NCBI RefSeq assembly: GCF_900187265.1
Contig: NZ_LT906450.1
Location: forward strand, 1,355,444-1,419,443
Direction: 5' to 3'
Length of the DNA stretch: 64,000 nt
From: Rhodococcus rhodochrous
GTDB taxonomy: Bacteria; Actinomycetota; Actinomycetes; Mycobacteriales; Mycobacteriaceae
The notes under the pieces were generated by a model, which saw nothing but the letters and a program-made list of their open reading frames with translations, had not been told where the DNA came from and ran no database searches. The position numbers and the translations under genes were made by a program. Positions within the stretch are counted from its first letter, which is position 1, and every line of letters starts with the position of its first letter. Of this stretch, positions 1 to 64,000 are shown one piece after another.

Positions 1-150
1 ACGGGGGATCGGAGCCATGCCGTCGGGCAGTGGGAGCACCGGCGTCGACGACGACAACGGTGCGGTCAAGTCGAGTACCCGAATGTCGGAGCGAGCCAAC
101 GAAAGCGCTACAGCGGCCAGTGCGCTCGGGGAAGTGGACGAGAAGCTCAT
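1..150 (-). CDS. cyclase-family protein (kynurenine formamidase-like), 5' fragment
   Basis: This gene reads off the left edge of the window; 50 N-terminal codons are visible, from an ATG at 150-148. Residues 25-43 read as a VLDLTAPLSSSTPVLPLP segment, the N-terminal signature of the PF04199 cyclase/metal-dependent hydrolase family (kynurenine formamidase, isatin hydrolase and similar ring-opening amidases), which normally begins with a DLT(H/A)PL-x5-P stretch. It is divergent from the LysR gene at 268, the usual layout for a LysR regulator and its target. The Shine-Dalgarno sequence is weak. The family call rests on one motif; substrate unknown. Confidence 0.65.
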   Translation of the reverse strand, partial: MSFSSTSPSALAAVALSLARSDIRVLDLTAPLSSSTPVLPLPDGMAPIPR

Positions 151-202
151 GGACTGATCATGCGAGAGGAACCAGAGCAAAACCAATGCTAAAGTGCGTT
201 CC

Positions 203-251
203 GGTATATCCAGGATGTAATACCGATCACACAATGTTTCGCCAATGTTTC
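203..251. promoter_or_regulatory. candidate LysR operator between the divergent cyclase and LysR genes
   Basis: The 117-bp divergent intergenic region holds a perfect inverted repeat GGTAT-N12-ATACC (203-224), which fits the T-N11-A dyad bound by LysR-type regulators. It is followed by two direct copies of CAATGTTTC (232-240 and 243-251), 11 bp apart, i.e. about one helical turn and on the same face. The position 20-65 bp before the LysR start suits autoregulation plus activation of the divergent gene. No experimental support. Confidence 0.5.
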
Positions 252-267
252 AGAGGAATGACAAGGG

Positions 268-1230
268 ATGAATCCGCAACGCATGTTCGACGGGCGCCTC
301 AAGATTCGGCACTTGATTCTCCTGACGACGCTGGCCGATGAGGGCAGTATGGTTCGTGCGGCGGAGGTCCTCCGCGTCACTCAACCCGCCATCACCCGTG
401 CCGTACGTGAGGCCGAAGATGTACTGTCGGCGACGCTCTTCGAACGAAAGCCGCGAGGGATGGCGCCGACAGAGTTCGGCGAGATATTCCTCGAGAGCGC
501 GCGGACGGCTTTGAACTCGCTGCGCGCCGCCGCCGAGAGCATCGACGAGATGCAACGAGTCGGTGTGCGCCCGGTACGGGTGGGTACCAATCTGGCCGGT
601 GCGTACTCGTTGTTGCCGCAGGCCCTTGTGGCACTCAAACGTGATCACCCCAAGTTGTCGGTTTCGGTCATCGAGGAATTGCCGGAAGATCTGGCTACCT
701 GTCTCGCGCGGGACGAGATCGACCTGGTCGTGGGTCGGCTCGACCCGCAGGGGTACAGCACTGCCACCCACAGCATTCGCCTGTACGACGAACCCGTTCG
801 TGCAGTGGTGAGGCGAGGGCACCCCGCGGCCGATCTCGAGAATCCCGATATTCGCGACTTGCTGGATTATCCGTGGATCCTGCCGGCTCGGCCGACCCAA
901 CTACGGCATGAACTGGACGAACTGTTCGCACGCGAAGGGCTGGGCTTGCCTCAGAACATCATCGAGTGCTCGACGATTCTCACCCTTCGCCCGATTCTGA
1001 TCAGTACCGATGCGATCGCGCCGCTACCGATGTTGATCGGGGCGCGCGACGAACACCTCACGCTACTGCCGACCTCTCTCGCGACTGTTCCGCGCTCGAT
1101 CGGTATCACCATGCCTTCGGATCGCTCATTGAGTGCCAGCGCGCGGAGCTTGATCGATGTATTGATCAGCACAGCAAGGACTATCGCCCGAGACAACGTT
1201 CTCGATGTCAACCGAGTGCTCTCGGCCTGA
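268..1230 (+). CDS. LysR-family transcriptional regulator
   Basis: A 320-aa LysR-type regulator. Residues about 10-70 form the winged HTH, with the typical LysR recognition segment (SMVRAAEVLRVTQPAITRAV) followed by LFER. The rest is a LysR substrate-binding domain (about 95-300) with the usual VRVGTN strand start. Length is normal for the family. The ATG at 268 follows a GAGG-like element (252-256). It is divergent from the cyclase-family gene at 150 and probably controls it; the downstream permease at 1577 has its own 346-bp upstream region. The effector is unknown, but the neighbourhood suggests an N-heterocycle intermediate. Confidence 0.9.
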   Translation: MNPQRMFDGRLKIRHLILLTTLADEGSMVRAAEVLRVTQPAITRAVREAEDVLSATLFERKPRGMAPTEFGEIFLESARTALNSLRAAAESIDEMQRVGVRPVRVGTNLAGAYSLLPQALVALKRDHPKLSVSVIEELPEDLATCLARDEIDLVVGRLDPQGYSTATHSIRLYDEPVRAVVRRGHPAADLENPDIRDLLDYPWILPARPTQLRHELDELFAREGLGLPQNIIECSTILTLRPILISTDAIAPLPMLIGARDEHLTLLPTSLATVPRSIGITMPSDRSLSASARSLIDVLISTARTIARDNVLDVNRVLSA

Positions 1231-1526
1231 GGGCATGATCGAGGGTCTCTGCTTGTTCCGATCCCGTCGTGACTTCCCGTGGTGCAACTCGCGGAGGCCT
1301 GTGGATGTCCGCGATACCGGATCGGTGAGGTGCGGGTGCGTGGCGCTCACCGAACACAGTGATCCGGGCCATGATGAGGTCGGAACCATGACCCGCACGG
1401 TAGAGGGACGCGACCGCAAGGATGACGTCGGCTTCAGGCGTTCGTAGCGACGGCATGCCGGCGTGGTGAGCGGTTCCTTACCCGCACGAAACACGATGAC
1501 TCGAGCCCGAAAACTTCGGCCCCCAA

Positions 1527-1550
1527 GCTGTATCCGGCACCGTATACAGC
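1527..1550. promoter_or_regulatory. candidate operator upstream of the nucleobase permease
   Basis: The 346-bp gap 1231-1576 holds no convincing gene. Its clearest structure is a perfect 7-bp inverted repeat, GCTGTAT-N10-ATACAGC, ending 26 bp before the permease start. Size and symmetry fit a dimeric HTH regulator (GntR, XRE or PucR type). Placement close to the start codon suggests repression. Which of the regulators in the window uses it cannot be told. Confidence 0.5.
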
Positions 1551-1576
1551 ACTGCATCCGAAATGGGAGCGATCAC

Positions 1577-2971
1577 ATGACCTCACCGCACCCCGTCGAC
1601 GCGCGACTACCGTTCCTCCGGCAGTTCGCGTTCGGCCTCCAGCATGTCCTGATCATGTACACCGGATGCATCACCGTTCCGCTGGTCTTCGGCGCGGCCG
1701 TCGGACTCGACCGCGACACCATCGCGATGCTCATCAGCGCCGACCTGCTGATCGCCGGTCTGATCACCATCGTCCAGAGCCTCGGTGTCGGCAAACTCGT
1801 CGGTGTCCGCCTACCCATCGTCTGCGGTGCGACCTTCGCCGGCCTGACGCCGATGATCCTCATCGCGAAGGAATACGGCCTGCAGGCCGTCTACGGCTCC
1901 ATGCTGATCGGCGGCATCGTCGGTCTCGCCCTGGCCTGGCCGTTCGCCAGGATCATCCGGTTCTTCCCGCCGCTCGTCACCGGTGTCGTTCTCACCGTCG
2001 TCGGGATCTCGCTCATCGGCGTGGCAGGCGGGCTGATCGTCGGCACCGACCCGTCGTCGCCCACCTTCGCCTCGCCCACCAACATCGCCCTGGCCGTGCT
2101 CGTGATCGTCGTCGCCGTCGCCTTCCTGTGCCTCGGGCGTGGCATCTGGGCCCAGCTCGGAGTGTTGATCGCCCTTGCCGTCGGCACGGTCGTCGCGGTT
2201 CCGCTCGGCCTGATCGACCTCGGCGGCGTGGCGGGCTCGTCGTGGGTGGGTCTGCCCGCCCCCTTCCACTTCGGCGCTCCCGAATTTCCGATCACCGCCG
2301 TCGTCGCCATGAGCATCGTCATGGCCGTGGTCTTCGCCGAATCCACCGCGAGCATGCTCGCCGTCGCCGAGATCACCGGTAAGCGCGTCAGCAAGGGCGA
2401 CATCGCCCGCGGACTCGCCGGTGACGGAGCGTCCGCTGTGCTCGCGGGTGTCTTCAACGCCTTCGTCGACACCGTCTTCACCCAGAACGTCGGTGCGGTG
2501 GCCACCACCCGTGTGTACAGCCGCTACGTCACCGCCACGTCGGGTGCGATCCTCGTGGTCCTCGGCGCGCTGCCGAAGGTGAGCTCGGTGGTCGCGGCGC
2601 TGCCGAAGCCGGTGGTCGGCGGTGTCGGCCTGATCCTGTTCGCCACCGTCGCCCTCGTAGGCATCAATACGCTGCGCTCGGTGGACCTGTCCGACCGCAT
2701 CAACTCCACGATCGCCGCCGTCGCAGTGGGTGTGGGTCTGCTGCCCGAACTCGCCGAGGGCATGTTCGAGCGCTTCCCGTCCGCCGCGCAGATCCTGCTC
2801 GGCAGCGGCATCACCCTCGCCGCGATCGCGGCGTTCTCGTTGAACCTGCTGTTCAACCACACTCGTCTCGGGACACTGGCTCGCGCGTCCCGGTCCGGCA
2901 CACCGGCCCCCGTCACCTCGGCCGGTACCACCTCTCCCCACGGAGTTGCCCATGAACCAGTCGCCGTCTGA
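1577..2971 (+). CDS. NCS2-family nucleobase (uracil/xanthine/urate-type) permease
   Basis: A 464-aa polytopic membrane protein of the nucleobase:cation symporter-2 family (UraA, PbuX, UacT relatives). It begins near FLRQFAFGLQHVLIMYTG, the conserved N-terminal NCS2 segment ending in QH. About 12-14 hydrophobic segments follow. The TM8 region carries the AESTASM stretch where the family has its substrate-binding acidic residue, and TM10 has FTQNVGAV (family NxG motif). The ATG at 1577 is preferred over a longer reading from 1463 because it follows GGGAGC and begins at the family N-terminus. It overlaps the next gene by 20 bp, suggesting co-transcription. Within the purine region a purine substrate is likely, but uracil cannot be excluded. 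Confidence 0.9.
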   Translation: MTSPHPVDARLPFLRQFAFGLQHVLIMYTGCITVPLVFGAAVGLDRDTIAMLISADLLIAGLITIVQSLGVGKLVGVRLPIVCGATFAGLTPMILIAKEYGLQAVYGSMLIGGIVGLALAWPFARIIRFFPPLVTGVVLTVVGISLIGVAGGLIVGTDPSSPTFASPTNIALAVLVIVVAVAFLCLGRGIWAQLGVLIALAVGTVVAVPLGLIDLGGVAGSSWVGLPAPFHFGAPEFPITAVVAMSIVMAVVFAESTASMLAVAEITGKRVSKGDIARGLAGDGASAVLAGVFNAFVDTVFTQNVGAVATTRVYSRYVTATSGAILVVLGALPKVSSVVAALPKPVVGGVGLILFATVALVGINTLRSVDLSDRINSTIAAVAVGVGLLPELAEGMFERFPSAAQILLGSGITLAAIAAFSLNLLFNHTRLGTLARASRSGTPAPVTSAGTTSPHGVAHEPVAV

Positions 2972-4007
2972 CGCCTTCGTCGTTCCCGCCGTCGACATCG
3001 GCCCGTACGTCCGGGCCGGCGAGGAAGCCGAACGCGCTCGTGTCGCCCGTGAGATCGACGAAGCCTGCAGCCGTGTGGGATTCGTCCAGATCCTCGGACA
3101 CGGCATCCCCGATCCGGTGGTCGACGGCCTCGCCGCCGCCCTCGACGACTTCTTCGGTCTGCCGATGGACGACAAGCAGCAGTACCGGGTGGTCGGCGCG
3201 AACCGCGGATACAGCCCGCCGAAGAGCGAGTCGCTGAGCCTGAGCCTCGGCGTCGAATCCGCCAGCCGTATGAACGATTTCTTCGAGGCATACAACGTCG
3301 GCGTGGAGGCCCGGTCGTTCCCCCACCTGGACCTGTCGGAGGACGACTACGGAATCAACGTCTGGCCCGACGTCCCCGGCTTCGAGGACCGCGTGCAGAC
3401 CTATTTCACCGAGGCCTCGCGGGTCGCGCGGACCCTCACCCGGATCTTCGCCGACGCACTCGGGCAGGCCCCCGACTACTTCGAACGGCTCACCGACCAC
3501 TCGATCGACGTGCTGCGCATGAACAACTACGCGCTGCCCGAGGGCACCGTCGACCTCGACGGCGACCTCACCGGCATGGGCGAGCACACCGACTTCGGGA
3601 TCGTCACCGTGCTGTGGGCCGACCGGGTCGCAGGGCTGCAGGTGCTCGGCTCCGACGGCATCTGGCACGACGTCGAACCGCTGCCCGGAGCCCTACTGGT
3701 CAATCTCGGTGATCTCACCGCCCGCATCACCGACGACCGGTGGATGTCGACGCTGCACCGCGTGAAGCCGCCGATCGTCGACGGCAGGATCCGGCGCCGT
3801 CGTTCGGTGGCGTTCTTCCACGACGGCAACGTCGACGCGGTGGTCTCCACCCTGCCCGAATATGCGGGCCCGGAACCCTACGAACCCATCCTGATCCGCG
3901 ACCACATCAAGGCGAAGCTCGCCGGGTCGCGGCACGGCAAGGCCAACACCGCCGCAGTACGGGAAGCCGCCCGTGTGCTGGCGGCGACGGGGGAGAACCG
4001 CGCGTGA
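2952..4007 (+). CDS. 2-oxoglutarate/Fe(II)-dependent dioxygenase, isopenicillin N synthase family
   Basis: A 351-aa non-heme iron oxygenase. The N-terminal DIOX_N domain (about 10-130) includes the CSRVGFVQILGHGI stretch. The C-terminal 2OG-Fe(II) domain has the iron ligands HTD (in GEHTDFG) and a distal His (TLHRV), with the 2OG-anchoring Arg-x-Ser in RRSVAFF. It probably hydroxylates a small molecule with 2OG and O2; fungal thymine-7-hydroxylase and xanthine dioxygenases are known 2OG nucleobase enzymes, but orthology is not claimed. The ATG at 2952 follows GGAG and lies inside the permease 3' end; its stop overlaps the hydrolase start (GTGA). The permease-oxygenase-hydrolase trio looks like one uptake-and-breakdown operon. 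Confidence 0.85.
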   Translation: MNQSPSDAFVVPAVDIGPYVRAGEEAERARVAREIDEACSRVGFVQILGHGIPDPVVDGLAAALDDFFGLPMDDKQQYRVVGANRGYSPPKSESLSLSLGVESASRMNDFFEAYNVGVEARSFPHLDLSEDDYGINVWPDVPGFEDRVQTYFTEASRVARTLTRIFADALGQAPDYFERLTDHSIDVLRMNNYALPEGTVDLDGDLTGMGEHTDFGIVTVLWADRVAGLQVLGSDGIWHDVEPLPGALLVNLGDLTARITDDRWMSTLHRVKPPIVDGRIRRRRSVAFFHDGNVDAVVSTLPEYAGPEPYEPILIRDHIKAKLAGSRHGKANTAAVREAARVLAATGENRA

Positions 4008-4741
4008 GTCATATCGTGCTCGTGCACGGCGCCTGGGCCGGAAGCTGGGTGTGGGACACGCTGCTCGAACCGCTCCGCCGGGCCGGGCACGTCCCACACC
4101 CGCTCGCGCTTCCCGGTGTCGGATCATGGGGCGCCGACGACGTGACGCTCGACGACGTCGCCGCGGTCGTGGCCGACCACGTTGCCGGACTGGATGGCCC
4201 GGTGATCCTCGTCGGTCATTCCGGTGGCGGCATCGTCGTCACGCAGGTCGCGGAGATGCTGCCGGAGCGCGTCGCCAGGGTCGCCTACGTGGCGGGGATG
4301 ATGCTTCCGTCCGGGGCCGACTTCGGGATGCTGTGCGACGGCATCGGTCTCGACGCGCCGGTGGGCATTTCGCGCTGGCTCGAACCCACCGAGGACGGTC
4401 GCGGGACGGTCGTGCCCCCGGAGGCCGGCGCGGCGGTGTTCTTCCACGAGGCGGATTCGACCGACGCGATCGGAGCCGCACGCCGACTCGTGCCACAACT
4501 CGAAACCGCCCGGCTCATGGCACCCACCTGGACGCCGGAACGATTCGGCAGCCTGCCACGCCTGTACATCGAAGCGACACTGGATCGTTCGGTTCCGCTC
4601 GTCACCCAGCGGGAGATGCAACGCCTCACCCCGGGTGCGCAGGTCGTGTCGCTCGAGTCCGACCACGCACCACAGCTGTCCGCCCGCGACGACCTCGCGG
4701 CGGCGCTGGTGGAGTGGTGCGCGGAGCGCGTCCGAACATAG
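4004..4741 (+). CDS. alpha/beta hydrolase (esterase-like)
   Basis: A 245-aa alpha/beta hydrolase. It has the oxyanion HGAW motif near residue 9, the nucleophile elbow GHSGGG near residue 70 and a C-terminal catalytic His in SDHAPQLS. The overall pattern resembles plant methyl-esterase/salicylate-esterase-like and bacterial carboxylesterase proteins. The GTG start (4004) overlaps the oxygenase stop as GTGA, behind GGGAGAA, so translation is coupled. It may hydrolyse the product of the preceding dioxygenase; substrate unknown. Confidence 0.85.
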   Translation: MSHIVLVHGAWAGSWVWDTLLEPLRRAGHVPHPLALPGVGSWGADDVTLDDVAAVVADHVAGLDGPVILVGHSGGGIVVTQVAEMLPERVARVAYVAGMMLPSGADFGMLCDGIGLDAPVGISRWLEPTEDGRGTVVPPEAGAAVFFHEADSTDAIGAARRLVPQLETARLMAPTWTPERFGSLPRLYIEATLDRSVPLVTQREMQRLTPGAQVVSLESDHAPQLSARDDLAAALVEWCAERVRT

Positions 4742-4753
4742 GCCGGATCTGTC

Positions 4754-4815
4754 GAACGAGACCGACGTCGTGTGCGAAATCCGTCGGGAAATCGCACACA
4801 ACGTCGGTCTCGTTC
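4754..4815. terminator. long hairpin, bidirectional terminator; copy 1 of a repeated palindrome
   Basis: A 24-bp stem with one C-A mismatch (arms 4754-4777 and 4792-4815) fills the gap between the convergent hydrolase and BMP lipoprotein genes. Its position suits a bidirectional terminator. The 30 central bases (4771-4800) are 28/30 identical to the centre of the hairpin at 18158-18205, while the outer arms differ and are each self-complementary, so this is a repeated element rather than a chance hairpin. Confidence 0.75.
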
Positions 4816-4837
4816 GGCCTATCGGATGGTCTCGGGG

Positions 4838-5860
4838 TCAGTCGCCGCCCTTGTACTCGACCTCGAACTCACCGGCCATGATCTTCTCGCGGTACTCCTC
4901 GAACAGCGCCATCGCCTCGGGCGAGATCTTGTCGACGAAGGCCGGATTGATGACCACGTCCAGACCGCCCTCGGTGATGTCCACCTCGTAGTACTTCGCC
5001 GGGTCGACGTTGCCGGCCTCGACGTCGGCGATCATCGCGCGGAGGACCTCGTCGAGATTCCACACGACGGATGAGACGACGTTCTCGGGTGCCAGCGGGG
5101 TCTGATCCATCGTGTAGCCGGCGACGCCGACACCACGCTGCTTGGCACCCTCGATGGTGGCCGCGTCGACGCCGCACGTGGAGAACTGGTCGGCGCCCTG
5201 GTCGACGAGGGCGTTGACGGCCTCGAGAGTCTGGGCCGCCGCGTCGGACCATCCGCCGATGTAGGACGGACGCAACTGGATCTCGCCGGGGCCCTTGTAG
5301 GTCAGGCGGGCACCGTCGGCGAACGCCTCGATCTGGGCCTTGCACACCGGGATCTCGAAACCGGCGGTGCCGGCGAGGATGCCGGTCTTCGTCAGGTCGC
5401 CGGCGAGGATGCCGGTAAGAAATGAACCCTGGTAGAACGGCTGGCTGTAGTCGGCGAGGTTGGCGGTGATGTCGCCGAAGCCGCCGGGATAGGCGAACAG
5501 CACGTCGGGGTAGTCGGCGATGATGCCCTTGATGGGTTCGCCGTAGTTGAACGAGTGGCCGACGATGAGCTCGTTGCCGTCCTCCGCGAGATCGGTGACG
5601 ATCTGGGCGATCTGCTCCGAGGTCGCGCCCGAATCCTGCTGCACGACCGTCAGATCGATGAGGCCTTCCACTTCGAGCTTCTCGGCGCCCTCGACCATGC
5701 CCTGATTCCAGCCGACGTCGTTGACCGGACCCGAAGTGATGATCGCGGCCTTGACGACCCCGTCGGCCGAGCCGCTCCCACCGGAGTCGGAACTCGAACA
5801 CCCGGTCACGGCGGCTCCGACGACGGCGGCGGCCGCCACAGCGGTACCCAATTTCTTCAC
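4838..5860 (-). CDS. BMP-family nucleoside-binding lipoprotein of ABC transporter
   Basis: A 340-aa solute-binding lipoprotein. The signal peptide ends in a lipobox V-T-G-C with the lipidated Cys at residue 21, followed by a Ser/Gly linker. The mature part is a BMP/PnrA-type periplasmic-binding domain, starting with the family strand KAAIITSGPVNDVGWNQ. BMP proteins bind purine and other nucleosides. The GTG start (5858-5860) follows GAGGAG; a much longer upstream reading ignores this site and the signal peptide. It is last in the minus-strand order ATPase-permease-permease-binding protein, after a small hairpin. Confidence 0.9.
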   Translation of the reverse strand: MKKLGTAVAAAAVVGAAVTGCSSSDSGGSGSADGVVKAAIITSGPVNDVGWNQGMVEGAEKLEVEGLIDLTVVQQDSGATSEQIAQIVTDLAEDGNELIVGHSFNYGEPIKGIIADYPDVLFAYPGGFGDITANLADYSQPFYQGSFLTGILAGDLTKTGILAGTAGFEIPVCKAQIEAFADGARLTYKGPGEIQLRPSYIGGWSDAAAQTLEAVNALVDQGADQFSTCGVDAATIEGAKQRGVGVAGYTMDQTPLAPENVVSSVVWNLDEVLRAMIADVEAGNVDPAKYYEVDITEGGLDVVINPAFVDKISPEAMALFEEYREKIMAGEFEVEYKGGD

Positions 5861-5882
5861 GTGGTTCTCCTCGGGGAAGGGA

Positions 5883-5932
5883 GGGCTCGCGACTACGAGC
5901 CCCATGACTGACGGGAAAGCTGACGGGAAAGC
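5883..5932 (-). other. intercistronic hairpin and 12-bp tandem duplication
   Basis: Between the permease stop and the BMP lipoprotein start lie a perfect hairpin (GGGCTCG at 5883-5889 with CGAGCCC at 5896-5902) and two back-to-back copies of TGACGGGAAAGC (5909-5920, 5921-5932). Hairpins before binding-protein genes often protect or partly insulate that part of the transcript, allowing more binding protein than permease. That role is inferred. Confidence 0.5.
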
Positions 5933-6894
5933 TATTTCGCGGGGACGAACGGGACGCCGAGCGCCTTCGGGGAATTGCTGCGCGAGAACCACACGGTGGT
6001 GGCGATGACCGCGAGCAGCGTCACGGCGTACGGCATGGCCTGGAACAGCTCGTACGGCACCGACGTGGCCTGCCCACCCGAGGCGGCCTGCACGCGCAAC
6101 TGGAAGGCGTCGACGAGACCGAACATGAAGCCACCGGCGATGGCGCCGAGCGGATTCCACCGCGCGAGGATGACGACACCGAGCGCGATCCAGCCGCGAC
6201 CACCGGTGATGCCGTCCTGGAAGAAACCCAGACCGTCGATGACGAGCGCGCCGGCCATGCCCGCTGCGGCCCCGGAGATCAGCAGCGTGCTCCACCGGGT
6301 GCGGGGGACGGAGACACCGACCGAGTCGGCGGCCTCGGGGCTCTCACCGGCCGCGCGGATCGACAGGCCGAAAGCCGTGCGGGTGAGTACCCACCACAGG
6401 ACGACGACCAGCGCGAGCGCGAGGTAGACGAGCGGCGACTGTGAGAACACGATCGGGCCGAGCGCCGGCAGGTCGGACAGCACCGGAAGATCGAGGGGCG
6501 TGGTGCCCTGGATGCGCGGCGGTGTGCCGGTCACGCCGAACACCTGCAGGTACAGGAAGGACGCGAGTCCGGTCCCGAGGATCACCACCGAGATGCCCGT
6601 GATGATCTGGTCGACGGCCATCGTGATCGTCAGATAGCCGACGATCGCGGCGATCACCAGGCCTGCAGCGGCACCGGTGGCGGCGCCGAGCATCGGTTGC
6701 CCGGTGTAGTACACCGTCACGAACGCGATGATCGCACCGACCATCATCTGCCCCTCGATGCCGAGGTTCATCAGCCCCGAGCGCTCGGCGAGGCACGCGC
6801 CGGCGGCGGCGAGGATGATCGGCACCGCCAGGCGCAGCGCGGCGGTGAACAGCGGGACGAGCGCACCGGCGCCCAGGACGTCGGACCAGTTCAT
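5932..6894 (-). CDS. nucleoside ABC transporter permease (second)
   Basis: A 320-aa permease of the BPD_transp_2 family (PF02653), with about 8-10 hydrophobic segments. The cytoplasmic loop AAGESPEAADSVGV is the EAA-like coupling motif, and the early NLGIEGQMMVGA segment is typical of YufQ/NupC-type nucleoside permeases. The ATG at 6892-6894 overlaps the preceding permease stop (ATGA). It pairs with the 6891-7964 permease as a heterodimeric channel for the BMP lipoprotein substrate. Confidence 0.9.
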   Translation of the reverse strand: MNWSDVLGAGALVPLFTAALRLAVPIILAAAGACLAERSGLMNLGIEGQMMVGAIIAFVTVYYTGQPMLGAATGAAAGLVIAAIVGYLTITMAVDQIITGISVVILGTGLASFLYLQVFGVTGTPPRIQGTTPLDLPVLSDLPALGPIVFSQSPLVYLALALVVVLWWVLTRTAFGLSIRAAGESPEAADSVGVSVPRTRWSTLLISGAAAGMAGALVIDGLGFFQDGITGGRGWIALGVVILARWNPLGAIAGGFMFGLVDAFQLRVQAASGGQATSVPYELFQAMPYAVTLLAVIATTVWFSRSNSPKALGVPFVPAK

Positions 6895-7964
6895 CGGGCA
6901 CGCTCCACGATTCGGTTGGCGAGCAGCACCGTCAGGATCATCACTGCCTGGACGACGGTGCCGATGGACGCGGGGATCTCCTGGGTACGCTGCACCGCCT
7001 GGCTGCCGAGGGTCAGCCCGGAAACCAGTGCCGCTGCGAGCACGATGCCGAACGGATTGCGACGCCCGAGCAGTGCCACCACGATCGCGGTGAACCCGAT
7101 CCCGGAGGAGATCGCCAGCGACAGTCGGAACTCGCTGCCCAGCAACATGATCGCTCCGGCGATACCGCCGAGTGCACCGCTGATCAGAGCGGAGGTGACC
7201 ACGGTGCGGGCGACGGAGATGCCGTTTGCCTCGGCGACGCTCGGGCTCTCACCGACGATCTGCGACGCGAAACCGAATCGGGTCGAACGCATGAGCCACC
7301 ACACCAGCGGCACCGCCGCGATCGCGACGAACACACCGATGTGGATGCGGGTGCCGGGAATCGTCGCGAGTGCGGCCCAGTCGGGGATGCGCTCGGACTC
7401 GGGGGTGAAACCGTTGGGGTTGGCGAGGGGTTTGCGCACCGCCCACGCCAATGTGTAGAAGACGAGGTAGTTGAGCATGAGCGACGAGATGATCTCGTTG
7501 ACCCCGAGCCGCGCCTTCAGCACGCCCGAGATGCCGCCGATGCACGCACCCGCGGCCGCGGCGGTGACGGCGACGATCGGGATCGCGATCCAGCTCGTCC
7601 CCAGCGGCATGCTCAGCACCACGGCCGTCGCGGTGATCGCGCCGACGTCGTAATGGCCCTGCGCGCCGATGGTGATGAAACCGGTGCGGTACGCGATCGC
7701 GTAGCCGAGACCCATGAGGACGAGCGGTGTCATGCCCGTGAGCAGGCGACCGAGCTGCGTGTCGCCGCCGAGTGCAGCGTCGAGCATTGTCGCGTAGGCC
7801 TGCCCCGGATCACCGCCCGCGAGGACGATGAGGATCCCACCCGCCGCGAGGCCGACGGCGACGGCGAGCAACGGCACCCCGATGGTGGTCGCGAGGCCCC
7901 GGATCCGCGACGCGGTGGGCGGCTCGGGTGGCGTCGTCACCGGTGGGCTGAGTGTGGCGGTCAT
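6891..7964 (-). CDS. nucleoside ABC transporter permease (first)
   Basis: A 357-aa BPD_transp_2 permease (YufP/NupB type), longer at its N-terminus than its partner. It has the GAQGHYDVGAI segment after the third membrane span and the coupling loop VGESPSVAEANGIS. The ATG at 7962-7964 is chosen because it overlaps the ATPase stop as ATGA and starts just before the first membrane span; a reading from 8159 lies inside the ATPase gene. Translationally coupled at both ends. Confidence 0.9.
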   Translation of the reverse strand: MTATLSPPVTTPPEPPTASRIRGLATTIGVPLLAVAVGLAAGGILIVLAGGDPGQAYATMLDAALGGDTQLGRLLTGMTPLVLMGLGYAIAYRTGFITIGAQGHYDVGAITATAVVLSMPLGTSWIAIPIVAVTAAAAGACIGGISGVLKARLGVNEIISSLMLNYLVFYTLAWAVRKPLANPNGFTPESERIPDWAALATIPGTRIHIGVFVAIAAVPLVWWLMRSTRFGFASQIVGESPSVAEANGISVARTVVTSALISGALGGIAGAIMLLGSEFRLSLAISSGIGFTAIVVALLGRRNPFGIVLAAALVSGLTLGSQAVQRTQEIPASIGTVVQAVMILTVLLANRIVERAR

Positions 7965-9532
7965 GCTGCGGCCTCCTGGAATCCGCCCATGGCCGAGCCG
8001 AGGGCTTCGCGGTCGAACGGGCCTTCGTCGAACTCGGCGACGATCCGTCCGCGGTAGAGCACGACGATCCGGTCGGCGAGGCTGCAGATCTCGTCGAGAT
8101 CGGACGAGATGAGCAGGATCGCGGCGCCCCGGGAGCGGTGTTCGACGAGGGTGTCCCACACGAATTCGGTGGCACCGATGTCGAGACCGCGGGTGGGCTG
8201 GGCGACGACGAGGACGTCGGGCTCACCGTCGAGGACCCGACCGAGCACCACGCGCTGCGCGTGCCCACCGGACAGGGTGCCGGCGAGCGTGCGCGGGCTC
8301 TGGGCCTTGACCGACAGTGCGGCGATGATGCGCTCGGCGCGTTCACGGACGGCGGTCCGCGACAGGCGTCCCCAGCGACGCGCGAGCGGGGGATCGGTGT
8401 AGCTGTCGATCGCGAGATTGGTATCGATCCCCAGCGACTTGATCAGTCCTCGGGTGTAGCGGTCGGCGGGGACGATGCCGACACCGGCCTCGCGCATCGC
8501 GCGGGGGGACGAGGCGTCGATCTCGCGTTCGGCGACGACGACCGCGCCGGTGGAGTCGGGGGCGAGCCCGGACAGGACGTCCTCGAGGGCGGACTGACCG
8601 TTGCCCTCGACTCCGGCGACGGCGACGAGCTGCCCGGATGCGACCCGGAGGGTCACGTCGTGCAACTGATCGGGGACGGACACGCCGACCAGTTCGAGCT
8701 TCCGGCTCCCGGCCGGTTCGGTGGCCGCGCGGCGGATGCCCAGTCCGACCTCGCGGCCGACCATGTCGCGGGCGAGTTCGGCGGTGGTGACGCTCTCGGC
8801 GCCGTCTCCGCGGATGGGGCGTTCGGCGACGAGCTGCCCTCCTCGCAGCACACCGACCCGGTCGGCGGCCTCGAGGACCTCCTCCAGATGGTGGGTGATG
8901 AGCACGATCCCGACGCCGCGTTCGGTGGCGAGTCGGCGGACCTGTGCGAGCAGTGAATGCACCTCGGCCGGGGCGAGATTCGCGGTCGGTTCGTCGAGCA
9001 GCAGGTAACCGGCGCCCAGGTGCAGGGCACGCAGGATCTCGACGCGCTGCTGCTCGCCGACCGACAGGTTCTCCACGCGTGCGGTGGGGTCGCAGGCGAG
9101 ACCGGTGTCTTCGGCGAGGGCGGCGATCTCAGCCTCTGCGCGCCGCAGACGTTTCCGGCCGATCACTCCGGGGGACCGGCCGAGCAGGAAGTTCTCGGCG
9201 ACCGTCATGCTCGGCACGAGCATGAAGTGCTGGTGGACCATGGCGATCCGCTCCCGGCCTCCGTCGGTGAGCGACTTTCCGTCCACCGCAATGGAACCGG
9301 AGCCCGGCGGGAGCAACCCGGTGAGGATGCGCATCAGGGTCGACTTGCCGGCGCCGTTCTCGCCGAGCAGCGCGTAGACCTCGCCGGGCCGCACATGCAA
9401 CGACACGTCGCGCAGGACGGTGTTCTCACCGAAGGACCGGTGGATACCGCGCATCACGACGCCCTCGGCGGGGACCGATTCTGCCACTCCCGCAGCGGTG
9501 GTGATGCTCGCGGTCGAAGTTGCTGTCACCAT
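7961..9532 (-). CDS. nucleoside ABC transporter ATP-binding protein (two ABC domains)
   Basis: A 523-aa tandem ABC ATPase of the sugar/nucleoside importer type (RbsA/YufO/NupA). Domain 1 (about 25-260) has Walker A GENGAGKST and the signature LSVGEQQRVEI. Domain 2 (about 275-520) has a degenerate Walker A (VEGNGQSA), as is normal in this family, and LSGGHAQRV with the D-loop GLDIGATE. The ATG at 9532 has GGAAGG about 9 nt upstream. It is the first gene of the importer operon and is divergent from the XRE-cupin regulator, which is the likely controller. Confidence 0.92.
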   Translation of the reverse strand: MVTATSTASITTAAGVAESVPAEGVVMRGIHRSFGENTVLRDVSLHVRPGEVYALLGENGAGKSTLMRILTGLLPPGSGSIAVDGKSLTDGGRERIAMVHQHFMLVPSMTVAENFLLGRSPGVIGRKRLRRAEAEIAALAEDTGLACDPTARVENLSVGEQQRVEILRALHLGAGYLLLDEPTANLAPAEVHSLLAQVRRLATERGVGIVLITHHLEEVLEAADRVGVLRGGQLVAERPIRGDGAESVTTAELARDMVGREVGLGIRRAATEPAGSRKLELVGVSVPDQLHDVTLRVASGQLVAVAGVEGNGQSALEDVLSGLAPDSTGAVVVAEREIDASSPRAMREAGVGIVPADRYTRGLIKSLGIDTNLAIDSYTDPPLARRWGRLSRTAVRERAERIIAALSVKAQSPRTLAGTLSGGHAQRVVLGRVLDGEPDVLVVAQPTRGLDIGATEFVWDTLVEHRSRGAAILLISSDLDEICSLADRIVVLYRGRIVAEFDEGPFDREALGSAMGGFQEAAA

Positions 9533-9642
9533 ACGGTGGGACCTTCCGAGTAATCGCTATGTGTTAAGTCGAGACGATCCAGGTTGGTAATTGAGCGGCC
9601 GTGTCCGATTCATGACGATTGTGTTTCGGGCGGCGGAAGGGG

Positions 9643-10245
9643 ATGAAGTTCGTGATGCCGACGGAGAATGCAGTGCCGGAACAGGATCGCGTCGCCCGGG
9701 TGGGCGGCGTCATCCGCGCCGTCCGCAGGCAGGAGGACCTCAGTGCGCGGGCACTGGCCGCGCGTGCCGGGGTCAGTCAGGCGTTCCTCAGTCAGGTCGA
9801 ACGTGGTCTCAACGCGCCCTCGCTCGCCACGCTGTACAGGATCGCCGACGCGCTCGGACGGTCGCCGTCGGACTTCCTCGATCCGGCTCCTGCCGACGAT
9901 GTACTGGTGGTGCGTGCCGCGGGTCGCGTCGCCCGGGCGGTGACGGGAACCCCTGCGGCTCCGGTGACGTGGACGGCCCGCGGCAACGGGACGATCGCCG
10001 AGGTGTACCAGTACGAGATCGGACCGGACGACGACATCGCCGGATGGTTCCGCCGCTCCGACGATCTCGTGCTGGTGATGACCGGTGGACTGCTCGAGGT
10101 GGAGGTACGCGGACGCCCGGCGGTCGAACTCGCGGAGGGGGACTGCCTGTTCGCCGCGGCGGGGACCGAGATGCACTGGCGCCATCGGGGTTCGGAGCCG
10201 GCTCGTCTGGTGCTCTGCGTCGGGGCGCGGTCCGGGAATCCGTAA
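9643..10245 (+). CDS. XRE-cupin transcriptional regulator
   Basis: About 200 aa. Residues 15-75 are an XRE HTH (LAARAGVSQAFLSQVERGLN and the NAPSLATLYRIADAL helix). A C-terminal cupin_2 barrel (about 115-195) carries EMHWRH near its end, the usual ligand-sensing domain of this class. The start is ambiguous: ATG at 9643, GTG at 9652 and ATG at 9655 are in frame behind GGAAGGGG; 9643 is reported. It is divergent from the ABC importer operon (9533-9642 holds the shared promoters) and upstream of the second dioxygenase, so it may control both. XRE-cupin regulators usually repress catabolic genes. Confidence 0.85.
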   Translation: MKFVMPTENAVPEQDRVARVGGVIRAVRRQEDLSARALAARAGVSQAFLSQVERGLNAPSLATLYRIADALGRSPSDFLDPAPADDVLVVRAAGRVARAVTGTPAAPVTWTARGNGTIAEVYQYEIGPDDDIAGWFRRSDDLVLVMTGGLLEVEVRGRPAVELAEGDCLFAAAGTEMHWRHRGSEPARLVLCVGARSGNP

Positions 10246-10333
10246 CACGGTCCTCACCGCAGCGAGACGGATCCGCAGTATCGCAGGAATCAACTCATAG
10301 CGATCACCCGTCCGCTCTGTCCAGGAGTCACCC

Positions 10334-11326
10334 ATGGAAGCTCTGCCTCTCATCGATCTGCGTCCGCTGCGCGACGGGAGCGACCCGCACGCCGTCGCCG
10401 GCGCGCTCGACGCCGCGTGTACCGACCTCGGGTTCTTCGTCGTCACCGGTCACGGACTCGACCCCGACCTCCGCGCGGCGACGATGGAGCAGGCGCGGCG
10501 CTTCTTCGCGCTGCCCTTCGAGGAGAAGATGGAGATCGCCATCGCGAAATCCCCCTGCCACAGCGGATATGTGCCGCCGAAGACCGAAACACTCGACCCC
10601 ACCGTCGGAGCCGACGGCAAGGAGGCCTTCGACATCACCACCGACCGTGCGGCCGATCATCCGGAGGTGATCGCGGGTACGCCGCTGCACGGTCCGGCGC
10701 AGTGGCCGGCCTCGCTGATGCCCGACTTCAAGAGTGTCGCCGACGAGTACGCGAAGGCGTGCCTGGACATCAACGCCCACCTCATGCGCGGTCTCGCACT
10801 CGCTCTCGGCCTCGACGCCGACGCCTTCGTGTCGATGTTCACCGACCCGCTCGGGTCGCTCCGTATGCTGCACTACCCACCCGTTCCCGTCGGCGATACC
10901 GCACTCGGCATCGCGCCCCACACCGACTACGGCTCGTTGACACTGCTCGCCCAGGACGACATCGGTGGGCTGCAGGTCGCCGCGCGAGGTGGCGGGTGGA
11001 TCGACGTGGTGACCCCGCCCGACGCGCTGATCGTCAACCTCGGCGACATGATCGCCCGGTGGACCAACCACCGCTACGTCTCCACCCGTCATCGTGTGCT
11101 GAATCCCACGCACGGGCACCGTTATTCGCTGCCCTATTTCGTCACCCCGGACTACAACGCCGTGATCGAGGCGATCCCGACCTGTGTCGAACCGGGCGCG
11201 GAGCCGATCCACCCACCGATCGGGGCCGGCGAGTACCTGCAATCGCGGTTCGAAGCGACGCACGCGTACCTCGGGGCCCCGACCGACGGTCAGATCGACA
11301 AGCACACCGTCTTGGTCTCCAAGTAG
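10334..11326 (+). CDS. 2-oxoglutarate/Fe(II)-dependent dioxygenase, isopenicillin N synthase family (second)
   Basis: A 330-aa enzyme with a DIOX_N domain (about 5-110, CTDLGFFVVTGHGLD) and a 2OG-Fe(II) domain. Iron ligands are HTD in APHTDYGS and a distal His in TRHRVLNP; HRYSLPYF gives the 2OG-binding Arg-x-Ser. AGGAG precedes the ATG at 10334. It is a paralogue, not a duplicate, of the 2952-4007 gene. It runs into the convergent aldehyde dehydrogenase gene with a 37-bp 3' overlap. An alcohol or aldehyde produced by hydroxylation could feed the GMC and ALDH enzymes next door; this is inference. Confidence 0.85.
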   Translation: MEALPLIDLRPLRDGSDPHAVAGALDAACTDLGFFVVTGHGLDPDLRAATMEQARRFFALPFEEKMEIAIAKSPCHSGYVPPKTETLDPTVGADGKEAFDITTDRAADHPEVIAGTPLHGPAQWPASLMPDFKSVADEYAKACLDINAHLMRGLALALGLDADAFVSMFTDPLGSLRMLHYPPVPVGDTALGIAPHTDYGSLTLLAQDDIGGLQVAARGGGWIDVVTPPDALIVNLGDMIARWTNHRYVSTRHRVLNPTHGHRYSLPYFVTPDYNAVIEAIPTCVEPGAEPIHPPIGAGEYLQSRFEATHAYLGAPTDGQIDKHTVLVSK

Positions 11327-12783
11327 TTCTCCAGTCCGGCGGCGCCGTTCTCGTAACCCCAGCCGGACTGCTTGTGGCCACCCTTGACCAGTTCGGGGGA
11401 GAAGTAGGAGTGGCAGTTGATCCACACGGTGCCGGCGCGGATCGCGTCGGCCACCCTGTGGGCCCGCGACAGATCCGACGTCCACACGCTCGCCGCGAGA
11501 CCGTAGTCGGTGTCGTTGGCCCAGGTGATCACTTCGTCGGGGTCGTCGAAGGGGGTCACCGTCACGACCGGGCCGAAGATCTCCTCGCGCATCATCGGCA
11601 GATCCGGGGCGGCGTCGACCACCACGGTGGGCTCGTAGAAGCTGCCGGTCTCGCCCACCATACGACCACCCGTCACGACCGTGGCCCCCGCGCGGACTCC
11701 GTCGTCGACGTAGGACGCCACCGTGTCGCGGTGCCGCAGGCTCACCAGCGGACCCAGATCGGTGTCGTCGTCGAGTCCGTGGCCGAGCCGCAGGGTGTCC
11801 GCAGCAGCGGCGAGACCGTCGACGACCTGCTCGTAGACGCGCCGCTCGGCGTAGATCCGGGAACCGGCGACGCACACCTGCCCGCAGTTGGCGAAGATGC
11901 CGCGCGCGAGGCCGGGGATCGTCAGCGGCAGGTCGGTGTCGCCGAAGACGACCGCCGGGGACTTGCCGCCGAGTTCGAGGGTGAGCCGCGAGAGATTGTG
12001 CGCCCCGGCCGAGGCGACGAGCTTCTTCCCGACCTCCGTGGACCCGGTGAACGTCACCTTGTCGACTCCCGCGTGCTCGGCCAGCATGCGACCGACCTCA
12101 CCGCCACCGGTGAGGATGTTGACGACCCCGTCGGGGATGCCGCTCTCCGCGAGCAGTTCACCGAACCGCAGGGCGGTCAGCGAGGTGTCCTCGGCCGGCT
12201 TGAGCACGACGGTGCATCCCGCGGCGAGTGCCGGCGCCAGTTTCATCGCCGCCATGAGCAGCGGTGAGTTCCACGGCACGATCGCGGCGACCACACCGAC
12301 CGGTTCGCGCACGGAGTGCGCGACGACCTTCCGTCCCGGCGGCGCGTAGGTGATCGACGGTGTGACGGTGGTCCCCGTGATCTTTGTGGCCCATCCCGCG
12401 TAGTAGCGGAACTGCTCCGCCGCGGAGGGGATCTCGGCGAATCGGGAGGTCGCCCAGGACTTGCCCTGGTCGAGGGTCTCGAGTTCGGCGAGTTCGTCGG
12501 CGTGGGCGTCGATGGCCTCGGCGATCCGCCACAGCACGCGGGCGCGGGCCGCGGGCGTGCACGAGGCCCACTCGTTCTGCAGAGCGTGGCGCGCGGCGGC
12601 GATCGCGGTGTCCACCTCGCCGGCTCCGGCCGATGCGAGTGTCGCGAGCGGCACGCCCGTGGCCGGGTCGCTCGTCTCGAAGGGCTCGCCGGAACCGGGG
12701 ATCCATCGGCCGTCGACGAGCAGTGATTTCGTGCCGTCGCGGAGGAAATCGGCACAGTACCGGGGGAGGGCTGCGGTGATCAC
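11290..12783 (-). CDS. aldehyde dehydrogenase (NAD(P)+)
   Basis: A 497-aa class 1/2-like ALDH of full length. It has the cofactor/oxyanion Asn motif VPWNSPLLMA, TFTGSTEVGKK, catalytic Glu in LELGGKSP and catalytic Cys in NCGQVCVAGSR, and ends in the canonical GLENYLETKTV. The GTG start overlaps the stop of the preceding oxygenase gene (GTGA at 12780-12783). It is the last gene of the split-Rieske operon and oxidises an aldehyde to an acid there. Betaine-aldehyde-like and phenylacetaldehyde-like ALDHs share these motifs, so the substrate stays open. Confidence 0.92.
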   Translation of the reverse strand: MITAALPRYCADFLRDGTKSLLVDGRWIPGSGEPFETSDPATGVPLATLASAGAGEVDTAIAAARHALQNEWASCTPAARARVLWRIAEAIDAHADELAELETLDQGKSWATSRFAEIPSAAEQFRYYAGWATKITGTTVTPSITYAPPGRKVVAHSVREPVGVVAAIVPWNSPLLMAAMKLAPALAAGCTVVLKPAEDTSLTALRFGELLAESGIPDGVVNILTGGGEVGRMLAEHAGVDKVTFTGSTEVGKKLVASAGAHNLSRLTLELGGKSPAVVFGDTDLPLTIPGLARGIFANCGQVCVAGSRIYAERRVYEQVVDGLAAAADTLRLGHGLDDDTDLGPLVSLRHRDTVASYVDDGVRAGATVVTGGRMVGETGSFYEPTVVVDAAPDLPMMREEIFGPVVTVTPFDDPDEVITWANDTDYGLAASVWTSDLSRAHRVADAIRAGTVWINCHSYFSPELVKGGHKQSGWGYENGAAGLENYLETKTVCLSI

Positions 12784-13667
12784 GTGTCTGCTCCTCGGGT
12801 ATCGACGGGACGGAAAGGCAGGGCGCCCCAACGCAGTCCTTTGGCCTTGAGCCAGCGCCGGTAGGTGACCGACGAAGCGTCGGCGCGGGTGGGGATCTCT
12901 TCGCGCGGATCGAGCGGCAACAGGAGCGGACGCTGGTTCTCGACGATGATGCGGTCCTGCAGGAAGATCACCTGCTCGAACTGCACCAGCTCGGTGTGCG
13001 TGGAATCCGGGTCGACGAGGTACATCACCGGCTGTGCGCGGCACAGGGTTTCGTCGATCGGCTGGATGAACAGGGCGATCGCGTCGAGACGGGTGGGATC
13101 GGAGGGCGAGACCCGGTAGAGTATCACCTGATACGGATTCGGGACGCGGTAGGTCAGCTGTGCGAACGTGCCCTCGGAGGCCGCGGAGATCTGCGGCTGG
13201 AAGAACGTGCAGTCGGTGGCCCACACCTCGTCGGTCTCCCGGCGGATCTCCCACTTGTAGCGTGCGACCTCCGTGGCGGCCTCGCCGCCGAGGATGCCGG
13301 TGTGCACGAACGGGAAGTGCGCCATGTCGAGGAAGTTCTCGACCACCCGGCCGGGGGACGACCGGAGCGTGACCCACCCGCACGGCACGTAGCGCCGGTC
13401 GGGTTCGTCGGCCTCGTCGATGGGGAAGACGTCCTTCTCGGGGGTGCCGAGCGTGGTCCACACGAACCCGTATCGGCGTTGCACGGGAAGCACGGCGTCG
13501 CCGTCGTGCACCGTCGGTTCGCCGTCGGCGTCGACGCTGCACTCGATGTCGGCGCCGAGCAGGCGGGTGCGCACGACGGCCTCGGCGACCTCCTGTTCGG
13601 AACAGACCGGATACCACTGGTTCAGCACGACCGGGTCGTCGCAGCGTGTGGTGATGCTGGTCGTCAC
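12780..13667 (-). CDS. Rieske-type oxygenase catalytic subunit lacking its Rieske domain (NdmC-like)
   Basis: A 295-aa protein with the C-terminal half of a VanA/NdmA-type oxygenase. The mononuclear iron site is intact: ENFLDMAHFPFVH gives the bridging Asp114 and ligands His117 and His122, and Asp238 in LQDRIIVENQRP is the likely third ligand. The N-terminus starts like the family (VVLNQWYPVCSEQEV) but jumps from about residue 57 straight to RYGFVWTTLG. The CxH...CxxH cluster loop, roughly 55-60 residues, is absent, so it cannot hold a Rieske cluster. In Pseudomonas NdmC has the same loss and gets electrons from a Rieske domain on another protein; here the free Rieske protein at 16956-17591 is the candidate. 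The GTG start follows GAGGAG and overlaps the GMC stop. Confidence 0.8.
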   Translation of the reverse strand: MTTSITTRCDDPVVLNQWYPVCSEQEVAEAVVRTRLLGADIECSVDADGEPTVHDGDAVLPVQRRYGFVWTTLGTPEKDVFPIDEADEPDRRYVPCGWVTLRSSPGRVVENFLDMAHFPFVHTGILGGEAATEVARYKWEIRRETDEVWATDCTFFQPQISAASEGTFAQLTYRVPNPYQVILYRVSPSDPTRLDAIALFIQPIDETLCRAQPVMYLVDPDSTHTELVQFEQVIFLQDRIIVENQRPLLLPLDPREEIPTRADASSVTYRRWLKAKGLRWGALPFRPVDTRGADT

Positions 13668-15229
13668 GACAAGCTCCTCTCGGTTCCGGTGATCAGTGCG
13701 GCCGCGCGCTCGGCGAGGGCGATCACGGGGGCGTTGGTGTTGCACGACGGGAGCACCGGGATGACGGAGGCGTCGACGACGCGCAGTCCGTCCACGCCGT
13801 GGACGCGCAGGTCCGGGTCGACGACGGCGTCGGGTCCCACGCCCATCGCGCACGTGCCGCCCGTGTGGAAGAAGGTTGCGCAACTGGCTCGGACGAAGGC
13901 TTCGGCGTCGGCGCGGCCGAGACGACGGTCCGGTGCCGCGGGTGCCTCGACCAGATCTTGCAACGCGGAGGTCTCGGCGAGGTCGAAGATGCGGTCGAGA
14001 CCGGCGACGAGGGCGTCGAGGTCGCGGGGATCGGACAGATAGCGCGGGTCGATGATCGGCGCCGTGCCCGGATCCGCGGACCGCAGTGTCAGCTGTCCGA
14101 CGCTGTAGGAGCGCATGAGGCCCGGGGAGATCGCGAAGACGTCGCCGGTGACGTCGTAGCGTGCGGCCACCTCCGGGGTGGCGTGCGCACCCTGGACGAC
14201 GAAGGCGTGCAGGTCGGGCAGGTCCAGCGACGGGTCCGAACGCCAGTTGAGGATCGCGCCACCGCCGTTGTCGCGGGCAGGGCCGAGCGGATTGCGGGCC
14301 CGGAAGTTCACGCCCATGAGCAGAGGGTGGTCCTGGAGGTTGCGTCCGACACCGGGAAGTGCGGTGTGCACGGGGATCCCGTGCTCCTGCAGATGCTCGG
14401 GATCGCCGATACCTGAGAGCAGCAGCAGGTGCGGGCTCGAGATCGCACCGGCACAGAGCAGGACCTCGGCGTCGGCACGGACCACGGTGTCCGTGCCTCC
14501 ACTGCCGTACCGCACACCCACGCACCGGTCGCCGTCGAGCACCAAGCCCGACACCGTGACGTCGGTGCGCACGGTGAGATTGGGCCGGGTCCGCGCCGGA
14601 TCGAGATAGGCACGGGCCGTGCTGACGCGGTGCCCGTCGTCGATCGTGAGGTTCGCCAGGGAGGCGCCCTCGATGTCCGGCCCGTTGCAGTCGTCGAGCA
14701 CGGTCATGTCGAGTTCGGCTGCGGCATCGAGCAACCCGGTAGCGATGGGATGCGGGTCGGCGGGTCGGGTGATGCGCACCGGGCCTCCGGCGCCGCGGAA
14801 GGCGGTGGCGCCGCCCTCCCAGTCCTCGGCGCGGCGGAACCACGGGAGCAGCGACGCGAAGTTCCAGCCCTTCGCTCCGGCGGTCTCCCACGCGTCGTAG
14901 TCCGACGGGTGCCCGCGGTACCAGAGCATCGCGTTGAGACTGCTCGATCCGCCGAGGACCCGGCCGCGCGGGATCGGCACTGCGCGACCGTCGAGCAACG
15001 GGTTGGGCGCGTAGCTGTGTCCCCAGTCGTAGTCGCCGCCGAGCAGTCCCGCCCAGGTCGCCGGCGCGTCGATCGAGGGGAGACCGGCGTGGTCCGGTCC
15101 TGCCTCGAGGAGCAGCACGGTGGTGTCGGGATTCTCGGTCAGGCGGGCGGCGAGTACGCACCCCGCCGATCCGCCGCCGACGACGACATAGTCGAATCCG
15201 TCGGTTGTGTACACGTCAGTTGTGTTCAC
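13664..15229 (-). CDS. GMC-family FAD-dependent alcohol/choline-type oxidoreductase
   Basis: About 521 aa. The N-terminal FAD site VVVGGGSAGCVLA, the GMC signature 1 region (PRGRVLGGSSSLNAM) and signature 2 (GAISSPHLLLLSGIG) are all present. The active-site His is in FFHTGGTCAMG, and the second conserved site is NTNAPVIALAERAA. GMC enzymes oxidise alcohols to aldehydes. The start is uncertain: GTG at 15229 overlaps the previous gene by 14 bp, GTG at 15214 lies just after its stop, and neither has a clear Shine-Dalgarno sequence. In the operon it would supply an aldehyde to the ALDH two genes downstream. Confidence 0.9.
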   Translation of the reverse strand: MNTTDVYTTDGFDYVVVGGGSAGCVLAARLTENPDTTVLLLEAGPDHAGLPSIDAPATWAGLLGGDYDWGHSYAPNPLLDGRAVPIPRGRVLGGSSSLNAMLWYRGHPSDYDAWETAGAKGWNFASLLPWFRRAEDWEGGATAFRGAGGPVRITRPADPHPIATGLLDAAAELDMTVLDDCNGPDIEGASLANLTIDDGHRVSTARAYLDPARTRPNLTVRTDVTVSGLVLDGDRCVGVRYGSGGTDTVVRADAEVLLCAGAISSPHLLLLSGIGDPEHLQEHGIPVHTALPGVGRNLQDHPLLMGVNFRARNPLGPARDNGGGAILNWRSDPSLDLPDLHAFVVQGAHATPEVAARYDVTGDVFAISPGLMRSYSVGQLTLRSADPGTAPIIDPRYLSDPRDLDALVAGLDRIFDLAETSALQDLVEAPAAPDRRLGRADAEAFVRASCATFFHTGGTCAMGVGPDAVVDPDLRVHGVDGLRVVDASVIPVLPSCNTNAPVIALAERAAALITGTERSLS

Positions 15230-15839
15230 TGGGGCCCATGATGGTGATGCCCTCCGTCGCCTCCACGTGGCGAACGAAGATGTACTTGTCCTCCCGGCCG
15301 TCGCTGTGCTTGCGTTTGATGCCCGGCTGCACGACGCTCGAGACCTTCGCGACGAGCACGTACGGTTCGTCCGCGGACAACCCTGCGACACAGTGCTTGT
15401 CGAACTCCTCGAGGGTCTCCGCGGTGTAGGCCTTCTCGATTCCCGCTCCGCGGGCGATCGCGGCGATGTCGACCTTGCCCTTCGCGGTGTGGGTCGGCGG
15501 CCCACCGATGGACTGGTAGCACTCGTTGTCCCACACCACTGTGAACAGGTTGCGGGGCTGCTCGTTGGCGAGGGTCGCGAGGATGCCGAGGTTGAACAGC
15601 ATGCCGCCGTCGGTGTCGAGCGAGACGATGCGGCGGTGCGGCAGGCCCACCGCGAGACCGAACGCCTGCGGGGTCACACAGCCGAGCTGCTGCTGGAACA
15701 GGCTGGCCTCGCGCATGTGCGGGGCGGCGTTGTACCACTCGTCGACGCTCGCGCCGAGGGAGAGGATGACGAGTTCGTTCTCGAGCCTGGACGCGAGTGC
15801 CTGCATGCACTCGAATCGGGTCATGCGCATGGTGGTCAT
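15216..15839 (-). CDS. TPP-dependent decarboxylase, beta (TPP-binding) subunit, sulfopyruvate/phosphonopyruvate decarboxylase-like
   Basis: A 207-aa PP domain of the two-subunit ComDE class. The TPP/Mg motif begins SLDTDGGMLFNLG and closes about 27 residues later with DNECYQ. Together with the upstream PYR subunit it makes one active site, typically decarboxylating a 2-oxo acid (sulfopyruvate, phosphonopyruvate). ATG at 15839 overlaps the alpha stop as ATGA, so the subunits are made together. No coenzyme M or phosphonate genes are near, so the substrate is probably another 2-oxo acid. Confidence 0.8.
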   Translation of the reverse strand: MTTMRMTRFECMQALASRLENELVILSLGASVDEWYNAAPHMREASLFQQQLGCVTPQAFGLAVGLPHRRIVSLDTDGGMLFNLGILATLANEQPRNLFTVVWDNECYQSIGGPPTHTAKGKVDIAAIARGAGIEKAYTAETLEEFDKHCVAGLSADEPYVLVAKVSSVVQPGIKRKHSDGREDKYIFVRHVEATEGITIMGPSEHN

Positions 15840-16336
15840 CGGACGAGTCCTCCTCCGAGGGCGATGGCGGAATGGTGGTAGGCGGAGTAGGACCACTCGA
15901 AAGCGTCGTGGATGGCGCGTTCGATCGCGTCCTCCTCCCGCACGATGCGGTACGGGATGCGCAGTGCGTCGAGGATCGGCTCCATCGTGATGCCGTGCGG
16001 TACGGCCCACCAGTTGTTCTCGCCGAGTTCGCCGCGGTAGCTCATGAGCATGATCACCGGGATGCCGGCACCGAGGCCCATGCGGGCGAGCGGTTCGACG
16101 GAGGCACGCAGGCCGGAGTTCTCCATGATGAGCGCGGCACGCTTGCCGGACAGGAAGATTCCGCCGCAGATCGCAGCGCCCTCACCCTCGTTGGTGACCT
16201 GGATGGTGCGGATGGTGGGGTGCGCGTCGAGAGCGGGGTAGAGCTCCTTGAACAAGGAGTCGGGCAGGTAGCACACGGTGGTGACGCCGGCCTTCTCCAG
16301 GCCGCGGATCACCGCGTCGACGGTGGACTGTTGCAT
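15836..16336 (-). CDS. TPP-dependent decarboxylase, alpha (PYR) subunit
   Basis: A 166-aa PYR domain resembling ComD and the N-terminal part of phosphonopyruvate decarboxylases. VTNEGEGAAICGG carries the Glu that activates the TPP aminopyrimidine, and MENSGLRASVEPLARMG is a family-typical stretch. The ATG at 16336 follows AAAGGA. It is followed by the beta subunit with a 4-bp overlap and preceded by a 35-bp gap after the GST-like gene, the longest gap inside this operon. Confidence 0.8.
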   Translation of the reverse strand: MQQSTVDAVIRGLEKAGVTTVCYLPDSLFKELYPALDAHPTIRTIQVTNEGEGAAICGGIFLSGKRAALIMENSGLRASVEPLARMGLGAGIPVIMLMSYRGELGENNWWAVPHGITMEPILDALRIPYRIVREEDAIERAIHDAFEWSYSAYHHSAIALGGGLVR

Positions 16337-16371
16337 GTGGCGTCCTTTCGGAATGTGGGCAGTCGGAGAGA

Positions 16372-16959
16372 TCAGGGGAAGACGGGGATTCCGGGCATCT
16401 CCACGAAGTCGGGAAGCTGCTTGATGCGCCGGATCCAGCTGCGCAGGGCCGGGTAGCGGTCGTGGTCGATCCCGATGTCCCGGCTCAGGGCAGCGGCGGG
16501 GAACAGGGCGATGTCGGCGACGGTCGGCAGGTCGGCGGCCACCCACGCTTCGTTCGTCGTGCGGGAGGCGAGCAGGTCGTCGAGTGACTGCACCGCCGCG
16601 CGAGCGGCCGTGACGTCGACGGGATCCGTCGTGTACAGCGACTGTTCGCGGCAGGAGTAGAACTGCTCGAGCGGTCCGGTCGCGAAGTCGATCCAATCGT
16701 CGGACGGTGCGGCCCATGCGGTTCCGTCGGCGAGGTGGACGAGGACGTCGACCGATCCGACGAGCGTCGTCGTTCCGGTCTCGAACACCGGAAGTTCGCC
16801 GGTGGGGGTGAGCTCGCGGTAGGGCGATTCGAGGTGGGCGCCACCGGGGAACACGTCGACCGGTTGCACCCGATGGTCGACACCGAGCAGCGCCAGCGCC
16901 AGTCGCACCGAGTAGCACCGCGGGTCGAGCGGGAAGTCGTGCAGCACGGGGATGTTCAC
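16372..16959 (-). CDS. glutathione S-transferase-fold protein (NdmE-like)
   Basis: A 195-aa two-domain GST-fold protein. The N-terminal thioredoxin-like domain (1-80) has DFPLDPRCYSVRLALALLG and the cis-Pro region GELPVFE; a helical domain (90-195) has the TVADIALFPAA N-cap motif. Actinobacteria use mycothiol instead of glutathione (mshB is in this window), so a true glutathione substrate is doubtful. In the Pseudomonas N7-demethylase a GST-like subunit, NdmE, holds the oxygenase and Rieske protein together; the same structural role is the best guess. The GTG start overlaps the Rieske gene stop (GTGA). Confidence 0.78.
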   Translation of the reverse strand: MNIPVLHDFPLDPRCYSVRLALALLGVDHRVQPVDVFPGGAHLESPYRELTPTGELPVFETGTTTLVGSVDVLVHLADGTAWAAPSDDWIDFATGPLEQFYSCREQSLYTTDPVDVTAARAAVQSLDDLLASRTTNEAWVAADLPTVADIALFPAAALSRDIGIDHDRYPALRSWIRRIKQLPDFVEMPGIPVFP

Positions 16960-17591
16960 GAGGCCACCGCCTCCCGAACGGACGACACGGAGTCGCGGAG
17001 TTCGTGCAGCCGGTGGACGAGGGCGTTCACTGTTTCGGCCGGAACGATGCCGGCGGCGACGACATGCACGGCGGTGGTGTGCGCGTCGATCGTCTGGATG
17101 CCGGCGATCACGTCGGTGCCGTCAAGGGCGCCGGTGACGAGGGCACCGGTGCCCTCGAGGCCCAGGAGGGAGAGGGCGGTGTCCCGATCGCCGTCGATCC
17201 ATACCGATCGCACCGGGGTGATCGCCGTGCCGGGAACGTCGGGTGTGCCGCCGGCATCGGTGGGTGCCACCCATACGAGGCCGGCGCTCTCGATGGCCCG
17301 ATACTGCTGCGGTTTCACGGTTTTCGGTGGTTCCATCCGCGGGTGGGCGGGGACGTGCCTGCACGCGCCGGCGCCGTCGAACTGCCAACCGTGGTAGAGG
17401 CAGACGAGACGGTTCTCGCGGACGAATCCGAAGGACAGACGCATGCCGCGGTGCGGGCAACGGTCGGCCCACGCGTGCACGGTGCCGTCGGTGCCGCGCC
17501 ACAGCGCGACGGAGTCCCCGTCGACGGTGGTGCCGGTCGCGGTGCCGGGCTCGATGTCGCGGGCGAGGGCGACGGGAGTCCAGACGGTCAT
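16956..17591 (-). CDS. free-standing Rieske [2Fe-2S] protein with unknown C-terminal domain
   Basis: 211 aa. Residues 1-105 form a Rieske domain of the ring-hydroxylase alpha-subunit type, with Cys45-x-His47 (DRCPHRG) and Cys64-x2-His67 (CLYHGW), and it continues to the usual YRAIESAGLVWV end. The remaining 100 residues are not a catalytic domain and show no iron motif. It therefore looks like the Rieske module missing from the 12780-13667 oxygenase. ATG at 17591 overlaps the 84-aa gene stop (ATGA). No flavin/ferredoxin reductase of NdmD type is encoded nearby; electrons must come from elsewhere. Confidence 0.82.
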   Translation of the reverse strand: MTVWTPVALARDIEPGTATGTTVDGDSVALWRGTDGTVHAWADRCPHRGMRLSFGFVRENRLVCLYHGWQFDGAGACRHVPAHPRMEPPKTVKPQQYRAIESAGLVWVAPTDAGGTPDVPGTAITPVRSVWIDGDRDTALSLLGLEGTGALVTGALDGTDVIAGIQTIDAHTTAVHVVAAGIVPAETVNALVHRLHELRDSVSSVREAVAS

Positions 17592-17842
17592 GGGGTCGGG
17601 TTCCTCTCGGTCGAAGTGAGATCGAGGACGACGTTGGTGTCGGGGGCGAGAGCGCAGGCCGTTTCGAGGGCGTCGACGAGGTCGGGTTCGCCCTCGGTGT
17701 GCAGTTCGATGCGATGCCGGGTCGCCACGACGACGGTGGCACGTACCTGCAGCAGATCGGCGCGGGCGGCGACGAAGTGCGTCATGGCTACCGGATCGAA
17801 TCGTCCTACCAGCGTGAGGGCGGACGAGATCGTGCCGCACAT
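17588..17842 (-). CDS. conserved-operon small protein of unknown function
   Basis: An 84-aa protein without recognisable family, signal peptide or membrane segment. Sequence suggests a small alpha/beta fold (strands LLQVRATVVVATR and NVVLDLTST around a helix). Its stop overlaps the Rieske gene start, and its ATG lies one base after the stop of the leader ORF at 17844, with no Shine-Dalgarno sequence of its own, so it is probably translated by coupling. Position at the head of the split-Rieske operon suggests an accessory subunit. Confidence 0.6.
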   Translation of the reverse strand: MCGTISSALTLVGRFDPVAMTHFVAARADLLQVRATVVVATRHRIELHTEGEPDLVDALETACALAPDTNVVLDLTSTERNPTP

Positions 17843-17843
17843 G

Positions 17844-17924
17844 TCAGCAGTGGGCGCGCCGGCCGGCAGGGACGACAGTCACGACAAGGACGTGGACGGG
17901 ACTGGGCATCGGGGAACATCGCAT
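17844..17924 (-). CDS. putative 26-aa leader ORF of the split-Rieske operon
   Basis: A 26-codon ORF with an ideal GGAGG six bases before its ATG (17922-17924), the strongest ribosome-binding site in this stretch. It ends in a TGA one base before the ATG of the 84-aa gene. It contains two Cys, the last being the final residue, and a Val-rich middle. It probably loads ribosomes for the leaderless 84-aa gene, possibly with attenuation. Real translation needs proof; a second frame from the ATG at 17916-17914 also has Cys-rich coding potential. Confidence 0.4.
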   Translation of the reverse strand: MRCSPMPSPVHVLVVTVVPAGRRAHC

Positions 17925-18040
17925 GGAAACCTCCGGGACGTGGGGTGCTTCGTCTGCGACGGCCCTCGCGCCCGTCACCGGAGAGTCCTCCTCCGGAGGG
18001 GAGCTCCGGATCGTTCACCGGCCCTGGGCCGGACGGACAT

Positions 18041-18101
18041 CATCGGTTCGATTCCCGATGTGGTTCAGTACTTTACACAGGGTGATGGGTCGAATCGACC
18101 C
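18041..18101. promoter_or_regulatory. promoter/operator region of the split-Rieske operon
   Basis: The roughly 230 bp 17925-18157 upstream of the leader ORF contains two clear dyads: CATCGG-N8-CCGATG (18041-18060) and the 15-bp palindrome of GGGTCGA around a central A (18087-18101). No other gene was supported here. These are plausible operators for the large minus-strand operon; the regulator is unknown (PucR and XRE-cupin are the nearest candidates). Confidence 0.45.
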
Positions 18102-18157
18102 CGCTGCATCAACTTCGTGTTACGGCTGCGTTGCGTACCTGCCGTACAACGGACGAA

Positions 18158-18205
18158 ACCGGTGTTGTGTGCGAAATCCGGCCGGAAATCGCACACAACA
18201 CCGGT
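18158..18205. terminator. perfect 17-bp hairpin terminator of the xdh operon; copy 2 of the repeated palindrome
   Basis: Arms 18158-18174 and 18189-18205 pair perfectly, and the 14-base centre contains the self-complementary TCCGGCCGGA. It lies 15 bp after the xanthine dehydrogenase stop on the minus strand, so it fits a terminator separating that operon from the next. The central 30 bases match the 4771-4800 element at 28/30 positions. Confidence 0.75.
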
Positions 18206-18220
18206 CTCGACGGGTCGGTC

Positions 18221-20917
18221 TCACTGCATGAGGCGCCAGATGCGGTCGCGGGACAGGGGCAGTTCGTGCGGCCGCACCCCGATGGCGTTGCGCACGGCGT
18301 TCGCCAACGCCGGGGCGACCGGGTTGAACGGGGCCTCGCTCATCGACTTCGCGCCCATCGGCCCGAGTTCGTCGTAGGTGTCGGCGAAGTAGACCTCGGT
18401 GCGAGGGACGTCCGCGAACTGCGGAATGTGGTAGTTGCGCAGCACATCCGTCGTCACACGACCAGCGTCGTCGGTGATGATCTCCTCGTACATCGACGCA
18501 CCGAGCGCCTGCGCCGCGCCGCCTTCGATCTGCCCACGGCACTGCTCGGGGTTGAGGACGGTGCCCGCATCGGCGGCCTGGATCGAGCGGAGGATCCGCA
18601 CCTCACCGGTGCGGGTGTCGACGGCGACGCGGAAGGCCTGCACGTTGAACGACAGCGACCGCGGCAGCCCGCCGTGCCGGCCCTCGGCGCGCAACCGGCC
18701 ACCCGCGACCTCCAGCAGCTCACCGGGGGTGACGAGGCGATCGCCGCACCGCACGCCGTCGGCCTGCAGTTCGGCCTTCTCCGGGTCGGTGCCGGTCAGC
18801 TCCGCGGCGGCCTTCGCCATCCCCCGTCGCAGTTCGTGGGAGGCCGCCAAAAGGGCCTTCGATGCGACGACCGTGCCCGACGAACCGAAGGCGCCGGTGT
18901 CGTGGGTGGTGACATCGGTGTCGGACTGGTGGACGACGATCCGGTCGGGGGTGGTGCCGAGCGCGGTGGCCGCGATCTGGGTGTGGACGGTGGTGGTGCC
19001 GTTGCCGAACTCCGCCGTGCCCACCCGGGCGAGATACCGGCCGTCGGGCAGAAGTTCGATCGACGTCTCGGAGATGTGCCCGTTGGGCGGGTTGGTGGCG
19101 ATCATGGCCAGCGCCATACCCTCGCCGATCCGCCAGTGGTCACCGGTCGGCGCGGGCCGGCCGCCCGTGCGCGCCATCGCCCGTTCGGCAAGATCGAGGC
19201 ACTGGTCGAGTCCGTAGCTGCCGTACGTCAGGTCGGCGCCCTCGGGATGCGCCGCGACCAGCGGCTCTCCCGGCACGATGATGTTGCGGCGCCGGAACTC
19301 GTACGGGTCGATGCCGAGCTTGCCGGCGAGTTCGTCCATGGCCGACTCCACGGCGAAGATCACCTGGCCGAGACCGTAGCCGCGGAAGGCACCCGACGGC
19401 CGGTTGTTCGTGTACACGGATTCGGCGTCGACGCGCTTGTTCGGGCACCGGTACACCGCGATCGACTCGGTGCAGCCGTGGAACATCACCCCGGGGCTGT
19501 GGTTGCCGTAGGCGCCCGCGTCGGCCAGCACGTCGATCGCGAGGGCGGTGAGGGTTCCGTCGGCGTCGGCGGCGAGGGTGACGTCGACCCGCATGGGATG
19601 CCGGCACGGGGCAACGGTGAGCTGGTCGGAGCGGGTGAACTCCCACTGCACCGGGCGCCCCGTCCTCAGGACCGCTGCCGCGACGACGTCCTCAATCAGC
19701 ATCTCCTGCTTGGCGCCGAAGCCACCGCCCACCCGGGCCGTGTGCACACGCACCCGGTCCCGGTCGAGTCCGAAGATGTGGCACAGCTCGTCGCGCACCA
19801 GGAACGGAACCTGTGTGGAACTGCGGATGACGAGCCGCCCGGTCTCGTCGAGATGTCCGATGGCCCCGTGTGTTTCGAGATGGGTGTGCTGGACGCGGTG
19901 GGTCTGCCAGCGTCCCTGCACCACCGCTGTTGCGGAGGCGACCGCCGCGTCGACGTCGCCGCTGCTGCCGTGGATCTCGGCGACGACGTTGCGTCCGGGG
20001 TCGGCGATGCGCGCGTCGGCGGACTTGTCGGCGTGCAGCAGAGGAGCCCCCGGCTGCCGGGCCTCGTCGGGATCGAGGACGAACGGCAACTCCTCGTACT
20101 CGACGTGGATCGACGCGAGCGCCCGGTGCGCGATCGCCGGGCTCTCGGCGACCACCGCGGCGACCCGCTGGCCCCGGAAGCGCACGATCCGGTCGAACAG
20201 ATAAGTGTCGTCGGGATCGTCGTTGCGGTTCTCGTGACGGGCCGTCGAATAGGCGGTGGCGGGGGCGTCGCGGTGGTACAGCACCGCGTGGACACCGGGA
20301 AGCGCCTCGGCGGCCGAGGCATCGACGGAGACGATCCGCGCGTGGGTGTGCGGGCTGCCGAGGACGGCGATGTGCAGCAGGCCCTCGACGGTGGTGTCGA
20401 GGGTGTACGGCTCGGTGCCGGTGACGACGCGCGTCGCGGCGGGCGCGCGCTGCGAGCGGCCGCACGACGGACCGTCGACCTGTTCGACGTTGGTGCGCGA
20501 CCGCAGGGCGTCCTCGATCGAGCGGTAGCCGGTGCACCGGCACAGGTTGCCCTTCAAGCGTTTCGGCAGGTCGTCGAGATCCTCGTCGCCGAAGGTGGAC
20601 GCGGTGACGATCATGCCGGCCGTGCAGAAGCCGCACTGGAAACCGGCGGCGTCGGCGAACTGCTGCTGAACGGGATGCAGGTCGTCGGGGGTGCCCAGTC
20701 CGGCGACTGTGGTGACCTCCCGGCCCTCGACCCGCACGGCCGGGACCACACAGGAGTGGACGGGTTCGCCGTCGAGCAGGACCGAGCACGCACCGCAGTC
20801 GCCGGCGTCGCAGCCCTTCTTGACCTCGAAGTGTTCGGTCTCGCGCAGCAGGGTGCGCAGGCACTGTCCGGGCCGGGGGTCGACGTCGCGTTCGCGGCCG
20901 TTGACGGTGAGTTTCAC
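18221..20917 (-). CDS. xanthine dehydrogenase, fused FeS and molybdenum subunit
   Basis: An 898-aa fusion. Residues 1-75 are a plant-type [2Fe-2S] domain (CDAGDCGACSVLLDG), 80-150 the second [2Fe-2S] domain (CGFCTAGM and CRCTGYRS), and about 165-898 the molybdopterin-binding subunit, with RVGGGFGAKQE and SGAFRGYGLGQ cofactor segments and a C-terminal SEAPFNP containing the conserved catalytic-Glu region. It oxidises hypoxanthine/xanthine to urate. The GTG start (20915-20917) follows GGAGG and overlaps the FAD-subunit stop (GTGA). FeS and Mo parts are usually separate when FAD is separate, so this two-chain layout is less common. Confidence 0.9.
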   Translation of the reverse strand: MKLTVNGRERDVDPRPGQCLRTLLRETEHFEVKKGCDAGDCGACSVLLDGEPVHSCVVPAVRVEGREVTTVAGLGTPDDLHPVQQQFADAAGFQCGFCTAGMIVTASTFGDEDLDDLPKRLKGNLCRCTGYRSIEDALRSRTNVEQVDGPSCGRSQRAPAATRVVTGTEPYTLDTTVEGLLHIAVLGSPHTHARIVSVDASAAEALPGVHAVLYHRDAPATAYSTARHENRNDDPDDTYLFDRIVRFRGQRVAAVVAESPAIAHRALASIHVEYEELPFVLDPDEARQPGAPLLHADKSADARIADPGRNVVAEIHGSSGDVDAAVASATAVVQGRWQTHRVQHTHLETHGAIGHLDETGRLVIRSSTQVPFLVRDELCHIFGLDRDRVRVHTARVGGGFGAKQEMLIEDVVAAAVLRTGRPVQWEFTRSDQLTVAPCRHPMRVDVTLAADADGTLTALAIDVLADAGAYGNHSPGVMFHGCTESIAVYRCPNKRVDAESVYTNNRPSGAFRGYGLGQVIFAVESAMDELAGKLGIDPYEFRRRNIIVPGEPLVAAHPEGADLTYGSYGLDQCLDLAERAMARTGGRPAPTGDHWRIGEGMALAMIATNPPNGHISETSIELLPDGRYLARVGTAEFGNGTTTVHTQIAATALGTTPDRIVVHQSDTDVTTHDTGAFGSSGTVVASKALLAASHELRRGMAKAAAELTGTDPEKAELQADGVRCGDRLVTPGELLEVAGGRLRAEGRHGGLPRSLSFNVQAFRVAVDTRTGEVRILRSIQAADAGTVLNPEQCRGQIEGGAAQALGASMYEEIITDDAGRVTTDVLRNYHIPQFADVPRTEVYFADTYDELGPMGAKSMSEAPFNPVAPALANAVRNAIGVRPHELPLSRDRIWRLMQ

Positions 20918-21750
20918 GGCTGAACCTCCGTGTTCGACAGTTCGGTGCGGATCTCTTCGGCGAGAACCGCGGTGACGGCACGTCGCCAGTCGGCGGCGCC
21001 GTGCGCATCGGTGTAGTAGCTCGTCGCCGGGACGAGACGGGCCAGTGCGTCGGACAATTCCTGCGTCGACGGGACTTCCGTGAACCGCAGGAGGTAGGGG
21101 CGCACCGTCGACGCGGTGATCGACAGCGTGACACCGCCGTCGTCGTCGCGGCGGCCGATCACGACGGCTCCCGAACGCCCCAGCGGAGACAGGGCGATCT
21201 TGCGGAAGGCAGTGCGGGAGTTCAGAGCATGCAACGGGATCCGGATGCTCCGCAGGATCTCGCCGGGTGCGAGGGCGTTGGAGGCGACTCCGAGAACGAA
21301 GTCGGCCACCGGGATGCGCCGTTCGCCGCCGTCGGTCGTCCAGATCACCGCGTCGGCGTCGAGCGCGGTCGCCAGCGAGATCATGGCGCCGGCGGGGAAG
21401 GACAGGCAGATGTTGCCGCCGACCGTGGCGCGCTTCCAGATCTTCCACGACGCCAGCAGTGCCTCGGAGCACTGCCGGAACAGCGGTGCCGCAGGATGTT
21501 CCGCTTCGTCCGAGAGCGCGGCCAACCGTTCGACCGTGCAGGTCGCGGCGATCTCCAGGGCGTCGGGATGCCGGGTCACCGCGGGCCAGTCGAGACCGGA
21601 CAGATCCACGAGCCGGTGCAGATGCGGTTGCGGTTCGGAGAACAGCCAGGTGCCGCCACCGAGCGGGGCCGCGCCGTCCTCGAAGGCCAGGTCGGCGCGG
21701 TCACGGGCGATGTCGTAGGCGGTGATGCTGTGCAGATCCATTGCGTTCAC
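20914..21750 (-). CDS. xanthine dehydrogenase FAD-binding subunit
   Basis: A 278-aa CO-dehydrogenase/xanthine-dehydrogenase medium-subunit-like flavoprotein. FAD-binding motifs are PLGGGTWLF near residue 31 and ATVGGNICLSFPAG near residue 110. The C-terminal CODH_C domain is present but short. GTG at 21750 overlaps the deaminase stop (GTGA); an ATG three codons later is possible. It passes electrons from the FeS-Mo chain encoded next to NAD+ or another acceptor. Confidence 0.88.
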   Translation of the reverse strand: MNAMDLHSITAYDIARDRADLAFEDGAAPLGGGTWLFSEPQPHLHRLVDLSGLDWPAVTRHPDALEIAATCTVERLAALSDEAEHPAAPLFRQCSEALLASWKIWKRATVGGNICLSFPAGAMISLATALDADAVIWTTDGGERRIPVADFVLGVASNALAPGEILRSIRIPLHALNSRTAFRKIALSPLGRSGAVVIGRRDDDGGVTLSITASTVRPYLLRFTEVPSTQELSDALARLVPATSYYTDAHGAADWRRAVTAVLAEEIRTELSNTEVQP

Positions 21751-23120
21751 CCCGCCTTGGCGACCAGCGCGGCGTGTTCCGCCGCGACCTGCCGTGCCAC
21801 GACGTCCTCGTCGACGGTGCGGACCTCGTCGCGGACGACCACCTCACGACCGTCGATCAACAGCAGTTCGAGAGGAGGTGTGCTGCCGAGGACGAGTGCC
21901 GCGACCGGGTCGGCGATGCCGGAGTGGGCGAGGCCGTCGATCCGCCACAACGCCAGATCGGCGAGCTTGCCGGGTTCGATCGATCCGATCTCGTTCTCGC
22001 GGCCGAGGACCCGGGCACCGCCGATGGTGGCGAGTTCGAGGCTCTGCCGCACCGTCATGGCGCGGGGGCCGCTGCGGGCACGCGCGAACAGTGCGGCGTG
22101 ATGGGCCTCTTCGAGCATGCAGCACGACTCGTTGCTCGCGGCGCCGTCGACGCCGAGGCCGAGCGGCACGCCCGCGGCGTAGAGGTCGGCGGCGCGGGCG
22201 ATGCCGGCACCGAGCCGGGCGTTCGAGGTGGGGCAGTGGGCCGCACCCGTACCGGACGCGGCGAGCACACCGATGTCGCGGTCGTCGAGGTGCACGGCGT
22301 GCGCGTACCAGACGTCGGGACCGGTCCAGCCCAGCGACTCCATGTACTGCACGGGCTTGCATCCGAACTTCTCGAGGCAGAAGTCCTCCTCGTCGAGGGT
22401 CTCGGCGAGATGGGTGTGCATCCGCACCCCGAGATCGCGGGCGAGCAGCGCGGACTGTTTCAGCAGCTCTCCGGTCACCGAGAACGGTGAGCACGGCGCG
22501 AGCGCGACCCGCAGCATCGAGTCGAAGGACGGATCGTGCCAGCGGTCGACGGCCTCGCGGCTGCCTTCGAGGATCGCGTCGATGTCCTCGACGATGTGAT
22601 CGGGCGGCAGGCCCCCGGCGCTCGCACCGAGGTCCATCGATCCGCGGCAGGGATGGAATCGGATCCCGACCTCGGCGGCCGCGGCGATCTCCGCGCCGAA
22701 GACGTCACCGCCCTCGCGGGGGACGACGTAGTGGTGGTCGGTGCTGGTCGTGCAGCCGGTGCGCACCAGATGCGCGAGCGCGCCCTTGGCGGCGACGTGC
22801 ACGGCGTCGGCGTCGATGCCACCCCAGACGGGATAGAGGGTGGTGAGCCATTCGAACAGCGTGTGGTCGGCGGCGAGCCCACGCGTGATCCATTGGTACA
22901 GGTGGTGGTGGGTGTTGATCAGCCCGGGAGTGAGCACGCAACCGGTGCCGTCGACGACCTGCGCGTCGTCGTAGCCGGTCGGTTCGCCCGACCCGACCGC
23001 GACGATCCGGTTGCCGGAGACGACGACATAACCGTCGCGGTGTTCGGCGCGAGCGGCGTCCATGCTCACCACGTGTGCGCCGCGGATGACGAGCGGCCGG
23101 GTGGTGGGATGCGCGTGCAT
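21747..23120 (-). CDS. 8-oxoguanine deaminase-like amidohydrolase
   Basis: A 457-aa metal-dependent amidohydrolase (AtzB/TrzN/SsnA/guanine-deaminase superfamily). It has the metal motif NTHHHLYQW near residue 68, which is the form typical of 8-oxoguanine deaminases, then MHTHLAET, YAHAVHLDD and the metal Asp in LGVDGAASNE. Deamination of 8-oxoguanine gives urate, matching its operon with xanthine dehydrogenase. The ATG at 23118-23120 follows GAGGAG. Guanine or hydroxyatrazine-type substrates cannot be excluded from motifs alone. Confidence 0.85.
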   Translation of the reverse strand: MHAHPTTRPLVIRGAHVVSMDAARAEHRDGYVVVSGNRIVAVGSGEPTGYDDAQVVDGTGCVLTPGLINTHHHLYQWITRGLAADHTLFEWLTTLYPVWGGIDADAVHVAAKGALAHLVRTGCTTSTDHHYVVPREGGDVFGAEIAAAAEVGIRFHPCRGSMDLGASAGGLPPDHIVEDIDAILEGSREAVDRWHDPSFDSMLRVALAPCSPFSVTGELLKQSALLARDLGVRMHTHLAETLDEEDFCLEKFGCKPVQYMESLGWTGPDVWYAHAVHLDDRDIGVLAASGTGAAHCPTSNARLGAGIARAADLYAAGVPLGLGVDGAASNESCCMLEEAHHAALFARARSGPRAMTVRQSLELATIGGARVLGRENEIGSIEPGKLADLALWRIDGLAHSGIADPVAALVLGSTPPLELLLIDGREVVVRDEVRTVDEDVVARQVAAEHAALVAKAG

Positions 23121-23261
23121 AGTCGACTCCTCGGATCGTCGGGAGTCTTCAGTCAACTGCGCCGAACAGATGTACCTCTGCGGCAGCACGCACGAAACAC
23201 CTCGGAAATCCGCGGCTCGTACTGTGCGATCGTCCAAGACCGTCACCAGGAGGTGAACATC
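23121..23261. promoter_or_regulatory. divergent promoter region xdh operon / pucR
   Basis: The 141-bp region between the minus-strand deaminase-xdh operon and the plus-strand PucR gene holds an imperfect dyad at 23161-23184: outer GCCG/CGGC arms and inner CAGA/TCTG arms around a 6-bp centre. It is the best candidate for the PucR operator, serving both directions. No clear -10/-35 elements could be assigned. Confidence 0.4.
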
Positions 23262-24725
23262 GTGCTTCTTCGAGATGTGGTGGAGGCGCCGGGGCTCGGA
23301 ATCGGTGTACTGCACGGCGACGCGGAGGCCCTGAGCCGTCCCGTGCTGCGCGCGTGCACCACCGACATGCCCGACCCCACGCGCTACGTCAGCGCAGGCT
23401 CGCTCGTGTTCACCGGCCTGGTGTGGCGGCGCTCCGCCGAGGACTCCGACCTGTTCGTCAAACGGCTCGTCCGAGCGGGGGTGACGGCGATGGCCGCCGG
23501 CGAGGCCCTGCACGGCCGCGTACCCGACGACGTGGTCGAGGCGTGTGCACGACACCGCATGCCGCTGCTGGTCGTGCCCGACGAGATGCCGTTCAGCCGG
23601 GTCATCGAGTACATGACCGGGCAGATGGCCGGGGCCCGGATGGATCGTCTGCAGACGGGACTGGCGCGGCAGCGGCAATGGCTCGCCGCCGTCGCCGACG
23701 GTCGGAGTGTGGGGGAGCTGCTCGACGGACTCGCGCAGCAGCTCGGGGTGGAATCGGCGCTGATCACCTCCACGGGAGTGACCGTCGCGGGAGGCGCCGA
23801 GCTCGACGAGACCGAACTCGACCGGATCACCGCAGCCGCGCTGACCGCCGACCGCTTTCCACTGCGGCTCGCGGGCGACCTCACCGTCCTGCCGGTGGGA
23901 CGCGGACTGACGGACCGGATCGACGCGTGGTTCCTGGTGATCCGGCACGACGAGAGCGGACCGGAGTGCGTCGAGGCGTTCTCCGAGCTCGCCGCGGTGG
24001 TCGCTCTCGATCGGATCCGGCGCGACGAACGGCGCCGGGTGGCATGGGAGATCACCGACCGGACCCCGACCGTGCGCGCTGCGGACTCGCGGGTCGCGGT
24101 GGTGGCCGAGGCCGAGGGCCGGATCTCGTCGGACGTCCTGCGCGGTCTCGTCGAGGACGTCCTGGACGGAGCGGTCACGTCGATCGACGCGGCGAACAGG
24201 GTGGTCGCCCCGGCGATCGGCAGCGACGTCGATGTGGCACGGCTGTTGAGCCGACGCCTCGGGCGTCTCGCGCCGGCGTTGCGCGGCGACCGGATGTTCG
24301 TCGGTGTCGGCGGGCAGAGTTCCGACGACGACCCGGCGGGCGCGGTCCGCGCGGCATCGTCGGCATGCGCTGCAGCACACAATGATCCGGGTCCGGTGTC
24401 GGTGCGACGCGCCGAACTCGATTCGGCGCTCGACCTGTTGTCGACCCTGCCCGACGAACTGCGGCGTGCCTACGCCGACCGGCTGCTCGGGGATGTCGTC
24501 GAACACGACCGGCGCACCGATGCGGGTCTGCTCGCGACCCTCGAGGCATTCCTCGACTGCGACGGATCGTGGCGGCGCACGGCCGATCGACTGCACGTGC
24601 ACCTGAACACGGTCCGCTACCGCATCGGACGGGTCGAAGCGCTCACCGGGCGTTCCCTCGCGCGCACCGGTGACCGCTTCGACCTGTATCTCGCGCTGCG
24701 TTCCTTGGAACCCGCGCTCGCGTGA
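23262..24725 (+). CDS. PucR-family purine catabolism regulator
   Basis: A 487-aa regulator. N-terminal PucR purine-catabolism domain (PF07905, about 1-120), a GGDEF-like/CdaR middle region, and a C-terminal HTH_30 (about 430-485) with the hallmark TADRLHVHLNTVRYRIGRVE pattern. The GTG at 23262 is chosen because a perfect AGGAGG ends 8 bases before it; a much longer upstream reading crosses the divergent operon. PucR proteins respond to purine-breakdown metabolites such as allantoin. It is divergent from the deaminase-xdh operon and convergent with urate oxidase. Confidence 0.9.
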   Translation: MLLRDVVEAPGLGIGVLHGDAEALSRPVLRACTTDMPDPTRYVSAGSLVFTGLVWRRSAEDSDLFVKRLVRAGVTAMAAGEALHGRVPDDVVEACARHRMPLLVVPDEMPFSRVIEYMTGQMAGARMDRLQTGLARQRQWLAAVADGRSVGELLDGLAQQLGVESALITSTGVTVAGGAELDETELDRITAAALTADRFPLRLAGDLTVLPVGRGLTDRIDAWFLVIRHDESGPECVEAFSELAAVVALDRIRRDERRRVAWEITDRTPTVRAADSRVAVVAEAEGRISSDVLRGLVEDVLDGAVTSIDAANRVVAPAIGSDVDVARLLSRRLGRLAPALRGDRMFVGVGGQSSDDDPAGAVRAASSACAAAHNDPGPVSVRRAELDSALDLLSTLPDELRRAYADRLLGDVVEHDRRTDAGLLATLEAFLDCDGSWRRTADRLHVHLNTVRYRIGRVEALTGRSLARTGDRFDLYLALRSLEPALA

Positions 24726-24778
24726 GCGACATCCGTCGTGGCCGCGTGAGCGACATCCGTTGCCGCGCCGCGTGAGCG
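24720..24778. repeat. 2.5 direct repeats across the pucR stop codon
   Basis: GCGTGAGCGACATCCGT occurs at 24720-24736 and again at 24744-24760, with a 9-base partial copy at 24770-24778 (spacing 24 and 26 bp). The first copy includes the PucR TGA stop. The repeats fill the whole 54-bp gap to the convergent urate oxidase gene and look like local duplication of a gene end. Confidence 0.7.
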
Positions 24779-24779
24779 G

Positions 24780-25700
24780 TCACATGATGCCGGTGTAGGG
24801 CTCCCAGGCGATGCCGGCATCGGGGGCGTCCTCGCGCAGCACGCTCGCTTGGATGAGTCCGTAGGGCCGGTCGTCGGCGTGGAAGACCTCACCGGCGTTC
24901 TCGACTCCGAAACGTGCCAGGTCGTAGAGGAAGTGGTGCTTGTTCGGTGCGGACAGGCGGATCTCGGCGATCGATGGGTACCGCTCGAGCACGGCGCGGC
25001 CGATCTCGTACAGGCTCTGCTGCAGGGCCTTCGAATGGAGGTTCGCGAACACCTCGAGGAGGGCGGCGCGCACGCCCGCGTACACGGTGTCCCAGTCCAC
25101 GTCGGTCGACGCGAACCGCCAGCGCGCCTGGAGACTCGTCGCCATGATGCGATCCTCCGCCGGTTCGAGAACCGTGTACGGGTCGGTGAGGAAGCCCTGG
25201 AACTCCGAGCCGGTGGACTTGAGGACGACGAGATCCTTCAGACCGCCGACCACCCATTCGCGTCGGTCGGTCCCGGTGCCCTCGACGGTGATCGCGGCGG
25301 TGCGGACCTCGGATCCCTTGCGCGTCCAGGTGTGGTCGTGCTCGGCACCGTCGACGACGACCCGCTCCCAGGCGTACTCCTCGATCTCGATGCGCGCGGA
25401 GCGGACGGGTTCGACGTCGTCGACGAAATGCCGCGCGAGCGCGAGACCGTACTCCTCGATGAACTCGACGCCCTTCTCCTTGGCGTAGGAGTAGATGGTC
25501 TGCTTCTGACTGTCGGTGGGCAGCACCGTGCCCTGATCACCCTCGAGATGCGCGGCGTCGAAATCGCCGTGCAGGCAGGACGAGACGTTCAGGTCGCGGA
25601 TCTCGTGCCGGTCGGTGTCACGCACGATGCGCACCACCCGGTTCTCGGCCTTGCCGTAGCGGTGCGGTCCGAGGACGATCTTGCCGGTCAGTTCGGTCAT
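24780..25700 (-). CDS. uox: urate oxidase (uricase)
   Basis: A 306-aa cofactor-free uricase of normal length with two T-fold domains. Recognisable segments are YGKAENRVVRIVRD, VLPTDSQKQTIYSYA (catalytic Thr) and the C-terminal SAPNKHHFLYDLARFG with the NKHH motif. It converts urate and O2 to 5-hydroxyisourate plus H2O2. ATG at 25698-25700 follows GGGAG; a long extension to 26594 overlaps two other genes and is rejected. It is last in the operon uraD-uraH-uox. Confidence 0.95.
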   Translation of the reverse strand: MTELTGKIVLGPHRYGKAENRVVRIVRDTDRHEIRDLNVSSCLHGDFDAAHLEGDQGTVLPTDSQKQTIYSYAKEKGVEFIEEYGLALARHFVDDVEPVRSARIEIEEYAWERVVVDGAEHDHTWTRKGSEVRTAAITVEGTGTDRREWVVGGLKDLVVLKSTGSEFQGFLTDPYTVLEPAEDRIMATSLQARWRFASTDVDWDTVYAGVRAALLEVFANLHSKALQQSLYEIGRAVLERYPSIAEIRLSAPNKHHFLYDLARFGVENAGEVFHADDRPYGLIQASVLREDAPDAGIAWEPYTGIM

Positions 25701-25705
25701 GGTGG

Positions 25706-26029
25706 TCAGCTCCCGCGGTAGGTGGAATACGAATAGGGCGACAGGAGGAGCGGCACGTGGAAGTGGCTGCTGCCTTTCGGGATGCGGAAGGTGACGGTCA
25801 CCTCCGGATAGAAGGACGCGACTTCGCGGCGCGAGAACCAGTCGCCGGTGGCGAAGGTCAGGTGGTAGGTGCCCTCGGGCAATGGATCGGTGAAACCGGT
25901 GAGGCGGCCGTCGTCGTCGGTGACGCCGGCGCCCAGCGAGGTTCCGTGCGTGTCGGTGAGGGTGACGTGCAACCCCACCGCGGGTGCACCGGCCGTCGCG
26001 TCGAGGACGTGGGTACTCAGGGTGTTCAT
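25706..26029 (-). CDS. uraH: 5-hydroxyisourate hydrolase (transthyretin-like)
   Basis: A 107-aa protein beginning LSTHVLDATAG and ending YSYSTYRGS. Both ends are signature motifs of HIU hydrolases: His in STHVLD, Arg in the middle, and the C-terminal YRGS tetrapeptide that separates them from vertebrate transthyretins. It hydrolyses 5-hydroxyisourate to OHCU. ATG overlaps the uraD stop as ATGA, and the stop is 6 bp before the uricase ATG. Confidence 0.95.
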   Translation of the reverse strand: MNTLSTHVLDATAGAPAVGLHVTLTDTHGTSLGAGVTDDDGRLTGFTDPLPEGTYHLTFATGDWFSRREVASFYPEVTVTFRIPKGSSHFHVPLLLSPYSYSTYRGS

Positions 26030-26532
26030 GCGCGGCTCCCTGCGGTCTCGATGACGATCCGCTCGAGGCGGAGCCGGGTGATCTCGGCGAGCGCCGCACG
26101 CATCTCGGCCTTCTCGCTCTCCGGGTCGTTGCCGAGGCGACGTTCGAGGATCTCCAGCAGTTCCGGCGCCGTGCGGCCGGCGGCGCGGACGAGGTAGACG
26201 TGCCCGAACCGTTCCTCGTATTCGCGGTTGCCGGCGGCGAGCCGGTCGAGGATGTCGGCGTCGGCCGTGGCGACGGCGGACTGCTCGCGACGGGAAGCAG
26301 CGTGTTCGCTGCGTTCGCCGATGCGCGGGTGGCCGGCGAGAGCGTCGGCGAGGTCGTCACCGTCGAGGTTCTCGGCCGCGGCAGCGGCGGTGGTGAGCAG
26401 CACGGTGCGTGAACCGAACGGGCGCGCCGCGACGACGGAGTGCGCCCATGTCCGGCTCGAGCAGCAATCGAGCAACAGTGCGATGGCCTCGTCCTCGGGC
26501 ATCGCATCGAACCGGGCCGTTGTGAGCTGCAC
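26026..26532 (-). CDS. uraD: OHCU decarboxylase
   Basis: A 168-aa protein with family motifs: an early CCSSRTWA (catalytic His is replaced by position-specific variants nearby), HPRIGERS with the conserved catalytic-region His, and the GNREYEERFGHVYLVRAAGR stretch near residue 103. It decarboxylates 2-oxo-4-hydroxy-4-carboxy-5-ureidoimidazoline to S-allantoin. The GTG start follows AGGAGG with ideal spacing. It is first in the uraD-uraH-uox operon, whose enzymes act in the reverse of gene order. Confidence 0.92.
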   Translation of the reverse strand: MQLTTARFDAMPEDEAIALLLDCCSSRTWAHSVVAARPFGSRTVLLTTAAAAAENLDGDDLADALAGHPRIGERSEHAASRREQSAVATADADILDRLAAGNREYEERFGHVYLVRAAGRTAPELLEILERRLGNDPESEKAEMRAALAEITRLRLERIVIETAGSRA

Positions 26533-26670
26533 GGACCCTCCTTTCGTCGGTGCATTCGATACTGTCCGGTGGGCGTGCGGCGGGGGAGGTGCAAGCGCTA
26601 CAGAGTTCGGTTCGCCGCGGGTGCGCCGGTTGGATGATCGGCCAACGAGGTGGTTGCGTCTTGAACGTTA

Positions 26671-26707
26671 TTCTGGAATAGTTCCAGTTATTGGATTTAT
26701 TCCAGAA
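26671..26707. promoter_or_regulatory. tandem operator between uraD and the 26754 gene
   Basis: Two 15-bp sites lie 18 bp apart: CTGGAA-TAG-TTCCAG (26673-26687, perfect dyad) and the related TTGGATTTATTCCAG (26691-26705). The outer ends also form a perfect 10-bp inverted repeat, TTCTGGAATA (26671-26680) with TATTCCAGAA (26698-26707). They lie in AT-rich sequence 46 bp before the plus-strand gene and 139 bp before uraD, in the 221-bp divergent gap 26533-26753. A regulator binding here could control both directions; its identity is unknown. Confidence 0.65.
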
Positions 26708-26753
26708 AAAGTGGGCGACCCGGATGGGGTCGCAGGGTTGAAGGAGTGATCAC

Positions 26754-27146
26754 ATGTTCACCGCCGACCGTCCTCGAGCAGTGACGCTTCCGCCGGTCGT
26801 GCTCGGCGGACTGCGGCCTCTCTACCGGCAGATGGTCCGCAACAACGTTCCGGCCGCATCGTTCGAGCACACCGCCGGACGGGCCGTCTTCGAGGTCTGC
26901 CTGATCGCAGGAGAGCACGGCCCACAGCTGCAGGTCCGCGCCCGCGACTTCGGGATCGACTTCACGCTCGCGATGACTACGCACTTCCGTATCGCGCCCG
27001 TGATGAGCGACGACCAGTACCGCGCACTGTGCTCGGTACTCGCACCCGGCGCCGAACCGGCACCGGGCATCGTCCTCGACTTCCTGCAGCAGGTGGTCGT
27101 GCAGTCGCCCGCGGTGCTCGCGCGGACGCATACCTGCGCTGCCTGA
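26754..27146 (+). CDS. hypothetical protein divergent from the urate oxidase operon
   Basis: 130 aa with AAGGAG eight bases before its ATG and a good terminator 15 bp after its stop, so it is a well-bounded single gene. No family recognised. It is mainly soluble, with helical (GGLRPLYRQMVRNNVP) and strand-rich parts and a Cys near each end. It lies behind the tandem operators shared with uraD-uraH-uox, which suggests a role connected to urate breakdown, but function is unknown. Confidence 0.75.
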   Translation: MFTADRPRAVTLPPVVLGGLRPLYRQMVRNNVPAASFEHTAGRAVFEVCLIAGEHGPQLQVRARDFGIDFTLAMTTHFRIAPVMSDDQYRALCSVLAPGAEPAPGIVLDFLQQVVVQSPAVLARTHTCAA

Positions 27147-27161
27147 CGAGCACACGACGGT

Positions 27162-27195
27162 TCGAGCCCGGTGGGATCACTCCCGCCGGGCTCGA
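27162..27195. terminator. bidirectional hairpin terminator
   Basis: A 14-bp stem with one T-G pair (arms 27162-27175 and 27182-27195) and a 6-base loop, between the convergent 26754 gene and the sigma factor gene. Lacking a T-tract, as usual in high-GC actinobacteria. Confidence 0.75.
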
Positions 27196-27213
27196 CCCGT
27201 ATCGGAGCGGGCG

Positions 27214-28104
27214 TCAGAGCAGAGCCGTGTCGAGCGTGGTGATCGCCTCGGGATCCGCGATCACCTCGAGCGCCACGATGCGACCGTCCTCGACGGTGAA
27301 GCGGAACACCGACCGCACGATCCCGCCCGGCGCCCACGCCGCCCCGGGCACACCGTCGATCGTCGCGGGCACCGCGCCGCGTGCGCGGCCGTGGAAGGCG
27401 TGTGCCACCGCGTCGGCGCCGCGCAGTTCCGGCTCGAGTGCGGGGCCACCGTGCAGCCGGCCCGTCTCGGCGTTCGCTGCCGCCATGGTGTCGGCGCGGA
27501 GCACCACGTCGGGATCGAGCACCGCGAGCAGATCCTCGAAACGACCCTCGCGGGCCGCGACGAGGAAGGCGTCGACCACCCGACGCGGATCCCCGGCACC
27601 CGCCGACGCCGTACGTGCACCGCGCACGCGCCGCCGCGCACGACTGGCGAGCTGACGCGTCGCGGCAGCGGATCGGCCCACGACGGGCGCGATCTCGTCG
27701 AACGGCATGCCGAACATGTCGTGCAGCACGAAGGCGAGACGTTCGGCGGGACCGAGCGCGTCGAGGACCACCATCATCGCGATACCGATCGAATCCGCAA
27801 GCACCGCCTCGTCTTCCGGCGCCTCGGAGCTGTCGTTCCGTCGAGGCGGTTCGACGGGTTCGCCGACGACGATCTCGTGACGCGCCGAACGTGCGCGCAG
27901 CATGTCGAGACACACGCGGCTCATCACGGTGGTGAGCCAGCCGCCGAGATTGTCCACGGCGTCGGTGTCGGCGCGGGCAACCTTCAACCACGTCTCCTGC
28001 ACCGCATCGTCCGCCTCCGCAGCCGACCCCAGCATCCGGAAACCGACCGCGCGCAAGCGCTCGCGGTGTGCGTCGAACTCCCTCGCCAGAAATTCCTCGT
28101 CCAT
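27214..28104 (-). CDS. ECF41-type RNA polymerase sigma factor with SnoaL-like C-terminal domain
   Basis: A 296-aa extracytoplasmic-function sigma factor. Region 2 (about 8-75, with DDAVQETWLKVAR) and region 4 (about 115-170, with FVLHDMFGMPFDEIAPVVGRS) are followed by a 115-residue NTF2/SnoaL-like extension (FEDLLAVLDPDVVLRADT and a C-terminal DGRIVALEVIADPEAI). This is the ECF41/SigJ architecture, in which the extension regulates activity instead of an anti-sigma factor. ATG at 28104 is preferred; a GTG at 28113 is possible. The divergent carboxymuconolactone-decarboxylase-family gene is its classic partner. Confidence 0.9.
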   Translation of the reverse strand: MDEEFLAREFDAHRERLRAVGFRMLGSAAEADDAVQETWLKVARADTDAVDNLGGWLTTVMSRVCLDMLRARSARHEIVVGEPVEPPRRNDSSEAPEDEAVLADSIGIAMMVVLDALGPAERLAFVLHDMFGMPFDEIAPVVGRSAAATRQLASRARRRVRGARTASAGAGDPRRVVDAFLVAAREGRFEDLLAVLDPDVVLRADTMAAANAETGRLHGGPALEPELRGADAVAHAFHGRARGAVPATIDGVPGAAWAPGGIVRSVFRFTVEDGRIVALEVIADPEAITTLDTALL

Positions 28105-28107
28105 CGT

Positions 28108-28134
28108 CGTCACATTCTTCCGTCGGGATCCGTC
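28108..28134 (+). promoter_or_regulatory. predicted ECF41 promoter of the AhpD-like gene
   Basis: CGTCACA (28108-28114), 16 bases, then CGTC (28131-28134): a one-mismatch fit to the ECF41 consensus TGTCACA-N16/17-CGTC. It is followed by a 45-base leader to the ATG at 28180. Confidence 0.6.
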
Positions 28135-28142
28135 AAGGAAGT

Positions 28143-28169
28143 GACGGATCCCGAAGAACCGATGTGACA
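28143..28169 (-). promoter_or_regulatory. predicted ECF41 autoregulatory promoter
   Basis: Reading the minus strand, TGTCACA (28169-28163), 16 bases, then CGTC (28146-28143): a perfect match to the known ECF41 consensus. It points at the sigma factor gene, implying autoregulation with a leader of about 32 bases. Confidence 0.7.
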
Positions 28170-28179
28170 GGAGCAGACG

Positions 28180-28641
28180 ATGGAAGCACGAATGAACAAT
28201 CCCGTGATGGTGCTGCCCGGCACCCTCGACGCGTTGCAGGCCGCGGGCCGGACCTACGAGAGCACCGGGCTCCCGGCCCGCACGGTCCACCTGGTGCACC
28301 TGCGGGCCAGCCAGATCAACGGGTGCAGCTTCTGCGTGGAGATGCACACGCGTGAAGCACTGGACGACGGGGAGAGCATCGAGCGGCTCACGGCGGTCGC
28401 GGCCTGGCGCGAATCGCGACGGTTCACCGAGGCCGAGCGCGCCGCACTCGCGCTCACCGAGGCCGTCACGCGGATCGCCGACCGACCCGAGTCCGTCTCC
28501 GACGAGGTGTGGGACGCCGCGGCCGACATCTACGACGAGAAGCAACTGGCCGCGCTGGTCATGCAGATCGCGACGATCAACATGTGGAACCGGGTCAACG
28601 CCACGATCCGGCAACCGGCCGGAGTGGCACCCCGGAGCTGA
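28180..28641 (+). CDS. carboxymuconolactone decarboxylase-family (AhpD-like) protein
   Basis: A 153-aa CMD/AhpD-fold protein. The redox motif is in NGCSFCVEMHTREA (Cys-x2-Cys with the downstream His), near residue 47, so it is likely a peroxidase/disulfide-reductase-type member, not a true decarboxylase. The ATG at 28180 follows AGGAG. It is divergent from the ECF41 sigma factor and preceded by a predicted ECF41 promoter, the usual pairing for this sigma class. Confidence 0.9.
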   Translation: MEARMNNPVMVLPGTLDALQAAGRTYESTGLPARTVHLVHLRASQINGCSFCVEMHTREALDDGESIERLTAVAAWRESRRFTEAERAALALTEAVTRIADRPESVSDEVWDAAADIYDEKQLAALVMQIATINMWNRVNATIRQPAGVAPRS

Positions 28642-28647
28642 CATCAC

Positions 28648-28680
28648 GAACGGCCCGGCAGGAATCCTGCCGGGCCGTTC
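28648..28680. terminator. strong bidirectional terminator
   Basis: Perfect 16-base arms (28648-28663 and 28665-28680) around one base, 6 bp after the AhpD-like stop and before the convergent fumarase stop at 28709. The real loop is the central few bases. Confidence 0.85.
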
Positions 28681-28708
28681 GGGGTAGTGCGTCTACAGCG
28701 AGCCGGGT

Positions 28709-30406
<1,698 letters not shown>

Positions 30407-30666
30407 TGTTTCTCCTGGAAGAGGGCTGATGATCGCCGTACACGTTAGCGGCGCCGACGCAAGGCCTTGACAACGGGGCATGTGACGGACTCGACCTGCA
30501 GGCTGAATGTGACCTGCATCTCGCAACTTTCGGCGGCGTGTTTATGTCGCCGACAACCGGAAATCCCGAAAAGAAGTCGAGGCCGGAGTGTTCGCCGTCA
30601 CGGCGGCCGGCAGGCCCCGAACCGTACACTTGACCGGATGTTCGAGAGTTTCCGGAGGGATCGCAC

Positions 30667-31437
30667 GTGACCGTAGAAATCGAACGGTTGCCCTCGCCCG
30701 AGACCGGACGCCTGCCGTCGCTGGCCTGGCTTCCCCGTTTCCACGCCTGGATCGATGTCGCCGTCGTGATCGCGGTGCTCGTCACCACCAACCTGATCGC
30801 CCACTTCACCACGGCGTGGGCGTCGATCGCGACCGTGCCGATCGCAGCGTGCGTGCTGGTCGCGATGATGCGCCGACGCGGCATGCGCTGGTCGGAACTC
30901 GGTCTCTCCCCACGGCACTGGAAGAGGGGGACGCTCTATTCGGTAGCGGCCGTCGGCCTCGTCCTGACGGTGGTCGCAATCGGTATCGCCCTGCCGTTCA
31001 CCAGGCAGTTCTTCCTCTCCGAGCGCTACGCCACGATCTCCGGTGCCCTCGTCGCCTCGATGATCATCATCCCGCTCCAGACCGTCATCCCCGAAGAACT
31101 CGCCTTCCGCGGCGTACTCCACGGAACCCTCGAGCGGGTGTGGGGCGCACGCGGGGTCTTCGCCGCGGGATCCCTGCTGTTCGGCCTGTGGCACGTCGCC
31201 TCGTCGTTCGGTCTCACAGCGGGTAACGCCGGCCTCAGCGCCTTTCTCGGCGCCGGGCTGCTCGCACAGGTCGCCGGCATCGTCGGCGCCGTGATCGCGA
31301 CCGCTGCGGCGGGCTTCGTGTTCACGTGGCTGCGTCGCCGCAGCGGCAGCATCCTCGCGCCCATCGCGCTGCACTGGTCGCTCAACGGCGCCGGTGCCCT
31401 CGCCGCCGCGCTCGTCTGGCACGCCACACTCAACTGA
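30667..31437 (+). CDS. CPBP-family intramembrane metalloprotease (CAAX protease-like)
   Basis: 256 aa with about seven membrane segments. The ABI/CPBP motifs are present: EELAFRGVL (EExxxR), a downstream GLWHVAS (FxxxH-like) and a final IALHWSLN. In bacteria such proteins process membrane substrates or act in bacteriocin immunity. The GTG at 30667 follows GGAGGG. Its stop overlaps the next ATG (TGATG), so the two are co-translated. Confidence 0.88.
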   Translation: MTVEIERLPSPETGRLPSLAWLPRFHAWIDVAVVIAVLVTTNLIAHFTTAWASIATVPIAACVLVAMMRRRGMRWSELGLSPRHWKRGTLYSVAAVGLVLTVVAIGIALPFTRQFFLSERYATISGALVASMIIIPLQTVIPEELAFRGVLHGTLERVWGARGVFAAGSLLFGLWHVASSFGLTAGNAGLSAFLGAGLLAQVAGIVGAVIATAAAGFVFTWLRRRSGSILAPIALHWSLNGAGALAAALVWHATLN

Positions 31438-31961
31438 TGGCGCTGGCGGTCTGTCTCCTGTTCGACACCGAGACCGACCGCGCGATCCGGCGCCTGTGGG
31501 GCCGGCTCGAGGAGAGCGGTATCCCGACCCTGCTCACCCACACGCACCGCAAGCACGTGCCGCACCTGTCGTACGCGGTGCTGCGGACCTACGACCGGGC
31601 CGCCGTCGTCTCGGCTCTCGAGGACATACCCGACGGGGGACCGGTCCCGGTCTACATCGACACGCTCGGACTGTTCCGGCGCGGCCGGGCGTCGCTCGTG
31701 CCCGCCCCGTCGTCCGAACTCGTGCAGCGGCAGGACCGCGTCGTGCGTGTCGTGGAGACGACAGGAGCGGACCTGCACCGCTACTACGTCCCGGGGCGCT
31801 GGACCCCGCACTGTTCGCTGAGCCCTCGAACCCGGCGCGAGGAACTCGACCGTCTCGGTGCGGTCGTCTACGACGTGCTGCCGATCGAAGCGACACTCGA
31901 TCGCGCGGTGCTGATCGACACCGCCACCGGCGAGCACACGCCGCTACGGATGATCCCCTGA
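31437..31961 (+). CDS. 2H phosphoesterase (2'-5' RNA ligase family)
   Basis: 174 aa with two HxS/T motifs about 75-90 residues apart: HLSYAV and HCSLSP. These are the paired catalytic His signature of the LigT/2H phosphoesterase fold, which acts on 2',3'-cyclic or 2'-5' nucleotide phosphodiesters. It overlaps the CPBP gene stop by one base. It ends 7 bp before the convergent small gene at 31969. Confidence 0.8.
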   Translation: MALAVCLLFDTETDRAIRRLWGRLEESGIPTLLTHTHRKHVPHLSYAVLRTYDRAAVVSALEDIPDGGPVPVYIDTLGLFRRGRASLVPAPSSELVQRQDRVVRVVETTGADLHRYYVPGRWTPHCSLSPRTRREELDRLGAVVYDVLPIEATLDRAVLIDTATGEHTPLRMIP

Positions 31962-31968
31962 GGGAAAC

Positions 31969-32184
31969 TCACTCCTCGGGGTTCTCCACCCACGGCCCGT
32001 ACGGGGGCGGGCCCTCGCTCTGGATCTGCAGGCCGAAGTGCGGACAGTGCTTCCACACGTAGCCGTGCAGGACGTGTTCTTCCGACGTCGCGGTGTTCAT
32101 CAGTACGAGGTCGCCGCTGGGGCGGTGTTCGAGGGCGAAGCCGGACTCCCGCTGGTCGAGAACCCACCATTTCGCAGGGCTCAT
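31969..32184 (-). CDS. small conserved hypothetical protein
   Basis: 71 aa, ATG at 32182-32184 eight bases after GGAGG, which is much better than the GTG further upstream. Trp- and His-rich (KWWVLDQRESG, HVLHGYVWKHCPHFG), ending PPPYGPWVENPEE. Soluble, no signal or membrane segment, family not recognised. Confidence 0.7.
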   Translation of the reverse strand: MSPAKWWVLDQRESGFALEHRPSGDLVLMNTATSEEHVLHGYVWKHCPHFGLQIQSEGPPPYGPWVENPEE

Positions 32185-32268
32185 GTCGGTGTCCTCCGCA
32201 TGATCCGCTCGGCAGAAGCGCACCTCCACGTTAGCGCGGAAACCGTTCGTGATCGGCCGATTCGGCGA

Positions 32269-33048
32269 TCACGAACCGCTCAGCGCCCGGGCCGTCGCAT
32301 CGTCGGCGGGATAGAACGCCTCGATCGCCAGTTCCGAAACCGTCACGTCGAGCGGGGTCCCGAAGAGGGTGGTCGTGCTGAAGAACGACAACTCGCCGGC
32401 CTCGGTCCGCAACCGCATCGGCACGACCAGCGAATGCGGTTCGACCTCGTCGACCGGATCGTCGCAGGGATAACCGGCGAGTTCGTCGTACAGGCGCAGC
32501 AGGACGGGGTCGGCGGTCGCACCGATCTGATGTTGCAACCGGTCGAGCAGATGAGCGCGCCACTGTCCGAGATCGACGATGCGCGGCGCCAGTCCCCGCG
32601 GGTGCAACGTCAGTCGCAGTACGTTCACAGGCGGCTCCAGCAGTTCCGGAGCGCACCCCTCGACGAACACCCCGACGGCGTCGTTGGAATCGACCATCGT
32701 CCAGTGCCGGTCGACGACGAGGGCGGGAAAGGGGCGATGCGACGACAGGATTCGCGTGATCGCGTCGGATATCGCCGCCATCGGCAGGTCGCCGAGACGA
32801 TGCTCGGGGTAGACGGGCGCGTGTCCCGCCGCGACCAGGATGGTGTTGCGTTCGCGCAGCGGGATGTCCAATCGGTCGCTCAGTCTCAGGACGGTCGCGC
32901 GCGACGGACGGGACCGGCCGGTCTCGACGAAGCTCAGATGCCGCGACGAGATACCGGCGGTGTGGGCCAAGGACAGTTGGCTCAGGCCGCGCCGCTCGCG
33001 CCATGCCCGCAGCAGCGCTCCGGCGTGGGGAGTGTCGACCGTGGTCAT
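32269..33048 (-). CDS. XRE-family regulator with MmyB-like ligand-binding domain
   Basis: 259 aa. N-terminal HTH_31 (about 10-70: LRAWRERRGLSQLSLAHTAG followed by SSRHLSFVETGRSRPS) and a C-terminal MmyB-like PAS-type domain (about 95-255: VVDRHWTMVDSNDAV, VNVLRLTLHPRGLAPRI, SFFSTTTLFGTPLDVT). This is a very common actinobacterial regulator type that usually controls the divergent neighbour, here the DUF1330 gene at 33136. The 87-bp gap holds the shared promoters. Confidence 0.9.
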   Translation of the reverse strand: MTTVDTPHAGALLRAWRERRGLSQLSLAHTAGISSRHLSFVETGRSRPSRATVLRLSDRLDIPLRERNTILVAAGHAPVYPEHRLGDLPMAAISDAITRILSSHRPFPALVVDRHWTMVDSNDAVGVFVEGCAPELLEPPVNVLRLTLHPRGLAPRIVDLGQWRAHLLDRLQHQIGATADPVLLRLYDELAGYPCDDPVDEVEPHSLVVPMRLRTEAGELSFFSTTTLFGTPLDVTVSELAIEAFYPADDATARALSGS

Positions 33049-33135
33049 GCACCCGACAGTAGAGCCGGAGGGGAACGGCCACCATTACTTCCCGGGTAAT
33101 CGATTCCGCGCACGACGAGGCGCAGGGTGGTCCCC

Positions 33136-33477
33136 ATGAACGCATACGCAGTAGCTCATCTCCGCAACGTCGACCTCAACGACGACATCGCCGGGTACCT
33201 CGGGGCCATCGACGACACCCTCGCCCCGTACGACGGGCGGTTCCTCGTCCACGGCGTCGATCCCGTAGGGATGGACGGACCCTTCGAGGGGAACGTCGTG
33301 ATCATCGAATTCCCCGACGTCGACCGTGCCCGGTCCTGGTACGAATCCCCGGAGTACCAGGCGATCCTCCCGCTCCGCACCGAGAACTCCGAGGGATGGG
33401 CGGTCCTCGTGCAGGGCACACCGCCCGGCTACCGCGCCACGCACTTCCTCGACAAGGTGTTCGGCGCCCAGCGGTAG
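33136..33477 (+). CDS. DUF1330 family protein
   Basis: 113 aa, dimeric ferredoxin-like alpha/beta barrel family. The DUF1330 core FEGNVVIIEFPDVDRARSWY and the following SPEYQAILPLR are present. ATG at 33136 is preferred over a GTG three codons upstream. Function of the family is not established; it is the probable target of the divergent MmyB-type regulator. Confidence 0.85.
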   Translation: MNAYAVAHLRNVDLNDDIAGYLGAIDDTLAPYDGRFLVHGVDPVGMDGPFEGNVVIIEFPDVDRARSWYESPEYQAILPLRTENSEGWAVLVQGTPPGYRATHFLDKVFGAQR

Positions 33478-33493
33478 GCGGACGGGCTGCAGT

Positions 33494-34060
33494 TCAGGGC
33501 AGGATGCCGGCCGCCCGGGCCGGTTCGGCGTAGGCCCGCGCCAGCGACTCCACCGTCTCGTGGGCGTTCAACCCGCTCGGATTGGGCACCACCCACAACG
33601 GGACGTCGCCGATCGTGTCGTCCTGCCGCCCGGCCTTCGCCTTGCGCCGACCGAAGGCCGCGCGGTAGGCGGTGATGCCCGCGACCGCCACGGCACGAGG
33701 GCGGAACTCCGCCACCACATTCGCCAGGTGGCGTCCGCCCTCACGCAATTCCTCGTCGGTGAGTTCGTCGGCGCGGGCCGTCGCGCGCGGCGCCAGGTTC
33801 GTGATGCCGACACCCCGCTCGAGCAGGTGATCGCGGTCGGCGTCGCTCATGCCGGCCGATGCGTCGATCGGCCGGTCGACGATGCCGGCGCGGAACAGGG
33901 CGGGGTAGAAGCGGTTTCCGGGCCGCGCGAAGTGGGCTCCCGTCGCCGCGGTCCACAGTCCCGGGTTGATGCCGACGAACAACAGGCGGCAACCGGGCGC
34001 GACGAGATCGGGGATCACCGCATCGCGGAAGGACTCGAGTTCGGCTCGTGTGAAACCCAT
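33494..34060 (-). CDS. mug: G/U mismatch-specific DNA glycosylase (Mug family)
   Basis: 188 aa. Motif 1 GINPGLWTAATGAHFA and the C-terminal NPSGLNAH are diagnostic of the Mug/TDG uracil-DNA glycosylase family. It removes uracil or ethenocytosine opposite G. ATG at 34058-34060. Located between the DUF1330 gene and the carotenoid oxygenase, apparently not functionally tied to either. Confidence 0.93.
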   Translation of the reverse strand: MGFTRAELESFRDAVIPDLVAPGCRLLFVGINPGLWTAATGAHFARPGNRFYPALFRAGIVDRPIDASAGMSDADRDHLLERGVGITNLAPRATARADELTDEELREGGRHLANVVAEFRPRAVAVAGITAYRAAFGRRKAKAGRQDDTIGDVPLWVVPNPSGLNAHETVESLARAYAEPARAAGILP

Positions 34061-34085
34061 CCACCCAAACTAGCCGGAGCGACGC

Positions 34086-35471
34086 TCAGTCCGACGGGAG
34101 CCAGGCGCCGTGCAGACCGGCCGGGACACGGATCGGCAGACGGACCCGCGCGATCGGGCCCGATGCCGGGTCGGATGCGGGGAAGATCAGGAACCAGCTC
34201 GACATGTCCTCGCGGTCGGTGGCGATGGTGCCCCAGGGGTCCGCCGCGTCTCCCGGCATCAGGATCGGCTCGCCGGGAGCGAGGCTCTCGTGCGTCCACA
34301 CCGATTCCGTACCCGCCTGTACGTCGAACCAGCACAACGAATCGGCCGCTCCCGGAGGTAGATTCGAGGATCCGCTCTTGCCGATCGTTGCCACCACGCG
34401 GTGACCGAGGGTTGTGGACCGGTCGTCTATACGCGGGAACTCCATGTCGCGCTCGCACAGGACGGTCCGCGTGATCCCGTTCCGTCCGATCACCGCACGG
34501 CTCAGGGTGGACCGGTTCGGTTCCCTCTGCCGGGTCAACCCGCCGGGATAACACCATTCGACGTAGTCGAGCGCGACGTCGCCGTCGGGCAGGTCGAAGG
34601 CGTTGGCGGTGTGCCACATCCAGAACGTGTCGGTCGAGAACCACCGCACCGCACCGCCGTCGCGGGGGACGAGCGCGACACGCACTCCGAGATCCGGCTT
34701 CCAGTCGAGCGGCGACCCGCCGGAGAAGATCTGCGAGAGATCGAACACCAGCGGGGCCAGGACCAGGACGACGTAGGTCGGCGTCAGCGCCATGTCGTGG
34801 ATCATCAACGGCCGGTCCATGCCGTCGATCGGGGTGGGCGCGCGCGTCACCGTCCCGTCCGGTGCGATCACAGACCAGGTCAGGTACGGCGGGTCGAGCA
34901 TGTAGCAGAAGGCGACCATCTCGCCGGTGTGCGGATCGATCTTCGGGTGCGCGGTCAGACCGACCGGCAGGGTTCCGTCGAAGGTCTCGCGTCCGAGCGT
35001 CTCGAGGTCGGAACCCAGGGTGTACGGCGGCGCCGCCTCGGCCATCGCCATGAGCCGCCCGCCGTGCCGGACGATGTTGATGTCCGGCAGCTCGCGCATA
35101 GTGTTCGCCAGCTCCGGCCCGACCTCTTCCTCGGGAGGGAAGTACGGATCGGTGATGCCGGCCCACAGCGCGCGACCGGCCTTCTCCTCCGCGACGACCT
35201 GCGGGGTCCGCACGAACCTGTTCGTGTAGCGCGCGGTGCCCTCGACGATCTGCACGCGGTGGACCATGCCGTCGCCGTCGATGGGGTAGACGTAGTGACC
35301 GATCGGGTCGAAGCGCGGATTGGGTCCGTTGCGGAGATAACTTCCGTGCAGATCGGCGGGGAGTTCCCCCTGGACCTCGAGATCACGGACGTCCACTTCC
35401 TCGCGTTGAGGCGCGAACAGGCCGCTGAGGTGCGGATGGTGTGCCGGATCGACAGGCGCCGGACGTTGCAT
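34086..35471 (-). CDS. carotenoid cleavage oxygenase family protein
   Basis: 461 aa, seven-blade propeller RPE65/CCO family. The iron-binding His set is visible: GLTAHPKIDP, MIHDMALT, FWMWHTANAF and the terminal LHGAWLPSD. The early YLRNGPNPRFDP and DGDGMVH stretches are family-typical. It cleaves a polyene or stilbene double bond with O2. ATG at 35469-35471. Transcribed away from the Mrr-like gene; the 185-bp divergent gap 35472-35656 holds a GTGCGGCCGCAC palindrome. Confidence 0.92.
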   Translation of the reverse strand: MQRPAPVDPAHHPHLSGLFAPQREEVDVRDLEVQGELPADLHGSYLRNGPNPRFDPIGHYVYPIDGDGMVHRVQIVEGTARYTNRFVRTPQVVAEEKAGRALWAGITDPYFPPEEEVGPELANTMRELPDINIVRHGGRLMAMAEAAPPYTLGSDLETLGRETFDGTLPVGLTAHPKIDPHTGEMVAFCYMLDPPYLTWSVIAPDGTVTRAPTPIDGMDRPLMIHDMALTPTYVVLVLAPLVFDLSQIFSGGSPLDWKPDLGVRVALVPRDGGAVRWFSTDTFWMWHTANAFDLPDGDVALDYVEWCYPGGLTRQREPNRSTLSRAVIGRNGITRTVLCERDMEFPRIDDRSTTLGHRVVATIGKSGSSNLPPGAADSLCWFDVQAGTESVWTHESLAPGEPILMPGDAADPWGTIATDREDMSSWFLIFPASDPASGPIARVRLPIRVPAGLHGAWLPSD

Positions 35472-35656
35472 GGCGACTCGCTTCGGTGGAGGCGAAATTC
35501 TTCCGTGGGGAAATCGTAGGACCGGGGAGAGCGATCGGTTCGTGATTCGGCGCGCCCGATCCGGCAGCCACGGACAGCGGCCGTGCATCGGATAGGGTTG
35601 TTGCCTACGTGCAGGACCGATAGTGCGGCCGCACGGCCGCGACGTTAGGGGAAGGT

Positions 35657-36595
35657 GTGCAGCGCCGGAACGCGATCGGAAACTCCGTCCGGAACACCGG
35701 AGGTGGCGAGGCCACGTTGCCGCCGTACACGGATCTTCTCTGGCCGACCGTGCAGGCGGTGATCGAACTCGGCGGATCCGGTGTCATCGAGGAGATCGAT
35801 TCCGGCGTGATCGCCCGGACGGGACTGTCCGAGGCCGCACAGGCGGTACTCCACGGTGACGGCCCCGGAACGGAGATCGAATACCGGCTGGCCTGGGCCC
35901 GGACCTACCTCAAGGGCATGGGTCTGCTGTCGAACACCCGCCGCGGTGTGTGGAGCGTGACCGACCGTGGCCGCGCCGTGCGTGAGTCGGAGATCAAGCC
36001 CATGCAGGTCGCGTACACGGCCGAGAAGCGTCGCAAGCGCATGGTGCGGAACGTCTCGCAGGGTGCCCAGGTCGTGCCGCTCGCAGCCGCCCCCGAGGAT
36101 CCCGAACTGTGGCGCGAGCCCGTCCTCGGTGCCGTCGCCGACCTGTCGGAGGACGGTTTCGAACGCCTCGCCACCGCGGTGCTGCGCGCGGCCGGATTCA
36201 CCACCCTGACGATTCCGGCCCCGGGCGGATCCCACGCCCCGGAGGGCGCCGGTCACGTCGAGGGCACCGGTGTCCTGCGCGTGTCGCTGCTGAGCTTCTC
36301 GGTGTTCTTCCGTTTCCTGCGGGCACCGGAGAAGGCGGGTGCCGACGTGGTCCGCGAGTTCCGCGCCGCGATGGTCGGGCGGGGCGAGAAGGGTCTGCTC
36401 GTCACCACCGGATCGTTCACCGAGGACGCGCGCGCCGAAGCCCACCGGCACGGCGCCCCGCCGATCGATCTCGTCGACGGCGACGGGTTGTGCGATCTGC
36501 TCAAAGAGCACGGTCTCGGTGTCCGTTCCACGGTGCGGACGGTCGAGGACGTCTCCCTGGTGCCGGCCTTCTTCGCCGAACTGTCCGGCCGCTGA
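35657..36595 (+). CDS. Mrr-like restriction endonuclease family protein, catalytic residues degenerate
   Basis: 312 aa. N-terminal Mrr_N winged-helix (about 20-110) and C-terminal Mrr-catalytic-like domain (about 150-290) ending in the conserved VGRGEKGLLVTTGSFTEDARAEA and IDLVDGDGLCDLL. In active relatives the motif is GGIDG followed by FFQCKR; here the corresponding stretches read GHVEGTG and FFRFLRAP, so the Asp is replaced by Glu and the Gln-x-Lys pair is lost. The domain is otherwise well kept. Probably a non-cleaving DNA-binding relative. GTG start behind AGGGGAAGG. Confidence 0.8.
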   Translation: MQRRNAIGNSVRNTGGGEATLPPYTDLLWPTVQAVIELGGSGVIEEIDSGVIARTGLSEAAQAVLHGDGPGTEIEYRLAWARTYLKGMGLLSNTRRGVWSVTDRGRAVRESEIKPMQVAYTAEKRRKRMVRNVSQGAQVVPLAAAPEDPELWREPVLGAVADLSEDGFERLATAVLRAAGFTTLTIPAPGGSHAPEGAGHVEGTGVLRVSLLSFSVFFRFLRAPEKAGADVVREFRAAMVGRGEKGLLVTTGSFTEDARAEAHRHGAPPIDLVDGDGLCDLLKEHGLGVRSTVRTVEDVSLVPAFFAELSGR

Positions 36596-36721
36596 CCGCG
36601 TAGCGCCGTCGCGGATATCGCCTGCCGCAACCTGTCGAATTCCCCGTGTGGCCGGTGGGACGCCTGTGATTGTGATGCAATACGGCGGACGTACAGACGG
36701 CAATACGAAGGACAGGTTGCG

Positions 36722-37480
36722 ATGAGCCTTTCGCGGCGGGACATGTTGCGGTACGCGACGCTCGGATCGGGCGTCGCGTTGATCTCTGCGCTCGGCGCAC
36801 CGGGCCTGGCCCAGGGACGCCCGGTGCTCGGGACCATCATCGACTACTCGGCCGCCGTGCCGTCGCCGTCGTCGATCCGCGCCGCCGGCCATATCGGCGC
36901 CATCCGGTACGTGTCCGATGCGCGACCCGATGCCGCGTGGATGCGCGCCAAGCCGCTCACCGGACGGGAAGCGGACGCGCTGCTCGACAGCGGACTCGAA
37001 GTGGTCTCGTGCTACCAGTACGGCAAGGCCGCGACCGCCGATTGGCTCGGTGGTTACGAGGCGGGTCTGAAGCACGCCCGGCGCGGCCTCGACCTCCACT
37101 ACGCGGCCGGTGGCCCGGAGAACCGGCCGATCTACGCCTCGATCGACGACAACCCGACCTTCGAGCAGTTCACGCTCCAGGTCGTGCCGTATCTGCTGGG
37201 CTGGCAGGAAGTGGTCGGCGCCGGAAATCTCGGTGTGTACGCCAACTCGCCGACGATCGACTGGGCGTCGGCGGTCTCCCTCGGGTCCTTCTACTGGCAG
37301 CACGACTGGGGCACGCCCAAGGGCTACGTGCATCCGCGGGCGAACCTGCACCAGATTCCGGGCGAGGTCCGGATCGACGGCATCGGCGTCGACATCAACC
37401 ACGTGCTCACGTCCGACTACGGCCAGTGGTCGCTCGCCGGCAGCGCACCGAGTTCCGACCCGGGACTGCTGGGCAGCTAG
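36722..37480 (+). CDS. Tat-exported DUF1906 (glycoside hydrolase-like) protein
   Basis: 252 aa. The N-terminus has a twin-arginine signal (SRRDMLRYATLGSG, cleavage after about residue 31). The mature part is a DUF1906/Rv2525c-like TIM-barrel domain, with LGTIIDYSAAVPSP at the start, YQYGKAATADWL and YASIDDNPT in the middle. In M. tuberculosis the Tat-exported homologue is linked to cell-envelope processes. ATG at 36722. Its TAG stop shares the CTAG tetranucleotide with the stop of the convergent MFS gene. Confidence 0.88.
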   Translation: MSLSRRDMLRYATLGSGVALISALGAPGLAQGRPVLGTIIDYSAAVPSPSSIRAAGHIGAIRYVSDARPDAAWMRAKPLTGREADALLDSGLEVVSCYQYGKAATADWLGGYEAGLKHARRGLDLHYAAGGPENRPIYASIDDNPTFEQFTLQVVPYLLGWQEVVGAGNLGVYANSPTIDWASAVSLGSFYWQHDWGTPKGYVHPRANLHQIPGEVRIDGIGVDINHVLTSDYGQWSLAGSAPSSDPGLLGS

Positions 37481-38919
37481 CGATCGGGCCGGGGCTCGTC
37501 GACGGGTCGCACGGAGCGGCCCGGCGGCGGGATGAGGATCGTGAAGACCAGCCCCACCACAGCCGCCCCCATCGCCACCAGGAAGGTGGCGCGGAACCCT
37601 TCGAGGGCGGGCACCACGGAGTCGCCGATGCGCTGGGTCATCGCTGCCAGCATCACGCCCACCACCGCTGCGGCACTCGTCGTGCCGATGGACCGCATCA
37701 GGGTGTTGAGGCTGTTGGCCGCGGCGGACTCGCGTAGCGGCACGGCACCCATGATGAGTGCGGGCATCGCGGCGTAGGCGAGGCCTATACCGGCGCCGAT
37801 GAGCATCGACGCGCCGACGATGTGCCAGACCTCCTGGTACAGCACGTACGCCATCAGGTATCCGAGGCCTACGAGCACCGTGCCGCAACCGAGGGTCACG
37901 CGCGCGCCGAACCGCGTCGTGATGCGCGCCGACACGGGGGACAGCGCCATCATCACGAGCCCCGCGGGGGCGAGCGCGATACCGGCGGTGACCATCGTCT
38001 GCCCGAAGCCGTAGCCGGTCTCCGTCGGTGCCATCAGCAGCTGCGGGAACGCCAGGATGTTCGAGTACATCGAGAAGCCGATCGCGACCGACGCGAGATT
38101 CGTCATGAGGATCGGCCGGCGAGCCGACAACCGAAGGTCCACGAGAGGTCGCGGTACCCGCAGCTCGTACAGGCCCCAGCCGACGAACACCACGACTGCC
38201 CCCGCGAGCATCCCGAGCGTGGCCGGGGCGGTCCATCCCCAGTCGTTGCCCTTGGTGACCGGCAGGAGCAACAACACGAGGGCGACGGAGAGCAGCAGCG
38301 CCCCGGCGATGTCGAATCGTCCCGGATTGCGGTGCGACGACTCGGGCACGACGAACAGGATCGCGGTGATACCGACGAGGCCGAGGACCAGCGACGCGAC
38401 GAACAGCATGTGCCAGTCGGTCGCCTGGGCGACGAAGGCCGCGGCCGGCAACCCGATCGCACCGCCCACACCCATCGTGGCACTGATGGTGGCCATGGCG
38501 CCCGGGAGTCGTCGGGAGGGCAACTCGTCGCGCAGGATCGCGATACCGAGCGGGATGGCGCCCATCGCGGCGCCCTGCAGCGCCCGACCGACCACGAGCG
38601 GGACGAGGGTCGCCGCGATCGCGCAGACCGCCGAACCGAGCACCATCAGTGAGAGCGAGGTCAGCAGCATCCGGCGTTTGCCGAACATGTCGCCGAGGCG
38701 ACCGCTGATCGGGGTGACCACCGCGCCGGCGAGCAGGGTCGCCGTCACGGCCCAGGACGTGTTCTCGGGAGTCGCGCCGACGAGCACCGGCAGTCGGGGG
38801 AGGATCGGGACGATCAGGGTCTGCATGAGCGCGACGCTGATACCGACGGTCGCGAGGACCGGCACGATGCCGCGCGGGGCAGGAACCTCCCTGGTGGAGA
38901 GCGGTGTCTCTACGGCCAT
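37477..38919 (-). CDS. MFS transporter (drug:H+ antiporter-2 type)
   Basis: 480 aa, 13-14 membrane segments. Motif A after TM2 (GRLGDMFGKRRML), the TM4 VGRALQGAAMGAIP stretch and the late second-half GARVTLGC repeat identify a major facilitator of the DHA2 efflux group. ATG at 38917-38919 follows GAGGAG. Convergent with the DUF1906 gene. Substrate unknown. Confidence 0.9.
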   Translation of the reverse strand: MAVETPLSTREVPAPRGIVPVLATVGISVALMQTLIVPILPRLPVLVGATPENTSWAVTATLLAGAVVTPISGRLGDMFGKRRMLLTSLSLMVLGSAVCAIAATLVPLVVGRALQGAAMGAIPLGIAILRDELPSRRLPGAMATISATMGVGGAIGLPAAAFVAQATDWHMLFVASLVLGLVGITAILFVVPESSHRNPGRFDIAGALLLSVALVLLLLPVTKGNDWGWTAPATLGMLAGAVVVFVGWGLYELRVPRPLVDLRLSARRPILMTNLASVAIGFSMYSNILAFPQLLMAPTETGYGFGQTMVTAGIALAPAGLVMMALSPVSARITTRFGARVTLGCGTVLVGLGYLMAYVLYQEVWHIVGASMLIGAGIGLAYAAMPALIMGAVPLRESAAANSLNTLMRSIGTTSAAAVVGVMLAAMTQRIGDSVVPALEGFRATFLVAMGAAVVGLVFTILIPPPGRSVRPVDEPRPDR

Positions 38920-38983
38920 GCGGCTCCTCGGTCCGGGGCCGGGGGTGACGCGGCCTACGACGACAATTTGTGCGCAATACGAA

Positions 38984-39008
38984 CGATGCTGACATCGTGT
39001 CTAACACG
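38984..39008. promoter_or_regulatory. overlapping dyads upstream of the MFS gene
   Basis: CGATG-N4-CATCG (38984-38997) and CGTGT-N3-ACACG (38996-39008) overlap 65 bp before the MFS start. Such compact dyads are typical operators of TetR/MarR repressors of efflux genes, but no such regulator is adjacent. The rest of 38920-39079 holds nothing recognisable. Confidence 0.45.
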
Positions 39009-39079
39009 GCAGGACCGTCGATCCCTAGTGGCCTCCCGCCGTCCGGCCGCTGAACGGTCGTTCGACCGGGCTCCCGGAA

Positions 39080-39451
39080 TCAGGACTGACAGTGCCTGTC
39101 GGGCTCGGATTCGTCGACGGTGATCGAGAGCGGCGGATGCTCGTCGGGTGCGGCATGATCGCCGCGCCACGCCAGCAGCGACCAGCGCGACAGCCCGGAC
39201 AACGCCGAACCGAGACTCGCGAACGACAGTGAGGACAACGCCGAACCGAACGACCCGACCGAACCGACGGACAGGATCGACCCGCAGCTACCGATCGACA
39301 GGATCGAGTACGAGGAACCGATCGACAGGATCGACCGCTCGGAGGCGATCGACAGGATCGAGCGGTGGGAGAGGAGCGAACGGCGGGAATTCACGGACGC
39401 GTGCCGCAGACGACGCTGCTTCGACGGGATGCGCGACGCGAGGAAGGCCAT
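39080..39451 (-). CDS. serine/leucine/isoleucine repeat protein
   Basis: About 123 aa. A basic N-terminal part is followed by roughly ten short repeats of the form SILSIGS (e.g. RSILSIASERSILSIGS), then SLLAWRGDHAAPDEHPP and an acidic tail. The repeats come from a DNA repeat built on ATCGACAGGATCGA-like units. Similar Ser/Leu-repeat hypothetical proteins are, to my knowledge, seen in other actinobacteria. No good Shine-Dalgarno sequence; ATG at 39451 or GTG at 39466. The opposite strand is also open across the repeat but lacks a usable start, so the minus strand is favoured. Confidence 0.5.
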   Translation of the reverse strand: MAFLASRIPSKQRRLRHASVNSRRSLLSHRSILSIASERSILSIGSSYSILSIGSCGSILSVGSVGSFGSALSSLSFASLGSALSGLSRWSLLAWRGDHAAPDEHPPLSITVDESEPDRHCQS

Positions 39452-39530
39452 GCACCGGTCTATCACGCCCGACGGTGACGGGGGAAGAGACGGCGGTGGT
39501 GGTGGAGGAACGACGGTGGTGGAGGAACGA

Positions 39531-39564
39531 CGAAGGCCGCCGGGAGGACTCCCGGCGGCCTTCG
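39531..39564 (-). terminator. hairpin terminator of the secreted-protein gene
   Basis: A perfect 14-bp stem (39531-39544 with 39551-39564) and 6-base loop, 64 bp beyond the stop of the minus-strand gene 39628-40488. Confidence 0.75.
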
Positions 39565-39569
39565 ATGCA

Positions 39570-39627
39570 TTCGAAGTGAGCTGCGTTCGAAGTGAGCTGC
39601 GTTCGAAGTGAGCTGTGTTCGACGTGA
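39570..39627. repeat. 16-bp tandem repeat, 3.6 copies
   Basis: TTCGAAGTGAGCTGCG repeats head to tail at 39570-39585, 39586-39601, 39602-39617 (one C to T change) and a 10-base partial copy at 39618-39627. It ends exactly at the stop codon (39628-39630) of the secreted-protein gene and lies between that gene and its terminator. Confidence 0.85.
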
Positions 39628-40488
39628 TCAGGGAACGGCGACGAGACCCACGGTGGGGAGGAAGGTGCACGAACGCGGATCGGCGCCCTCGTCCTGCGTG
39701 GTGATTCCACCGGAGATCACGGCCAGGACCTGACCCGAACCGGTATCGGCGATCGTGCTCAGCGTGGTCGGGCCGTCGGGGTTGATCTTCGCGTCGTTGG
39801 TGAGCGGCTGCGTGCCCGTGCGTCCGTTGGAGACGTTGACCCAGCTCAGGGTGAGCGGCTGCTGCTGCTCGCCGGCGGCGGGGGCGGTGCCCAGCGCGGT
39901 GAAGACGAAGCCGGTCTGGCCTGCGGCCGGTCCGGGAGGGGGAAGGTGGGACGGACCCGCGACCGCGAGGGCGGTGCCCACGGAGTCCTGGCTGTCGCCG
40001 ATGCAGCCCTTGCCGATCGTCGGGTAGAGGAACTGCGAGATCACCACGGCACCGGGCTCGGGGAGGTCGGGTCCGCCGCCGCCGCTGCCGTCGAGGAAGG
40101 TGATGACCCGCTGGAGGGTGCTCTTCGCCGACTCGGGGAGCTCGGAGTTCTCGAGCAGTTCCTTGGCCTGCGCGAGCAGGTCGTTCTTGCCGTCGGCCGC
40201 GTCGGCGACGTCGGCGGGGCCCGCAGCCGCACCGATGATCGCGGGCGCGAGGGAAGCCAGTGCCTCGACCTCTTCGGGGTTCGCCCGGACCCCGGCGAGC
40301 AGGTCGGTCAACGACTCGACGGAGAGATCGGCGGGAATCTCGAACTGGGGCAGTTCGACGAGCCCTGCCAGATCCGGCAGCACGGGTGGCGCCGGTTGCG
40401 CGACGGCCTGCGTAGGCACGGCCAATCCCGCGGTGGCGGCGAGTGCGCACAGCGTGAGCGCCCGTCGCATTCCTCGAGTACGAAGCAC
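39628..40488 (-). CDS. secreted protein of unknown function
   Basis: 286 aa. The N-terminus is a Sec signal peptide (basic MLRTRGMRRA, hydrophobic core, cleavage after TQAVA near residue 31). The mature protein has a Pro-rich start, a helical 60-160 region and a C-terminal beta-rich domain with VVISQFLYPTIGKGCIG; two Cys (GKGCIG and RSCTFL) may form a disulfide. GTG at 40488 is chosen because it keeps the basic n-region; ATG at 40470 is possible. Divergent from pimE. Not assigned to a family. Confidence 0.72.
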   Translation of the reverse strand: MLRTRGMRRALTLCALAATAGLAVPTQAVAQPAPPVLPDLAGLVELPQFEIPADLSVESLTDLLAGVRANPEEVEALASLAPAIIGAAAGPADVADAADGKNDLLAQAKELLENSELPESAKSTLQRVITFLDGSGGGGPDLPEPGAVVISQFLYPTIGKGCIGDSQDSVGTALAVAGPSHLPPPGPAAGQTGFVFTALGTAPAAGEQQQPLTLSWVNVSNGRTGTQPLTNDAKINPDGPTTLSTIADTGSGQVLAVISGGITTQDEGADPRSCTFLPTVGLVAVP

Positions 40489-40776
40489 TGTTCCCCATCC
40501 TTGTCGTTGAAGCATTCGGACGTTCGGGACGAACGACCGCATGCTGACGGCTCGAGGGGACACTCTATGGACCCCCCGCACACGGGACAAGCCTGCCGTT
40601 TCGGAACGGCGCGCCCATCGCTGGTTCGGGATTCTAACCACGGGGTGTTCCGTCCCTCGGATCCTGTCGAACATAACGCGTCCGACCTGAGAAGATTGTG
40701 ACTGTAGATGAAATCGTTACGGGAGTGAACTCCGGTTCGTTTGCATGCCTATCGGAACGGTAATCTCCTTCGCCGG

Positions 40777-40792
40777 GTCCGGTTCACCGGAC
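40777..40792. promoter_or_regulatory. dyad in the pimE upstream region
   Basis: The 333-bp divergent gap 40489-40821 between the secreted-protein gene and pimE holds no gene. GTCCGG-ttca-CCGGAC (40777-40792) lies 30 bp before the pimE start and could be an operator or a leader hairpin. Confidence 0.35.
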
Positions 40793-40821
40793 GGACGTTC
40801 GACGGGAGAGGCCGCACCGCA

Positions 40822-42102
40822 GTGCCACGAGGGTTTCCTTCGCACCGGATGTGGTGGTGCGCGGCGTTACTGGTGCTGTCCGTCGTCGTCCGCGTGGCCT
40901 GGGGATTCATCACTCCCAACGGGATGAACCTCGTCGACCTGCACGTCTACGTCGACGGATCCGCCGCTCTGCTGCAGGGCGACCTCTACGGGTTCACCTA
41001 TTCGGAGGACACCCCCGATTTCCCCCTGCCGTTCACCTATCCACCTTTCGCCGCGCTCGTCTTCCTGCCCCTGCACCTGATCCCGTTTCCGGTCCTGGGG
41101 GTGGCCTGGCAGCTGCTCACGGTCGCGGCGCTGTTCGCCGTCGTGTCGATCTCCCTCGAACTCGTCGTGGGTGCGAGGGCGCGGAGCAGGTCGTGGATCG
41201 GTGTCGCGATGCTGTGGACGGCTGCGGGAATCTGGACCGAGCCGGTACGTACGACCCTCGACTACGGCCAGATCAACGTCTTCCTCGTCCTCGGCGTGAT
41301 GCTCGCGGCCCGCAGTTCCCGATGGTGGCTGTCGGGTGGGCTCGTCGGCGTGCTCGCCGGCATCAAGCTCACCCCCGCCATCACCGGCCTGTACTTCCTC
41401 GCGCAACGGCGCTGGCGGGAGGCGGCCTTCTCGGCGGTGGTCTTCGTGGGAACAGTCCTGGTGAGCCTGCTCGTGCTCGGATCCCAGGCCGCCACCTACT
41501 TCGGTTCCCTCTTCGGCGACGCGGATCGGATCGGGCCGGTCGTCTCGGTGTGGAACCAGTCGCTGCGCGGAGCGCTCGGTCGTCTCGCGGGTGAGGACGT
41601 CGGGCTCGGCCCGGCGTGGCTGTGCGGCGTCGTCGTCTGCGCGGTCCTGGCTTTCGCGGCGTGGCGGTCGCTGGGACCGCTGCCCGACGGAACACAGGAT
41701 CGCCTCGGCACGCTGTTGATCGTCCAGCTGTTCGGTCTGCTCGTCTCGCCCATCTCGTGGGTCCACCACTGGGTGTGGGTGGTCCCGTTGCTGCTGTGGC
41801 TGGTCTACGGCCCGTTGGCGCGGTCCCTCGGGGCTCGCATCGTCGCCGCGTGCTGGGCCGCGGTCACGCTGATCGGCGTTCCGTGGGTGCTGAGCACGGC
41901 GCAGAACTCGATCTGGGACGTCGAACGTCCCGCCCCGCTCGCCTGGCTCGGTGCCGTCAACGTGGTCGGCGTCCTGGCCGTCTACGTCGTCGTGATCCTT
42001 GCGGGTCGGCGGCGCGGGAGACGGGACGAGCCGGCGACTACAGGCCCGAGCGCCGTGCCTCCTCGTCGATCCGACGCGCAAGAGCCGGATCCGACTCCGT
42101 GA
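40822..42102 (+). CDS. pimE: PimE, polyprenol-phosphomannose-dependent alpha-1,2-mannosyltransferase (GT87)
   Basis: 426 aa with about ten membrane segments and GT87 motifs: the [20 protein letters not shown] luminal loop with the catalytic Asp, [14 protein letters not shown], and [11 protein letters not shown]. PimE adds the alpha-1,2-mannose in the step toward polar PIMs (PIM5/6) in the plasma membrane. GTG at 40822 follows GGGAGAGG and gives the family length; an earlier TTG reading is rejected. Flanked by phhB and a mutT2-like gene as in M. tuberculosis (Rv1159-Rv1160). lpqW, which acts in the same pathway, is 3 kb downstream. Confidence 0.88.
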
Positions 42103-42334
42103 TGCCACCGGCGGAATGCGTACTCAATGCGAAGGTCACCTTCCGCCACCTGATGTCGATGTCCGGATGGTGATTCGCCTCCTCGGCGACGACGGCCACC
42201 CGATCGACGAGCGCGATCGCGTCGGGGAAGGTGGGCGCTTCGATGGTGCGGACCAGGGACTGTCCCGCGCGGTGCCAGTGCGGCAGCTCGGCCAGCGCGG
42301 CGTCGATCTCTCCGTCCGTCAGCAGCTGGGACAT
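42038..42334 (-). CDS. phhB: 4a-hydroxytetrahydrobiopterin dehydratase (pterin-4a-carbinolamine dehydratase)
   Basis: 98 aa with the family signature [13 protein letters not shown] (catalytic His pair) near residue 50 and SGGIT-like THSAGGIT. It recycles pterin cofactor or acts as a DCoH-type protein. ATG at 42332-42334. Its 3' end overlaps the convergent pimE by 65 bp. Confidence 0.93.
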
Positions 42335-42359
42335 GACTCATTCTGGGACGATGCAGGTC

Positions 42360-42782
42360 ATGTCTGCAAGCACATCGTCTGCGAGTACACCGGCGCCCGA
42401 CGGGCACGTCGTGGCCGGCGCCGTCATCAGGGACGGACGCGTGCTGCTCGCCCAGCGCACGCGACCCGTCGACCTCGCGGGCCTGTGGGAGTTGCCCGGC
42501 GGCAAGGCGGAACCGGGGGAGAGCGTGGAAGCGGCGCTCGTGCGGGAGTTGCGGGAAGAACTCGGTGTCGAGGTACGCGGTGCGGAGCGGCTGGGGGTCG
42601 CGGTGCCGCTGGCCGGAGGTCGCGAGTTGTGTGCCTACAGGGTCGAACTCGTCTCGGGTGATCCCGAGCCGCTGGACCATGCGGCGTTGCGGTGGGTCGA
42701 CGCGGACGAACTCGGGAAGGTCGATCTCGTCCCCGCCGATCGTGCGTGGATCCCGGACCTACGCGAACATCTGCAGCGCTGA
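42360..42782 (+). CDS. mutT2: Nudix hydrolase, MutT2-like
   Basis: 140 aa. The Nudix box starting GGKAEPGESVEAALV and continuing RELREELGV fits G-x5-E-x7-REUxEExGU. MutT2 of mycobacteria hydrolyses dCTP/5-methyl-dCTP or 8-oxo-dGTP. ATG at 42360; an ATG three codons earlier is also possible. Divergent from phhB with a 25-bp gap, the same neighbours as in M. tuberculosis. Confidence 0.85.
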   Translation: MSASTSSASTPAPDGHVVAGAVIRDGRVLLAQRTRPVDLAGLWELPGGKAEPGESVEAALVRELREELGVEVRGAERLGVAVPLAGGRELCAYRVELVSGDPEPLDHAALRWVDADELGKVDLVPADRAWIPDLREHLQR

Positions 42783-42807
42783 AGGTCGGGCGGCGCGCGC
42801 CTTGTGG

Positions 42808-42984
42808 TCAGGCGGCGCGTGCCTTGTCGAGATACTTGCGCAGCTCCTTCTTGCTCAGGCCGTCGTTCTCGACCTTCCTCATGCGCATGACGACGACGGG
42901 GCATTTGAGGCACCGCGTCTTCTTGCGGCAGCACTTCTTCTTCGGCTTCAGGCCCGCAACCTTGCTCGCCTTCACCTTCCCCAT
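42808..42984 (-). CDS. small cysteine- and lysine-rich protein
   Basis: 58 aa: a basic N-terminus, KKKCCRKKTRCLKCPVVVMR with Cys17, Cys18, Cys24 and Cys27, then a helical NDGLSKKELRKYLDKARAA. The CC-x5-C-x2-C set could bind zinc or iron. Small proteins with a CC...RCxxCPVV core occur in many actinobacteria in my recollection. ATG at 42982-42984. The 3' end has a 17-bp near-duplicate just downstream (42788-42804 versus 42811-42827). Confidence 0.75.
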   Translation of the reverse strand: MGKVKASKVAGLKPKKKCCRKKTRCLKCPVVVMRMRKVENDGLSKKELRKYLDKARAA

Positions 42985-43036
42985 ACGTTCCGCCTGCCTT
43001 CCACGGTCCTGCGCGCGGTGAATCCACCGGCGGGCC

Positions 43037-43055
43037 GAAGGTTAGCATTCCCTTA
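43037..43055 (-). promoter_or_regulatory. DtxR/IdeR-box-like site
   Basis: Reading the minus strand, TAAGGGAATGCTAACCTTC matches 13 of 19 positions of the IdeR/DtxR iron-box consensus, with a perfect GCTAACCT half. It lies 53 bp upstream of the small Cys-rich gene. The other half is poor, so it may be chance. Confidence 0.3.
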
Positions 43056-43199
43056 CTTGTGAGCCAAGGGGTGCATGTGGTGTCGGATTCGGTGCTCACG
43101 TCTCCCCTGGGAGTGTCGAGCGTCACCCCGAGCGTCGCCGACCTGCGGGTATCGGATGAGGTAGAAGCGCCGACCGACAAGGGCCCTGTAAAGTGTATT

Positions 43200-43269
43200 G
43201 ATGGCCGCAGTGCCTGCACGCCGAAGATCGGACGGGGTAGGTAGCTCGCAATCTCGCGTCGCGGCCATC
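43200..43269 (+). promoter_or_regulatory. long-range stem in the typA leader
   Basis: GATGGCCGC (43200-43208) pairs perfectly with GCGGCCATC (43261-43269), enclosing 52 bases, in the region 42985-43346 that otherwise holds no gene. If transcribed it would form a structured 5' leader ending 77 bp before the typA start. Confidence 0.35.
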
Positions 43270-43346
43270 TAGACGAACGCCGTACGGGCGAGGTGCCGAC
43301 CGGGTCCAGTGCCGTGTGGCCGGACTACAGCCAGGAGAGCTATCGC

Positions 43347-45233
43347 GTGAGCACCGCTGATTTTCGGAACGTCGCCATTGTGGCGCACGTCGACCATGGA
43401 AAGACCACTCTCGTCGACGCCATGTTGCGCCAGTCGGGCGCGTTCGCCGAACGTGCGGAACTCGTCGACCGGGTCATGGACTCGGGCGACCTCGAGCGCG
43501 AGAAGGGCATCACCATTCTCGCGAAGAACACCGCGGTGCACCGTCACCACCCGGACGGCACCGTCACTGTCATCAACGTCATCGACACCCCCGGCCACGC
43601 CGACTTCGGCGGTGAGGTCGAGCGCGGCCTGTCCATGGTCGACGGCGTCGTCCTGCTGGTCGACTCCTCCGAGGGCCCGCTGCCGCAGACCCGCTTCGTG
43701 CTCCGCAAGGCGCTCGCCGCGTCGCTGCCGGTGATCCTCGTGGTCAACAAGACCGACCGCCCCGACGCCCGCATCGCCGAGGTCGTCGAGGAGAGCCAGA
43801 CCCTGTTGCTCGACCTCGCGTCCGACCTCGACGACGAGGCCGCCGAAGCCGCCGAGCTCGCCCTCGGGCTGCCCGTCCTCTATGCCTCCGGTCGTGAGGG
43901 CAAGGCCTCGAAGAAGCAGCCCGAGAACGGTCAGGTCCCCGACGCCGAGAACCTCGACGAGCTCTTCGAGGTCCTCATGGAGTGCATCCCCGCACCCAAG
44001 GGAGATCCGTCTGCGCCGCTGCAGGCCCACGTCACCAACCTCGACGCCTCCGAGTTCCTCGGTCGTCTCGCGCTGCTGCGCATCCACCAGGGTGAGCTGC
44101 GCAAGGGCCAGACCGTCGCGTGGATGCACGCCGACGGCGTCAAGAACGTCAAGATCACCGAGCTGCTCAAGACCGTCGGTGTCGAGCGCCAGCCCGGCGA
44201 GGTCGCGGTCGCCGGCGACATCGTCGCCGTGGCCGGTATCCCGGAGATCATGATCGGCGACACCCTCGCCGATTCGGAGAACCCGGTGGCGCTGCCGCGC
44301 ATCACCGTCGACGAGCCGGCCATCTCGATGGTCATCGGCACCAACACCTCGCCGCTCGTCGGCCGGGTCAAGGGCCACAAGCTCACCGCCCGCATGGTGA
44401 AGACGCGGCTCGACTCCGAGCTCGTCGGCAACGTGTCGCTGCGCGTCCTCGACATCGGACGCCCCGACGCGTGGGAGGTGCAGGGCCGAGGCGAACTCGC
44501 CCTCGCCATCCTCGTCGAGCAGATGCGCCGTGAGGGCTTCGAGCTGACCGTCGGCAAGCCGCAGGTGGTCACCCGCACCATCGACGGCAAGCTGCACGAG
44601 CCCTACGAGGAGCTGACCATCGACAGCCCCGAGGAGCACCTCGGCGCCATCACCCAGCTGCTCGCGAACCGCAAGGGCAAGATGGTCCAGATGACCAACC
44701 AGGGCACCGGTTGGGTCCGCATGGAGTTCATCATCCCGTCGCGCGGTCTGATCGGTTTCCGCACCGACTTCCTCACGGAGACCCGCGGCACCGGCATCTC
44801 GAACGCCATCTTCCACGGTTACGCGCCGTGGGCCGGCGAGATCCGCGCCCGCCACACGGGTTCGCTCGTCTCCGACCGTGCCGGCTCGGTCACCCCGTTC
44901 GCGATGATCCAGCTCGCCGACCGCGGCACGTTCTTCGTCGAACCGGGCAGCGACACCTACGAGGGCCACGTCGTGGGCATCAACCCGCGCGCCGAGGACC
45001 TCGACATCAACGTCACCCGCGAGAAGAAGCTCACCAACATGCGCTCCTCGACCGCCGACGTGATGGAGACGCTCGCCAAGCCGATCGAGCTGACCCTCGA
45101 GGCCGCGCTCGAGTTCTGTGCTGCGGACGAGTGCGTCGAGGTCACCCCGGAGGACGTGCGCGTGCGGAAGCTGCACCTCTCGCAGACCGACCGTGCGCGT
45201 GCGCGGTCGCGGGAGAAGGCCCGTAACAAGTAG
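43347..45233 (+). CDS. typA: ribosome-associated GTPase TypA/BipA
   Basis: 628 aa, the usual length. G1 VAHVDHGKTTL, G2/switch region EREKGITIL, G3 DTPGHADFG, G4 NKTDRP, then EF-G-like domains II, III, V and a TypA-specific C-terminus (about 500-628). TypA is a translational GTPase that binds 70S ribosomes and helps ribosome assembly under stress. GTG at 43347 follows AGGAGAG by 8 bases; an earlier GTG adds non-family residues. In M. tuberculosis typA is likewise followed by lpqW. Confidence 0.95.
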   Translation: MSTADFRNVAIVAHVDHGKTTLVDAMLRQSGAFAERAELVDRVMDSGDLEREKGITILAKNTAVHRHHPDGTVTVINVIDTPGHADFGGEVERGLSMVDGVVLLVDSSEGPLPQTRFVLRKALAASLPVILVVNKTDRPDARIAEVVEESQTLLLDLASDLDDEAAEAAELALGLPVLYASGREGKASKKQPENGQVPDAENLDELFEVLMECIPAPKGDPSAPLQAHVTNLDASEFLGRLALLRIHQGELRKGQTVAWMHADGVKNVKITELLKTVGVERQPGEVAVAGDIVAVAGIPEIMIGDTLADSENPVALPRITVDEPAISMVIGTNTSPLVGRVKGHKLTARMVKTRLDSELVGNVSLRVLDIGRPDAWEVQGRGELALAILVEQMRREGFELTVGKPQVVTRTIDGKLHEPYEELTIDSPEEHLGAITQLLANRKGKMVQMTNQGTGWVRMEFIIPSRGLIGFRTDFLTETRGTGISNAIFHGYAPWAGEIRARHTGSLVSDRAGSVTPFAMIQLADRGTFFVEPGSDTYEGHVVGINPRAEDLDINVTREKKLTNMRSSTADVMETLAKPIELTLEAALEFCAADECVEVTPEDVRVRKLHLSQTDRARARSREKARNK

Positions 45234-45243
45234 TCCAGGTGTG

Positions 45244-45281
45244 GGGTGGCCCCGGCGAGCGCATGCTGGCCGGGGCCACCC
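45244..45281 (+). terminator. hairpin after typA
   Basis: Perfect 13-bp stem (45244-45256 with 45269-45281) with a 12-base loop, 10 bp after the typA stop and 32 bp before the lpqW GTG. Likely an intrinsic or partial terminator. Confidence 0.7.
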
Positions 45282-45312
45282 ACGTACCACCTGCCTCACG
45301 GAAGGAGCCCGA

Positions 45313-47325
45313 GTGTCGCGTACGCGCGCTCGCCGCCGACTGATCGGGGCGACGGCCGGCCTGGCCGTGGCTGCGCTGGTCCTCACCGGCTGCACCGCCG
45401 ACCCGCCGCCGCCCATCGAGCAGACGGAGCCGACCACGACTCCCGCTCCCGCTCCGAAGCGCAGCACGGTGGTGGTCGCGATCGACGAGGTCGGCTCGGG
45501 TTTCAACCCCCACCTGCTCGCAGACCAGTCGCCCGTCGCGAACGCCGTCGCCGAACTCGTGCTCCCGAGTGCCTTCCGTGCCGTGCCCGATCCGGAGAAC
45601 CCCGCTGCCACCCTGTGGGTTCCGGACGACTCGCTGCTGCTGTCCGCCGAGGTCACCGACGAGGCGCCGTTCACCATCACCTACCGCCTGCGCGACGAGG
45701 CCCAGTGGTCGGACGGAGCGCCCATCGCCGCCGAGGACTTCCGGTATCTGTGGCGGCAGATGATCACCCAGCCCGGCGTGGTCGATCCCGCCGGCTACCG
45801 CCTCATCGACGACATCCGATCGTCGGGCGGAGGCAAGACCGTCACCGTCACCTTGCGCGAGCCGTATCCGGCGTGGCGCGAACTGTTCACCAATCTGCTG
45901 CCCGCGCACCTGGTCAAGGACACTCCGGGTGGCTTCTCCACGGGCCTGTCCGAGACGATCCCGGTGTCCGGCGCGCGATTCCACGTCGACAACGTCGACC
46001 GCGGGCGCGCCGAGGTGCTGCTCGAGCGCAACGACCGGTTCTGGGGCACCCCGGCCGGACCCGACGAACTGCTCATGCGCCGCGCCGGTACCGACGCCCA
46101 GGTGACCGAATCGGTGCGCAGCGACGACGCCCAGGTGGTCCAGAGCGCGGGTGGTGTCGCTCTCGAAGCGCAGCTCGCCGCTGTGCCGGGTGTGCGGACC
46201 GGCGTCCAGCTCCAGCCGCGCACCCTCGAGGTGACCCTCAACACCCGTACCGCCGAACTCGCCGACCCCGGAGTCCGGCGAGGCGTGCTCGACCTGCTCG
46301 ATCCCGAGCTGCTCGGACTCGTTGCGACGGCGAACAGCACCGAGGTCGTGCGGGCGCGGGCCCAGGTGCTCGCGCCGTCCGATCCGGGATACACCGACAC
46401 GATGCCGCCGCGGCTGCCCCGAGAGCAGGCCCTCGACCGTCTCGCCGCTGCCGGATATCTGCCCGTCCCGCCCGCCGCGCCCCCGGTGCCGGCGGACCCG
46501 GACGCACCAAACCCCGGAACTCCTGAGACCGAGGGGTCCGAGACCGAGACCTCCGAGACGACATCCGAGACCGCGGCGCCGACGAGCGCGACTCCCGAAC
46601 AGGGAACCACGAACGCTCCGGCTCTACCCGAAGGCACCCTGGCCCGCGCCGGCGTGCCGCTGACGCTGGTCGTGGGCGTGCCGGAGGGCGACGAGACCGC
46701 CCGCGCGGTCGCACGCACCGCCGTCGATCTGTGGCGTGGCGCCGGGATCGACGCGTCCGTCGACGAACTGCCCCCCGACGAGCTGTACGGCGAAGCCCTC
46801 GTCGAGGGCAGCGTGCATGCGGTCGTCGGCTGGATGCGTGCGGGTGGAGATCCCGCCACCGCCGCGCTGTCCCGATTCGGATGTGTCCCCGTGGCCGCAA
46901 CACCCACCGCGGCGGGGGAGGCCCTGCCGACCACGCCCGGGTCCGACCTCCCGGCGCAGCCCGACGCCCCCGGGACGACGGCCGCCCGGCCGTCGGACCC
47001 CGCGACCACCACGCTCGACGAGGACGACGTCGAGGAACGTGAGGACGCGCTCGCAGCGCAGCTCGAAGCCCCGAGCAACCTCTCGGGTGCATGCGATCCG
47101 GGTCTCGAACCCGACCTGCTGGCGGCGCTGAACGGTGCCACCGATCCGGCGAAGGTCGTCGCCGACGCACAGACCGGGCTGTGGGATCTCGCCGTGAACC
47201 TGCCGATCCTGCAGGACCGGGCCGTCGTCGCCGCCGGTCCGGGCGTCGAGAACGTCTCGCTGACAGCCGCTGTCGCCACCGGTATTCTCGGCGACGCCCA
47301 TCTGTGGGGAAGGACCACACCGTGA
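45313..47325 (+). CDS. lpqW: LpqW-like lipoprotein
   Basis: 670-aa lipoprotein of the SBP_bac_5 (peptide-binding-like) fold. Basic N-terminus (SRTRARRRL), hydrophobic core and lipobox LTGC with Cys27. Binding-protein segments include [16 protein letters not shown] and [10 protein letters not shown]. In mycobacteria LpqW channels PIM4 intermediates between polar PIM and LAM synthesis and interacts genetically with pimE. Two low-complexity Glu/Thr/Ser/Pro stretches (about 400-440 and 535-580) interrupt the domain. GTG follows AAGGAG. Its stop overlaps mshB (GTGA). Confidence 0.88.
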
Positions 47326-48227
47326 CCGATACTCCGGGCGCCGTCCCCGATGTTGCGGATCGACGACTGCTGCTCGTCCACGCCCATCCCGACGACGAAA
47401 CGCTCACCACCGGCGGGACCATCGCCAGGTACGTCGCCGAGGGCGTCGAAGTCACCGTCGTGACCTGCACGCTCGGCGAAGAGGGCGAAGTGATCGGCGA
47501 CGAGTGGGCCCAGCTCACCGCCGACCGCGCCGACCAGCTCGGCGGATACCGCATCCTCGAACTCACCCGGGCGCTCGGAGCTCTCGGTGTCGAGCGCCCG
47601 CGCTTCCTCGGCGGTGCCGGGCACTGGCGAGACTCGGGGATGGCGGGCACCCCGTCCGCCGCCGATCCCCGCGCCTGGGTCAACGCCGACCGCGAGGAAG
47701 CGGTCGAGGCGCTCGTCGCCGTGATCCGCGAGACGCGTCCGCACGTGGTCGTCACCTACGACCCGTTCGGTGGCTACGGGCATCCCGACCACATCGCGGT
47801 GCACGAACGGGTGACCGCGGCCGTCGAAGCGGCCGGCACCGAGGAGTACCCGTCCGCGGGGGCGGCGTGGACCCCCGCGAAGGTGTACTGGACCGTCGCC
47901 GAGCGGTCCGCGCTCGAACGCGGCATCGCCGCCATGGGCACGCTGCCCGAGGGCTGGCGCCGACCGGAGCCCGGCGAGTTGCCGAGCGTGCCCGACGACG
48001 AGGTCACCACCGTCGTCGACGTCCGCTCGGTTCTCGACGCGAAGCGGACCGCGATGGCCGCCCACGCGACCCAGGTGCTGGTCGCGGAGGACGGCGAGCA
48101 GTTCGTGCTCTCCAACCTCGTCGCCCAGCCCGTCTTCGACCAGGAACACTTCGTGCTCGTGCGCGGGCAGCTCGGCCTGACCGACTCCACGGGACGGGAG
48201 GACGACCTCTTCTCCGGCATCGGCTAG
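47322..48227 (+). CDS. mshB: mycothiol biosynthesis deacetylase MshB
   Basis: 301 aa, PIG-L/LmbE-fold zinc deacetylase. The zinc site is HAHPDDE near residue 19 and the distal His in GYGHPDH near residue 150. It removes acetate from GlcNAc-Ins in the second (deacetylation) step of mycothiol synthesis. The GTG overlaps lpqW by 4 bp. Its presence shows the host uses mycothiol as its low-molecular-weight thiol. Confidence 0.95.
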
Positions 48228-48314
48228 TGTGATCCGCGTCATCCACGAGGTTATAGGTGGCCCACATCACCAGGTCTCGTGCACCACGCAGGCACACCGT
48301 GCAGGGGGTTGTCG

Positions 48315-48473
48315 ATGTACAACTGGTCCGTCCAGAACCAGATCGTCGCGTTCGTGGATTCGCTGAGGCCGTACGCCGACGAGATCCGGGCCGACTACTG
48401 GCACGCTCTGTACTCCTTCGCCGACCAGCAGAGCGCCCTGCTCACCATGCTCGGCTACCCGCCGGTTCCCTGA
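48315..48473 (+). CDS. small hypothetical protein
   Basis: 52 aa, ATG with AGGGGG seven bases upstream. Aromatic-rich (MYNWSVQNQIVAF, DYWHALYSF) and likely helical, ending LTMLGYPPVP. Family not recognised. It lies between mshB and the membrane protein on the same strand. Confidence 0.55.
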   Translation: MYNWSVQNQIVAFVDSLRPYADEIRADYWHALYSFADQQSALLTMLGYPPVP

Positions 48474-48538
48474 CGTCCCGTGCGTATACCGCGGACCCCG
48501 GTTGCGCTCGTGCGCGTCCGGTAGCGCACCATCGAAGC

Positions 48539-48979
48539 ATGACGGTCGATCCAGCAACCGCTGCACCCATCGCGTCACCGGCGGACGTCCGACCCCGCCG
48601 GGGGCTCGTCGCGCTGCTCGTGCTCGACGGTGCGCTGTGCGCCCTGTTGTCGGTCTTCTATCTCGGCCTGTACATCGCCGGGGTGCCCTTCCCGATCACC
48701 ATCCTGCTGGCCGGACTCGCGAACCTGCTCCTGGTGGTGGCCGTTCGCGCCGAGACCGGTTCCCTGCGCAGCGCGGCCCTGCCGCTGCTGGCCTGGACCG
48801 TGGTCTTCCTCGTCTGCCTCGCGGGCGGCCCGGGCGGCGACCAGCTCGCGCTCGGCGACTGGCGGACCCTGTTGCTGCCCGTGGCCGCGCTCGCCCCCGC
48901 CGGCGGGTACCTGTTCTCCGCTCGCATCAAGGAGATCACCCAGGCGGTTGGAGGGACGCAGCCCGCGCCGCGTCCCTGA
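48539..48979 (+). CDS. small integral membrane protein (Rv1171-like position)
   Basis: 146 aa with four membrane segments (about 25-45, 50-70, 82-98, 108-125). ATG at 48539, weak Shine-Dalgarno sequence. A conserved hypothetical membrane protein sits between mshB and fbiC in mycobacteria (Rv1171), and this gene is in the same place. The 3' end overlaps the convergent udgB gene by 44 bp. Confidence 0.75.
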   Translation: MTVDPATAAPIASPADVRPRRGLVALLVLDGALCALLSVFYLGLYIAGVPFPITILLAGLANLLLVVAVRAETGSLRSAALPLLAWTVVFLVCLAGGPGGDQLALGDWRTLLLPVAALAPAGGYLFSARIKEITQAVGGTQPAPRP

Positions 48980-49706
48980 GCACGTCGGTCACCATCTCCT
49001 TGGTCAACCGGCCGGTGAAGGTGTTCTGCTGGCTGACGTGATAGCAACCGAACAGATGCAACGGGTACTCCCGCGCCTCGGTGGGAGCGAGCAGCACATG
49101 TGCGCCGTGCCCGAACTTCGGACGGGGAACCGGGATCGCCCACCCCGCAGCCGACAGGACGGGCAGTAGCGCCTGCCACCCGAACCCGCCGAGGACGACG
49201 ACCGACCGCAGTGTGGGAGAGAGCAGGTCGAGTTCCTGTTCGAGCCAGTGCCGGCAGGTGTCGCGTTCGACGACCGTGGGGCGATTGGCCGGTGGCGCGC
49301 AGTGCACCGGCGATGTGATGCGCGTGCCGAACAGTTCGAGACCGTCGCCGATGTGTGTCGCGGTCGGTTGTGATGCGAGTCCCGCGTCGTACAGGGCCGC
49401 GTACAGCACGTCACCCGACCGGTCTCCCGTGAACATCCGTCCCGTGCGGTTCCCGCCGTGCGCGGCGGGGGCCAGCCCGACGATCAGCAGGGACGCATCG
49501 GCCGGACCGAAGCCCGGGACGGGCCGGCCCCAGTACTCCTCGTCGCGGAAGGCCGCTCGTTTCTCCCGCGCGACCTGCTCACGCCACGCGACCAGCCGCG
49601 GACATGCGCGGCAGTCGACGAGCGCATCGTCGAGTTCGGCCAGCGTTGCCGGGGGAGTGCCGTGCAGGGGGCCTTGTCCGGACGTGGGGTTCATCGGTCG
49701 ATCCAT
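48936..49706 (-). CDS. udgB: uracil-DNA glycosylase, family 5 (UdgB)
   Basis: 256 aa. Motif A GLAPAAHGGNRTGRMFTGD is the family-5 (UDGb) version, lacking the usual catalytic Asp/Asn. The C-terminal HVSQQNTFTGRL is motif B. Cys residues in DCRACPRL and later HCAPP and DTCRHW suit the [4Fe-4S] cluster. It excises uracil, hypoxanthine and related bases. ATG at 49704-49706 follows GGGAG and overlaps the PH-domain gene stop by 16 bp. Confidence 0.92.
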   Translation of the reverse strand: MDRPMNPTSGQGPLHGTPPATLAELDDALVDCRACPRLVAWREQVAREKRAAFRDEEYWGRPVPGFGPADASLLIVGLAPAAHGGNRTGRMFTGDRSGDVLYAALYDAGLASQPTATHIGDGLELFGTRITSPVHCAPPANRPTVVERDTCRHWLEQELDLLSPTLRSVVVLGGFGWQALLPVLSAAGWAIPVPRPKFGHGAHVLLAPTEAREYPLHLFGCYHVSQQNTFTGRLTKEMVTDVLRDAARAASLQPPG

Positions 49707-51202
49707 GCTTCTCCCATACCCGGTGTGACCTCCTGGACAAGCGCCCACGCCTCGTCCACCGGAATATCGATCACCTCGTAGCGTCCCGCACCCGCCGGTG
49801 TCGCCGCGACGACGGTCGCGAGACCCGCACGGCGCTGGAAGAAGGTCTGCCGCACCGTCCAGCCGATCACCCCGTCCGCATCGAGGCAAATGCGCTGCCG
49901 GTCGATCGAGCCGCTGCGGGCGACGAGATGACCGTCCACGACCGCGTGGCCGAGACCCCGATAGCGGTCCTGCGCCAGCGCACATGCCCCCGCGGCCAGC
50001 ACCACGACCACCGTGGCGATCACGGCGACCGGCACGTGCCGGTCGGTGACGGTCAGGGCGACGAGCCCGGCAGCGATCACGACGGCCACCGGCCACAGCG
50101 TGCGCGTGTAGCGGCGACGACGGGCACGGGGACCGTGGCTGCGCAACGGAACTTCGAGCGGCAACCGCCCGGTGAGCACCTCGGCCGCGACCCGCCGGAC
50201 CTCCTCGTCGGGAGCCGACGGCAGGACCAGCGACGAACCGCCCTGCTGCGCGGTCCTGCCCGTCATGACGGCGTCGAGCCGTGCGGCACCGACGAGCCGC
50301 AGTGCCAGCGGCTCGCGCAGCGCGACCCCGCGGAGCCGTGCCCGGTCGAGGGTGGTGTGCCGGGTCGTGAGCAGGCCGTGCGCGATGCGCAGGACCCGGT
50401 TGTCGTCGGTCACCCGCAGATCGCCGTAGAGCAGCAGGTACCGCACGCACGCTGCCGGGCTGGCGACGAGCACGACGACCAGCACGAGGATCACGAGTGC
50501 GACGATCAGACCCAGATCCTCCGCGGTCTCCACCGCGCGGCGGACGACCTGCGATTCGGCGATCCACTTGCCGAGCCCGAACTGGAAGGCTGCACCGGCG
50601 ATGGCCGCGACGGCGAGCAGTCCCGTCGTGGAGAACGGCGCGTAGCGCACCCACGCCGGGTCGAAACGCGCCAGCTGACGCTCGGTGACAGCAGGGGCCG
50701 GGGTCGCCTCTGCCGGCAGGTCGTCCTGCTGCCCGCTCCTCAACAGGACGGCACGAAGTTCGGGTACGGCCGCGATCGGGATGCCGTTGAGTTCGAACCG
50801 GTTGCGGTCGGCACCCCCGCTCTGGCCCGTGCCGATCTTCACGAGTGCGAGACCCAGCACGCGGTGCAGGAGGCGTTGCTCGACGTCCACCGACCGGATA
50901 CGGCTGCGGGGGATCGACAACTCGCGTCGTTGCAGCAGACCGCGGCGGAGTTCGACGTGCTGAGGTCCCACACGGTAGGTGGTGGTGAACCAGCGCAGCA
51001 GACCGACCAGCACGAGCACGCCCGTCGCCGCGAGGCCCCACACGGGATTGCCGCTGGTGGTCCCGATGACGAACGACCCGGCGAGGACGGGCAGCAGGCG
51101 CAGGATCTCCTCGATCGGGTGGATCAGCAGCATCCGGCGATCGAGGCGCGACCACGGCACCTCCTCGTCCGTCCCGGCCACGGGCACGAGGGCGTCGTTC
51201 AT
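49691..51202 (-). CDS. PH domain-containing membrane protein (YdbT-like)
   Basis: 503 aa with repeated bacterial PH (bPH2, PF03703) domains separated by pairs of membrane segments. Domain 1 near YRVGPQHVELRRGLLQRRELSIPRSRIRSVD region, domain 2 near LLLYGDLRVTDDNRVLRI, domain 3 near DGHLVARSGSIDRQRI. YdbS/YdbT proteins are paired membrane proteins of unclear role. ATG at 51200-51202 overlaps the preceding partner stop (ATGA). Confidence 0.88.
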   Translation of the reverse strand: MNDALVPVAGTDEEVPWSRLDRRMLLIHPIEEILRLLPVLAGSFVIGTTSGNPVWGLAATGVLVLVGLLRWFTTTYRVGPQHVELRRGLLQRRELSIPRSRIRSVDVEQRLLHRVLGLALVKIGTGQSGGADRNRFELNGIPIAAVPELRAVLLRSGQQDDLPAEATPAPAVTERQLARFDPAWVRYAPFSTTGLLAVAAIAGAAFQFGLGKWIAESQVVRRAVETAEDLGLIVALVILVLVVVLVASPAACVRYLLLYGDLRVTDDNRVLRIAHGLLTTRHTTLDRARLRGVALREPLALRLVGAARLDAVMTGRTAQQGGSSLVLPSAPDEEVRRVAAEVLTGRLPLEVPLRSHGPRARRRRYTRTLWPVAVVIAAGLVALTVTDRHVPVAVIATVVVVLAAGACALAQDRYRGLGHAVVDGHLVARSGSIDRQRICLDADGVIGWTVRQTFFQRRAGLATVVAATPAGAGRYEVIDIPVDEAWALVQEVTPGMGEAWIDR

Positions 51203-51780
51203 GTCGCGTCCGTCTCCGAGCTCGCCGCGAGCGCGGTCAGGCGAGCGACGGTCTCGTCGGCGACCCGGCTGTCGAGCCCGACGATCTCCACCGCACCCGC
51301 CGCCGAGGCGGTGGTGACGGTGACGGTGGTCAGATCGAGCCACCGGTCGAGCGGTCCCCGCTCGGTGTCGACGGTCTGGATCCGGGAGATCGGTGCGATG
51401 CGGTGCTCCTGCGTCCACCAACCCGAACGCGTGTAGACCGCAGTCTCGTCCATTTCCCAGCGATGGACGCGGTATCGCCAGACCGGCACCACCGCGACGT
51501 GCAGTCCACCGAGGACGACGGTCGCGGCCGCGGCGGCGACGTGCCACCCGGCGCCCACCGGCGCGACGAGCACCCACACGACCTGCGCGACGACCAGCGG
51601 CAACCACATCAGCGCTGCGCTCACGGCCCACAGCACACGCGCCTTCGGGCTCGGCCGCCACGACGGTTCCCTCATCACCACGCTCGTCGCCGCCGTGTTC
51701 TCGGCCGGCCCCGCCGGCGCGTTTTCGGCCGGCCCCGCCGGCGAACTCTCGTCGTCCTCCACCCGCACCTCCTGCTCCAT
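51199..51780 (-). CDS. PH domain-containing membrane protein (YdbS-like)
   Basis: 193 aa: an acidic, Pro/Ala-rich cytoplasmic start with a duplicated GPAEN unit, two membrane segments (about 48-95) and one bPH2 domain (WEMDETAVYTRSGWWTQEHR, then PISRIQTVDTERGPL). It pairs with the 503-aa YdbT-like protein encoded next, as in B. subtilis-type ydbS-ydbT. ATG at 51778-51780. Confidence 0.88.
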   Translation of the reverse strand: MEQEVRVEDDESSPAGPAENAPAGPAENTAATSVVMREPSWRPSPKARVLWAVSAALMWLPLVVAQVVWVLVAPVGAGWHVAAAAATVVLGGLHVAVVPVWRYRVHRWEMDETAVYTRSGWWTQEHRIAPISRIQTVDTERGPLDRWLDLTTVTVTTASAAGAVEIVGLDSRVADETVARLTALAASSETDAT

Positions 51781-51881
51781 CGGGCCCCGTGTCCGGTTCC
51801 ACGCTAGGCTGGGATCCGTAGAACCCGGCCGGACTCGCCCGATCCGACCTCGCGATCGGGCCCTATCAGGAGGAGATCGCA

Positions 51882-52079
51882 ATGACGGAGTCGAATGCGC
51901 TCGGCATCGAGATCCAATCCGACAACGATTCCGAGGCCGACCGGCTCGAGCAGGCCACTCCCGTCTACGACGATCCTGCCGACGACCTGCCTTCGGACGT
52001 ACCGCTCGAAGCCGATGCGGCAGACACCTACGAGCAGTACCGCGAAGTCCCCGCGGACGACGACTACCCGCACGAATAG
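51882..52079 (+). CDS. small acidic hypothetical protein with two EADxxDxxEQ-like repeats
   Basis: 65 aa, AGGAGG eight bases before the ATG. Very acidic, mostly disordered: SEADRLEQATPV and EADAADTYEQYREVP are two copies of one motif. Similar short acidic repeat proteins are common in actinobacteria; function unknown. It sits 33 bp before fbiC and may be co-transcribed. Confidence 0.75.
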   Translation: MTESNALGIEIQSDNDSEADRLEQATPVYDDPADDLPSDVPLEADAADTYEQYREVPADDDYPHE

Positions 52080-52112
52080 ACCCCGAAGTGGCATGGGGGT
52101 GTTCGTAGGCGC

Positions 52113-54722
52113 ATGATCGGGCGCATGACCGATTCCGCAGACGACACCCCGCAGTCCGCGATGCTTCCGACCCCCACCGTGCGTCCCGGCGCCGCGTCCC
52201 GATCCACGGCAACCCCCTCGGGGATGCGTCGAGCGCTGCGCCGGGCTCGCGACGGGGTCGCACTGAACGTCGACGAAGCGGCGGTCCTGCTGCAGGCCCG
52301 GGGCGCGGATCTCGAGGATCTCTGCGCGTCGGCGGCGCGGGTGCGCGATGCCGGCCTCCTCGCGGAGGGACGACCCGGCACGGTCACCTATTCGCGCAAG
52401 GTCTTCGTCCCCATCACCCGGCTGTGCCGGGATCGATGCCACTACTGCACCTTCGTCACGGTCCCCGGCAAGCTCCGCGCCGAGGGTCACGGCATGTACC
52501 TCGAACCCGACGAGATCCTCGAGATCGCCCGTCAGGGAGCCGAACTGGGGTGCAAGGAAGCCTTGTTCACACTCGGCGACCGGCCCGAGGAGCGGTGGCC
52601 CGAAGCGAAGCAGTGGCTCGACGAGCGCGGCTACGACTCCACCCTCGACTACGTGCGCGCGATGGCGATCCGGGTTCTCGAGGAGACCGGTCTGTTGCCG
52701 CACCTCAACCCCGGGGTGATGAGCTGGGCCGAGATCTCGCGGCTGAAGCCCGTCGCCCCGTCCATGGGCATGATGCTCGAGACCACCTCCGAACGGTTGT
52801 TCACCGAGAAGGGGCAGTGCCACTACGGCAGCCCCGACAAGGATCCGGCGGTGCGGCTGCGGGTGCTCACCGATGCGGGCCGCCTCGCGGTGCCGTTCAC
52901 CACCGGCATCCTCGTCGGTATCGGCGAGGACTTCACCGAGCGTGCCGAATCGATCCACGCGATCCGCAAGTCGCACAAGGCATTCGGTCATATCCAGGAA
53001 GTGATCGTCCAGAACTTCCGCGCCAAGGACGACACCGCGATGCGTGATGTCGACGACGCCGATCTCGACGAGTTCCTCGCCGCGATCGCCGTCGCGCGGC
53101 TCGTCCTCGGGCCGGGCATGCGCATCCAGGCCCCGCCGAATCTCGTCTCGCTCGACGAGTGTCGTGCGCTGCTCGGGGCGGGTGTCGACGACTGGGGCGG
53201 GGTCTCGCCGTTGACGCCCGATCACGTCAATCCCGAGCGGCCCTGGCCGAACCTCGACACCCTGGCGCGCCTGAGCTCCGAGGCCGGCTTCGAACTCACC
53301 GAGAGGATCGCCGCGCAGCCGAAGTACGTGCTCGCCGGGCAGCCGTGGATCGATCCGCGCATCACCGCCCACGTGCACGCCCTCGCCGATCCGGCCACGG
53401 GTCTCGCACGCGAGGTGATCCCGTCCGGACTGCCCTGGCAGGAGCCCGACATCGACTGGGAGTCGTCGGGCCGGGTCGACCTGAACTCCGAGATCGACGT
53501 GACGGGACGCAACACCGAGCACCGCTCCGATCTGGGGAGCGCCTTCGGCGACTGGGAAACCGTCCGCGAACAGGTGCTCGAACTGGGTGCCTCCGCGCCG
53601 GTGCGGCTCGACAGCGACGTGCTCTCGGCGCTGCGCTCCGCGGAACGGGATCCGGGCGGATGCTCCGAAGCGGAGTACATCGCCCTCGCCAACGCCGACG
53701 GCGCCGGTCTCGAAGCGCTCGTGGCGCTCGCCGACCAGCTGCGCCGCGACACCGTCGGCGACGACGTCACCTACGTCGTCAACCGGAACATCAACTTCAC
53801 CAACATCTGCTACACCGGCTGCCGGTTCTGCGCCTTCGCACAGCGCAAGGGCGACGCCGACGCGTTCACCCTCTCGGCGAGCGAGGTCGCCGACCGCGCG
53901 TGGGAGGCGCACGTCGCCGGCGCCACCGAGGTGTGCATGCAGGGCGGCATCGACCCGGAGCTGCCGGTGACCGGCTACGCCGATCTCGTCCGCGCCGTCA
54001 AGGCACGGGTGCCGTCGATACACGTCCACGCGTTCTCGCCGATGGAGATCGTCAACGGTGTCGCACGCAGCGGCACGTCGATCCGGGACTGGCTCACCGA
54101 ACTTCGTGAGGCCGGGCTCGACACCATCCCGGGCACCGCCGCGGAGATCCTCGACGACGAGGTGCGGTGGGTGCTCACCAAGGGCAAGCTCCCGACCGCC
54201 GAGTGGATCGAGGTGGTCACCACCGCACACGAGGTGGGACTGCGCTCGAGCTCGACGATGATGTACGGACACGTCGACCAGCCGCACCACTGGGTGGGCC
54301 ACGTGAACGTGATCCGCGGGATCCAGGAGCGCACAGGTGGATTCACCGAGTTCGTGCTGTTGCCCTTCGTGCACCAGTCCTCGCCGCTGTATCTGGCCGG
54401 CGCGTCGCGTCCCGGACCGACCATGCGCGACAACCGTGCCGCGCACGCGCTCGCCCGGGTCATGCTGCACGGCCGGATCGACAACATCCAGACGAGCTGG
54501 GTCAAGCTGGGCGTCGCCGGGACGCAGGCCATGCTCGAAGGCGGGGCGAACGACCTCGGTGGCACGCTCATGGAGGAGACGATCTCGCGCATGGCGGGTT
54601 CGCAACACGGCTCGGAGAAGACCGTCGCCGAACTCGTCGCGATCGCCGAGGGCATCGGGCGTCCGGCGCGCCAGCGGACCACCGCGTACACGCCGATCGA
54701 GCTTCCGGTCACCTCGGGCTGA
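52113..54722 (+). CDS. fbiC: FO synthase FbiC (fused CofG-CofH)
   Basis: 869 aa (865 if ATG at 52125 is used) with two radical-SAM domains. CofG half: CRDRCHYC near residue 104; CofH half: CYTGCRFC near residue 570. It makes the deazaflavin FO of coenzyme F420 from tyrosine and a pyrimidine. Actinobacteria carry the fused form, archaea the split one. Followed by a terminator hairpin and then the ferredoxin gene, the same order as Rv1173-Rv1177. Confidence 0.96.
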
Positions 54723-54735
54723 CCCGTCACCGCGG

Positions 54736-54776
54736 GCGGCACTCCGAAGTAGGGGACCCTTACTCCGGAGTGCCGC
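54736..54776. terminator. terminator hairpin after fbiC
   Basis: The 11-base arms GCGGCACTCCG (54736-54746) and CGGAGTGCCGC (54766-54776) pair, and AGTAGGG with CCCTTACT extends the stem inward with one bulge. It lies 14 bp after the fbiC stop. Confidence 0.75.
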
Positions 54777-54876
54777 ACGGGCACGGGGGATACTGGAGGA
54801 CCGTGGGCGCCGAGGGCGCCCGCTCGGGCGAGACCGCGCAGGTCGGCGGGCTTACAGAGAGGCAGGGAGAACAGCA

Positions 54877-55200
54877 GTGACGTACACGATTGCGGAACCG
54901 TGCGTGGACGTGTTGGACAAGGCATGCATCGAGGAGTGCCCCGTCGACTGCATCTACGAGGGCGGTCGCATGCTGTACATCCACCCCGACGAGTGCGTCG
55001 ACTGCGGTGCGTGCGAGCCCGTGTGCCCCGTCGAAGCGATCTTCTACGAGGACGACGTCCCGGACGAGTGGTCCGAGTACGTCAAGGCCAACGTCGATTT
55101 CTTCAACGATCTCGGCTCGCCCGGTGGCGCCGCGAAGCTCGGCAAGGTCGACTACGACCCGCCGTTCGTCAAGAACCTCCCTCCCATGGGCGAAGAGTGA
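54877..55200 (+). CDS. fdxA: seven-iron ferredoxin FdxA/FdxC
   Basis: 107 aa. [13 protein letters not shown] and the [15 protein letters not shown] stretch give the [3Fe-4S] plus [4Fe-4S] cysteine pattern of actinobacterial 7Fe ferredoxins, with the typical acidic C-terminus. The GTG at 54877 follows GGGAG. It lies 22 bp before dapC, as fdxC-dapC do in M. tuberculosis. Confidence 0.95.
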
Positions 55201-55222
55201 CGAACGGACCGGTGGAACTTTC

Positions 55223-56335
55223 GTGAGCACGCGTGTCCGCCGTTCGGTGGCGAAGAGCCTGCCGGACTTCCCCTGGGATTCCCTGACCGACGCGAAGGCG
55301 AAGGCAGCGGCGCATCCCGACGGCATCGTCAACCTGTCGGTGGGCACACCGGTCGACCCGGTCGCCCCCGTGATCCGGGAGGCGCTCGTCTCGGTCGCCG
55401 AGGAACCGGGCTACCCGACCACGCACGGCACCGCCGAACTGCGGCGGGCGGCCGTGGGTGCGCTCGAACGTCGCTACGGCATCACCGGTCTCGACGACTC
55501 CGCGATCCTGCCGGCGATCGGCACCAAGGAGATGATCGCCTGGCTGCCGTCGCTGCTCGGCCTCGGTGCCGACGATCTCGTCGTGATCCCCGAGCTGGCA
55601 TACCCGACCTACGAGGTGGGCGGCCTGCTCGCCGGTGCCCGCATCATCCGCGCCGACGGGCTGACCCGCCTCGGCCCCGAGGTCGCCTCGCTGGTCTTCG
55701 TGAACTCGCCGTCGAACCCCACCGGAAAGGTGCTCGGGCCCGACCACCTGCGCAAGGTGGTCGACTGGGCGCGCAGCCGCAACGCGATCGTCGTCTCCGA
55801 CGAGTGCTATCTCGGGCTCACCTGGGAGGGTGAGGCCCTGTCGATCCTGCACCCGAGCGTGTGCGGGGGTGACCACACCAACCTCCTCGCGGTGCACTCG
55901 CTGTCGAAGACCTCGAATCTCGCGAGCTACCGGGCCGGTTTCGTCACCGGCGACGCCGACCTCGTCGCCGACCTGCTCGAGGTCCGCAAGCACTCCGGCA
56001 TGATGGTGCCGCTGCCGATCCAGGCCGCGATGACGGCGGCACTGAACGACGACGAGCACGAGAACGCCCAGCGCGAGAAGTACCGCAAGCGGCGCGAAGT
56101 GCTTCTCGACGCGGTGCGCGGTGCCGGCTTCACCGTCGACCACTCGCAGGCGGGCCTGTATCTGTGGGCGACGCGCGGTGAGGAATGCCGCGCGACCGTC
56201 GACTGGTTCGCCGAACGCGGCATCCTCGTCGCACCCGGCGAGTTCTACGGTCCCGGAGGCGTCCTGCACGTGCGGATCGCGCTCACCGCGACCGACGACG
56301 CCATCGACGCCGCCGCTGCCCGACTGCGCGGATAG
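55223..56335 (+). CDS. dapC: N-succinyldiaminopimelate aminotransferase DapC
   Basis: 370 aa, class I/II PLP aminotransferase. PLP lysine in SLSKTSNLASYRAGF, substrate-binding NSPSNPTGKVL, and IPELAYPTYEVG. It acts in the succinylase branch of lysine/DAP synthesis, the pathway of dapD at the right end of the window. GTG at 55223, family start with FPWDSL. Conserved fdx-dapC pairing supports DapC over other aminotransferases. Confidence 0.9.
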   Translation: MSTRVRRSVAKSLPDFPWDSLTDAKAKAAAHPDGIVNLSVGTPVDPVAPVIREALVSVAEEPGYPTTHGTAELRRAAVGALERRYGITGLDDSAILPAIGTKEMIAWLPSLLGLGADDLVVIPELAYPTYEVGGLLAGARIIRADGLTRLGPEVASLVFVNSPSNPTGKVLGPDHLRKVVDWARSRNAIVVSDECYLGLTWEGEALSILHPSVCGGDHTNLLAVHSLSKTSNLASYRAGFVTGDADLVADLLEVRKHSGMMVPLPIQAAMTAALNDDEHENAQREKYRKRREVLLDAVRGAGFTVDHSQAGLYLWATRGEECRATVDWFAERGILVAPGEFYGPGGVLHVRIALTATDDAIDAAAARLRG

Positions 56336-56415
56336 AGCGCAGCCTCCGGCTCCGCTGTGCCGATAGAGCGCGCCGACCCACCGCCCGGTGAGTGGCTCAC
56401 CGGTAGATTGACCCC

Positions 56416-57120
56416 GTGAGTTCGTCCGGTGAGGATCCGCTGCTGTGGGTGCTCTATGTCGTCGTGGTGGCGATCGCTGCGGCGAGCGCGTCACGCTCCC
56501 ACTCGGGAAGCACCGCGCACGCGACGACGCGATCGTTCTGGTGGCCTCCGCCGGTCGCGGCGACGATCCTGTGGTCGGTGGTCGCGGTGGCCTCGCTCGC
56601 GCGACTGGTCTTCCCGGGACTGCTCGACGTCTTCCGGCGGCAGCCGGTCCGCACCCGGGACTCGGGGGAGTGGTGGCGCGTCCTCACCGCCGGCCTGATC
56701 GAGGACGGCGGTGTGCTCCTCACCGTCGTGAACCTGCTGTTGCTCGCGGTGGTCGCCATCGCGATCGTGCGGGTGTGGGGGTGGTACCGCGCTCTCGGGT
56801 TGTTCGTGGTCGGCCAGGTGCTGTGGGGGTTGTTCACCACCTTCGTCTTCCCGTCCGACGGCGCGGGAACGACCGGCGCGACGCTCGCGGCGGCCGCGAC
56901 CCTCGCGGGACTGTGGCCGGTCGTCGGAGCGACCCGCCCGTTGCTCGTCGCCTCCGCGGCGACCTTCCTTCTCGGCGTGGTCCTCGTGATCGCGGGTGAC
57001 GCGCACGGCGTGGCCGTCCTCATCGGGATGCTGCTGGGTGCGGTCATGGCCACCGTGCTTCCCCCGGTACATCTCGCGCGGGCATCGGTGTCCGCGGCGC
57101 GCGGCGACATCCACACCTGA
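56416..57120 (+). CDS. rhomboid-like membrane protein, catalytic Ser replaced
   Basis: 234 aa, six to seven membrane segments with the rhomboid layout: EWWRVLTAGLI before the first core helix, WGWYRALGLF loop, then a GAGTTGATLAA segment where rhomboid proteases have GxSGA, and DAHGVAVLIGMLLG matching the His helix. The Ser is replaced by Thr, so it is probably a non-proteolytic rhomboid homologue. GTG at 56416. Rhomboid assignment is by pattern only. Confidence 0.6.
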   Translation: MSSSGEDPLLWVLYVVVVAIAAASASRSHSGSTAHATTRSFWWPPPVAATILWSVVAVASLARLVFPGLLDVFRRQPVRTRDSGEWWRVLTAGLIEDGGVLLTVVNLLLLAVVAIAIVRVWGWYRALGLFVVGQVLWGLFTTFVFPSDGAGTTGATLAAAATLAGLWPVVGATRPLLVASAATFLLGVVLVIAGDAHGVAVLIGMLLGAVMATVLPPVHLARASVSAARGDIHT

Positions 57121-57155
57121 CCACCTCTGCGAGACCGCGGCATCGATATGGAATC

Positions 57156-58595
57156 GTGGCTGTCGTGTCTGCACTGCTTCGTTCGCTGAACCCGCTGGCC
57201 GTCGCGCGCGGCGACGATCTCCCGGACGCCGTCCGTATCGACGGCCACACCTTCTCCCGCAGTGATCTGCTCGGCGCGGCCACCGCCGTCGCGGCGCGGG
57301 TGGCGCGCGCCGATCGGGTGGCCGTGCTCGCGACTCCGAGCGCGACCACCGTCGTCGCCGTGACCGGTGCCCTGCTCGCCGGGACGACCGTGGTGCCGGT
57401 GCCACCGGACTCGGGGCCCGCCGAACTCGCCCACATCCTGACGGACTCGGGCGCGCAGGCCTGGCTCGGTCCGGCGCCGGAGGTGCAGCATCCCGACGTT
57501 CCGCAGTTGCCGAGCCTGCCGGTCCGCCTGCACGCCCGCGACTGGCATCACCTGCCCGAGCCGAACCCGGCGCGAATCGCGTTCGTGCTGTACACCTCCG
57601 GTACCACCGGCGCCCCGAAGGGCGTGCTGCTGAGCCGCCGGGCGCTCGCCGCGGGCATCGACGCCCTCGCCGAGGCATGGGCCTGGACCGAGCGCGACAC
57701 GCTCGTGCACGGCCTGCCGCTGTTCCACGTGCACGGACTCGTGCTCGGCGTGGTCGGGGCCCTGCGCATGGGCAGCCGGCTGATCCACACCGGGAAGCCG
57801 ACCCCGCAGGCCTACGCCGAGGCACAGGGATCCCTCTACTTCGGGGTGCCGACGGTGTGGACACGCGTCGTCGAGGACGAGGACTCCGCCCGCGCGCTCA
57901 GCGGCGCGCGACTGCTCGTCTCCGGAAGTGCGCCGCTGCCGGTGCCGGTCTTCGAACGACTGCGTGAGCTCACGGGCCTGGTCCCGATCGAGCGTTACGG
58001 CATGAGCGAGACGATGCTGACGCTCAGCACGCGGGTCGACGGCGAACGCCGTCCCGGCTGGGTCGGCACGCCCGTCGCCGGGGTCGAGACGCGACTGCGC
58101 GACGAGCAGGGCCGCGACGTGCCCCACGACGGGGAGAGCATCGGTGTCCTGCAGGTGCGCGGGCCGATGCTCTTCGACGGCTATCTGAACAGGCCCGAGG
58201 CCACCGCGGCCGCGTGGACCGAGGACGGATGGTTCGTCACCGGCGACGTAGCGGCCGTCGACGAGGGCGGATTCCACCGCATCGTGGGCCGCGAGTCGAC
58301 CGATCTGATCAAGACCGGTGGGTTCCGGGTGGGTGCGGGGGAGATCGAGACCGTTCTGCTCGGTCATCCCGCTGTGCGGGAGGTGGCCGTGGTGGGCCTG
58401 CCCGACGACGACCTCGGTCAGCGGATCGTCGCGTTCGTGGTGCCCGCCGCCGACGGCGCCCAGGTCGACGAGTCGGAACTGATCGACCTTGTCGCACAAC
58501 AGCTCTCCGTGCACAAGCGACCCCGGGAGGTGCGTGTGGTGAGCGACCTTCCACGCAATGCGATGGGCAAGGTGCAGAAGAAGAAACTGGGCTGA
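57156..58595 (+). CDS. acyl-CoA synthetase (FadD36/MatB-like)
   Basis: 479 aa AMP-binding enzyme, compact like malonyl-CoA synthetase. P-loop YTSGTTGAPKGV, YGMSET, WFVTGDVA and the A8 region KTGGFRVGAGEIE; C-terminal catalytic Lys in NAMGKVQKKKL. The position before a PucR/CdaR-type regulator and not far from dapD equals fadD36 (Rv1193) in M. tuberculosis. It activates a short or dicarboxylic acid; exact substrate not determined. GTG at 57156 or 57165. Confidence 0.88.
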   Translation: MAVVSALLRSLNPLAVARGDDLPDAVRIDGHTFSRSDLLGAATAVAARVARADRVAVLATPSATTVVAVTGALLAGTTVVPVPPDSGPAELAHILTDSGAQAWLGPAPEVQHPDVPQLPSLPVRLHARDWHHLPEPNPARIAFVLYTSGTTGAPKGVLLSRRALAAGIDALAEAWAWTERDTLVHGLPLFHVHGLVLGVVGALRMGSRLIHTGKPTPQAYAEAQGSLYFGVPTVWTRVVEDEDSARALSGARLLVSGSAPLPVPVFERLRELTGLVPIERYGMSETMLTLSTRVDGERRPGWVGTPVAGVETRLRDEQGRDVPHDGESIGVLQVRGPMLFDGYLNRPEATAAAWTEDGWFVTGDVAAVDEGGFHRIVGRESTDLIKTGGFRVGAGEIETVLLGHPAVREVAVVGLPDDDLGQRIVAFVVPAADGAQVDESELIDLVAQQLSVHKRPREVRVVSDLPRNAMGKVQKKKLG

Positions 58596-58742
58596 CAGGG
58601 TCGGTGGGGAGCGCCCGCGGGCAGGTTCCTGTTACCGGAACTTCGTGGAAAATCGGTCACAGGGGTTGCATGTGTCACACTGCGAGGCGGATTCTCTACT
58701 GCACCGTATGTAGATCTACTCACTTCGATGGGGGTTCGAGGG

Positions 58743-60020
58743 ATGTCTGTAACGGATCAGGTCCGGGTGCCCGGGCACGACCGTCGGGGGGACGGTGACA
58801 ACGCTCCGCTCTTCCTGGTGGACGGGAAGCCCGCGTCCGTTCCGCTGCGCGATCTGCCCGCCGTGGCTCGCAAACTCGTGGCGCACTTCGCCGACAACGT
58901 GGCGCCGTGTTCGCTCCGACCGGGCGAATCGCTGCGCGGCGACGTCACCGAGGTCACCGTGCGCTGCCTGCGCATCGCGATCCATCTCCTCGACTCCGGA
59001 GAACTACCCTCCGACGCGGAGCTCGCCGACCTGCGCAGCAGCGCAGCCCAGTGGGCCCGCGCCGGCTTCCGGCTCGAATACATGCTCCGGATCTATCACG
59101 AAGGCATCCGTCTCGGTTGGGAGCTGGTCACCGATCGGGCCCGGGAGGGCGATGTCTCCTCCGTCGCCGACGCGTCCCGCCTGTGGATGGCGCTGCTCGA
59201 GAAGGTCACCGTCGCCGCGACCACCGGTTTCGTCGCCGAACTCGACGCCATCCGCCGTGAACGCGACGTCGCCGCGCAGGAACTGGTCACCGCGCTGCTG
59301 AGCGGGCAGGACGCCGCGGCCGTGGCGCAACGCTCCGGGCTGGTGCTCGCCGACACCTACACCGTGCTCGCGGTCTCGCTCACCCGACATCCCGACGAAC
59401 GCAATCCGCACGTGCGGCCGGAGGTCGTCGCGCGGCGCACCCTGCGCCGGGTCGAGACCGAACTCGAGGCGATCTGCGAGGGCCGCCACCTCGCGATGCT
59501 CGGCCCCGAGGGCGGCACCGTCCTGCTCCCCGAATCGCCCTCGACCGAGGCGATCGAGGAATTCCGGCAGCGCATCGAGACCGTCGCGGGCGTGTCCGTC
59601 ACCATCGCTCTCGTCCACGCCCCCGTCCGGGAGGTGCCCACTGCGGCGAAGCAGGCCCACGAACTGCTCGATCTGGTGCGACGGCTCGGCCGTGCGGTCG
59701 GGGCCTACGGTATGCAGGATCTGGCCCTCGAATACCAGCTCACGCGGCCCGGACCGGCGCGCCGTCACCTCGCGCGCGTCCTCGACCCGCTCGACGAATC
59801 ACCCGAACTCGTCGAGACACTGGAAACGCACATCGCCCACGACCTGAGCCGCCAGCTCACGGCCAAGACCCTGCACGTCCACGCGAACACCGTCGACTAC
59901 CGCCTCAAGCGGGTCGCACAACTCACCGGATTCGACCCCACCCGGCCCTCCGGACTGCGCCAGTTGCAGGCGGCGCTGATCGCTCGCCGACTCGAACTGG
60001 AGAGGTCCGAACAGGGCTGA
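58743..60020 (+). CDS. PucR/CdaR-type helix-turn-helix regulator
   Basis: 425 aa with an N-terminal RsbRD/uncharacterised helical part, GGDEF-like CdaR middle domain (about 190-310) and C-terminal HTH_30 (KTLHVHANTVDYRLKRVAQL). It lacks the PF07905 purine domain seen in the 23262 gene. ATG at 58743 has GGGGG eight bases upstream. It follows the acyl-CoA synthetase, as Rv1194c neighbours Rv1193, and may regulate it. Confidence 0.85.
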   Translation: MSVTDQVRVPGHDRRGDGDNAPLFLVDGKPASVPLRDLPAVARKLVAHFADNVAPCSLRPGESLRGDVTEVTVRCLRIAIHLLDSGELPSDAELADLRSSAAQWARAGFRLEYMLRIYHEGIRLGWELVTDRAREGDVSSVADASRLWMALLEKVTVAATTGFVAELDAIRRERDVAAQELVTALLSGQDAAAVAQRSGLVLADTYTVLAVSLTRHPDERNPHVRPEVVARRTLRRVETELEAICEGRHLAMLGPEGGTVLLPESPSTEAIEEFRQRIETVAGVSVTIALVHAPVREVPTAAKQAHELLDLVRRLGRAVGAYGMQDLALEYQLTRPGPARRHLARVLDPLDESPELVETLETHIAHDLSRQLTAKTLHVHANTVDYRLKRVAQLTGFDPTRPSGLRQLQAALIARRLELERSEQG

Positions 60021-60119
60021 TATCGCGTCGGATTCGGCTTCCCGAGGCCTGCCGGTCTATATCATCGGTCTCGGGCGACCGAGGGGCGTCACCCGGAGTG
60101 AGCGCGAGGGGGCCGACGC

Positions 60120-61790
60120 ATGGCGGGGGAGTCCGGACCGTCCGAGTCGGATCCGCCGAGCCGTCGTGGCGGCGTGAGTGGGGATGCACGGCCGGGCAGG
60201 GGTCGGGCGCGCTGGTTCGTGGTCGCCGTGATCCTCGTCCTCGCGGCCGGATCCGTCGCCTTCCTGTTCGTGGAGCGGCGGAGCGGGTGCGACGACTCCG
60301 AGCGTTACACCGTGGCGGTCACCGCCGACCTCGCGCCGGTGATCGAGGAGACCTCGGTATCCGGATGTACGGAATTCGAGGTCGTCGAACAGGAACCGGG
60401 GGAGGTGTCGGCGCGACTGGCGACCGACGACGTCCCCGACCTGTGGCTCCCGGCGGGCGGTTGGTGGGCGTCGTGGGCGGGTGAGACCGCCACGGGCCCG
60501 GTGCGCACGGTGTCGACACCGCTGGCCACCACGCCGCTCGTGATTGCGGGTGCGCCGGGCACCGTCGAACCGGCGGCCGACTGGCAGGAGGCCCTGTCCG
60601 ATCCCGGTCTCGTCTTCGGCAATCCATTGCGCTCCGGTCCCGCGGCAGGTGCCATCCGCGCCGTGCTGGCCGAAGCCGCCGACGATCCCGTCGCGATGGG
60701 CACGGTCCGTCCCGTCATGGCGCCGCTCGCCGAGCGGGAGGGGGTCCGCGACGAGGAGGTACCCACCGGATCGACCTTGCTCGAGGAGACCGTCGCCGAT
60801 GGCGGGACGGTGGTGAGCACCGAACAGCAGGTCGAGACCTATCGCAGCGTCCACGAGCGCGAACTGGGCATCGAGGTACCCGCCACCGGGACGCTGCTCG
60901 TGGACTATCCGGTGGTCGTGACGGCGCGCGGAGAACGGCACGACGCCGCGGCGGCGGCCGCGACGGCGCTGACCGACGCGCTGCACACGTCCGAAGGACT
61001 CGACAGGCTGACCCGTCACGGCTTCCGGGACGGAGGCGGACGACCCTTGCCCGACGGCCGCGGTGTGGGAGCGGTGCCGGTGCTCGAACTCGACGACGAG
61101 ACCGTCGCCGAGGAGGCGATGAACGTGTGGGCGTTGCAGGCGCTTCCCGTACGCACCGTGTTCGCGGTGGACGTCTCCGCGTCGATGAACCGTAATCTCG
61201 GCGACGAGAGCCGGATCGAACTGGTCCGGCGCGCCGCGACCGCCGCCAACGAGGTCCTGCCCGGGAACGTCTCGGCGGGCCTGTGGTTCTTCGGCGGGGG
61301 AGTGAGCGACTACGCCACATTGCCGAACGACCGCGCCGAGGCCCCGGGGGACTACATCGTGGCGGCACCGATCCGGCGCTTCGATGCGGTGGTGGACGAC
61401 GGTACCCAACGCGACCTGCTCACCTCGCTCGTCGCACAGATGGCCGGTACGGCCGACGAGACCACCGCGCTCTACGACACGATCCTCGCGGCCTTCCGGT
61501 ACGTGCAGGACAGCTACGATCCGCGCGCGGCCAACAGTGTCGTCGTGGTGACCGACGGCGCCGACAACGGCTCCGCGATGTCGAAGGACGAACTGCTCGC
61601 GGTCCTCTCGAACGAGAACGATCCGTCCAAGCCGGTCCGGATCGTGACGATCGGACTCGGCGAGGACGTGGACACCGCGACCCTCGAGCAGATCGCCGCG
61701 GCGACCGGAGGGGTGAGCTACCGGACGAGCGATCCGCTCGACATCACCGAGCTCGTGCTCACTGCGCTGGCCGATCGGACGGGTGGCTGA
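60120..61790 (+). CDS. membrane-anchored VWA-domain protein with binding-protein-like module
   Basis: 556 aa. One N-terminal membrane anchor (about 30-52), an extracellular SBP_bac_11-like module (about 60-330) and a VWA domain (about 345-550) with MIDAS DVSASMN and VVTDGADNGS. Such proteins are often called substrate-binding/VWA proteins of unknown role. ATG at 60120 after GGGGG. The 3' end overlaps the convergent permease gene by 32 bp. Confidence 0.85.
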   Translation: MAGESGPSESDPPSRRGGVSGDARPGRGRARWFVVAVILVLAAGSVAFLFVERRSGCDDSERYTVAVTADLAPVIEETSVSGCTEFEVVEQEPGEVSARLATDDVPDLWLPAGGWWASWAGETATGPVRTVSTPLATTPLVIAGAPGTVEPAADWQEALSDPGLVFGNPLRSGPAAGAIRAVLAEAADDPVAMGTVRPVMAPLAEREGVRDEEVPTGSTLLEETVADGGTVVSTEQQVETYRSVHERELGIEVPATGTLLVDYPVVVTARGERHDAAAAAATALTDALHTSEGLDRLTRHGFRDGGGRPLPDGRGVGAVPVLELDDETVAEEAMNVWALQALPVRTVFAVDVSASMNRNLGDESRIELVRRAATAANEVLPGNVSAGLWFFGGGVSDYATLPNDRAEAPGDYIVAAPIRRFDAVVDDGTQRDLLTSLVAQMAGTADETTALYDTILAAFRYVQDSYDPRAANSVVVVTDGADNGSAMSKDELLAVLSNENDPSKPVRIVTIGLGEDVDTATLEQIAAATGGVSYRTSDPLDITELVLTALADRTGG

Positions 61791-63168
61791 CCGTCTTGTC
61801 GTCGTGGGTGCGGTGCCAGAGCAAGCCGAGCGCCGTGATGATCAGGAACAGCACGAAGGTCGACGCGAGCTGGACCCGGGCCGCGCTGTCGGACAGCATC
61901 AGCACGATGAAGCCGATGAGCATCGCGAGCGTGAACCAGCTGAGATAGGGGAACAGCCACATGCGCAGGCGGATGGTGCCTTCGCGCTCGAACTTGCGGC
62001 GCAGCCGCAGATGCGAGACGACGATGAACAACCAGATCGCGATGAGCGCCGATCCGACCGCGTTGAGCAGGATCCCGAGGATGGTGTCGGGCAGCAGCCA
62101 GTTGAGCCACACGCTGACGAAGCCGAAGAACACCGAGACGAGCACCGCGTTGCGGGGCACTCCGTGGTGGGTGAGCTTGCTGAGCCAGGCCGGTCCGTCG
62201 CCGCCGCGTGCCAGCGAGTAGGCCATGCGGGAGGTGCCGTAGACGTTGGCGTTGAACGCCGACAGCAGCGCGATCACCACGACGAGTTCCATGAAGCCGG
62301 ACACGTAGGGGATGCCGGCGATGTCGAGCACCGAGACGAACGGGGAGGTCTCGCCGCTCGCCGCGGTCCACGGCAGCACGAGCACCATGATCGAGATCGA
62401 CCCGAGGTAGAAGACCGAGATCCGCCAGACGACACTGCGCACGGCCGTCGCGATGGACCGTTCCGGATCCTTCGATTCGGCCGCGGCGATCGTGACGATC
62501 TCGATGCCGCCGAACGCGAAGGCCACCGCGAGCAGACCGGCCGCGACACCGGCGATCCCGTTGGGCGCGAAACCGTCGCCGTCGCCGAGCAGGTGCGTGG
62601 TGCCGACGGGTTCGGTGCCCGGAAGCAGACCGAACACGAGCAGGATGCCGATCACCAGGAACCCGAGGATGACCGCGACCTTCAGTGCCGCGAACCAGAA
62701 CTCGAACTCACCGAAGTTGGCGACCCTCGCCAGATTGACCACCGCGAAGAAGGTGACGAACACCAGCGCGACCACCCATTGGGGTACGCCCGGCAGCCAC
62801 GACTGCACGATCGCGGAGGCGCCGGTGATCTCGACACCGAGCACCATGATCAGCATGAACCAGTACAGCCACCCCATGCTGAATCCGGCCCAGCGGCCGA
62901 TTCCGATGCGCGCGTAGTGCGAGAACGAACCGCTCACCGGCAGCGCGGCACCCATCTCGCCGAGCATGCGCATCACGAAGATGATCATCACGCCGGCGAG
63001 CAGGTACGAGACGATGATGGCCGGACCGGCTGCGGCGATACCCACTCCGGAACCGAGGAACAGGCCCGCGCCGATGGCGGAGCCGAGTCCCATCATGGTC
63101 AGATGGCGGACCTTCAGGCCGCTCCCGAGATGTTCGACCTCGGACGCGGGCCGCTGGGTTTCACTCAC
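61759..63168 (-). CDS. amino acid permease (APC superfamily, AAT family)
   Basis: 469 aa with 12 membrane segments. Starts LKVRHLTMMGLGSAIGAGLFLGSG, the amino-acid-transporter signature 1, and includes AFGGIEIVTIAAAE in TM6. Probably an H+-coupled amino acid importer; substrate not inferable. GTG at 63166-63168. Confidence 0.92.
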   Translation of the reverse strand: MSETQRPASEVEHLGSGLKVRHLTMMGLGSAIGAGLFLGSGVGIAAAGPAIIVSYLLAGVMIIFVMRMLGEMGAALPVSGSFSHYARIGIGRWAGFSMGWLYWFMLIMVLGVEITGASAIVQSWLPGVPQWVVALVFVTFFAVVNLARVANFGEFEFWFAALKVAVILGFLVIGILLVFGLLPGTEPVGTTHLLGDGDGFAPNGIAGVAAGLLAVAFAFGGIEIVTIAAAESKDPERSIATAVRSVVWRISVFYLGSISIMVLVLPWTAASGETSPFVSVLDIAGIPYVSGFMELVVVIALLSAFNANVYGTSRMAYSLARGGDGPAWLSKLTHHGVPRNAVLVSVFFGFVSVWLNWLLPDTILGILLNAVGSALIAIWLFIVVSHLRLRRKFEREGTIRLRMWLFPYLSWFTLAMLIGFIVLMLSDSAARVQLASTFVLFLIITALGLLWHRTHDDKTVSHPSDRPAQ

Positions 63169-63203
63169 AGTTTCTCGGTTCCGAATCTGTTGTGGGTGCA
63201 GAG

Positions 63204-64000
63204 TCAGTCGTTGGCGTGCAGAGCCGCGTTCAGTTCGACTCCGCTGCCCTTGTTCGGCACGACCTCGACCGCGCCGCTCACCGAGTTGCGTCGCAGCAGG
63301 AGGTTGGATGCGCCGCTGAGGGTCGCGGCCTTGACGACGGTGCCGTCAGGGCCGGTGACCTTGGTACCGGCGGTGACGTACAGGCCGGCCTCGACGATGC
63401 AGTCGTCGCCGAGCGAGATGCCCACGCCCGCGTTCGCGCCGAGCAGGCAGCGCTTGCCGACGGAGATGACCTCCTTGCCGCCACCGGAGAGGGTGCCCAT
63501 GATCGAGGCGCCTCCACCGACGTCGGAACCGTCGTCGACGACGACACCCGCGGAGATGCGGCCCTCGACCATCGAGTTGCCGAGCGTGCCGGCGTTGAAG
63601 TTGACGAAGCCCTCGTGCATCACGGTGGTGCCGGACGCGAGATGCGCACCGAGGCGGACGCGGTCGGCGTCGGCGATGCGGACACCGGCGGGAACGACGT
63701 AGTCGACCATGCGGGGGAACTTGTCGACACCGAAGACGGTCACCGGTCCGCGGATGCGCAGACGGGAGCGCACGGTCTCGAAGTTCTCGAGCGAGCACGG
63801 GCCGTAGTTGGTCCACACGACGTTCGCGAGCATGCCGAAGATGCCGTCGAGGTTGAGTCCGTGCGGCTGGACGAGACGGTGCGACAGCAGGTGCAGGCGC
63901 AGGTAGACGTCGTGAGTGTCGACGGGCGGCTTCGACAGGTCCGCGATGTCGGTGCGCACCACCACCTGCTGGACCTCGCGCGCCTCGTCGTGACCGGCGA
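63204..64000 (-). CDS. dapD: tetrahydrodipicolinate N-succinyltransferase DapD, 5' end outside window
   Basis: 265 C-terminal residues visible; the N-terminal part lies beyond 64000. Left-handed beta-helix acyltransferase with family stretches [15 protein letters not shown]-like (here [19 protein letters not shown]), [20 protein letters not shown] and [19 protein letters not shown], close to the mycobacterial DapD. It succinylates tetrahydrodipicolinate; DapC (55223) acts on the next intermediate. The frame stays open to the window edge. Confidence 0.94.

Follow-up and report, generated by a model that had tools for sequence, protein, structure and literature searches.

In Rieske oxygenases, electrons pass from one subunit to another, and the presence of donor and acceptor on one chain hampers the study of this transfer. 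SxtT, GxtA, NdmA and NdmB are single-chain trimeric enzymes, with the Rieske and the catalytic domain in one chain. The 7-methylxanthine N7-demethylase complex NdmCDE of Pseudomonas putida CBB5 instead has a Rieske-less catalytic subunit, a Rieske donor on another chain and a GST-like partner, all in a purine context. A passage in PMC13237722 (2026) calls the structure of the NdmCDE complex unsolved. Homologues of ndmCDE in Sinorhizobium and Mesorhizobium go back to Summers et al. 2013, as related in a review (PMC4408171), whose account of these rhizobial homologues does not mention a free-donor form. The locus analysed here shares all four of these features of NdmCDE. It lies in a window of 64,000 nucleotides from Rhodococcus rhodochrous, and all positions refer to this stretch.

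The operon and its probable divided oxygenase

Eight genes are separated by -4, -4, +35, -4, +1, -4 and +23 nt and thus look like one tightly coupled operon (Table 1). A scan of 11000-18400 returned no promoters or terminators. The coordinates and frames that the first-pass annotation gave for the OXY, Rieske, GST and 84-aa genes are correct, including the position of the GST gene between the Rieske gene and the rest. Its link to purines also holds, as the purine-gene neighbourhood of OXY is conserved across phyla. The TPP pair does not reach the NCBIfam cut-offs for ComDE sulfopyruvate decarboxylase (alpha 103.6 vs 147.95 bits, beta 92.2 vs 221.5).

Table 1. Features of the locus and its surroundings, with positions in the window.
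Feature	Position	Strand	Remarks
BMP-type ABC importer: binding protein, two permeases, ATPase	4838..9532	-	
2OG-Fe(II) dioxygenase	10334..11326	+	38-40% identical to the dioxygenase neighbouring ndmC/ndmD-like genes on plasmids of Klebsiella and P. fulva
Aldehyde dehydrogenase (ALDH)	11290..12756	-	best NCBIfam score phenylacetaldehyde dehydrogenase StyD, below cut-off; in 48/59 OXY1 loci
Rieske-less catalytic subunit OXY1, NdmC family	12780..13667	-	295 aa; Fe ligands H117, H122, D238; bridging D114; Glu231
GMC-family flavin alcohol dehydrogenase/oxidase	13664..15214	-	in 59/59 OXY1 loci
TPP enzyme subunit beta, ComE-like	15216..15839	-	Pfam/NCBIfam
TPP enzyme subunit alpha, ComD/phosphonopyruvate-decarboxylase-like	15836..16336	-	in 57/59 OXY1 loci
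NdmE-like GST-fold protein, 195 aa	16372..16959	-	between Rieske gene and TPP genes
Free Rieske subunit, 211 aa	16956..17591	-	Rieske domain (1-110) and C-terminal domain (about 122-211) superposing on part of oxygenase catalytic domain
84-aa small protein	17588..17842	-	frequent partner in OXY clade; possibly acylphosphatase-like fold
Xanthine dehydrogenase, fused 2Fe-2S and Mo subunit	18221..20908	-	upstream neighbour
8-oxoguanine deaminase	21747..23138	-	over NCBIfam cut-off; upstream neighbour

The catalytic subunit OXY is 43% (42.7%) identical to NdmC over 279 aa, with full-length homology, and 23-25% to NdmA/B (for NdmC, the P. putida MT178 plasmid copy served as reference). Pfam finds the VanA_C catalytic domain, a sub-threshold KshA_C match and no Rieske domain. 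The CxH...CxxH loop is likewise absent while N111, D114, H117, H122 and D238 are present, in agreement with the first-pass annotation. Of 105 aligned rows, four of them control oxygenases, 104 keep the D114, H117 and H122 columns intact, the exception being a gap, and all 105 keep D238. A Rieske loop occurs in 0/102 aligned family rows vs 4/4 full-length oxygenase controls; among the 102, L068, L155 and L157 are uninformative, as their N-terminus is absent wholly or in part. The family alignment and independent Rhodococcus genomes rule out a frameshift or assembly error masking the loop, the outcome named at first pass as fatal to the reading. OXY is about 50 residues short, with 21-25 residues aligned where three full-length oxygenases carry 70-74. 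Judged from its predicted model, which is poor at residues 119-130 adjoining the iron site, OXY appears to retain a shrunken Rieske domain as a stub of the Rieske barrel.

The separate 211-aa protein carries an intact Rieske loop (C45-x-H47, C64-x-x-H67; PF00355, E 2e-24). Its reading frame ends at 211 aa, and the domain is free rather than fused to a reductase, as had been claimed. The protein is the counterpart of the N-terminal part of NdmD without the reductase (36% identity to the P. putida MT178 plasmid copy). The match to NdmD is strong for the Rieske domain and weak for the C-terminal domain when about a dozen sequences were searched (E 1.4e-4 for P. putida, 7e-4 for S. meliloti, 0.007 for Klebsiella and 0.16 for P. 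fulva). Over its whole length, the predicted fold can be superposed on subunits of Rieske oxygenases, including SxtT/GxtA and NdmA/NdmB chains, and the models therefore make OXY and the Rieske protein look like oppositely reduced copies of one oxygenase subunit. A catalytic domain of reduced size appears to persist in the Rieske protein. Calling this domain vestigial rests on the predicted structure, because the profiles of the C-terminal domain and of the catalytic domain of OXY show no relationship in sequence.

The GST-fold protein is 33% identical to NdmE (P. putida MT178 plasmid copy), which NdmCDE needs for its activity, and is the only NdmE match of the genome. All three proposed kinships, to NdmC, to NdmD (N-terminal part) and to NdmE, are borne out. 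The genome encodes MshC and has no match to GshB, and the GST-fold protein is probably a structural scaffold.

The 84-aa protein possibly has an acylphosphatase-like fold without catalytic activity. PF00708 matches 21/45 members of its family at E up to 1 (best 2e-4) and is absent from the window's own protein, and acylphosphatases in the PDB appear at E 0.046 and above. The catalytic Arg/Asn motif of acylphosphatases was not seen. The protein is matched in 72/80 loci (two partial; best 80 of 563 confirmed relatives) and, among loci of at least 20 kb, in 55/59 OXY1 and 14/14 OXY2 loci. The ndmCDE-type loci L121-L125 gave no match, but neither did the short stretches of the free-Rieske loci L153, L154, L156, L157 and L159, and no intact gene was found in L039, L040, L061, L099 and L102. 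The protein is therefore ruled out as a strict marker of the free-Rieske form.

Distribution and co-occurrence

The loci compared are the best 80 of at least 585 pattern matches, 563 of which were confirmed at E 1e-3 and must include ordinary oxygenases. OXY1 in Rhizobiales is over-represented among the 80, because the loci are the best matches to the OXY query of the window. At score thresholds of our choosing, Rieske and GST genes lie near 75/80 of these relatives. The other five, chosen for whole-genome searches since their locus stretches lacked the Rieske gene, carry it elsewhere in the genome. Absence of the partner genes beside orthologous Rieske-less oxygenases was to count against the first-pass reading, and the opposite was found. 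The set of genomes with OXY is identical to the set with the Rieske protein, 6/289 of Alphaproteobacteria and 8/301 of the window's own family, in samples not independent by descent and with one genome (G296) being a sample centre already known to carry OXY. Plasmid L126 carries an OXY relative and no Rieske gene, with the plasmid alone covered. Five genomes encode two catalytic subunits and one strong Rieske partner.

The suggestion that the system was rebuilt in an actinobacterium did not survive. The free-Rieske form is widespread in Alphaproteobacteria (among the best 80 of 563 confirmed relatives), and the Rhodococcus OXY sequences fall within a clade that is otherwise alphaproteobacterial except for one Frankiales row. 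Within the window's own family, moreover, the system is present in just 8/301 genomes. The system was probably imported into the window's lineage. Fused and free Rieske forms are separated by at least two changes on a quick tree with long branches and few outgroups, from which the direction is not readable.

Proposed mechanism and substrate

We suggest that OXY, the Rieske protein and the GST-fold protein probably form an NdmCDE-type heteromeric Rieske oxygenase. The kinship of each part, the loop loss, the intact iron site and the co-occurrence follow from sequence comparison, and the predicted models support an oxygenase-subunit topology kept by both chains. OXY would hold the mononuclear iron and the substrate pocket, and the separate Rieske subunit would supply the [2Fe-2S] cluster that a normal oxygenase has in the same chain. 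The His47/His67 cluster probably docks at Asp114 of OXY, replacing the neighbouring subunit of the normal trimer, with the GST-fold protein, and perhaps also the 84-aa protein, scaffolding the pair. Electrons would come from NADH via a reductase encoded elsewhere in the genome. No reductase gene was found within the operon, and a reductase match occurs on 1/80 relatives' stretches (best 80 of 563 confirmed relatives). The genome has 18 reductase-like matches, eight of them within 5 kb of a Rieske match other than the window's; no single candidate stands out among the remainder. The OXY system would strip a purine of an N-substituent by oxidation, and the purine so released could pass to the products of the nearby genes for deaminase, xanthine dehydrogenase and urate oxidase.

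The small size and separateness of the Rieske protein, and the further Rieske proteins and oxygenases encoded elsewhere (PF00355 matches 19 times across the genome), would also suit an ordinary soluble Rieske ferredoxin serving another oxygenase, with OXY a relic or supplied by another donor. This is very improbable. With the profile of the protein, an oxygenase alpha subunit reaches 134 bits and no ferredoxin among the matches listed exceeds 32, and the C-terminal domain of the predicted model can be aligned to oxygenase subunits. It is thus neither closest to ferredoxin Rieske proteins nor devoid of a further domain, as a Rieske-type ferredoxin would be. The preserved iron-site columns of OXY and the coinciding genome sets likewise argue against this reading.

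Within an NdmCDE-type enzyme, the reaction could be plain N-demethylation of 7-methylxanthine or a 7-methylguanine-derived compound, with the TPP, GMC and ALDH enzymes as passengers or in formaldehyde handling. The three-part architecture, the purine neighbours and the NdmC-like sequence favour such a demethylase, which we nevertheless consider rather unlikely. Residue 231 is Glu in 68/68 rows of OXY1 but Gln in 33/34 rows of NdmC and sister groups. The column corresponds to NdmA N282/NdmB Q289 and is probably substrate-facing, so the switch argues against plain 7-methylxanthine demethylation. OXY1 is accompanied by deaminase, GMC and TPP enzymes (counts in Table 1 cover 59/66 OXY1 loci, the seven under 20 kb left out, at thresholds that we set), whereas the OXY2 loci L107, L110 and L116 have Rieske and GST genes and none of TPP, GMC or ALDH on about 20 kb. 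The subfamily lists were read off trees at our discretion, and the two neighbourhoods are not fully separable because many OXY2 loci adjoin an OXY1 cluster in the same genome; the edge of 6/14 OXY2 stretches includes the first part of a TPP alpha gene. Among the eight operon genes, Pfam and NCBIfam find no homologue of formaldehyde dehydrogenase or S-formylglutathione hydrolase. It is unlikely, too, that OXY is a C-H hydroxylase of a purine-like heterocycle rather than an N-dealkylase. SxtT, the closest solved structure by sequence and by fold, is a hydroxylase, but NdmC, the nearest relative whose reaction is known, is an N-demethylase, and N-dealkylation begins with the same hydroxylation, so that the two differ only by substrate.

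The group removed by OXY1 is thus probably not the methyl of 7-methylxanthine, and the putative substrate is probably another N-substituted purine. Literature searches found no paper joining Rieske with 7-methylguanine and no NdmA residue mutant; a search joining Rieske, guanine deaminase, xanthine dehydrogenase and Rhizobium returned a caffeine review only. A more detailed scenario is possible but tentative. Two copies of an ancestral subunit might have decayed oppositely, the one to its catalytic half and the other to its Rieske half, each keeping a stub of the lost part, with one Rieske/GST module serving several interchangeable catalytic subunits of the same cell. OXY1 might cleave purines whose substituent is bulkier than a methyl. 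Purinyl-acetaldehyde would then be produced either by the GMC enzyme, starting with an alcohol, or by the TPP enzyme, starting with a 3-substituted pyruvate; ALDH would convert this to purinyl-acetate, and OXY1 would release purine and glyoxylate.

Comparison with known systems

With donor and acceptor on separate proteins, each can be prepared, mutated and mixed independently. Such a natural two-protein system could show the role of the GST-like protein, also for NdmCDE. One donor for several catalytic subunits would, if true, amount to a plug-in design found in nature. Conservation of the operon suggests a route of purine catabolism in bacteria of soil, plant and marine genera, and we found no description of a matching route in the papers listed by our searches.

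OXY shares the iron motif of SxtT/GxtA and NdmA/NdmB. These chains, onto which OXY as well as the Rieske protein can be superposed, unite both domains. The rhizobial ndmCDE homologues are the same kind of cluster as the window's, but the S. meliloti cluster that we inspected has a fused NdmD of 588 aa. In NdmCDE itself, the Rieske domain of NdmD is fused to an FMN/NADH/ferredoxin ([2Fe-2S]) reductase, whereas the donor here is a free 211-aa protein. The operon further differs by the additional 84-aa protein and the TPP, GMC and ALDH enzymes, and OXY1 by Glu in place of the Gln of NdmC. The system of the window thus appears to be a variant of NdmCDE with a free donor.

Distribution of the oxygenase and its Rieske partner

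The Rieske and GST-fold (GST) genes were found on the fetched stretch in 75 of the 80 best relatives, on genome contigs, of the Rieske-less catalytic subunit (OXY). The remaining five have a Rieske gene elsewhere in the same genome (194-277 bits). Separate searches with the OXY and Rieske profiles (threshold E 1e-40) returned identical genome sets in two samples, covering the Alphaproteobacteria (the class of genome G296; 6 of 289) and the window's own family (8 of 301). One plasmid relative (L126) speaks against this pairing, as no Rieske gene was found on that plasmid. This lone gene is of the OXY2 type, a sister subfamily of the window's OXY1, and lies near rhamnose genes in Roseicitreum; it is annotated as (2Fe-2S)-binding yet lacks the cluster motif. 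On another plasmid (L127), the match to the Rieske gene is split into two segments that overlap and lie in different frames, so this gene may be broken.

The seven Rieske genes of the alphaproteobacterial sample comprise one fused to a reductase (genome G495) and six free donors. A reductase match is present on only one of the 80 stretches of best relatives, with 25% identity and another weak Rieske match close by. Five genomes (G296-G299 and G301) carry two catalytic subunits and a single strong Rieske gene, and on S. meliloti pSymA a tandem pair of catalytic subunits precedes one fused NdmD.

According to PMC12445004, iron reduction in normal oxygenases occurs between subunits, with one subunit's Rieske cluster serving the iron of another. 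Modelling indicates that the OXY and Rieske chains both keep the topology of an oxygenase subunit, and we propose for this reason that they assemble as partners. The Rieske subunit would then present its cluster to D114 of OXY, with the GST-fold protein bridging the two chains and electrons being fed by a reductase encoded elsewhere.

Operon context and likely substrate

The operon, in a genome of 5.27 Mb, runs on the minus strand in the order 84-aa protein, Rieske, GST, TPP alpha, TPP beta, GMC, OXY and ALDH, and is compact (intergenic spacings in gene order of -4, -4, +35, -4, +1, -4 and +23 nt). Its upstream side holds a fused xanthine dehydrogenase (XDH) and an 8-oxoguanine deaminase above its NCBIfam cut-off, and further upstream follow urate oxidase, hydroxyisourate hydrolase and OHCU decarboxylase. 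The downstream flank encodes a 2OG-Fe dioxygenase and a BMP-type ABC importer.

Coordinates of the features discussed
Feature	Location	Positions	Strand
OXY (295 aa)	window	12780-13667	-
TPP subunits	window	15216-16336	-
GST-fold protein	window	16372-16959	-
Rieske protein (211 aa)	window	16956-17591	-
84-aa protein	window	17588-17842	-
Near-perfect palindrome	window	18161-18202	
XDH, [2Fe-2S] + Mo fusion	window	18221-20908	
2OG-Fe(II) dioxygenase	window	10334-11326	
XDH, FAD + Mo fusion	L042, alphaproteobacterial locus	10879-14058	
Related 2OG-Fe(II) dioxygenase	L122	4468-5466	
Related 2OG-Fe(II) dioxygenase	L123	11441-12418	
84-aa gene	L039, Rhodococcus sp. CH91	5924-6046	
Lone OXY2-type gene	L126, Roseicitreum plasmid	9968-10834	
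Rieske gene in two pieces	L127, NZ_CP036516.1	149175-149842	

The palindrome between the XDH stop and the operon start consists of two 23-nt matches on opposite strands, with 0 and 2 mismatches. Its 21-nt core occurs once genome-wide when up to one mismatch is allowed, and a terminator scan gave no entry there. The XDH fusion type varies among loci. Relatives of the window's dioxygenase, at 38-42% identity, are found again close to NdmC-like genes in Pseudomonas, Klebsiella and Rhizobiaceae (L122, L123, L089, L092, L097 and L109). Compared with alphaproteobacterial loci, the TPP subunits share ~78-87% identity, and OXY1 (~59-67%) and Rieske (~35-52%) fall far below this conservation. The 84-aa gene of Rhodococcus sp. 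CH91 is seemingly truncated or degraded, with the rest of that operon matching the window's at 84-99% identity.

Of the 59 OXY1 loci that span 20 kb or more, every one has GMC and an aminopurine-deaminase-type amidohydrolase (59/59 each), followed by TPP alpha and beta (57), Rieske and GST (56), the 84-aa protein (55), XDH (53) and ALDH (48). All 14 OXY2 loci encode Rieske, GST and the 84-aa protein, and 11 encode guanine deaminase and a BMP protein; TPP, GMC and ALDH exceeded the threshold in none of the 14. A TPP alpha gene is cut off at the stretch edge in six, because an OXY1 cluster adjoins in the same genome, and in three (L107, L110 and L116) neither TPP nor GMC nor ALDH was seen at all.

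Residue 231 is Glu in all 68 OXY1 rows. Across OXY2, the R. leguminosarum type and the Ndm side, this column is Gln in 33 of 34 rows and Met in one. It corresponds to positions 282 (Asn) and 289 (Gln) of the two NdmA/B-like proteins of a P. putida plasmid (L121), which we take to be the caffeine-contact residues NdmA N282 and NdmB Q289; PDB titles reading "NdmA QL mutant" fit this role. Together with the neighbourhood patterns, residue 231 points to an N-substituted aminopurine as the most likely substrate; the group that OXY1 removes is probably not xanthine's 7-methyl. Similarity links the TPP pair to sulfopyruvate/phosphonopyruvate decarboxylases and ALDH to phenylacetaldehyde dehydrogenase, both scoring below cut-off; for the GMC enzyme the similarity is to alcohol and choline oxidases. 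By chemical analogy, a hypothetical route through a purinyl-acetaldehyde would employ all three activities.

Origin and relationship to NdmCDE

The closest OXY matches among those listed are from Rhodococcus genomes (83-90% identity). In quick trees, the Rhodococcus rows and one Frankiales row group beside or among alphaproteobacterial OXY1 rows, and the wider clade is otherwise alphaproteobacterial. A sample of 296 genomes from the same phylum gave, the window's own genome aside, a top match of 32% identity (E 9e-21) in a 404-aa frame, as expected for an ordinary oxygenase. These observations are most simply explained by horizontal gain. On one of the quick trees, at least two changes are needed to account for fused and free donors.

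The L121 record gives generic names to the genes that we identified, by order and family, as ndmC, ndmD (588 aa) and ndmE. OXY shares 42.7% identity with this NdmC across 279 aa, against 23-25% with the NdmA/B-like proteins of the same plasmid. The Rieske protein shares 36% identity over 118 aa with the start of NdmD, and 31% with S. meliloti NdmD in an alignment spanning 241 positions. GST, 33% identical to NdmE, is the sole NdmE match of the genome. Searches of the genome gave one clear match for MshC and none for GshB; glutathione chemistry is thus unlikely, and a structural role for GST more likely. A literature search that covered few subscription papers found no description of a free-Rieske NdmC-type system. 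The window system is filed here as a variant of NdmCDE in which, unlike in that complex, the Rieske donor is free.
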